28,137 nt of DNA from a virus. A program made the position numbers and the translations under genes. Shown one piece after another: positions 1 through 28,137 of the stretch (the first letter of the stretch is position 1; the number at the start of each line of letters is the position of its first letter). Under the pieces are notes generated by a model. The model ran no database searches and was not told the DNA's origin. It was given only the letters and a program-made list of their open reading frames with translations. The DNA lies in the IMG/VR virus record IMGVR_UViG_3300031576_001006, positions 1 through 28,137 of that record. One strand, given 5' to 3'.

Positions 1-83
1 AAGCCGTACCGATCGCGCAGCAGGTCACCAACCGTGTCCTTCCCCGATCCCTTGACTCCGAACAGCACGATCACGGCGGTCAT
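1..83 (-). CDS. Deoxynucleoside monophosphate kinase, N-terminal part (runs off the left edge)
   Basis: Only the first 27 codons lie in the window. They begin MTAVIVLFGVKGSGKDTVGD, a beta strand followed by a P-loop (GVKGSGKDT). The GxKxSGKDT form, with Asp before Thr, is typical of phage dNMP kinases such as T4 gp1, which phosphorylate dNMPs to dNDPs for DNA synthesis. The ATG (83-81) overlaps the TGA of the upstream exonuclease gene (82-80) as ATGA, so the two are translationally coupled. Being in the same operon as ThyX and deoxyribosyltransferase-like genes fits a nucleotide-supply role. Other P-loop kinases (adenylate or guanylate type) cannot be excluded from so short a fragment. Confidence 0.7.
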   Translation of the reverse strand, partial: MTAVIVLFGVKGSGKDTVGDLLRDRYG

Positions 84-697
84 CGATTCCTCCTGGCGAA
101 CGTGGCGACATGCTGGTCGTTCGCGGACCGCTGCGCCGCGATCATCTCGGCGTAATCGACCGGCATCCTATCGGCCAACCGGATGAGGATTTCGGCGGCC
201 CGCTTGGCGTCCGCGAGCGCGCGGTGCTGGTTGATGGTCGGGACGTTCAGGTGATCCGCGACCGTCGCGAGCTTCCGGTTGGGCAGGCCGTCGAGCAACC
301 GCCTGGCCCACACGAGCACGTCGATCCAGTCGACGCCGTACTGGAACGCGCGGGCCGGCAGATAGATGCCGGCCCGCTTGACGTGGCCGTGCAGGAACGA
401 TCGGTCGAACGGGACGTTGTAGGCGGCGGGGATCCGATCGCCAAGCACACGGTCGAGGTCGGGGGCCACATCCGCGAAGCTGGGCGCCCCCGCAACATCC
501 TGGTCGGTAAGGCCGTGAGCCGCGGTCGCCTCAGCGGTGAACGGGACGCCCGGGTTCATGAGCCAGACGTGTTCGCCCGCAATGACCCCGCCGTCCACCA
601 GGATGATGGCGATCTCCGCGATACCGTCCCGGTTCCACGACAGACCGGTCGTTTCGGTGTCGAGGACGGCGACCTGATAGTCGTGCAGCCAGCCCAT
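80..697 (-). CDS. DnaQ-like DEDDh 3'-5' exonuclease
   Basis: A 205-residue protein of the DnaQ/RNase T/Pol III epsilon family. All three exonuclease motifs are visible: Exo I VLDTETTG (D13, E15) at the N-terminus, Exo II in AYNVPFDRSFL near residue 95, and Exo III with HRALADA near residue 160, where H and D complete the DEDDh set. Such enzymes remove 3' nucleotides for proofreading or DNA processing. The family A polymerase in this window has its own exonuclease domain, so this one may act separately in repair, recombination or host DNA breakdown. The start follows the stop of the small upstream gene by one base, and the stop overlaps the kinase start (ATGA). Confidence 0.85.
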   Translation of the reverse strand: MGWLHDYQVAVLDTETTGLSWNRDGIAEIAIILVDGGVIAGEHVWLMNPGVPFTAEATAAHGLTDQDVAGAPSFADVAPDLDRVLGDRIPAAYNVPFDRSFLHGHVKRAGIYLPARAFQYGVDWIDVLVWARRLLDGLPNRKLATVADHLNVPTINQHRALADAKRAAEILIRLADRMPVDYAEMIAAQRSANDQHVATFARRNR

Positions 698-698
698 C

Positions 699-890
699 TC
701 ATCTTGCCGAGTGCTGACGGTCCAGGATCTCCAGCACCCGAGTACCCAGCCCGATACAGTCCTCCGCGTGGTGCCGGATGGTCTGGCGGTCGGGCTCGTC
801 GAGGTTAGGGTCCTGGGCCAGCACCTTCAACTCGGATAGGCAACGGTCGAGCGTTCCGATCGTCTTGATGATGTCGGGTCGGTCGGCCAT
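699..890 (-). CDS. Small unknown protein, 63 aa
   Basis: A 63-residue, mostly helical, charged protein (MADRPDIIKTIGTLDRCLSE...) with no motif I recognise. The ATG (890-888) overlaps the TGA of the phosphoesterase gene (892-890) as ATGA, and its own stop lies one base before the exonuclease start. This tight packing between two recognised genes is the main evidence that it is real. It could be a small partner of either neighbour, but nothing in the sequence proves that. Confidence 0.6.
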   Translation of the reverse strand: MADRPDIIKTIGTLDRCLSELKVLAQDPNLDEPDRQTIRHHAEDCIGLGTRVLEILDRQHSAR

Positions 891-2008
891 CAGAACAGCC
901 CCCCCTTTCTCACCGGCTCGGCGCCCAGCGCCACCATCGCCTTGGCGATCAGGCGAGCCTCGTCGAGGCCGGTTCGATCACTGCTCTTGATGTAGGCGAC
1001 CGCGTCGTCCAAGGGGGTGGACGCGGCCGTGATCGCTGGAATGAAAGCGGGGGCTTCGTGGGCGAAGCGGCGGTGGACCCGCACCATCCTGGCGCCCTCG
1101 AAGTGCTGGCGGATCCTGGCATCTGGGATCGCGCGCAACTCCGCCGCCGTCCCCGCGATCGTGACGATCGCGATCGCACCGACCAGCGGCTTGGGATCGG
1201 GCCAATCGTCCGGGTTGCAGGCGATCTGGACGGTCGCGAACCACGGGGCCCCGCCCTCCACTTTCGTGATGGTGGTGCCGCCCTTCTCGACGTCGACGTC
1301 CAAGAAGCCGCGCCAGTCGTTCGCGTCCGCCTCGGTGAGGCGAAGCGTTGCACCCACGTAACCCCCGACCGTCCTGATCAGCCGGAACTTCTGTGGGATG
1401 TGGACGTCGCCGCCCAACACCACATCCCACGAGGAGTCGTCCAGGTCGGCCAACGAGATGATCGCGTCCTTTTCGATCTCGACCGATCCCTTCGCGTCGA
1501 AGTAGGCGCCCCGCACAAGCCCGTGGAACACGAACACATTGATGCGGGATGGGTCCGGCCTGAACAGCAGCTTGGTCGCGTCGTACGTGTAGCCGGTAGG
1601 GAGCGCATGGAGCAACCAGCCGGCTCCTCCATCCTGGTACTCCGTGGTACCGGGCTCCCGAACGACCGAGACGTTCGACAGGACGTCCTGGAAGATCCCG
1701 ACCGTCGTGTACGTGTTGCCCGAGTCGACCGACTCGGAATAGCGGTCGTGGTTGCCCACCAGACAGATGACCCGGCCGCCGTGCCGCGCCTGGATGCCGG
1801 CCAGCTCGCGGAGCTGGCGGTCCGCGAGCGCGCGAATGTGGTCCTTCGGTTGTCTGGCGCGGAACCGGTCGCCGAGGAACAGGACGACGGTCGGCTTGTG
1901 CTCGATGGCGTACTGGCAGATCCGATGGGCCGCCGCCTCGAAGTCCTCCAGGCGGAGGAACGGCCAGGTTGTGCAATAGTGGAAGTCGCTGAACGCCAGG
2001 ATCTTCAT
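890..2008 (-). CDS. SbcD/Mre11/T4 gp47-like metallophosphoesterase
   Basis: A 372-residue calcineurin-type phosphoesterase. Metal-binding motifs occur in the expected order: D-x-H in FSDFH (D8, H10), GD in FLGDR (D47), GNHD at 85-88, a histidine in FHG (H162), and GGDVH at 199-203 in place of the usual GHxH. In the SbcD/Mre11/gp47 group these residues bind two manganese ions and cut DNA ends in recombination and repair. The usual ATPase partner (SbcC, Rad50 or gp46) is not in this window and may lie outside it, or the enzyme may work alone. Nearby RecA and DnaQ-type genes support a recombination role. The ATG at 2008 is 16 bases past the stop of the gene upstream. Confidence 0.8.
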   Translation of the reverse strand: MKILAFSDFHYCTTWPFLRLEDFEAAAHRICQYAIEHKPTVVLFLGDRFRARQPKDHIRALADRQLRELAGIQARHGGRVICLVGNHDRYSESVDSGNTYTTVGIFQDVLSNVSVVREPGTTEYQDGGAGWLLHALPTGYTYDATKLLFRPDPSRINVFVFHGLVRGAYFDAKGSVEIEKDAIISLADLDDSSWDVVLGGDVHIPQKFRLIRTVGGYVGATLRLTEADANDWRGFLDVDVEKGGTTITKVEGGAPWFATVQIACNPDDWPDPKPLVGAIAIVTIAGTAAELRAIPDARIRQHFEGARMVRVHRRFAHEAPAFIPAITAASTPLDDAVAYIKSSDRTGLDEARLIAKAMVALGAEPVRKGGLF

Positions 2009-2024
2009 TCAAGACCAGCCAGCC

Positions 2025-2426
2025 TCACCCATTCAACATGAAGTCGGCCGCCATCTTCCCAAGCGCGTGGGGGTGCTCCTCCATGAACCGCTCGCCGGCT
2101 TCCGGCTCCAAGAACCGGAGTCCTTTGCCTCTCCAGATCGTGTAGGCCAGCTCCCGCCTGGTCGACTCGCCAATGTAGCCGCTGACGTTGAGGATGAAGG
2201 ACTCGTCCGCCAGATCGATCTTGTGGAGGTGCAGGTCGTCGAGCGCGACCTTCTGGTCGGGCGTGCAACCGCGCTCCTCGCCGTGCTCATCGGCGAGAGC
2301 GCCCGGGTAGAACCCGACCGACAGGACGATCCTGCCCGCCATCGTCTCCTCGTAGTTAGCTCTCTGGAACTCCCGATAAAACCGGGTCGACCCGCACAGC
2401 ACGACGATCTTCGGCCTGGCCTCCAT
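2025..2426 (-). CDS. Nucleoside 2-deoxyribosyltransferase-like protein
   Basis: A 133-residue Rossmann-like protein. It opens with KIVVLCGSTRFYREF, has DEHGEE and LDDLHLHKIDLADESFILN in the middle, then NVSGYIGESTRRELAYT. The GSTRF and GYIGESTRRE(L) signatures recur in small phage and bacterial proteins related to nucleoside deoxyribosyltransferases, where the Glu of the second motif would be the nucleophile. The role is probably nucleotide salvage or removal, which is inferred. A longer open frame reaches 2840, but the ATG at 2426 overlaps the TGA of thyX (2428-2426) as ATGA, so I take the short form. Next to ThyX it fits a nucleotide-metabolism cluster. Confidence 0.65.
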   Translation of the reverse strand: MEARPKIVVLCGSTRFYREFQRANYEETMAGRIVLSVGFYPGALADEHGEERGCTPDQKVALDDLHLHKIDLADESFILNVSGYIGESTRRELAYTIWRGKGLRFLEPEAGERFMEEHPHALGKMAADFMLNG

Positions 2427-4309
2427 CACTCCGCCTCCAGGAAGTCGCCCGGGTCCGCCAGCTTGGCGAGGATCACGTCGAGTGGGGCGGAGGTCGTGAT
2501 GGCGCCCGCATGCGCGGCGAGCAAAACCTGACGGACGACGTCCCGCTCGGTCCTCGACAGACGCGCGCCGTAGAGCGAGTGCTCCTCGAACAGCGCCCAG
2601 CACTTGGGCCACAGGTCCCGGCAGATTCGGCCGATCGCCCGCGTGTACACGCGGGTCTCCCACTGGACGTCCGGCCGAAGCCGCAGGTTCAACGTCTTGA
2701 ACCAGTTGAGCATGCACGCCTTGAGCCGCACCTTCGTATACTGGTTGAGCGGCAGGTGGATGCGGGCCAGCTCGCTGGCCATGCCCGACGCGACGGCGCT
2801 CTCGTACACCCGACGATCGCGACCGGCCTCCGCTTGCCACGTCTCCACCCAGGCGGTCTGCTCGGCCTGCGGCAGCGGCTCCGCTGACCCCTGCTTGTTG
2901 AGCGTCCCCTTCCGCTTCACCCGCTCGGCCTTCGGGATGTAGAAGAGGTCGAGCATGGTCGAGTAGCGTCCGCTGAACTCGTTACGGCTGGTGTGCGCGT
3001 GCATCACCTCGTCGGTCGTTTCGATGGCGATCTCGTCGCGCGAGACGGTCCGGTGACGGTCGAGCTGCCGGAGACAGAAGATCGGAAGCTGAAGCTCCAC
3101 GACCAACTCGCACGCCTCGAACGGAGTGGTGTTGCCAGACAAGACGATCTTGCCGTTTCGCCGCACGACGAGGATCCCGGTTCGCGTGTGCGCACAGTAG
3201 ACATGACCATCGTAGTTGACCATCGACGTCTGCCGCTTGCCTTGATTGATGATCGGCTCGCGCATCCGCGAGAGGAACATGACGCCGTACATCGGGTAGG
3301 GCGAGTCGGCCCGTCGCGTATTGACGTGCGCGGCTTCCCCAGCGTGGAGTGCAATGATCTGAATCGCCTCTGCGACCTCTCGAACCGACGTGCTGTACTC
3401 CCACGCGCCCCGTTTCGTGCTGCCGTCGGACTGGCGCAACCCATCGAGAAGCGCAGCGGCATCCTCGCTGTTCAGCATGAGCAGCCTGGACCATACGCGC
3501 TTCTCGCCGTCGTCCCCGTAGAAACGGGTTCGGAATGTTTCTGCTACCACTTCCTTCCGCACCACGAACGTCCCGTTGGACAGCTCATCGCACGGCCATC
3601 CAAGTTCGAGACACGTCTCCTTCAGCCACGCGATCTTTCGCGCCTTCTTCAAGTGGAACGTGATCGCGTTCTTGTAGCCGGTCGCGTTGCCGTCCCCGAT
3701 GAAGAACCCCATGAGACGCAGAAGGGCCCGGGGCGAATCACTGTCGAGCCCAGGCTCGGAAAACGTTACATCTTCCCCCGACGTATACGGCGCGAGCTTC
3801 GTGTACCGAACCATCGAGCGGTCACCAAGCTCATCGGCTGGAATGAGAGAAGGGGCAGACCACTCGTTGGCTCCGTCAGCGGTCTTGCCGTACAGCCGTA
3901 CCAACATCTTGTGGTTAGGGGTTACCAAGAGATCGACGCCGCCGTGATCCACTCGGTACATCGGTCCGCTGTGCTTGAAGGAAACGAGACTCTTGGGCCG
4001 CTCGTAGCAGAGCCCGCGCGCTGGATCCCAGATGCCCAGTCGAGCTGTCGGAACCCCCTCAGCATCGATCTTGAGATCGGGCCATCGGACGAAACCGTGA
4101 TCGGTCAGCACCTCAGTCTCGGCATCGTAGCAATGCTGATCCTTCCACAGGCGCTCGCGCAATCGGTCGTCGGCCGCCACATCCACGCCCGTCTCCTTGG
4201 CGGTCGACATGCGCGCCGACTCCAGCGGGGCGTTGTCGTCGCCCATGTGGTCGACGTACCGGATGTACCCGTGGTCCAGGACCTCGTAGTGGCGCGTCTC
4301 CAGCGGCAT
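2426..4309 (-). CDS. thyX: Flavin-dependent thymidylate synthase ThyX, interrupted by an intein
   Basis: ThyX makes dTMP from dUMP using FAD and methylenetetrahydrofolate. The 627-residue product splits into an N-extein (1-59), an intein (60-393) and a C-extein (394-627), leaving a 293-residue enzyme. The N-extein shows LDHGYIRYVDHMGDD and SARMS, matching the ThyX start. After removal of the intein, KDQH joins TTPFEACELV, matching the H-x-TPFEH region of ThyX. The RHR signature is at 418-420 and RNEFSGRYS at 442-450, but 18 residues (about 424-441) separate parts that are contiguous in typical ThyX (RHRxxSxNExSxRY). FYIP and the C-terminal LPLNQYT region also match. The upstream gene's TGA directly abuts the ATG. 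Confidence 0.9.
   Translation of the reverse strand: MPLETRHYEVLDHGYIRYVDHMGDDNAPLESARMSTAKETGVDVAADDRLRERLWKDQHCYDAETEVLTDHGFVRWPDLKIDAEGVPTARLGIWDPARGLCYERPKSLVSFKHSGPMYRVDHGGVDLLVTPNHKMLVRLYGKTADGANEWSAPSLIPADELGDRSMVRYTKLAPYTSGEDVTFSEPGLDSDSPRALLRLMGFFIGDGNATGYKNAITFHLKKARKIAWLKETCLELGWPCDELSNGTFVVRKEVVAETFRTRFYGDDGEKRVWSRLLMLNSEDAAALLDGLRQSDGSTKRGAWEYSTSVREVAEAIQIIALHAGEAAHVNTRRADSPYPMYGVMFLSRMREPIINQGKRQTSMVNYDGHVYCAHTRTGILVVRRNGKIVLSGNTTPFEACELVVELQLPIFCLRQLDRHRTVSRDEIAIETTDEVMHAHTSRNEFSGRYSTMLDLFYIPKAERVKRKGTLNKQGSAEPLPQAEQTAWVETWQAEAGRDRRVYESAVASGMASELARIHLPLNQYTKVRLKACMLNWFKTLNLRLRPDVQWETRVYTRAIGRICRDLWPKCWALFEEHSLYGARLSRTERDVVRQVLLAAHAGAITTSAPLDVILAKLADPGDFLEAE
3131..4132 (-). mobile_element. 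Intein in ThyX with LAGLIDADG homing endonuclease
   Basis: A 334-residue protein insert. It starts at Cys60 with block A (CYDAETEVLTDHGF), carries block B with the TxxH signature (LLVTPNHKMLV), and ends with VRRNGKIVLSGN before extein Thr394. The two endonuclease signatures are LLRLMGFFIGDG and LLDGLRQSDGS, typical of the dodecapeptide LAGLIDADG family with GDG and SDG acidic positions. The penultimate residue is Gly instead of the common His, as in several phage inteins ending in xGN. Both splice-junction residues (Cys1, Asn334 and Thr+1) are present, so splicing should work. By eye the insert is less G+C-biased than the exteins, which suggests separate acquisition. Confidence 0.9.
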
Positions 4310-4870
4310 TCAGCCCTCCAGTTGGTTGCGTTCGATCGAGTTGGCGGCGCCATCCAGCGTGTCGGCCACCAGCAGGTTGTCGCGCGGGACCGCAGGATCG
4401 GCGGTCCGCCAGGTTCGTGCGCGCGCCCGCAACCACGTGACGATCGTGGCGCGCATCTCATCCCGCTCGCCCGCCAGCTCTTCGGCGGCCCGCTCGCATT
4501 CCTCCAGTCTGCCTTGGGTCTCGTCTCGCTCCTTCTCGACCTTTTCGAGCCGGTCGGCAAACCCGCCAGCATCGTCCTGTGCAGTTTCCAGCTTGGTCTC
4601 CAGCTCCGAGACCTCCGCGTGGAGGTCTCGTTGCTCCTCAAGGTAGTCGTGGAGCGCGATTTCGAGTTCGCCGAGCGGGTCGTCGGTCGGGGGCGCGATG
4701 GTGCCGCGTCGCTGATGGATGTCTTCGAGAAGCCTGCTGGCCCGGACGCGTGACCGTCGCACGACCGCCAGCAAAGCGAGAACCGTCGCTCTACCGCTAC
4801 CCGGCTGGTCGGGCAGCAGCTTGGCGTGCCCCTCCATCTCGGTCAACAGCGCGTCGGTGATGTCGTCCAT
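4310..4870 (-). CDS. Coiled-coil protein of unknown function, 186 aa
   Basis: Starts MDDITDALLTEMEGHAKLLP. Residues from about 70 to 140 are rich in Glu, Lys, Arg and Leu with heptad-like spacing (EEQRDLHAEVSELETKLETA, DRLEKVEKERDETQGRLEE), indicating a long coiled coil. The C-terminal part (VTWLRARARTWRTADPAVP...) looks globular. I do not recognise a family. The ATG at 4870 lies 8 bases after the recA stop, and the stop codon abuts the thyX ATG. An open frame continues upstream to 5278 but lies within recA and is treated as a shadow. It could be a scaffold or accessory factor in the recombination cluster. Confidence 0.65.
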   Translation of the reverse strand: MDDITDALLTEMEGHAKLLPDQPGSGRATVLALLAVVRRSRVRASRLLEDIHQRRGTIAPPTDDPLGELEIALHDYLEEQRDLHAEVSELETKLETAQDDAGGFADRLEKVEKERDETQGRLEECERAAEELAGERDEMRATIVTWLRARARTWRTADPAVPRDNLLVADTLDGAANSIERNQLEG

Positions 4871-4878
4871 CCACCCGC

Positions 4879-5937
4879 TCAGCTCTCTTTGGCCGGTTCG
4901 TACAGCTTCGCCCTGACGGCCGTCTCCAGATCGCCCAGCAGGGCGGCGTTTGTGTCCAGCATGGCGGCGATGTTCTCGCGGCCTTGCCCGAGCCGCTCGC
5001 CCTTGTACGAGAACCACGCGCCCGACTTCTCGACGATGGCGTGCGCGACCGCCAGATCGATCACCTCGCCGGCCCGCCAGAACCCATGTCCGAATACCAG
5101 GCCGGCCTCGACCTTCTGGAACGGGGGGGCCAGCTTGTTCTTCACGACCTTGAGGAGGGCGGTGTGGCCGACCACGTCCTCCCCCTTCTTGGTCTTGCCG
5201 ATCGGCCGGACATCGACCCGCACGCTCGCCCAATACTTGAGCGCCTTGCCACCCGGCGTGTCCTCCGGGTTGCCCCACTGTTGCCCGATCTTCATGCGGA
5301 GCTGGTTGATGAACATGACGAGCGTCTTGGCCTTCGCGACCGGACTGGCCATCATGCGGAGCGCCTTGCCCATCATGCGGGCCTGAAGGCCCATCTGTTG
5401 GTCGGTGATCTCGCCGTCCAGCTCGGCCTTCGGCACGAGCGCCGCGACCGAATCGACGACGATCAGGTTGACCCCCTGCTCCACCAGCGTACCCATCACC
5501 TCGAACACCTGCTCGCCGTAGTCCGGCTGCTGGACGAACACGGCGTCATGGTCGACCCCCAGGGCAGTCGCGTAGGCCCGGTCGTACGCTTGCTCGGCGT
5601 CCAGGAACGCGGCAACACCCCCGAGCCGCTGGCACGCCGCGATCGCCTGGAGGCACAGGGTCGTCTTGCCCCCGCCCTCCGGCCCGTACACCTCGACGAA
5701 CCGGCCGAATGGCCAGCCGCCCCCAAGCGCCTTGTCGAACCCGAGCAACCCGCTCGGGCAGACCGGATGGGAGCGGCGGGCCATCTTGTCGTTCAGCCGG
5801 ATGACCGTGCCGGCCCCGTGCTTCGCGTCGACCGCCGCGAGCACGTCCTTCATGCGGGCGTCCCGGTTGGTCACCCGGAGGTTCGGCACGTTCGGGCCGG
5901 GGGCCGGTGACGCGGGGATGTCGCCCCGCTTCACCAC
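4879..5937 (-). CDS. recA: RecA-family recombinase
   Basis: A 352-residue RecA-type strand-exchange ATPase that forms filaments on single-stranded DNA. Walker A is GPEGGGKTT (85-93; bacterial RecA usually GPESSGKTT). DAEQAYD replaces DAEHALD, Walker B is NLIVVDSVAAL (D162), and the loop L2 region GNPEDTPGGKALKYWASVR (222-240) is well kept. The core matches cellular RecA more closely than T4 UvsX. The proposed start is GTG at 5937, overlapping the TGA of the upstream gene (5933-5931). This gives a 28-residue N-terminal extension before MKDVLAAVDAKHG, so the later ATG is an alternative start. It lies just downstream of a candidate single-strand binding protein. Confidence 0.93.
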   Translation of the reverse strand: MVKRGDIPASPAPGPNVPNLRVTNRDARMKDVLAAVDAKHGAGTVIRLNDKMARRSHPVCPSGLLGFDKALGGGWPFGRFVEVYGPEGGGKTTLCLQAIAACQRLGGVAAFLDAEQAYDRAYATALGVDHDAVFVQQPDYGEQVFEVMGTLVEQGVNLIVVDSVAALVPKAELDGEITDQQMGLQARMMGKALRMMASPVAKAKTLVMFINQLRMKIGQQWGNPEDTPGGKALKYWASVRVDVRPIGKTKKGEDVVGHTALLKVVKNKLAPPFQKVEAGLVFGHGFWRAGEVIDLAVAHAIVEKSGAWFSYKGERLGQGRENIAAMLDTNAALLGDLETAVRAKLYEPAKES

Positions 5938-7403
5938 GTCTGCCTACGGCCCATGTTGTCCTGCGGGGTCGTGGGGGCCGGGGGTGCAGCTTCAGCGGGC
6001 GCGCCGGCCGGCACGGCCGGTGGAGCGGCGGGCGGAGGCGCGGTCGCGAGCGGCGGGGCAGACGGGACGGCCGTGAGGGGCGGGGGGCCGGCGGTCGTGG
6101 GAGCGGCGGGCGGTGTGAACGGGGCGGGCGCGGGCGCCGATGGCGCAGTGGTCGGCGGGGCGGCCGGCGGTGTGAACGGGGCGGGCGCGGGCGCCGATGG
6201 CGCAGTGGTCGGCGGGGCGGCCGGCGGTGTGAACGGGGCTGGGGCCGGCTGGGGCCGTCCGATCCCCATGGGCGCCTGGGTCTGGGGCGGTTGGACCGGT
6301 GGACCCGCGGCCGGCACACCGGCGGGCGGGGCGGCGGGAGCGGTCACGGGTGCGCTGGCGGGCGGCTGACCAGGCTGGGCCGGCGCCGCCACTACCTCTT
6401 CGCGGGTGAGCGCGAGCCCCGCCTTGTTGACGTGGTCGTCGTACGCGAGCACCTGCACCTCGGTGGACGGATCCGGCATCACCGCGTAGTTGGTGAAGTA
6501 GGCGATCCAGTCGGGCGTGAAGGTCGGGCCCGCCGCATCGTCCACCTTGTACTCCGCGCGTTCGAGACCGTTGCGCGTGTCGCGCGTCACCACGATCTCC
6601 ATCCCGACCGACGCATCCCAGAACCGCTTCTGGTTCTTGTGCTTCTGCTCCAGCGCCTCCTGGACGGTCGTGCCGGAGAACAGGAGCGTCATGGTCGTCT
6701 CCTCGGGCTCGCCCTCCATGAGGCTCCGGCGCTTCTGCATCTTGTCGATGTCGAACACGATGTAGACGAACCGGTCGCTCGGGCTCCAGTTGCTCGCGAC
6801 CTCCTGGAGGTGACGGAGCTGCGTGCCCGACCCGGTCAGCTCCTTGTAGAACGTCAGGTTCTCCCGCTTGATCTTGTAGCGGGCGTCTGGATCGCTGCCG
6901 AGCCCGCGGGCCTGGAGCTGCACGACCCACTCGGCGTTGTACTTGCGCCACCAGCGCTCCGCCTCGTCGCAGCTCGGGCAGAGGTCATCACGAACCCGCA
7001 TGCCGAGCGACGCGTGGCACTTGACGCAGTTGGCGAAGACGCCGGGCGTCCCACACGTCGGGCAGATGACTGGCGCAAAGACGATGGGAGCGCCGAACTT
7101 CTCAGCGTAGTAGTTGTTCATCTTCTTCTTGCACAGCGCGGTCGTCCGGTCCTTGTTGTTGGCCCCCATGTAGTGGAAGTAGAGCGGCATCCAGTAGGTC
7201 CGATACTTCGGATCGACGACCCCGCGGTACATGTCAAATACGGACGGGTTGAACAGGAGGTACTGGAGGTGGTTCGCGACGGTGTCGCCCTCCTTGTAGG
7301 GGCGGAGCCGCTGGACCTTCAGCGACCTGGGCCTGCCCCCACCCCCGCTCTTCTTCTGGCGGTCCTCGTCGGCTGCTTCGGGCATGTTGTATTCGTCGCT
7401 CAT
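5931..7403 (-). CDS. Candidate gp32-like single-stranded DNA-binding protein with zinc cluster and proline/alanine tail
   Basis: A 490-residue protein in three parts. Residues 1-110 include a basic linker and VQRLRPYKEGDT. A cysteine cluster follows: CPTCGTPGVFANCVKC, then CPSC. A segment comes next (WSPSDRFVYIVFDIDKM, then FWDASVGMEIVVTRDTRNG) whose layout recalls gp32-like phage single-strand binding proteins, in which a zinc-bound OB fold precedes similar strands. From about residue 345 the tail is almost purely Pro, Ala and Thr, with a 19-residue unit repeated. T4 gp32 and bacterial SSB also have flexible tails, though acidic ones. It has a strong AAGGAG ribosome site (7416-7411) and sits directly before recA. 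The function is inferred from layout and neighbours. Confidence 0.5.
   Translation of the reverse strand: MSDEYNMPEAADEDRQKKSGGGGRPRSLKVQRLRPYKEGDTVANHLQYLLFNPSVFDMYRGVVDPKYRTYWMPLYFHYMGANNKDRTTALCKKKMNNYYAEKFGAPIVFAPVICPTCGTPGVFANCVKCHASLGMRVRDDLCPSCDEAERWWRKYNAEWVVQLQARGLGSDPDARYKIKRENLTFYKELTGSGTQLRHLQEVASNWSPSDRFVYIVFDIDKMQKRRSLMEGEPEETTMTLLFSGTTVQEALEQKHKNQKRFWDASVGMEIVVTRDTRNGLERAEYKVDDAAGPTFTPDWIAYFTNYAVMPDPSTEVQVLAYDDHVNKAGLALTREEVVAAPAQPGQPPASAPVTAPAAPPAGVPAAGPPVQPPQTQAPMGIGRPQPAPAPFTPPAAPPTTAPSAPAPAPFTPPAAPPTTAPSAPAPAPFTPPAAPTTAGPPPLTAVPSAPPLATAPPPAAPPAVPAGAPAEAAPPAPTTPQDNMGRRQTW
6121..6234 (-). repeat. Two perfect 57-bp tandem repeats (19-residue APAPFTPPA... unit)
   Basis: Bases 6121-6177 and 6178-6234 are identical. 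The first bases of a third, diverged copy follow, and a partial copy precedes. Each unit encodes a 19-residue Pro/Ala/Thr block in the tail of the candidate single-strand binding protein. Identity at the DNA level, including third codon positions, points to a recent duplication. It is not a CRISPR: there are no spacers. Confidence 0.95.
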
Positions 7404-7421
7404 CGTCTTTCTCCTTGGTTT

Positions 7422-8156
7422 TCAAATCTTTCTGAGGATCTCGGCTACTTGCTTGGCTAGGTCTTTGATCTCGATACCGCCGATTGCGTGCTTTCGTGCT
7501 TTCTCGTTCTCGGCCGATTGACGTAGGAGGAACCCGCGGTCGCGGAACGCCTGGACCGCTGCACCGAGCAGGTCGCGCGACCGCTCCATCCGGATGCGGC
7601 GACGAATCGCCTCCTCGATCCAGACCTGGTCGTCGCCCTGCTGGTACGCGAATATCTCGGTCATGAAGGCGGCGTAGTGGCCGTCGTAGCTGGCCTGGTC
7701 CTCGCGGAACAACCGTTGGACCGCATCGCGCGTGTCGAACAGCTCGATCATGTAGCCCATGAACGCGACACCCGCGATCCGCTGGCGCTGATCGACCGAG
7801 CGGGTCTCGCTATAGAGCTGGAACACCATGTCGCTGATGTCCTGCTTGGTCGCGTCCTTCTTGCGAACCCCCTGACCCGATAGGGCGTACAGGGCGAACC
7901 GGCGCAGGTGCGCCATGTAGGGCTCGTAGATCGTCTCGACCCACTCGGCCGCGATCGCCCCCTCATCGACGTGGCGGGCGCTCCACCACGCTTCCCGGCC
8001 GGCGTGGTCCTCCAGCACCTCATTGGAGTCGGGGGTGCCGCCCCACGCCAGCTCCTCGATGAGGTTGTGGCGGCTGTCCCCCACGGCACCGGGGACCAGC
8101 AGGACGAGGGCGTCGCCCTGCCCGAAGTCGACATCGACCGTGCGGGTCCGCTTCAC
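7422..8156 (-). CDS. Unknown protein, 244 aa
   Basis: Starts at GTG with KRTRTVDVDFGQGDALVLLV; a largely helical middle follows, and the C-terminus is basic (EIKDLAKQVAEILRKI). I recognise no family. The start lies one base after the stop of the zinc-ribbon gene, and an 18-base gap with a strong ribosome site separates it from the next gene. It is conserved-looking and clearly coding, and sits within the single-strand binding/RecA operon, but nothing seen assigns a role. Confidence 0.7.
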   Translation of the reverse strand: MKRTRTVDVDFGQGDALVLLVPGAVGDSRHNLIEELAWGGTPDSNEVLEDHAGREAWWSARHVDEGAIAAEWVETIYEPYMAHLRRFALYALSGQGVRKKDATKQDISDMVFQLYSETRSVDQRQRIAGVAFMGYMIELFDTRDAVQRLFREDQASYDGHYAAFMTEIFAYQQGDDQVWIEEAIRRRIRMERSRDLLGAAVQAFRDRGFLLRQSAENEKARKHAIGGIEIKDLAKQVAEILRKI

Positions 8157-8157
8157 G

Positions 8158-8361
8158 TCACCGACCCCCCTTCGGCAGCCTGGTGATGGCGGCGGCGCGC
8201 GACAGAAGCGTCACCTTCTCGACCTTCCCGCAATGTGGGCAGCGCCATCGTTCCACCCGGTCGTCCACACGATGAACGGTAGAGAAAAGCCGCATGAGCG
8301 CGTCGCCACCGCACCGCGCACAGGGAAACCCGATTCCGATCCACGGCGGTCGCCACGTCAC
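8158..8361 (-). CDS. Small zinc-ribbon protein, 67 aa
   Basis: Two CxxC knuckles (CARCGGD and CPHCGKVEK), about 27 residues apart, form a zinc ribbon, followed by a basic tail (RAAAITRLPKGGR). Such phage proteins may bind nucleic acid or regulate transcription, but the role is not known. The GTG at 8361 lies about 9 bases downstream of the expected transcription start of the promoter at 8377-8405, so it would be translated from a very short leader. A different open frame through 8398 overlaps the promoter and is rejected. Confidence 0.6.
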   Translation of the reverse strand: MTWRPPWIGIGFPCARCGGDALMRLFSTVHRVDDRVERWRCPHCGKVEKVTLLSRAAAITRLPKGGR

Positions 8362-8376
8362 GAACCAAGGGGTGCC

Positions 8377-8405
8377 ACCCTACAGCCCTCTGGAACACGT
8401 GTCAA
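8377..8405 (-). promoter_or_regulatory. Sigma70-type promoter for the zinc ribbon/SSB/RecA/ThyX operon
   Basis: On the minus strand: TTGACA (8405-8400), a 17-base spacer, then TAGGGT (8382-8377). The -35 box contains the TGA stop codon (8404-8402) of the clamp loader gene. The spacing and -35 box are ideal, and the -10 box matches consensus at three or four positions. Confidence 0.65.
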
Positions 8406-9568
8406 CACTTTTGTCCTCGCATCCGAACGAACATGGTTTCGAGCGTGATTCGATCGATCGCTCTCGATTCGACCGCCTGGACGGCCGCGTCGTAGATCCG
8501 TTGGACAGCCGCGTCATCGAGATGGCGGGCGTTCTCAACCAACCGATCGGCTGGCAGGTGGCTGGCCGCCACACCCCGCCAACCCGTCCGGAACACGACG
8601 ACATCCCGGCAGACCCGCAGGATCGCGTCCGCCACTTCGGTCGCCACAAACCCCTTGGCCAGCGTGCGGTCGAGCGTTTCGAGGTACCGGCGGAAGTCGA
8701 GGCCGGCAGGATCAAGCAGCACGTCAGCCAAGTCGCGCATCGTCTCGGAGTCGATGCCGACAAGGCGTTCGACCTCCTCGGCGCTGGTGGGACCAAGCAG
8801 CTCAACCTTGTCGAGCAGATGGAGTGCGTCCCGCATGGACCCGCGGGCCTCGCGCGCCACGACCGCCAGGATGGCGGGGTCGAGTTGAGTGTGGCGGGCG
8901 AGCGCCTGCACGATCGTCTCGACGGTGACCGGTCGGAACACGAACGCGGACGACCGACTCCGAATCGTCTGGATGATGCGGTCGCGATCGGTCGTGACGA
9001 AGATGAAGACGTTGCGAGGGGCCGGTTCCTCGACCGTCTTGAGGAACGCGCCCCACGCCTTGCCCGAGAGCTGGTGGGCTTCGTCGATGATGAAGACGCG
9101 CCAGAACTGCTTGAGCAGCACCTGCGCGACGATCGATTGCAGGTTCTCGACCATCGCGACCCCCCGGTCGCTCGCGGCATCCACCTCGATGACGACCGGT
9201 GACCGGCCCTCCTGCACGTCGAGACACGACGCGCAAGCACCGCACGGTCGATCGATCGGCTCATCGATCGAAGGGGCGGCGCCGTGGCCGTTCGGGCACG
9301 TCAGGGTCCCGACGTCGTGGTTGGGCGCCTGAAACTGGGGCGCTCGGCAGACCACGCACAGCTTCGATTCCGACAAGCAGTTGAGCCCGGCGGCCAACAA
9401 GCGAGCGACCGTCGTCTTACCCGTCCCAGGAGGCCCGGAGAACACGTAGCTGCTGGCGATCCGATCGGACGCGATCGCCGCCCGGAGGATCCGGGCGGTC
9501 GCGTCCTGGCCAACCATGTCAGCGAAGACGCGCGGGCGAAGCTGGTTGGCGAGCGGCACGTACATCAT
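8402..9568 (-). CDS. DnaX-like clamp loader ATPase (gamma/tau type)
   Basis: A 388-residue AAA+ ATPase that would load the sliding clamp on primed DNA. It begins LANQLRPRVFADMVGQDATA, the classic DnaX start. Walker A is GPPGTGKTT (45-53) and Walker B is VFIIDEAHQL (DEAH 162-165). The usual SRC motif reads SRS (204-206), and sensor 2 is in RGSMRDAL. Between the Walker boxes is an enlarged cysteine insert with C64, C71, C74, C91, C109, C112 and C115; cellular DnaX binds one zinc with four cysteines here. There is no tau-type C-terminal extension. No delta-like subunit is visible in the window. The ATG (9568-9566) overlaps the upstream TGA (9567-9565) as ATGA. Confidence 0.88.
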   Translation of the reverse strand: MMYVPLANQLRPRVFADMVGQDATARILRAAIASDRIASSYVFSGPPGTGKTTVARLLAAGLNCLSESKLCVVCRAPQFQAPNHDVGTLTCPNGHGAAPSIDEPIDRPCGACASCLDVQEGRSPVVIEVDAASDRGVAMVENLQSIVAQVLLKQFWRVFIIDEAHQLSGKAWGAFLKTVEEPAPRNVFIFVTTDRDRIIQTIRSRSSAFVFRPVTVETIVQALARHTQLDPAILAVVAREARGSMRDALHLLDKVELLGPTSAEEVERLVGIDSETMRDLADVLLDPAGLDFRRYLETLDRTLAKGFVATEVADAILRVCRDVVVFRTGWRGVAASHLPADRLVENARHLDDAAVQRIYDAAVQAVESRAIDRITLETMFVRMRGQKC

Positions 9569-9879
9569 GTCGTCTTGATCTCGACCGGGTGCTCGATGAT
9601 GTCGGCGCCCAGCGGGAACCACCCGAAGAACGAGCCGGCCGCCTGGACGCCCCGGAGGAACGCGTCCAGTTGCTCGCGCGACCCGAACGTCTCCTTCCAG
9701 ACGGCCGCGTCACTCTCGACCGCGACGAAGTAGACGACGACGGGCGGGTCGTACAGGATGCGCTGTGGCCAGACGGACACGCGCGGACGAACCGGTCGCT
9801 CGGGTGTCGCGTCACCTGGTCCGTACGGAGCGGGCTCAGGTCGAACGGGTGGCTTCTTGGACCGGGGCGGGTGGATCAT
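9565..9879 (-). CDS. Unknown small protein, 104 aa
   Basis: Starts MIHPPRSKKPPVRPEPAPYG with a proline-rich basic N-terminal third, then a compact domain (VVVYFVAVESDAAVWKETFG ... FFGWFPLGADIIEHP). I recognise no family. It overlaps both neighbours by four bases (ATGA), between DNA polymerase and the clamp loader, so a replication accessory role is possible but inferred only from position. Confidence 0.6.
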   Translation of the reverse strand: MIHPPRSKKPPVRPEPAPYGPGDATPERPVRPRVSVWPQRILYDPPVVVYFVAVESDAAVWKETFGSREQLDAFLRGVQAAGSFFGWFPLGADIIEHPVEIKTT

Positions 9880-12410
9880 GACAGCTCCGATTGGAAGACG
9901 GCGGGGTGCCGCCAGCTCCATCCGCACGCACACGCCATCGAGGTCTCTTCGTAGCGCGAGTACGCACCAACAGGCGTCGCGTTCCCGATCGACACGGCGG
10001 GCGCCCGCTTGAGCGTCTGGTACTCGGTCGACAGCATCATGTCAGGCCCATCCTTGAGCAGCTTCTTCTCGATCTCGTCTCGCCGCTTGTCGCACGCGGG
10101 ACATTGGCGCGACGCGACCTCCACGAACGACGGTGTATTTTCGTCGCCCCACGACCGACACACCGTCAAGTCGGACGCGATCGGAACCCGGAACGAGATG
10201 CTGGTGCCGTCGAGCGCGTGCTCCATCTTGTCGCGCGTCAGCTCGGCCATCACGTCCAGTTCCTCGTCGGGCACCAGGAACCCGAGCGAGTCGTGGATCT
10301 GGAGGACGGGACGGGAGCGCAGCCGACCCGCCTGAATCGCCTGCCAGATCAGCACGAGCGCGTAGTCGGTGTAGTCGACGGCGGACGCCTGGATCTCGAA
10401 GTTGAACGCCTGGCGATACGCTTCCTGAATCCTCATCTCGCGCGACCGGTACTCGCGCGCGTAGCAGCAGGACGCGAGCTTGTCGCACGCGACGCAAGCG
10501 GGCCGGTTGTTCATCGGCACCAGGTACTTCTGATTCTTGAGCGCCCGGACCTTCGCGGCCAGCTCGGCGGTCGGAAGACCGTCGTACGGCAACGAATCGC
10601 CCCTGTAGTCGAGGTCGAACCAGAGCGATGGGCTCTGGCGCCCATAGCACTTCCACCGCTCGTCCCTGGGGCGCACCAGCAGGAACTCGTTGGACGGGAG
10701 CATCAGCTTGGCGTCGGCGAGCCGGCGCTTGCGCCCGAACATGTTGGTGACGTAACCGTCCCGTCGAGCATCCGCGTGGGATCGATCGATCGACTGCTTG
10801 AGACCGAAGTGGACCTGGAAGTAGAGGTCGAGGAAGCGGCGCGCCTCCTTCTTGGCCTCATCCTTGTCGGGCCAGATTGCCGGGAACTCCGCCATCATCA
10901 TGGTGCCGAGTCGATCCTCTTGGCCCCCGTAGATGGAAAGGAAGTTGCAGTTCTTCGCGACCGACCGCTTGGGTTTGTGGTGCTTCTTGACCCACTTGAT
11001 CAAGTCCTCGCCGGTCGGCGCCTCCAGCTTGAACAGCCGGGCGGCCGTGGCGGCGTGGGGGTCGTAGCCGGGCCCGCCCGTGCAGAACCCCTCCACCATG
11101 ACGGGGTCGTTCGAGATGTGGGCGGCGATCCGCAACTCGATCTGGCTGAGATCGCGGAACAGGAACGACCAGCCTGGCGGCGCCTCGAACAACCCCTTGA
11201 TTGCATCGCCACCCTTCTCGCCTCGGGGCAGCAGAACGACGAGCGGTTCGACCCACCGGCCCGACACCGTCGTGTGGACCTTGTAGTTTGGGTAGTAGCG
11301 GCCATCGACCAGCAGGTTGCGGAGCCCATCGACGTACGTGCCCTTCAGCTTGACGATCCGACGGTGCCGCTGGATCAGCTTGCTGAGGTCGTAGTGATCC
11401 TTTTCGAGGTTGGCAAGCTGCTCCTTGTCGGTCGAGTAGAACCCGTTCTTGCCCCGGTCACCCGTTGGCGTGAAGCCGAGCTTGTCGAACAACACCTCGG
11501 AGAGTTGCTCGGGGGACCCGGGATCGAATTCGACGCCCGTCTTCGCGATGATGTCGGCCGTGACGGTTTCGAGTTCGGCGGCAAGCTCTAGACCGACCTG
11601 ATCGGTCTTGGCCGTGTTGACCGGCACGCCGGTGATCTGCATCTCGGTCAGGACATCAAGCAGGGGCGTGAGGGTAAGGCGGTAGAGAAGGTCGAGCCCT
11701 TCCCGCTCCAGCCGCTTCTCGAACTCCCGGCAGAGCACGAGCGTGTAGTACGCGTCGGCGCACCCGTACGGCGCGATGATGTCGAGCGGGACGTAGTAGT
11801 AGCGGCCGAGGTGCTGGTCGTAGAAATCGAGCGCGAGATCCAGGTCGCGCTCGTACTGGTGGGCCTTGGGGTCGTGGTAGGTGGCGGCGCAGTCCTTCAG
11901 CTTGTGGGTCGACTCGCTCCTGGTCTCGTCGAGCAAGCCGTGCGCAATCATCCCGTCGGACTGGAGGCCGGGCACCCGGATGCGAAAGCAGTTCCACATC
12001 CAGGTGGCGTCGAACGGGCCGTTCCACGTGGACCGCCGCTTGCTCGGATCCTGTAGCTCGCGCTTCAGGTCGGCGACGACCCGGTCCCACATGCACGGTG
12101 TGATGCCGGCGCGCGAACGCTTCAGGTAGGTCGCGCCCTCGGGATTTCGGTAGAGCGGCATGTAGGCGGCGATCCGCTCGTCCCAGCAGAACGAGATCCC
12201 GATCACCTTCTCGTCCCGCGAACTGCCCGCGTCGACGAACTCGTTGTCGTCCCCCTTCCCCTTCCCACGGGTCGGATGGGTCGTCTCGGTATCCCACGCG
12301 TACTCGCGCGCGTTGGCCAAGTGATCGAATAGCCACGAAATGTCGGCGGGCGTGGTGCAGAGCCGGAACTCGACGTTCGGGGGAGCTGGGCGTGGGACGA
12401 GACCGAGCAT
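9876..12410 (-). CDS. Family A DNA polymerase with 3'-5' exonuclease and C-terminal zinc-type extension
   Basis: An 844-residue Pol I-type replicase without a 5' nuclease domain. The exonuclease residues are D40 and E42 (WDTETTHP), N130-D134 (WNGPFD) and Y215-D219 (YGCAD). Polymerase motifs are TVSGRW (381-386), motif A RDLSQIELR (D420; Tyr of DYSQ replaced by Leu), motif B with R482, K486, F490 and Y494, IQASA (673-677), and motif C QIHDSLGF (HDS 706-708, where HDE is usual). Extra cysteines (C639, C642, C648, C649) lie between motifs B and C. After residue 755, where Pol I normally ends, about 90 more residues carry CPAC (770-773) and CAC (827-829). The ATG at 12410, with GAGG upstream, is preferred to the TTG one codon earlier. 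Confidence 0.93.
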   Translation of the reverse strand: MLGLVPRPAPPNVEFRLCTTPADISWLFDHLANAREYAWDTETTHPTRGKGKGDDNEFVDAGSSRDEKVIGISFCWDERIAAYMPLYRNPEGATYLKRSRAGITPCMWDRVVADLKRELQDPSKRRSTWNGPFDATWMWNCFRIRVPGLQSDGMIAHGLLDETRSESTHKLKDCAATYHDPKAHQYERDLDLALDFYDQHLGRYYYVPLDIIAPYGCADAYYTLVLCREFEKRLEREGLDLLYRLTLTPLLDVLTEMQITGVPVNTAKTDQVGLELAAELETVTADIIAKTGVEFDPGSPEQLSEVLFDKLGFTPTGDRGKNGFYSTDKEQLANLEKDHYDLSKLIQRHRRIVKLKGTYVDGLRNLLVDGRYYPNYKVHTTVSGRWVEPLVVLLPRGEKGGDAIKGLFEAPPGWSFLFRDLSQIELRIAAHISNDPVMVEGFCTGGPGYDPHAATAARLFKLEAPTGEDLIKWVKKHHKPKRSVAKNCNFLSIYGGQEDRLGTMMMAEFPAIWPDKDEAKKEARRFLDLYFQVHFGLKQSIDRSHADARRDGYVTNMFGRKRRLADAKLMLPSNEFLLVRPRDERWKCYGRQSPSLWFDLDYRGDSLPYDGLPTAELAAKVRALKNQKYLVPMNNRPACVACDKLASCCYAREYRSREMRIQEAYRQAFNFEIQASAVDYTDYALVLIWQAIQAGRLRSRPVLQIHDSLGFLVPDEELDVMAELTRDKMEHALDGTSISFRVPIASDLTVCRSWGDENTPSFVEVASRQCPACDKRRDEIEKKLLKDGPDMMLSTEYQTLKRAPAVSIGNATPVGAYSRYEETSMACACGWSWRHPAVFQSELS

Positions 12411-12499
12411 CAACGCCTCGCTTGCAGCAGGAACGCGACCGCCATGATCAACAAGGCGGTCCCGATGAGAGCGGCATCAAGATCGGTCAACTGGCACAC
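12410..12499 (-). CDS. Possible single-span membrane micropeptide, 29 aa
   Basis: From GTG (12499-12497) the frame reads VCQLTDLDAALIGTALLI, then MAVAFLLQARR and TGA. A TTG three codons later is an alternative start. The hydrophobic stretch of about 18 residues followed by two arginines looks like a membrane helix with a cytoplasmic C-terminus. The stop (12412-12410) overlaps the polymerase ATG as TGATG, a coupling arrangement. No clear ribosome site is seen upstream and the promoter -10 region overlaps the start, so it could be a chance frame. It fills the only sizeable gap in this operon. Confidence 0.35.
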   Translation of the reverse strand: MCQLTDLDAALIGTALLIMAVAFLLQARR

Positions 12500-12516
12500 G
12501 AGACTGCGTGTGTCAA
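12488..12516 (-). promoter_or_regulatory. Weak or decayed promoter upstream of the DNA polymerase gene
   Basis: A perfect TTGACA (12516-12511) with a 17-base spacer ending in TGC, like the early promoters, but the -10 position reads CAGTTG, which matches consensus poorly. Its spacer (CACGCAGTCTCGTGTGC) resembles that of the 28041 promoter (CCCGCAGTCTGACGTGC). The TGA stop of the upstream gene (12515-12513) lies inside the -35 box. Confidence 0.4.
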
Positions 12517-12872
12517 GTGTTTATCGTGATGCCCATCGTCTTGTTGAATCGACGCATCGTCTCGTACGCGCAGCCCGCGTTCGAGCACTCCAACCACTGG
12601 ACGACGGTAGGGCCAACCCCATCCTCACGGACCACCTTGAAGTTGGCCTTCTTGCAGACGGGACACGGCACATCGGTCGCGCTCGTGGCGGCGGGAGGGT
12701 CGTTCGGGACGTCCGACTCGATCGGCGGCACCACGACCTCGACGCGCCCGCCGGTCGACGGGCATGTCACGTGGAAGACGACCCCGACCTTCGGGTCCCA
12801 GACGGGCACCCCGTCGGTGCCGGTGAACTGGTGGACCCCCTGGCACAGGGGGCACGGGTGCTCTTGGGTCAT
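12513..12872 (-). CDS. Small zinc-finger protein, 119 aa
   Basis: Starts MTQEHPCPLCQGVHQFTG. It contains one CPLC knuckle and a second cluster, CPVCKKANF followed by CSNAGC, suggesting two zinc sites joined by a proline-rich middle. The family is unknown. The ATG at 12872 overlaps the TGA of the upstream gene (12871-12869) as ATGA, so I prefer it to an ATG six codons earlier. The stop codon lies inside the TTGACA of the next promoter. Confidence 0.65.
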   Translation of the reverse strand: MTQEHPCPLCQGVHQFTGTDGVPVWDPKVGVVFHVTCPSTGGRVEVVVPPIESDVPNDPPAATSATDVPCPVCKKANFKVVREDGVGPTVVQWLECSNAGCAYETMRRFNKTMGITINT

Positions 12873-13051
12873 CTCGTAGTCGTGTCGCATCGACGCCTCT
12901 CCTGACTCAGCCGCTCGTATTCACGACACGCATCGCAGAGCCGATCGGTCGAGCAGGGCGGGTCCTGCTCGATCGTGACCAGCCCGGTGGTCTCCCGGTC
13001 GGACAGGTCCAGCGTCCCGTTACCGAACTTCTTCGCCCTCTTCTTTGCCAT
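12869..13051 (-). CDS. Small basic protein with CxxC-type pair, 60 aa
   Basis: Starts MAKKRAKKFGNGTLDLSDRE and holds PPCSTDRLCDAC, a possible half zinc site, with a basic C-terminus. The ATG at 13051 lies inside the 3' end of the upstream gene (32-base overlap) behind AGCAGG. The longer open frame to 13165 covers the upstream gene and is not used. No function is recognised. Confidence 0.5.
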   Translation of the reverse strand: MAKKRAKKFGNGTLDLSDRETTGLVTIEQDPPCSTDRLCDACREYERLSQERRRCDTTTR

Positions 13052-14120
13052 GCGAACCTGCTGCACGCCCCTGCGGAACAGTCGCGTCCCGCTCGACCGA
13101 CACGACAACTCCCGCGCTGCCGAACATGTTGGCGATCCACTGGGCCACTTCGTCGGCCTGGCCACGAAGCGACACGCTGTCCAGGTTGACCAACGCGGCC
13201 GGGATCCTGATCACCGGTTTGGCCGGTGGGGTAGCGGCGACGCGCGGGACTGGCGGCGGAGCTGGTTGTTGTGGTGGGGGCGGCGCGACGGCCACCGGCT
13301 CGACCGCCGGCTCGACCTTCACGACCGTCGGGGTCTGGGGCGGGGGCGCGACGGGCGCTTCCGCCTGGACGATCGGGATGGCGGGGGGCGGCTCGATCGT
13401 CTCCACCTCCAACTCGGCCGCCCCACCCCACTCGGGCTTCCGTTCGAGGATCATCTTGACCAGGCTGGGGGTACGACGCTTGAACATGTTCTGCTCGGTG
13501 TAGCCGAGCGCCAAGCAGATGGCGACCAAGCGATCACGGTCGAGCGCGGGCCAACCGGCGGGCGGCGCACCATTCAGCGGGACGGATGACGCGGCCGCCA
13601 TCAGCTCGTTGGGCGAAGGGGCGGCCGCCTGAGCGGGCGGAGCCGGCGGAGCGGTGAATGGAGGTGGAGGAGGGGGCGGTGGAGGAGGTGGGGGCGCGAC
13701 CGCGACCGCCAGGGGCGGCGCGACCGCCCCTATGTCCGGCGCGTCGGCGGCCTCGGGGGCTGGCTCTGACGCGATGGGCGGCACCAACGCGAGCGGCTTG
13801 GTCCGCTTGGCCGCCGCGATGGCGTCGAGCAACTCGGGGGGCGCGGGGTACGGCTCGTCACCCGCCGGCTTCACCATGTTGGACAGGTACCGACCACGGA
13901 CATCCGGGAGGCCAGCCTTCTCGGCCCGGTAGATCGAGCAGGGGAGCTGGATGCGGCAGTCGCGACACGGGTACGTCTGGTTCGACTCGTCCTTGAACTC
14001 GAAATCGATCTGCGAGAAGCAGAACCCGACGTGCTTGTTGAGCATGGGGGCGTCGTACGTGGTCCCCACCATGCTGTTGATGTCGGACACGACCTGCGGG
14101 GTCATCGTAACGTGCGGCAT
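13020..14120 (-). CDS. Proline-rich protein with a four-cysteine cluster, 366 aa
   Basis: The ATG at 14120 has a strong GGAGAGAG ribosome site. Near the N-terminus C34, C52, C55 and C61 form C-x17-C-x2-C-x5-C (in PCRDCRIQLPCSIYR). The last three cysteines are spaced like the WhiB [4Fe-4S] cluster, but the WhiB GVWGG turn is missing, so I do not call it WhiB. A run of 12 prolines follows, then a small helical domain (LDRDRLVAICLALGYTEQNM ... LVKMILERKPEW), another Pro/Ala/Val linker, and a short C-terminal domain. It lies next to the clamp gene and may be a replication or regulatory factor. No family is assigned. Confidence 0.65.
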   Translation of the reverse strand: MPHVTMTPQVVSDINSMVGTTYDAPMLNKHVGFCFSQIDFEFKDESNQTYPCRDCRIQLPCSIYRAEKAGLPDVRGRYLSNMVKPAGDEPYPAPPELLDAIAAAKRTKPLALVPPIASEPAPEAADAPDIGAVAPPLAVAVAPPPPPPPPPPPPFTAPPAPPAQAAAPSPNELMAAASSVPLNGAPPAGWPALDRDRLVAICLALGYTEQNMFKRRTPSLVKMILERKPEWGGAAELEVETIEPPPAIPIVQAEAPVAPPPQTPTVVKVEPAVEPVAVAPPPPQQPAPPPVPRVAATPPAKPVIRIPAALVNLDSVSLRGQADEVAQWIANMFGSAGVVVSVERDATVPQGRAAGSHGKEEGEEVR

Positions 14121-14143
14121 GATTCTCTCTCCAGTGAATGTGG

Positions 14144-15193
14144 TCACCCGACCATCAGGGCGAGGAGCGCGCGAAACCGCCCGTCCCGCAACAAGATGGA
14201 TTTCTGGCCCAGCGCCAACTGAACGACATCGCCATCTACCGCGGCCAGCGACGTAGTCAAGTCCTTGATGTTGCATGTGCCGGTCCAGAGGACCGGCGCG
14301 GTCGTCTTGCCCAACAGCTTCTCGGACGCGGACGCGCTTCCGGTCGACGCCTTGGCCGTCACCTCGAAGACGGCGGCGCCGTCCTCCGTCTGTGCGACCG
14401 ACGCGATCACGACGTGCTCATCCTCCTTGGCGAGCACGACGCCGACAACCCGGATGGCACCGATGAGGTCGGCGAGCTGGACGTCCGCGTCCATGACGGC
14501 GACGTCGTCGAGCACCTGGTCGAACTGGCGGGGGAAGCCGTCCCGAACGGGCGAGACACGCAAGAGCGACGTGTCCGACCGGAACCACAACGACCCAGCC
14601 GAATCGATCCCCCAGCCGGTCAGCTCACCGATCCGGAGCACCTGGTCGGCGGCCGACCGCGAAATGCACGTGCGACCCGCGTGCTCCTGGGGGCACGGTA
14701 GCCGGACGGCATGGACGTGGCGGCTCCGGTGGACCGCGGCCAACAGGACGGTACCGTCCCGCCACTCCACTAGGACGCCGAGCGGATCATCCTTCGGCAG
14801 GATCGTGGCGACCTGCTTGACCGCCTCCTGGAAGCCATCGGGCGGCAGCCACGCGGCCGGTTGTTCGTCGTCGAACCCGAACCCGCTGACCCGCACGAGC
14901 GGGAGGCGCAGGCGGTACTCACCGTGCCGGATCATGATGGCGGTGTCGGTCGCGCGCAGGTCCACCGGCTTGTCGGCCTCGCGCAGATGAAGGGCGCGGG
15001 CGAGCGGGTCGGCCATCACGTAGACCGCCTCGATGTCTTCACCGTCGACCTGGACGGTCGTGCGGACCCGGCAGTCCATCCCGACCGCCACCAACGACAT
15101 GGAGCCGGCGTGCGCGTCCAACCGGACGACGTCGCCCGCGTGGGCGGCGCGCGCGGCTGCCGCGTCCAGACCCCTGACGTCCGCGATCTTCAC
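14144..15193 (-). CDS. Beta sliding clamp-like protein (DnaN fold)
   Basis: A 349-residue protein, close to the usual 366 of cellular beta clamps. It has three rough repeats and little strict sequence identity. The best matches are the domain openings such as LPPDGFQEAVKQVATIL and the end, where CNIKDLTTSLAAVDGDVVQL is followed by KSILLRDGRFRALLALM. That end corresponds to the beta-clamp pattern NxxYLxdaL...vxlxl...pxxi...yxxxxMP. A clamp would hold the polymerase on DNA, and the DnaX-like loader downstream supports this. The GTG (15193-15191) overlaps the upstream TGA as GTGA. Structure-based comparison is needed because the sequence signal is weak. Confidence 0.6.
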   Translation of the reverse strand: MKIADVRGLDAAAARAAHAGDVVRLDAHAGSMSLVAVGMDCRVRTTVQVDGEDIEAVYVMADPLARALHLREADKPVDLRATDTAIMIRHGEYRLRLPLVRVSGFGFDDEQPAAWLPPDGFQEAVKQVATILPKDDPLGVLVEWRDGTVLLAAVHRSRHVHAVRLPCPQEHAGRTCISRSAADQVLRIGELTGWGIDSAGSLWFRSDTSLLRVSPVRDGFPRQFDQVLDDVAVMDADVQLADLIGAIRVVGVVLAKEDEHVVIASVAQTEDGAAVFEVTAKASTGSASASEKLLGKTTAPVLWTGTCNIKDLTTSLAAVDGDVVQLALGQKSILLRDGRFRALLALMVG

Positions 15194-15705
15194 CGATTCC
15201 CGTTCAGCAGACTGGCCCTGATGGCGTGGAGCCGATCGAGCCGCTCCTGGTACTCCGCTTTGGCGGCACGAATCTGGCGGTCGCGGAGCGACCGGAGCTT
15301 CCGGCGCTCCACGACGCTCGGCTCACGTTCGAGCTTGAGCGCGTACTTGTCCTTGATGGCCGCGATGGCGATGTCGCGCTTGCGCATCACGTCGATGATG
15401 CCGCGGACCAGCCGCTTGGCCTTGTCGCCGACCGCCCCAAGGATCTTGCGGCGCGCGGCGGTCGCCTCCTCGTACTTGGGCCGCCGACCCGTCATAGCGT
15501 ACTGGGTGATCAGCTTCTCGACGTCCGCGAGCGTGACGTACCGGTTCGCCCCCATCGCGACCGATCCGATGTGCCCTCGTTCGACATGCTGGGTGACGGC
15601 CTGGCGCGTCACCCCCGCGATCCTCGCCGCGACCGACAACGACACCAGCTCTTCCGAGAGCTTCCCGGCTGTTGCGATCATACTGGCGTTTGACGCGTTC
15701 GACAT
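15190..15705 (-). CDS. MerR/excisionase-type helix-turn-helix protein, 171 aa
   Basis: Starts MSNASNASMIATAGKLSEEL. Residues 22-47 (SLSVAARIAGVTRQAVTQHV, then ERGHIG) form a winged helix of the MerR/Xis type, followed by YVTLADVEKLI. The C-terminal 90 residues are basic and helical, with coiled-coil character. The ATG at 15705 has GGAGAGGG just upstream; an open frame to 15783 overlaps the promoter and is rejected. As the first gene after the 15790 promoter it may regulate this operon or act at the origin. The stop overlaps the clamp start. Confidence 0.75.
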   Translation of the reverse strand: MSNASNASMIATAGKLSEELVSLSVAARIAGVTRQAVTQHVERGHIGSVAMGANRYVTLADVEKLITQYAMTGRRPKYEEATAARRKILGAVGDKAKRLVRGIIDVMRKRDIAIAAIKDKYALKLEREPSVVERRKLRSLRDRQIRAAKAEYQERLDRLHAIRASLLNGNR

Positions 15706-15722
15706 TCCACCCTCTCCGGTCC

Positions 15723-16718
15723 CTATCGACCCGACAGATCCATGCCATCGGATTTTTGGAACTGTAGCTCCTTCACGTTGCACCTGTCAAGCAATTTTGT
15801 GATCGTCTCGCCGGTGAGGCGGTCCGGATCCTTGACGCCGGCCGGCAACTCCCCGACGTACGCTGGCACCATCTTGGCGTCCAGTTCCGCGACGATCGAG
15901 ACCGCCCGCTTCCTCTCGTCCGGCCCGTTGTCGAGCAGGACGCACACGGGCGCGTCGTACGCGCGCGAAAGGGCGGCAAGCTGGTTGAGCTGGGCGGGGG
16001 ATGCGGCGGAAGTGGAGAGCCCACTGGCCGGCAGGCCGAACCCCCACAACCGCATCGCGTCGAACTGGCCTTCGACCGCGAAGATCCGCTCGACCCACGC
16101 GACCCCACGGAACCGCCATGCGCCGTACAGGTGGCGCGACGCCACCCCCTGGTCGGGATGGCGGTAGCGGATGCCGTGCCGATCGTCCTCCGACATCCGG
16201 CGGGCCGTATACGTGACGTACTCACCATCGGCCGACCAGAACGGGAACACGAGGTAGCCGCGCAGCGCACCGGCGGCATCGTCACCGAAGTGGAGGCCGA
16301 ACGCCAGTGCATCTTGTAGGCAGTAGCCACGTTCCCGCAGGTAGACGGGGGCCCGGTCGGCCGAAACGGCCACCAGGTCGGACGGAAAAGGATTGACACG
16401 CGGGCGCGCCTGCACGACACGACCGTCCGGCCTGGTGGACGCGGGCGGCGCCTCATCGACATCGAACGGATTAGGGCGATCGACTAGCGCGCAAGCCTGC
16501 CGCCACGAGAGCCCGTCGATCAGCATGACGAGCCGGACGAGGTCGCCCCGCTTCCCACACGACGCCGACTTGCACTTCCACACGCCCGTCGTCGTGTTGA
16601 CCCCGAAGCTCGGGTGGCCGTCCTGGTGGAACGGACATCGCGCGTTGTACCAGCCGGTCCCACCAACTCGACCGCCAGGCACGCGCGACTGCGCCCACGC
16701 GAGGACGTCGAACGCCAT
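15723..16718 (-). CDS. DnaG-type DNA primase (CHC2 zinc finger plus TOPRIM)
   Basis: A 331-residue primase. The zinc site is C28, H31, C49 and C54 (RCPFHQDGHPSF ... WKCKSASCGKRGD), with C-x2-H-x17-C spacing as in DnaG but C-x4-C at the end. The central region (YLRERGYCLQDALAFGLHFG; GYLVFPFW) matches the RNA polymerase domain start. TOPRIM shows FAVEGQFDAMRLWGFGLPAS (usual EGxxD) and then VCVLLDNGPDE in place of DGDxAG, a departure from the common acidic pair. It lacks the long C-terminal helicase-binding domain of DnaG, as in many phage primases. The ATG (16718-16716) overlaps the stop of the methyltransferase remnant as TGATG. Confidence 0.88.
   Translation of the reverse strand: MAFDVLAWAQSRVPGGRVGGTGWYNARCPFHQDGHPSFGVNTTTGVWKCKSASCGKRGDLVRLVMLIDGLSWRQACALVDRPNPFDVDEAPPASTRPDGRVVQARPRVNPFPSDLVAVSADRAPVYLRERGYCLQDALAFGLHFGDDAAGALRGYLVFPFWSADGEYVTYTARRMSEDDRHGIRYRHPDQGVASRHLYGAWRFRGVAWVERIFAVEGQFDAMRLWGFGLPASGLSTSAASPAQLNQLAALSRAYDAPVCVLLDNGPDERKRAVSIVAELDAKMVPAYVGELPAGVKDPDRLTGETITKLLDRCNVKELQFQKSDGMDLSGR
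15761..15790 (-). promoter_or_regulatory. Sigma70-type promoter for the HTH/clamp operon
   Basis: TTGACA (15790-15785), an 18-base spacer, TACAGT (15766-15761) on the minus strand, inside the 3' end of the primase gene. The start would be near 15754, giving a leader of about 50 bases before the HTH gene. Confidence 0.6.
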
Positions 16719-16840
16719 CAGGGCCACTCGCGCCCCATGAACCCGATGCCAGCCGGCGGATCCGTCACGACCGCATCGATCGACTCGCCCGGTCCGCCCC
16801 GCAGAATCTCCAGGCAATCGCCCTGTAGCAACTTCCACAC
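16718..16840 (-). pseudogene. 40-residue N-terminal remnant of an N6-adenine/N4-cytosine-type DNA methyltransferase
   Basis: From GTG at 16840 the frame reads VWKLLQGDCLEILRGGPGES, then IDAVVTDPPAGIGFMGREWP, and stops. This matches the conserved opening of DNA methyltransferases: GDCLEVL, then VDAVVTDPPYG, then GFMGKEW. The catalytic DPPY is DPPA here and nothing of the rest of the enzyme follows. It sits neatly between the stop of the upstream gene (16845-16843) and the primase ATG, which overlaps its TGA as TGATG. It may be a dead remnant kept because it couples primase translation, or a short peptide with a function of its own. Confidence 0.7.
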
Positions 16841-16842
16841 GG

Positions 16843-17346
16843 TCACACCGGCAGCGTCTCGATCGCGACCGCGATCAACTGGTCGATCGTCCCCACAACC
16901 AGCCGGACGGCCGGATGGTGGTAGAACGCGCAGTGGGTGAATTCGGCCTGGTGGGCTTCACCGAGGTGTCGCGTGTCCGCGACGTGAACGAGGATGGGGA
17001 CGGGTAGGACGGGTAGGGGCGGGTCCTCGGGGCGGCCGTACCTCTTCTCCAAGCCGTGGAGCTTCTTGAAGATCGAGATGTTCGTCTGCCAGGTCGCGAT
17101 CGCCATCCCGAGTTCCACGTGGGTGCCACGACCGCCCGGCAACATCACGAGGGTCATGTCGGCCCCAACCACCCCGTTGCTTTCCGCGAGCGCGACCTCC
17201 TGCATGCGGGCCGGCCCGTCCCGCTGGACGGATCCGTGGGCCGTCCAGTCGTACGAGATCGCGTAGCCGACCGCTCGAAGGCGCGCGTGAACCTCTCGCA
17301 CGTCGGCGGCGCGCGCCAACCCGGACGCCACGTAGATCGATTTCAT
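16843..17346 (-). CDS. Nucleoside 2-deoxyribosyltransferase-like protein, 167 aa
   Basis: Starts MKSIYVASGLARAADVREVH and contains YDWTAHGSV, then ALAESNGVVGADMTLVMLPG and GRGTHVELGMAIA. This is the layout of the nucleoside deoxyribosyltransferase-like superfamily, where the Glu of THVELG would be catalytic. It is the second such protein in the window, only distantly like the one at 2025-2426. Likely roles are hydrolysis or exchange of deoxynucleoside bases, or base modification; the substrate is unknown. The ATG (17346-17344) overlaps the helicase TGA as ATGA. An open frame to 17415 is not used. Confidence 0.65.
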   Translation of the reverse strand: MKSIYVASGLARAADVREVHARLRAVGYAISYDWTAHGSVQRDGPARMQEVALAESNGVVGADMTLVMLPGGRGTHVELGMAIATWQTNISIFKKLHGLEKRYGRPEDPPLPVLPVPILVHVADTRHLGEAHQAEFTHCAFYHHPAVRLVVGTIDQLIAVAIETLPV

Positions 17347-18743
17347 GTCGCCGACCTCATGAACAGGGTCTCGGCCTGCCCGTAGAACCAGCCGAACGTA
17401 CAGCTCGCGATGCACATCTTGCTGTAGTCACACTCGAACGTGATCTCGTTGCCCGTCTTGGTCTGTCGGTTGGCCAGGATCGACAGCTTGATGAGGTTGT
17501 CGTGCCCGTCCTGCGTGGTCCGGTTCACCCCGATCATCGCGTCGACCGCCTGCGGGATCCCGATCGACTTGCCGAAGTCGCTGGCGTCGAGATGCTCCTT
17601 CTTGATCGCCTCCGCCTTTGCCTGCACGGCCGTCACGACCACCCGCTTGCGAAGTCCGCCCCGCTTCCTGTCCTTCGCGTGCCGCTGGAGATCCCAGATG
17701 ACGTTCTCCTGGTTGAGCCGCTCCTCCTTCTCGCGTCGGTCCTTCGGGATTCCGATCAGGTTCGCGTAGTCCCAGATGGTCACGTCCGCCTCGAACCCTT
17801 CCTCCGCCTGCAAGACGTCGAGCTGGGCCTCGACGTCATCGACCGTCGTATACTTGGGGTCCGCCTGGATGATCTTGAGGCGGACGTGCAGCTTCGCCTC
17901 CAACTCCCGGACAAACGCGTCCGCCTTCTGCCAATCGACCGGCGTCGTGATCTCCGGCTGCGCCTTCACAACGTCGTCGTACGGCAGCTCCAGCAGGCGA
18001 GCGAAGAAACGGTCGCGCGTCAGGTCGTAGGTGTTCTCGTAGACGACGTGCGCGACGTTGTAGCCGTGCAGCAGGGCCGACAGAGCGAAATGGTTGAGCA
18101 CGATCGACTTGCCCGACTTGAACGTGCCCAACACGGCCGTGACGGTCCCCTCCTCCAGCCGAAGGTTCGCGTCCAGCTCGGGGATCCCGATGGTGAACCG
18201 CTTGCGGAGCCCGGGGAAATCTCTCGCGCGCGTCCAGTCCGCCTTGGCCGTCTGGTAATCGCCCATCAGATCGTGGACCTCGACATCATGCAGCAGGGTG
18301 GCGGCCTTCCAGACCGACCGGGCGGCAGCGTCGAGCGCCAACTTCATGCTCTTGGTCCGGCGGTAGCCCGCTTGCGCCGCCTCGAATCCGGTCGAGTACA
18401 TCCGCCATGCCATGTGCTCGCGGAAGTCTTGGACCGCCTGGTCGCCCCAGGTGATCGGGATGGTGTAGAGCGCGTAGAGCTGGTCGCGCGTGTGGATCAG
18501 CTTGTCGGGATCGTCGAACTCGCGTTGGAGCTGGACGTCCACGTACTCCCACGGGACGACCGCATCATGATCGTCGAGGTACCGGCGGAGCACCGGCACG
18601 AACCACTGGTACCCGACGATCGACATGTGGTCCGGCTGGATCTCGCGCAGGATGCGGGCGTACCGGGGATGCCACCGCTGCACCGCCATCGCGAGGAACT
18701 GGCGCTCGGTCGCGACCTGGTGGTCGGGCTGCTGGTCGTTCAT
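17343..18743 (-). CDS. DnaB-like replicative helicase
   Basis: A 466-residue helicase that would unwind DNA ahead of the fork. The N-terminal 150 residues are helical, as in DnaB. The RecA-type ATPase core opens with FTIGIPELDANLRLEEGTVT. Walker A is GTFKSGKS (206-213), VVYENTYDLTRDRFFARLL matches the DnaB H1a region, and Walker B is VTIWDYANLIG (D324). A later stretch, SDFGKSIGIPQAVDAMIGVN, corresponds to the DnaB signature around the arginine finger. It lies directly downstream of the loader, with ATGA overlap at both ends, like lambda/T4-type replication operons. Confidence 0.85.
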   Translation of the reverse strand: MNDQQPDHQVATERQFLAMAVQRWHPRYARILREIQPDHMSIVGYQWFVPVLRRYLDDHDAVVPWEYVDVQLQREFDDPDKLIHTRDQLYALYTIPITWGDQAVQDFREHMAWRMYSTGFEAAQAGYRRTKSMKLALDAAARSVWKAATLLHDVEVHDLMGDYQTAKADWTRARDFPGLRKRFTIGIPELDANLRLEEGTVTAVLGTFKSGKSIVLNHFALSALLHGYNVAHVVYENTYDLTRDRFFARLLELPYDDVVKAQPEITTPVDWQKADAFVRELEAKLHVRLKIIQADPKYTTVDDVEAQLDVLQAEEGFEADVTIWDYANLIGIPKDRREKEERLNQENVIWDLQRHAKDRKRGGLRKRVVVTAVQAKAEAIKKEHLDASDFGKSIGIPQAVDAMIGVNRTTQDGHDNLIKLSILANRQTKTGNEITFECDYSKMCIASCTFGWFYGQAETLFMRSAT

Positions 18744-19534
18744 CAGAACTTGCTCCCGACCGCTCGACGACGGTCTCCGTTTTGACTCGATACATGAACG
18801 ATTGCCGTGCGGGACATCAGAGAGGCGACGTGTTCGCCGTACCGCCGTTCGATCATGTCGGGAGGGTCGTGGCCCGCCAGGATGGTGACGCGACCGCGTC
18901 GCTCGCGCAGCATCTGCTCCAGCATCTCGCGGCCAGCGGCCGACCGACGCTCATCACGAGCTTCGCGGCCCAGCTCGTCAACCACCAGGAGATCGACCCC
19001 GAAGATGTCGACGTCGTACGCGTCACCCTCGTCGGTGATCCACTCGTCGAGGAAGCCGTCCCGCCCCTTCCAATGGGCTCGATCGGCCAAGTCGCCGGCC
19101 AGCAGATACCACGCGCGATACCGGCTGAAAGGGTGTTCTTTCGTGGCGAATAGGTGGCGGTAGAGCCGCCGGACGATCTGATGGACCATCGTGGTCTTGC
19201 CGATCCCGATCTCGTCACCCCACACGTAGCAGCCGAGCCCCTCACGCCACACGCGCGCTGGATCGGCGAGGTAGCGGTCGAGGTGACCGCGGTCGTCCAC
19301 GATGATGTCCTCGATGTTGTAGCGGAACAGATCCGGGTCGAACCCGAAGTCGCCGTGCCGCTGCATGCACGAGTACACCGCGAGGCACTCGCACGCGCGC
19401 GGCAGCGTGTTGGGCCCGCCCTGCGAGCACCCCTTGTTAGGATCGACCCGGTCGTACCCGGTACGCCGTTGACACCCGGCCAACAGGTTCGCCTTCATCT
19501 CCGCTTTCAACGCGCCTGGTAGCTCTCGCCTCAT
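18743..19534 (-). CDS. DnaC/DnaI-like helicase loader
   Basis: A 263-residue AAA+ protein. Walker A is WGDEIGIGKTTM (about 105-115) and Walker B is VDLLVVDELGREARDE. VTILAGHDPPDMIERRYGEH matches the sensor region of DnaC, where TSN precedes a Leu/Arg-rich helix. The N-terminus has cysteines C21, C36, C48, C50 and C56, comparable to the zinc-binding N-domain of DnaI that contacts the helicase. It would place the DnaB-like helicase of the next gene at the origin opened by the initiator of the previous gene. The ATG at 19534 has GGAGG at the right distance and overlaps the upstream TGA as ATGA. A longer frame to 19570 is not used. Confidence 0.85.
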   Translation of the reverse strand: MRRELPGALKAEMKANLLAGCQRRTGYDRVDPNKGCSQGGPNTLPRACECLAVYSCMQRHGDFGFDPDLFRYNIEDIIVDDRGHLDRYLADPARVWREGLGCYVWGDEIGIGKTTMVHQIVRRLYRHLFATKEHPFSRYRAWYLLAGDLADRAHWKGRDGFLDEWITDEGDAYDVDIFGVDLLVVDELGREARDERRSAAGREMLEQMLRERRGRVTILAGHDPPDMIERRYGEHVASLMSRTAIVHVSSQNGDRRRAVGSKF

Positions 19535-21486
19535 AGCGATTTCCTCCATTCGACTTCGCGGCCCATCCATCGGCCCTCCGCATCAACGGCGCTAGGGTCG
19601 CCACCGAACTGCCGATACAAATCCAGCGGAGGAGCGCCTTTCCGGATCGGTTCGACAAACCACCAATACTTCAACTCGCGCTCGCTCGGGAACAAGGAAG
19701 CGAACGCCGGGAAGTTGGCGGGCGTGATGTGGAGGGCGTTCTCCTGGCGGTAGTGGTACTGCGCGCGGAAGTAGTCGCCCGACCGGACCCGGTAGGACAG
19801 GGGCGATACGTCCGTCACGTCCTCGAACGTGCCCTTGAGCCTGGGACCTCCACCGCGCTGCGCATTGATCGCGGCCGCCTCATGTTGAAGGTTCGGGCGG
19901 AACCCGGCCGCCACCGCGTTGATCACCACCGAGTCGGAGATGCCGAGGAACCGGTGGAGCGGTTCGCGCGGGCGCGCGATCGCATCCGGGTTGGTCAGCG
20001 GGTCTTTGGTCCGCTCGATCAGGTCCCAGACGCTCGGGTACAGGGTCGGGCGGCCAGGGTCCTTGCGCTGGAGCACCTCGGTGTAGTCGGTCCAGGCGTG
20101 GTAGCGCGCGTCCCAGTAGTCGTGGACGCCATACCTGGCGATCTGGTCGCGCGCGCCGATCAACCAGCCGATCGCCTTGCAGTACAGTCCGATGTCAGCC
20201 GGGTCGTTCGTGTTGCCGCTTCGCCGTCGAGCACTCCCGCCGCCCGCCGGGAACACGAGCGTGGCGGATTCGAGTGCGGCGGCCGGGTGGCCCGGCCGGC
20301 TCACCAGCCCCCAGAGCGCGTCGGCCGGGAACGACGAGAGGACCTGGCGGAGCAGCGGGTAGAGGGCGGGCGACACCAGCCGGCTGAAGTCGGTCAGCTC
20401 GTGCGCGTCCGCCACCCACGCGGCCACCCCACCCCAGAGGAGCGGGTCGTGCCCCTCCTGCTTGACGGAGTCGAGCACGGCGGCCGCCTGATCTTGGACG
20501 TGCCGGCTGACCTGACCGCTACCGAACCAGACGTCGCCAGGGCCCTCGGTCGAGATGGTCCGGTAGATCGCCCTGGCGTTGTGGGCCGCAACCTCCAAGC
20601 AGCCTGAGAGAGGAGGGCGGGTCCCGTTGCTACCCGAGGAGGATCCGTTACTACCCGGTGGTACGGTGGTACCGCTCAACCGCGAGGGAGGAGGGAGACC
20701 AGCACCGCCGCGGAATGATCCTCGGTATCCACTTCCCTCACCCATCCTTTCCACCCCATCCTTACCCCCTATCCTTTCAAGGGAGCCATTTTCGGTGCTA
20801 TCACTATGATTTTGCTCAGTTTTCTCGGAAACCATGGGGGTCGGGCTCCGCCCCTCATGGGGGTCGGGCTCCGCCCCTCTTGAGGGTCGGGCTCCGCCCC
20901 TCATGGGGGTCGGGCTCCGCCCCTCATCACTATGTGGGGGTCGGGCTCCGCCCCTCATTTTCTTTAATGGTTTCGTGTTGGTGAGGGTCGGGGCCCGCCC
21001 CTCATGCAACGCGGCCAGCTCATCGTGGACCGTCTTGTTCCCGATGATGTCGGCGATCAGCCAGGTGGTGCCACCGTCGTGTGAGTGGCTGACGACCTCG
21101 ATCGCCCCGATGAGACCGTGCTCCTGCAATCGCTTGAGCGCGTCCTTCGTGGTCGAGACGGCCAGCCCCGCCTCCGCCGCGACCCTCTCGCGAGACGCCC
21201 GGATAGTCTGGCCGGCAACCAGGCTGAACGCCGCCTCCATCTTGACCTTCAGGTCCGGGTTGCTCCGGACGGTCTCGTCGGAGACATCGGGCGCGACCCC
21301 ATCGATCTCCGCCCGGTAGCGGAGCAGACGAGCGATCGCCTCCAGGACGAGCCGGTCGGACGCCTCAAGCCCCAACCGCAACCCCGTCCGCCTGACTGCG
21401 TCGAGCCAGTCAAGCGGGAGCATGTACCAGTTATTGGTGTCGGGGTCGTGTGGGCAGCGGTGCCGTTGACGGTACGGGACCGTCAT
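19531..21486 (-). CDS. Lambda O-like replication initiator candidate with origin repeats inside its gene
   Basis: A 651-residue protein starting MTVPYRQRHRCPHDPDTNNW. Residues about 94-130 (TIRASRERVAAEAGLAVSTT, then KDALKRLQEHGLI) form a winged helix typical of phage and plasmid initiators. Residues about 161-217 are a low-complexity linker encoded by six iterons. More disordered Ser/Gly sequence follows, then a globular C-terminal region (about 340-651) without recognised family. Its place just before the helicase loader and helicase mirrors lambda O-P. AAGG precedes the ATG. An open frame runs on to GTG 21642 but passes through the structured leader and has no ribosome site, so it is rejected. 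The initiator function is inferred from layout. Confidence 0.65.
   Translation of the reverse strand: MTVPYRQRHRCPHDPDTNNWYMLPLDWLDAVRRTGLRLGLEASDRLVLEAIARLLRYRAEIDGVAPDVSDETVRSNPDLKVKMEAAFSLVAGQTIRASRERVAAEAGLAVSTTKDALKRLQEHGLIGAIEVVSHSHDGGTTWLIADIIGNKTVHDELAALHEGRAPTLTNTKPLKKMRGGARPPHSDEGRSPTPMRGGARPSRGAEPDPHEGRSPTPMVSEKTEQNHSDSTENGSLERIGGKDGVERMGEGSGYRGSFRGGAGLPPPSRLSGTTVPPGSNGSSSGSNGTRPPLSGCLEVAAHNARAIYRTISTEGPGDVWFGSGQVSRHVQDQAAAVLDSVKQEGHDPLLWGGVAAWVADAHELTDFSRLVSPALYPLLRQVLSSFPADALWGLVSRPGHPAAALESATLVFPAGGGSARRRSGNTNDPADIGLYCKAIGWLIGARDQIARYGVHDYWDARYHAWTDYTEVLQRKDPGRPTLYPSVWDLIERTKDPLTNPDAIARPREPLHRFLGISDSVVINAVAAGFRPNLQHEAAAINAQRGGGPRLKGTFEDVTDVSPLSYRVRSGDYFRAQYHYRQENALHITPANFPAFASLFPSERELKYWWFVEPIRKGAPPLDLYRQFGGDPSAVDAEGRWMGREVEWRKSL
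20787..20833. other. AT-rich segment beside the iterons, possible DNA unwinding element
   Basis: About 40% G+C by my count against roughly 65% around it, with several T runs (ATTTTCGG, GATTTTGC, AGTTTTCT). It lies next to the first iteron, as the AT-rich segment does in lambda ori. It is coding, within the initiator linker. Confidence 0.5.
20838..21005 (+). repeat. Six iterons inside the initiator gene (candidate replication origin)
   Basis: Core GGGTCGGGCTCCGCCCCTCA plus T. Copies are at 20838-20858, 20861-20881 (last bases CTT), 20884-20904, 20907-20927, 20938-20958 and 20985-21005 (two central changes, GGCCC). The first four are spaced exactly 23 bases apart, the next 31 and 47. Each is an imperfect palindrome (GGGG-T-CGG, GCT, CCG-CCCC). 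Because 23 is not a multiple of three, the same repeat is translated in all three frames (MRGGARP, EGRSPTP, RGAEPDP). This indicates the DNA, not the peptide, is what is kept. An AT-rich 26-base gap separates the last two. Confidence 0.85.
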
Positions 21487-21540
21487 CACCTTGACTTCGC
21501 GTGGCTTTCGCTTGCCCACGCGGGCTACCGGGCCGACAAA

Positions 21541-21662
21541 AGGAAAGCGGCGGCGACCTCGTTCTGCCAGGGAGTCGGCCCGGCGGAACCATGAAGGCCC
21601 GGGTCCGATCCCTTGTTGCCTGGGGTTCCCCCCTCGCAACACGAGGACGCCGCCGCTTTGAG
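21541..21662 (-). ncRNA. Structured leader RNA with three-way junction
   Basis: On the minus strand, AAAGCGGCGGCGTCCTCG (21659-21642) pairs with CGAGGTCGCCGCCGCTTT (21561-21544): 17 pairs and one U-U mismatch. Inside is hairpin P2 (21640-21615), made of GTTGC, GA, GGGG, a GGAA tetraloop, CCCC, AG and GCAAC. That is a GNRA loop with tandem G-A pairs. Hairpin P3 pairs GGGATCGG (21612-21605) with CCGACTCCC (21578-21570), continued by CCCGG/CCGGG. The GNRA loop exists only on this strand, which is also the strand of the promoters. The predicted start of promoter P2 falls at the 5' foot of P1, and the 3' foot runs into TTTCCTTTT, so it could end as a separate RNA of about 120 bases or act as an attenuator. 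Confidence 0.7.
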
Positions 21663-21668
21663 TGAATA

Positions 21669-21698
21669 GCTGTAGATCACAATGATTCCGGCTGTCAA
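21669..21698 (-). promoter_or_regulatory. Promoter P2 of the initiator operon
   Basis: TTGACA (21698-21693) with CTACAG or TACAGC after 17 or 18 bases. The predicted start, near 21662, coincides with the first bases of the folded leader. A 7-base inverted repeat, GCTTTCG/CGAAAGC (21723-21729 and 21702-21708), lies just upstream of this -35 box and could be an operator. Confidence 0.55.
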
Positions 21699-21738
21699 CC
21701 GGCTTTCGATGGGGCAGACCACCGAAAGCGGAGCCGGC

Positions 21739-21768
21739 ACCCTAGATGGTCGGACGGTTCCGTGTCAA
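21739..21768 (-). promoter_or_regulatory. Promoter P1 of the initiator operon
   Basis: TTGACA (21768-21763), 18 bases, TAGGGT (21744-21739). The 10-base word CCGGTTGACA occurs in both P1 and P2, exactly 70 bases apart, so the two may share an upstream binding site. Confidence 0.55.
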
Positions 21769-21812
21769 CCGGTTTGTTGCACGGCTGCCACTTGACTGGC
21801 GGGCCCGCCGGC

Positions 21813-22145
21813 TCATCCGCCGGCTACCGCTCGCGTTCCGCTATGAAGCACCTGGTGGCAGTCGCGACAGAGCCAGGTGATCAGCCTCGGGTTGGAGTAG
21901 TCCTGATGGTGCGGTTGGGTGTTGGGCCCTCCGCACGTCGTGCAAGGTCCTCTGATGAGCTTGCCACGGCGCAGCAGCACGTTCGTGTAGGAGCGGCAGT
22001 TCGCCCGCCTCCTCTGCTCTGCGGTCAGATCGCGGTGCTTCGGTCGGTGCTCGCGCATGTAGGCCGCATGGCACTTGCAGCAAGTCCGCTGCTTTCCACG
22101 ATCTCTTGGTTCGTGGCACGTGGAACACAGCCCGGTCTTGCGCAC
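21813..22145 (-). CDS. HNH endonuclease, 110 aa
   Basis: Two zinc knuckles (CSTC and CCKC) at the N-terminus precede a basic stretch. The HNH core follows, in CTTCGGPNTQPHHQDYSNP and WLCRDCHQVLH: the paired CxxC motifs bind structural zinc, and the HH and final H are catalytic or metal-binding. The size and form match free-standing phage HNH homing or nicking enzymes, which cut at a specific site and spread into relatives. The start is GTG at 22145; no strong ribosome site is seen. It lies just upstream of the replication promoters, on the same strand. Confidence 0.8.
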   Translation of the reverse strand: MRKTGLCSTCHEPRDRGKQRTCCKCHAAYMREHRPKHRDLTAEQRRRANCRSYTNVLLRRGKLIRGPCTTCGGPNTQPHHQDYSNPRLITWLCRDCHQVLHSGTRAVAGG

Positions 22146-22174
22146 GGCTCACATTGTTCCACGGAAACAAAGGC

Positions 22175-22203
22175 TTGTGCAGCAGACCGGAATCACCTAC
22201 CTT
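22175..22203 (+). promoter_or_regulatory. Weak promoter candidate for the rightward zinc-ribbon gene
   Basis: TTGTGC (22175-22180), a 17-base spacer, TACCTT (22198-22203). The expected start, near 22210, coincides with the GTG of the next gene, so the transcript would be leaderless. Confidence 0.3.
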
Positions 22204-22209
22204 CTTGCC

Positions 22210-22647
22210 GTGAGCAGGACGATCAAGCCGGGCATGCGGTTCGTGATGGCGACCAGCCGGTGGGGCGCCCGCGACCCGCGCGAGCCCTATGCGTTCAAGG
22301 GCGAGCTGCACCGGCCCCGCTGTGGTCTCTGCCACGGCCACAAGCTAGACGGCAACCGGATGACCTCCATGGACCATCGAAAGCTCAGGCTCGACCCGCC
22401 CGGCGCCTACGCGTCCGCGTCCGCCCCCGAGCACGACAACGCGGAGTGGCCCGGTGATCTCGTCGAAGACGACTGTTGCACGAGGTGCGGCGAGTTCCTG
22501 TGGCCAGACGGCCACTGCGCTTGCCGGGAGGACGACGGTCCTGACGCCCTCTGGCGCGCGCTCGAATGGTGGGATGAGCGGCGGCCCGATTGGAGCGGCC
22601 GCCCCCTCCGCGTCCCGTTCATCGAGGCGATCGGGTTCGCGCGCTAG
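22210..22647 (+). CDS. Zinc-ribbon protein of unknown function, 145 aa
   Basis: From GTG 22210: VSRTIKPGMRFVMATSRWGA. It has a CGLCHGH knuckle in the first third and CCTRCGEFLWPDGHCAC in the second half, plus acidic and tryptophan-rich segments. An ATG at 22234 is an alternative start; neither has a good ribosome site. It is the only rightward gene in this part. It ends tail to tail with the leftward gene, their TAG stops sharing CTA/TAG bases at 22644-22647. The family is unknown. Confidence 0.55.
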   Translation: MSRTIKPGMRFVMATSRWGARDPREPYAFKGELHRPRCGLCHGHKLDGNRMTSMDHRKLRLDPPGAYASASAPEHDNAEWPGDLVEDDCCTRCGEFLWPDGHCACREDDGPDALWRALEWWDERRPDWSGRPLRVPFIEAIGFAR

Positions 22648-23147
22648 TCGATCGACAAGCAGTAGTCGAAGTGGTCGACCATTGCGTCGGACCGATCGTT
22701 CAGGTCGGGGAACGCGGCCAGGATGAGGCGCTCGACCCGTTCGCGTGCCTGGTAGCGCCGCTGGCACCGCGGGCATTCCCGGTACACGACCGACCCGTGG
22801 ACCTCGTGGCTGCTGGCCGGCAGGGCGATGTGGATCGCCTGCGCCATCGAGTAGCTGGGGGTCGTGACCGACACGGCCTCGACGCCAAGATCCTTGAGGA
22901 GCCGGCGAACCTGCTCGGCCTGCTCCTTGCGTCGGGCGTTCCGCAGGTTCCCCCGGACCATCGGGGTGGGGGCCTGCTCGACCTGCTCGCAGACCGCGGA
23001 GACGAGGAGATCGCCCAGCCGGCCGGCCGCCGCGTTGGCCGCCTGGTACTCGGGCGAGCGGAAGCGGGGCGCCTGCCTGGCGAGCGCGGCCGCCTCAGCC
23101 CTCGCGCCCTTCACCATCTTCTTCAGCTCGGCAACCAACTTCGACAT
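22644..23147 (-). CDS. Unknown early protein with one CxxC knuckle, 167 aa
   Basis: Starts MSKLVAELKKMVKGARAEAA, a basic helical N-terminus. The middle has helices rich in Arg and Glu (RRKEQAEQVRRLLKDLGVEA), and the C-terminal part holds YRECPRCQRRYQAR and ends HFDYCLSID. No family is recognised. The ATG at 23147 lies 20 bases after the start of AGCTGGAAGGGAGG in the conserved early 5' leader, giving a strong ribosome site and a clear start choice. Confidence 0.7.
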   Translation of the reverse strand: MSKLVAELKKMVKGARAEAAALARQAPRFRSPEYQAANAAAGRLGDLLVSAVCEQVEQAPTPMVRGNLRNARRKEQAEQVRRLLKDLGVEAVSVTTPSYSMAQAIHIALPASSHEVHGSVVYRECPRCQRRYQARERVERLILAAFPDLNDRSDAMVDHFDYCLSID

Positions 23148-23176
23148 CCGCGACCTCCCTTCCAGCTTACAGATAC

Positions 23177-23205
23177 AGCCTAGCACGGCGGCTTGCGCGT
23201 GTCAA
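23177..23205 (-). promoter_or_regulatory. Early promoter, family member 1
   Basis: TTGACA (23205-23200), 17 bases ending in TGC (extended -10), TAGGCT (23182-23177), then the conserved leader CTGTAAGCTGGAAGGGAGG. The TGA stop of the upstream gene (23204-23202) lies inside the -35 box. Confidence 0.8.
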
Positions 23206-23543
23206 GCGTTTTCTTCTCGACTGCCACACGGGCCGCGGTGACCTTGTGGTCGCCGGCACTGGTATGTGCCCCTCCCCTTACCACACTTGCCCAACGCCTT
23301 CTCCGCCGCCCTGGCGGCCCTTTCGCACTTCGGGCACGCCGAGATACACCCGCCTTTCTCTGCGCTCCACCAGCTCGCCATCATCTGGCAGGCGACCGGC
23401 GATAGCCGCTTGGAAATCGGTTTCTTGGCGTAATCGACGACCCAGACGTGCCTGCACCGCTGGTGGGTGAATTGAATGCGTTGGTCACCAAGGTAGACAG
23501 CGTCGGCCCGCCCATCCCGCATGCTGCTCGCCGGCCGCTTCAT
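23202..23543 (-). CDS. Cysteine-rich small protein, 113 aa
   Basis: Starts MKRPASSMRDGRADAVYLGD. A tryptophan-containing middle (RCRHVWVVDYAKKPISKRL) precedes two cysteine clusters: CISACPKCERA and CGKGRGTYQC, then GHRGPC. The spacing suggests one or two zinc sites. The ATG (23543-23541) overlaps the TGA of the membrane peptide gene as ATGA. The stop lies in the -35 box of the next promoter. No known family. Confidence 0.6.
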   Translation of the reverse strand: MKRPASSMRDGRADAVYLGDQRIQFTHQRCRHVWVVDYAKKPISKRLSPVACQMMASWWSAEKGGCISACPKCERAARAAEKALGKCGKGRGTYQCRRPQGHRGPCGSREENA

Positions 23544-23659
23544 CGGAGCAGCAGCCACCCGAGCGCCCCAGCCGCCCCCATCACGCCCAGCACGATGGCC
23601 AGCCGCTTGAGTGTCTCGCGCACCAGCATTTTCTCGAACGTCTCGCGATCGAACAGCAT
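23540..23659 (-). CDS. Single-span membrane micro-protein, 39 aa
   Basis: Reads MLFDRETFEKMLVRETLKRL then AIVLGVMGAAGALGWLLLR. An amphipathic charged N-terminal half is followed by an 18-residue hydrophobic helix ending in Arg. A very strong GAGGAGG ribosome site precedes the ATG at 23659, and the stop overlaps the next ATG as ATGA. It probably sits in the inner membrane. Early phage proteins of this type often modify host membrane or exclusion functions, but no specific role can be read. Confidence 0.65.
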   Translation of the reverse strand: MLFDRETFEKMLVRETLKRLAIVLGVMGAAGALGWLLLR

Positions 23660-23670
23660 CGGTCCCTCCT

Positions 23671-23832
23671 CTACTTCGCCCGGTAGGCCAGCGGAGCGCC
23701 ACTGTCGTTATCGATCCTCTTGTAGCCCGCCCGCTCGACCGCCTGATTGAACCGCCGGGTCTCCCAGCCGAGCGCCTCTTTGATGACCCGGGCGGTCGCG
23801 GGGGCCCGCTGGGTCTGGAGCCAGGCGACCAG
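23671..23832 (-). CDS. Small winged-helix-like protein, probable CTG start, 53 aa
   Basis: The body (LVAWLQTQRAPATARVIKEA, LGWETRRFNQAVERAGYKRI) looks like a small winged helix. The frame is open up to GTG 23874, but that codon overlaps the -10 box of the promoter. Downstream of the expected transcript start there is no in-frame ATG, GTG or TTG. The CTG at 23832 stands where ATG stands in the homologous leader of the gene at 28105 (GACGCG-CTG here, GACGCG-ATG there), behind GGAAGGGA. I take CTG as the likely start. If this start is wrong, the gene may be a degraded copy. Confidence 0.5.
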   Translation of the reverse strand: MVAWLQTQRAPATARVIKEALGWETRRFNQAVERAGYKRIDNDSGAPLAYRAK

Positions 23833-23864
23833 CGCGTCGGTCGTCCCTTCCAGCTTACAGTATG

Positions 23865-23893
23865 ACCTTATCACGGCTGCTTGCGTGTGTCAA
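23865..23893 (-). promoter_or_regulatory. Early promoter, family member 2 (leftward of a divergent pair)
   Basis: TTGACA (23893-23888), 17 bases, TAAGGT (23870-23865) with TG one base upstream, then CTGTAAGCTGGAAGGGA. Its -35 box is 15 bases from that of the rightward promoter; the bases between them are AT-rich (agaaaaaataacgc). Confidence 0.8.
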
Positions 23894-23908
23894 CAGAAAA
23901 AATAACGC

Positions 23909-23937
23909 TTGACACTGGCAATGCGACATGCTACGAT
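23909..23937 (+). promoter_or_regulatory. Early promoter, family member 3 (rightward of a divergent pair)
   Basis: TTGACA (23909-23914), 17 bases ending in TGC, TACGAT (23932-23937), then TCGTAAGCTGGAAGGAAGG. It starts the rightward early operon. Confidence 0.8.
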
Positions 23938-23965
23938 GGTCTCGTAAGCTGGAAGGAAGGTCAAG

Positions 23966-24055
23966 ATGCTGCTCACCGTTTTCATGATGACCCGCTACCC
24001 AATGCTGGCGTTCCAGGTGGGTCGTGTGGTCGGATGGATCGGCGGGCTTCTGTGA
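23966..24055 (+). CDS. Hydrophobic micropeptide, 29 aa
   Basis: Reads MLLTVFMMTRYPMLAFQVGR, then VVGWIGGLL and TGA. It lies at the correct distance from the conserved GGAAGGAAGG ribosome site and is the first frame of the rightward early transcript. The sequence is mostly hydrophobic with two Arg, so it may be membrane-associated. The next gene begins 13 bases later with its own AAAGGA. Alternatively it is a leader peptide controlling that gene. Confidence 0.55.
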   Translation: MLLTVFMMTRYPMLAFQVGRVVGWIGGLL

Positions 24056-24068
24056 AAGGAACGGAACA

Positions 24069-24992
24069 ATGACCAGGCGCGAACGATTGGAGCGGAAGGT
24101 GGAGCGGCGACGCGAGTGGGCCGACCGGGCGGCAGCCAAGTCGGAGGTTCGGTTCGAGTCGGTCCGCAAGCTGGCCGACTCGATCCCGCTCGGGCAGCCC
24201 GTCTTGGTCGGCCACCACAGCGAGCGGCACGCCCGCCGGGACGCCGCCCGTATCCACGACGGCATGGGCAAGGCGGTCGAGCTGGCCAAGCTGGCCGACC
24301 ACCACCAGGCGAAAGCGTCGGGCTTGGAAGCCCAACTCGACGAGTCCATCTTCTCGGACGACACCGATGCGATCGAACAGCTCGAACGCCGCATCCAGGA
24401 GCGCGAGGAGATGGCTGCCAAGATCAACGCGGTCAACCGGGCGTGGCGGAAGGGCGGTCAGGCGGAGGTCGCGCGCTTGTTCGGCGACCGGCTCGCCGAA
24501 ACGACCGCCACCACGATGGCACAGTGCCCCTGGCTCCGCGCCCCTCTCGACGCGACCGGCGATCGAGCGGCGATCCGGCGGGACCGCGGACGCATCGAGG
24601 AGATCAAGCGGCGGACCGCCAAGCAGGCGGAAGCGAAGGAGGCGCCGTCCGGCGTGACCATCAAGCTGACCGGTGATTACTCGATCGTCACGTTCGCCGA
24701 GAAGCCCGCGCGCGACATCATCGACGCGCTCAAGGCGGCCAACTTCTGGTGGGGCGGGGGAAGCTGGACCGGTCGGGCGGACGCGCTGCCCGCCTGCGTG
24801 TCCGACATGGTGCTCGGCGTCACCGGCCACCTGGACGAGGCTGGCGCCAAGCTGGTCGCCGACTTCACGGCGCCAGTCGTCGAGCCGTGCCCTGAGCACG
24901 GCGTCGAGGGGATCACGGACCTGGGGGCCCACGGAATCGGTTGCGGGCCGTGCGCAGAGCGCGAGCTGGCCGAATCACCCGAGGATGGCTAG
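24069..24992 (+). CDS. DUF3560-type protein, 307 aa
   Basis: Starts MTRRERLERKVERRREWADR, a long basic coiled coil. The signature IPLGQPVLVGHHSERHARRD (about 41-60) is diagnostic for DUF3560 proteins of phages, plasmids and integrative elements. The middle is coiled coil (DAIEQLERRIQEREEMAAKI). The C-terminal half carries VTIKLTGDYSIVTFAEKP and NFWWGGGSWTGRADALP, as in longer family members, and ends with cysteines CPEHG and CGPCAE. The biochemical function of DUF3560 is unknown to me. It lies in the early operon, which is where phage host-takeover or defence-countering genes usually lie. Confidence 0.75.
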   Translation: MTRRERLERKVERRREWADRAAAKSEVRFESVRKLADSIPLGQPVLVGHHSERHARRDAARIHDGMGKAVELAKLADHHQAKASGLEAQLDESIFSDDTDAIEQLERRIQEREEMAAKINAVNRAWRKGGQAEVARLFGDRLAETTATTMAQCPWLRAPLDATGDRAAIRRDRGRIEEIKRRTAKQAEAKEAPSGVTIKLTGDYSIVTFAEKPARDIIDALKAANFWWGGGSWTGRADALPACVSDMVLGVTGHLDEAGAKLVADFTAPVVEPCPEHGVEGITDLGAHGIGCGPCAERELAESPEDG

Positions 24993-24995
24993 CCC

Positions 24996-25373
24996 GTGTG
25001 GATCCGGGGCAAGCGCGTCCGCAACCGCTGGGGCGATTGGGAGTGGAGCCCACGGTTGACGATCGAGCAGCTCCGCGAGGCCCGCGAGGCTGTGCAAACC
25101 CGCTGGATCGCGTACGTGCGAGCTTGCTTGGCGCGAGGCGAACATCTCTTCGTCGGGGATAAGCAGTACCCTAGCATCAAGACGCCCCTGGGGTTCACGC
25201 CCAACGATTTCGTCCGGACGACTGTCGAGCCGCTCGGCATCAAGGTCGACTTCTTCAACATCAGGCAGTTCTTTCAGACGATCGAGGTGTCGGCCGGCAC
25301 CTTTGACCAGGGCCCCGTCGAGCCGCACGTCCGGCTCGCCAACGTCCTGACTGAACCGGATGGAGGATGGTGA
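24996..25373 (+). CDS. Unknown protein, 125 aa
   Basis: GTG start, WIRGKRVRNRWGDWEWSPRL, with GAGG about 12 bases upstream. It has a basic, tryptophan-rich N-terminus, then a helical stretch (TIEQLREAREAVQTRWIAYV) and an ordered C-terminal part. Family not recognised. It begins 3 bases after the DUF3560 gene, and its stop overlaps the ATG of the GHKL gene as TGATG. Confidence 0.65.
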   Translation: MWIRGKRVRNRWGDWEWSPRLTIEQLREAREAVQTRWIAYVRACLARGEHLFVGDKQYPSIKTPLGFTPNDFVRTTVEPLGIKVDFFNIRQFFQTIEVSAGTFDQGPVEPHVRLANVLTEPDGGW

Positions 25374-26857
25374 TGACGATGGCGCTACCGACATTCGAGG
25401 TCGACAAGGAGGGGCTCGGCAAGCTGCTGGCGCGGCGCGGCATCGAGTTCGCCGTGCTGGAGTTGATCCAGAACGCGCTCGACGAGAACGTCACGCGCGT
25501 GGACGTTCGACTGGAGCCGTCGAACACACGCGGCTACTACCACCTGATCGTCGAGGACGACAACCCCGAAGGGTTTGCCGACCTGCGCGATGCCTACACC
25601 CTGTTCGCCGAGTCGCGCAAGAAGGCAAACCCAGAGCAGCGCGGTCGCTTCAACCTGGGCGAGAAGCTCGTCATTGCGGTCGCGCGTACCTCCTCGATCA
25701 CGACGACCAAGGGGACCGTTCGGTTCGATCGAGATGGCCGCCACCATTCGCCCAAGGCGACGAAGACGGGCACGATCGTCGAGGTCGCCATCAAGATGAC
25801 GCGCGAAGAGGCCGAGCGCACCGAGCAGGCGGTCCGCTCCGTGCTGGTGCCGGGCGCGCAGCCTCCTGCCCGGCAGGTCCGGCTCACGTTCAACGGCACC
25901 GATATCGAACCGCGCGACGCGATCGCCACGTTCAACGCGACGCTCGCAACCGAGCAGGCCGACCACGAGGGCTACCTCCGGCCGACCAAGCGGCAGACCG
26001 ACGTCTTCGTGGTGGCGGTCCGGGCGGGCGAGCAGGCGACCCTCTACGAGCTGGGCATCCCGGTCGTTCCGATCGATTGCGCCTGGCATGTCGACGTGGC
26101 TCAGAAGATCCCATTGAACTCGGATCGAGATGGTGTCACGCCCGCATACCTGCGGACCCTACGCGCGCTCGTGCTCAACTGCATGCACGACCGCCTACCG
26201 GCCGGCTCGGCCGAGACCGCGTGGGTCGCGGACGCGATGGAGACCGATCTACTGTCGACCGATGCGGTCGGATCGATCATCACCGAGCGATACGGCGACA
26301 AGCGGGTCATCCGGGACCCGAGCGATCCGGAGGGCACCAAGCTGGCGGTGAGCAAGGGGTACACGCTCATCGAGCCAGGCTCGTTCTCCAAGGCCGCGTG
26401 GGAGTCGATCCGGCGCTCTGGTGCCGCCCTACCGGCCGGCCAGGTGACCCCGAGCCCGCGGGTCGAGTGGTCGAGCGACCCGAACGCCAAGGACGTGACC
26501 ATCCCGGAAGAGAAGTGGAGCGCAGGCGCTCGTCATCACGTCGAGTTGGCCCATCGGCTCGCCGCCAAGCTGCTGGGCGGGCCCATCAGCGTCACGCTCG
26601 TGTCCGACCCGATGCGGCCGTACGGCGCGTGTTACGGGGGCTGGCACCTCACTTACAACGTCGGCCGACTCGGTTGGGCGTACTTCGACAAGGAGCCGGC
26701 CCGCGAGGAGCACCTGGCTCTGCTGATCCATGAGTTTGCTCATCAGATGGCCTCGGATCATCTTGACTCGCGGTACCACGATGGGCTCTGCACGCTGGCC
26801 GCCCGGCTGGCTCGACTGGTCGAGCGGGAGCCGGGCGTGTTGAGGGGGAAGCCGTGA
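25373..26857 (+). CDS. GHKL (Bergerat-fold) ATPase with C-terminal HExxH zincin motif
   Basis: A 494-residue protein. The N-terminal ATPase motifs are AVLELIQNALDE (N34, D37), then VEDDNPEGFAD for the DxGxG box, and RGRFNLGEKLVIAVA for the glycine-rich lid, as in Hsp90, MutL and T4 rIIA-like proteins. TTTKGTVRFDRDGRH continues the fold. After a long middle region the C-terminus has LLIHEFAHQMASDH: HEFAH at 453-457 and a third His at 463, the metzincin-like HExxHxxxxxH spacing with Ala in place of Gly. The last 28 residues recur in a gene downstream. GGAGG is placed for the ATG at 25373, so I prefer it to the one two codons earlier. Whether the zincin part cleaves protein is unproven. Confidence 0.8.
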   Translation: MTMALPTFEVDKEGLGKLLARRGIEFAVLELIQNALDENVTRVDVRLEPSNTRGYYHLIVEDDNPEGFADLRDAYTLFAESRKKANPEQRGRFNLGEKLVIAVARTSSITTTKGTVRFDRDGRHHSPKATKTGTIVEVAIKMTREEAERTEQAVRSVLVPGAQPPARQVRLTFNGTDIEPRDAIATFNATLATEQADHEGYLRPTKRQTDVFVVAVRAGEQATLYELGIPVVPIDCAWHVDVAQKIPLNSDRDGVTPAYLRTLRALVLNCMHDRLPAGSAETAWVADAMETDLLSTDAVGSIITERYGDKRVIRDPSDPEGTKLAVSKGYTLIEPGSFSKAAWESIRRSGAALPAGQVTPSPRVEWSSDPNAKDVTIPEEKWSAGARHHVELAHRLAAKLLGGPISVTLVSDPMRPYGACYGGWHLTYNVGRLGWAYFDKEPAREEHLALLIHEFAHQMASDHLDSRYHDGLCTLAARLARLVEREPGVLRGKP

Positions 26858-27126
26858 AGCGCAAGAAGCGACGAGCCCGTCACCTCTGGTTCCTGTTCCC
26901 GAAGGATCCGGCCGTGCTGTTTTTGTCAGACGGCCTCGGCCACTACAGGAGCGAGGATGGTCGGTTCGCCATCTACCACATGCTGCGCGGCACGCCCGAA
27001 GCCCAGTGGGAACTGTACGACGAGACCGACGACGCATACGCCGACCTGATCGAGACGGCCCTGGCGCTCGGCGATCTGGTTGTCGGGGCCAGCCAGGGAC
27101 GCTTCAAGCTCGCGGAGGACGCATGA
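26854..27126 (+). CDS. Unknown small protein, 90 aa
   Basis: GTG start overlapping the GHKL stop (GTGA). It has a strongly basic opening KRKKRRARHLWFLFPKDPAV, then a compact domain with aromatic residues (GLGHYRSEDGRFAIYHMLRG; AQWELYDETDDAYADLI). The family is unknown. The GGGGGAA upstream, in the repeated module, is its ribosome site. Its stop overlaps the next ATG as ATGA. Confidence 0.6.
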   Translation: MKRKKRRARHLWFLFPKDPAVLFLSDGLGHYRSEDGRFAIYHMLRGTPEAQWELYDETDDAYADLIETALALGDLVVGASQGRFKLAEDA

Positions 27127-27245
27127 AGTGCCGCAAGAGAGGCTGCCACAACACCGCCTACTACGACGGGCTCTGCACGCTCGCGGCTCGACTGGCCCGG
27201 CTGATCGAGCGGGAGCCCGATGTGCTGAGGAGGAAGGCAAAGTGA
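27123..27245 (+). CDS. 40-residue protein made of a duplicated GHKL/zincin tail
   Basis: MKCRKRGCHNTAYYDGLCTL continues AARLARLIEREPDVLRRKAK. From YYDGLC onward it is nearly identical to the last 28 residues of the GHKL-zincin protein (YHDGLCTLAARLARLVEREP...). The first 12 residues differ and add CRKRGCH, which with the shared Cys could bind a metal. Both ends overlap neighbours (ATGA, GTGA). It may be a domain copied out of the larger gene and kept as a partner or competitor, or a by-product of the repeat. Confidence 0.55.
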   Translation: MKCRKRGCHNTAYYDGLCTLAARLARLIEREPDVLRRKAK

Positions 27246-27484
27246 AGCGCAAGGACAAGAAGAAGTCGGGCGCATGCGATGCGGCCCTCGCAGATGCGGC
27301 CCTCGCAGTGGCGCACCAGTGGTTCTCAGACGCCGGGCTCTATGAAGACGACGAGTTCAAGATCGTCGATGCCGAGGTCGTCGATGGCGGGGCGTGGGTC
27401 AACGCCCGGATCTTCATCCCGCAACTCGACCTCGACGAGGAGCTGGTCGAGCGGGAGCCGAGCGTGCTTCAAGGAGGGAAGTGA
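27242..27484 (+). CDS. Unknown small protein, 80 aa
   Basis: GTG start in the GTGA overlap, KRKDKKKSGACDAALADAAL, with an AGGAGGAAG ribosome site in the repeated module. A direct in-frame repeat (CDAALADAALA) precedes AHQWFSDAGLYEDDEFKIVD. The end reads ELVEREPSVLQGGK, the third copy of the shared tail. The C-terminal half is acidic. Family unknown. An open frame from 27080 is a shadow of the upstream genes. Confidence 0.6.
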   Translation: MKRKDKKKSGACDAALADAALAVAHQWFSDAGLYEDDEFKIVDAEVVDGGAWVNARIFIPQLDLDEELVEREPSVLQGGK

Positions 27485-28044
27485 TGGAGCGGATGACGGA
27501 CGCGAGGCTCGCGGAGATCGAGACGGAGGCCCGGGAACTTCGAGACGGAGGGAAGGGGAACCGATATGAATGGTCCTCCGATGATGTCCTGAACCTGATC
27601 GCCGAGGTGCGTGGCGCTCGTGAAGCGGAAGCGGACATGAGCGAGATCCTAGAGCGCGCGATACACCCGAGAGAGCCAACGCCAGCACTGCTGGAGGCGT
27701 TCGCGCGGTACGCGCCCAAAGCCATGACCGCCACGAAGCCGATGACCGCCAAGGAGATCGCTGCCGTGCTGGAGATGAATTGGTCGGTCACGTCGGTGGC
27801 GGAGCACCTCGCCAACCTAATCGTGGAACGCTGGCGAACCAAAGAGCACAGGTGGCAGGTGTTGTGGACCGCGCGCGACCGCAAGGTGCAGGCGCTCGTG
27901 CGCGCCGCCCGCCAGCTCGAAGGGGCCGGCAACGACCTGTGGAGTCGAATCAGCGCGTGCATGCACGAAGAGGAATCCGCGCGCGTACGAAACGCGCTGG
28001 ACGCGATCGGTCCGGCGCTGGACGCGTTGGAAACAAACGCTTGA
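27484..28044 (+). CDS. Unknown early protein with Ea22-like N-terminus, 186 aa
   Basis: Starts MERMTDARLAEIETEARELR. The first 45 residues (followed by YEWSSDDVLNLIAEVRGARE) follow a pattern common in phage early proteins related to lambda Ea22 (LxxIxxxA...W...DVxxLIAEVRxLR). The middle (MTAKEIAAVLEMNWSVTSVA, EHLANLIVERW) looks like a helix-turn-helix, and the C-terminus is helical. The ATG shares an A with the upstream stop (TGATG), with GGAGGG upstream. The stop lies inside the -35 box of the next promoter. Function unknown. Confidence 0.6.
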   Translation: MERMTDARLAEIETEARELRDGGKGNRYEWSSDDVLNLIAEVRGAREAEADMSEILERAIHPREPTPALLEAFARYAPKAMTATKPMTAKEIAAVLEMNWSVTSVAEHLANLIVERWRTKEHRWQVLWTARDRKVQALVRAARQLEGAGNDLWSRISACMHEEESARVRNALDAIGPALDALETNA

Positions 28045-28069
28045 CACCCGCAGTCTGACGTGCTAGTCT
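28041..28069 (+). promoter_or_regulatory. Early promoter, family member 4
   Basis: TTGACA (28041-28046), 17 bases ending in TGC, TAGTCT (28064-28069), then TCCTGTAAGCTGAAAGGGAG. It contains the TGA stop (28042-28044) of the upstream gene. Confidence 0.8.
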
Positions 28070-28104
28070 GTTCCTGTAAGCTGAAAGGGAGACGGACGGA
28101 CGCG

Positions 28105-28137
28105 ATGACTCACCCGGCCCAGATCGTTTTCACGGAG
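28105..28137 (+). CDS. Start of an early gene (runs off the right edge)
   Basis: Eleven codons, MTHPAQIVFTE, follow the conserved leader with GAAAGGGAG about 20 bases upstream. They are too few to identify a family. The promoter and leader make a real gene start likely. Confidence 0.6.
   Translation, partial: MTHPAQIVFTE

Follow-up and report, generated by a model that had tools for sequence, protein, structure and literature searches.

A probable replication origin of dyad iterons inside the initiator gene of a GC-rich phage

In a 28,137-nt stretch of viral DNA (positions 1 to 28,137 of IMG/VR record IMGVR_UViG_3300031576_001006; below, the window), the minus-strand gene for a protein of 651 amino acids contains a compact array of palindromic repeats. 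What function would place such repeats inside a coding sequence? Comparison with known phage origins and with one related contig makes it highly likely that this locus, in the linker of the predicted initiator gene, serves a GC-rich phage as its origin of theta-type replication. The features discussed are collected in Table 1.

Table 1. Features of the putative origin and of the replication genes in the window
Feature	Position	Strand	Remarks
Predicted replication initiator, 651 aa	19531..21486	-	ORF from ATG 21486
HTH/winged-helix-like segment, ~residues 80-140	21067..21249	-	Weak matches; predicted iteron-binding domain
C-terminal domain, ~residues 295-651	19531..20604	-	55% identity to relative over C-terminal part
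Iteron 1	20835..20857	+	23-bp imperfect dyad, adjoins AT-rich tract
Iteron 2	20858..20880	+	23-bp imperfect dyad
Iteron 3	20881..20903	+	Arms agree 9/10
Iteron 4	20904..20926	+	23-bp imperfect dyad
Iteron 5	20935..20957	+	8 bp from iteron 4; identical to iterons 1 and 4
Iteron 6	20982..21004	+	Isolated; both arms intact, centre GGC vs GCT
Candidate DNA unwinding element	20726..20834	.	Lowest stability, purine bias, low GC3
14-bp CCCATCCTTTCCC-like repeat, 2.8 copies	20741..20778	.	Within candidate unwinding region; gene strand GGATGGG...
DnaC-like helicase loader	18743..19534	-	phrog_50 E 6e-6, phrog_3277 E 6e-5
DnaB-like replicative helicase	17343..18743	-	phrog_19 E 2e-39
DnaG-like primase	15723..16838	-	phrog_47, PF01807
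Polymerase processivity factor (clamp)	14144..15193	-	phrog_947 E 2e-15
Family A DNA polymerase	9876..12413	-	PF00476, phrog_17
Clamp loader	8402..9622	-	phrog_5846, PF13177

On the plus strand the repeat unit reads TGRGGGTCGG-GCT-CCGCCCCTCA, an imperfect dyad in which two 10-bp arms, agreeing at 7-9 of 10 positions, flank a 3-bp centre. Its register was taken from the two isolated copies, at 20935 and 20982, which give a length of 23 bp instead of the 21 bases of the earlier note. That note had counted six copies in the initiator gene, four of them at an exact 23-base period, and both counts hold: six dyads lie at 20835-21004 within the coding sequence, although the copy number comes from a metagenome assembly, which could alter a tandem count. 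The first four abut, starting at 20835, 20858, 20881 and 20904, and the remaining two follow at steps of 31 and 47 bp. Tandem Repeats Finder (TRF) gives the array a score of 176, with a period of 23 and 94% matches. The motif TGRGGGKCGG is perfect in 11 of the 12 half-sites of the array and occurs perfectly once more in all 28 kb. No further copy with up to three mismatches is present in the rest of the window, none appears in 100 dinucleotide-preserving shuffles of it, and an exact 19-mer of the repeat has no match in the viral contig collection beyond this record.

The six iterons use all three reading frames of the 651-residue minus-strand ORF. Selection on the DNA had been argued from these frames; the frames themselves are confirmed but the argument is weak, because tandem duplication explains the pattern and lambda iterons do likewise, its four iterons, at a spacing of 20-24 bp, being spread over all three frames. 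Translation of the iterons in three frames is neither special nor new.

Next to iteron 1, the DNA is unusually easy to open. By nearest-neighbour stacking energies, stability in the 28-kb window is lowest at 20726-20825 for segments of 100 bp (z -3.85), with the end of this segment 9 bp from the iteron, and at 20787-20826 for segments of 40 bp; the GC content of the latter is 38%, in keeping with the segment of about 40% G+C described before. The 100-bp segment shares part of its length with the 60 bp in which the gene strand has its strongest purine bias (20719-20778, 83% purine, z 4.4). In the candidate unwinding tract, GC content at third codon positions is 0.46, versus 0.82 across the initiator gene.

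HTH proteins also bind dyads in typical operators, so the repeats might be targets through which the initiator or another phage repressor regulates the replication operon, the true origin lying elsewhere; a terminator scan indeed flags plus-strand hairpins followed by T-rich sequence at 20934-20955. The repeats, however, lie about 480-650 bp into the gene and not at its start, with no copies upstream of it, and the low-stability tract would have no role in a plain operator. We consider regulation without an origin quite improbable.

A single relative was found, IMGVR_UViG_3300025580_000012, a 71,474-bp IMG/VR contig from an uncultivated phage. Viral and genome scans with the initiator, helicase and loader proteins, with two-row alignments and with DNA patterns (the repeat, a helicase motif and an initiator motif) yielded none beyond this contig; such scans rely on short conserved peptides, so they may miss distant relatives. 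The operon is syntenic with that of the window across about 16 kb, with identities of 55% for the C-terminal part of the initiator, 61% for the loader and 70% for the helicase. The contig begins inside its own array, and the N-terminal domain of the initiator is thus absent from the comparison. Its first 76 bases, which fall in the corresponding linker, are again built of 23-bp dyads set end to end, AAGGGGGTCAGGACTACCCCCTT, and read in three frames. These repeats occur nowhere else in the 71-kb contig, from which the unit of the window is absent.

The earlier note had expected the repeats to be kept in related phages. Their place, period and dyad character are kept in this relative; their sequence is not. 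At the best register the two units share 15 of 23 bases, a value reached by 0.6% of plain and 1.9% of palindromic shuffles (20,000 shuffles); for this reason the two words are probably, but not certainly, related. The peptides translated from the two arrays are unrelated. The low-stability tract recurs too: within the first 16 kb of the relative's contig, the lowest-stability 100 bp start 4 bp past the array (z -5.0), on the same side as in the window, directly on the gene's 3' side, and purine bias on the gene strand again peaks there (60-bp windows, z 3.6). Period, dyad character, place and adjoining tract are therefore common to both phages while word and peptide differ, which fits the binding sites of a co-evolving initiator and not a constrained peptide. 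The amino acids that the array contributes to the linker probably do not matter; it would be the word in the DNA that is kept.

This comparison also bears on the most serious competitor, namely that slippage in a disordered linker simply multiplied a GC-rich 23-mer, leaving a neutral minisatellite that plays no part in DNA binding. In its favour, four copies stand in exact tandem and hardly differ, the linker peptide encoded at the array is of low complexity, and duplication alone can yield a period not divisible by three. Slippage leaves unexplained, however, why copies 5 and 6 retain their arms despite unrelated spacers, why the units of both phages are dyads to a degree equalled by only about 0.1% of shuffles for each, why a different word recurs in the relative at an unchanged period and place, and why both arrays adjoin a tract of lowest stability. 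A neutral origin of the repeats thus appears unlikely. Action of the array as single-stranded hairpins, in mRNA or ssDNA, for translation control or primosome assembly is the least probable reading: the window's units can form hairpins and the array, as RNA of the gene strand, is much more stably folded than its shuffles (z -7.2), but good folding is built into any tandem palindrome, the array of the relative reaches just z -2.4 with one unit folding no better than shuffles, and the double-strand iteron of lambda makes an equally good hairpin.

A replication origin remains the preferred reading, and its plan has known precedents. In lambda, the origin within gene O consists of 19-bp dyad iterons and an AT-rich tract; contacts are made to the G-tracts in every iteron, and unwinding needs no more than two iterons together with the AT-rich tract (PMC7466680). 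As in the window, the dyads lie mid-gene and in all three frames, and a low-stability, purine-biased tract 3' of the iterons is followed by the loader gene, P. Lambda has four iterons; the lambda-type origins of Stx phages have six, as does the window. We used lambda as a control for the layout of iterons and tract. The least stable 40 bp of gene O directly follow iteron 4 and show purine bias on the coding strand (z 2.7), but this tract is not the stability minimum of the 18 kb examined; the control therefore backs the layout and not the ranking. The repeat word of the window is unlike that of lambda, and the O protein has 299 residues against 651 for the window's initiator. Lambda uses the DnaB of its host, whereas the window phage encodes a DnaB-like helicase.

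Phage SPP1 has its oriL in gene 38, composed of direct repeats and an unwinding element, with loader and helicase genes following (PMC6316719). Its gp38, gp39 and gp40, i.e., initiator, loader and DnaB-like helicase, are encoded by consecutive, overlapping genes as in the window (PMC6316719), making SPP1 a nearer operon match than lambda. The likeness rests on layout: the SPP1 initiator has 256 residues compared with 651, a second origin, oriR, accompanies oriL, and SPP1 uses the polymerases, clamp, clamp loader and primase of its host, whereas the window phage encodes its own. With repeats inside the initiator gene, an AT-rich candidate unwinding tract adjoining them in window and relative, and a helicase loader and helicase encoded beside the initiator, the locus very probably belongs with lambda ori and SPP1 oriL as a replication origin, the relative being the strongest new evidence. 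The lambda-like layout proposed in the earlier note is upheld by the same features, together with weak HTH matches in the initiator, upstream of the array, and the recurrence in the relative.

The initiator itself has no family match in PHROG, Pfam or NCBIfam and no match in INPHARED or PLSDB; to the earlier note the repeat sequence and the size and C-terminal region of the protein had been unfamiliar. It has no sequence similarity to lambda O and no O family match in Pfam or PHROG profiles, and so by sequence is outside the lambda O family. Around residues 80-140, matches to HTH or winged-helix proteins are weak but consistent, and include PHROG replication initiation proteins, no PHROG initiator profile being significant: HTH_Crp_2 (E 0.0046), HTH_24 (E 0.0099), phrog_8102, replication initiation protein (E 0.024), and the CRP-like chain 3iwz (E 0.099). 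The earlier description as a winged-helix protein is compatible with these matches; AlphaFold without a deep alignment gave no reliable structure for the N-terminal part (single sequence, pLDDT 38) or for the C-terminal part (two sequences, pLDDT 33). The C-terminal domain likewise has no family match, and its predicted fold is unreliable; it is predicted to contact the loader or the helicase. We tentatively entertain the possibility that the protein represents a new initiator family, in which a winged-helix-like iteron binder is fused to a helicase-loading C-terminal domain of about 350 residues and new fold, and in which the iteron word evolves along with the protein from one relative to the next, on an unvarying 23-bp period and layout.

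The genes that follow the initiator are replication genes. Loader and helicase lie directly downstream, as had been stated, and their PHROG matches support the assignments; the ATG of the loader gene overlaps the initiator stop codon (ATGA), and the helicase gene overlaps that of the loader. Genes for primase, clamp, family A polymerase and clamp loader are on the same strand. Between primase and clamp, a 197-residue protein with a weak MerR-like match is encoded (15190-15783, minus strand); its counterpart in the relative shares 62% identity. Ahead of the start of the initiator gene, at 21536-21670 (minus strand), lies a strongly structured element with a long outer stem and two inner hairpins (MFE -79.3 kcal/mol, z -6.0), for which Rfam, tRNA and phage DNA gave no match; it could be an RNA leader or a terminator of the preceding genes.

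Further away, a ThyX thymidylate synthase of 627 residues (2426-4309, minus strand) contains an intein-like insert from about C60 to N392 with a LAGLIDADG match, which the ThyX of the relative (L014:15257-16000) does not have. An ORF without assigned function, at 5931-7403, is retained in the relative and contains, where the GC content is about 80%, repeats of 57 bp that agree at 98% (6103-6239). Unlike the replication genes, an ORF at 25367-26857 lies on the plus strand; it encodes 496 residues with a weak match to GHKL (HATPase_c) ATPases. Cumulative GC skew, for which the earlier note had suggested a turn at the array, has its minimum near 24 kb; the signal is weak and the window a fragment, and we dropped skew as evidence on the origin.

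Transposing the lambda and SPP1 plan to the window suggests how initiation might proceed. The N-terminal winged-helix-like domain would bind each dyad as a dimer, each TGRGGGKCGG arm taking one subunit. Once filled, the array may wrap or strain the DNA, such that the AT-rich tract, which flanks it on the side of the loader gene, would melt. The C-terminal domain and the DnaC-like loader would together deliver the phage's DnaB helicase to the strand thus opened, and primase, clamp, clamp loader and PolA, all encoded by the phage, would act next.

The protein family and the word of its repeats are new, the plan of the origin being already known from lambda and SPP1; protein and DNA word have no known relatives save in one equally uncharacterised phage. 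For a phage lineage without characterised relatives, whose replisome is almost complete, an origin is thereby predicted to exact coordinates. The two repeat words found in nature on one 23-bp period also constitute a test system for the co-evolution of an initiator with binding sites inside its own gene.
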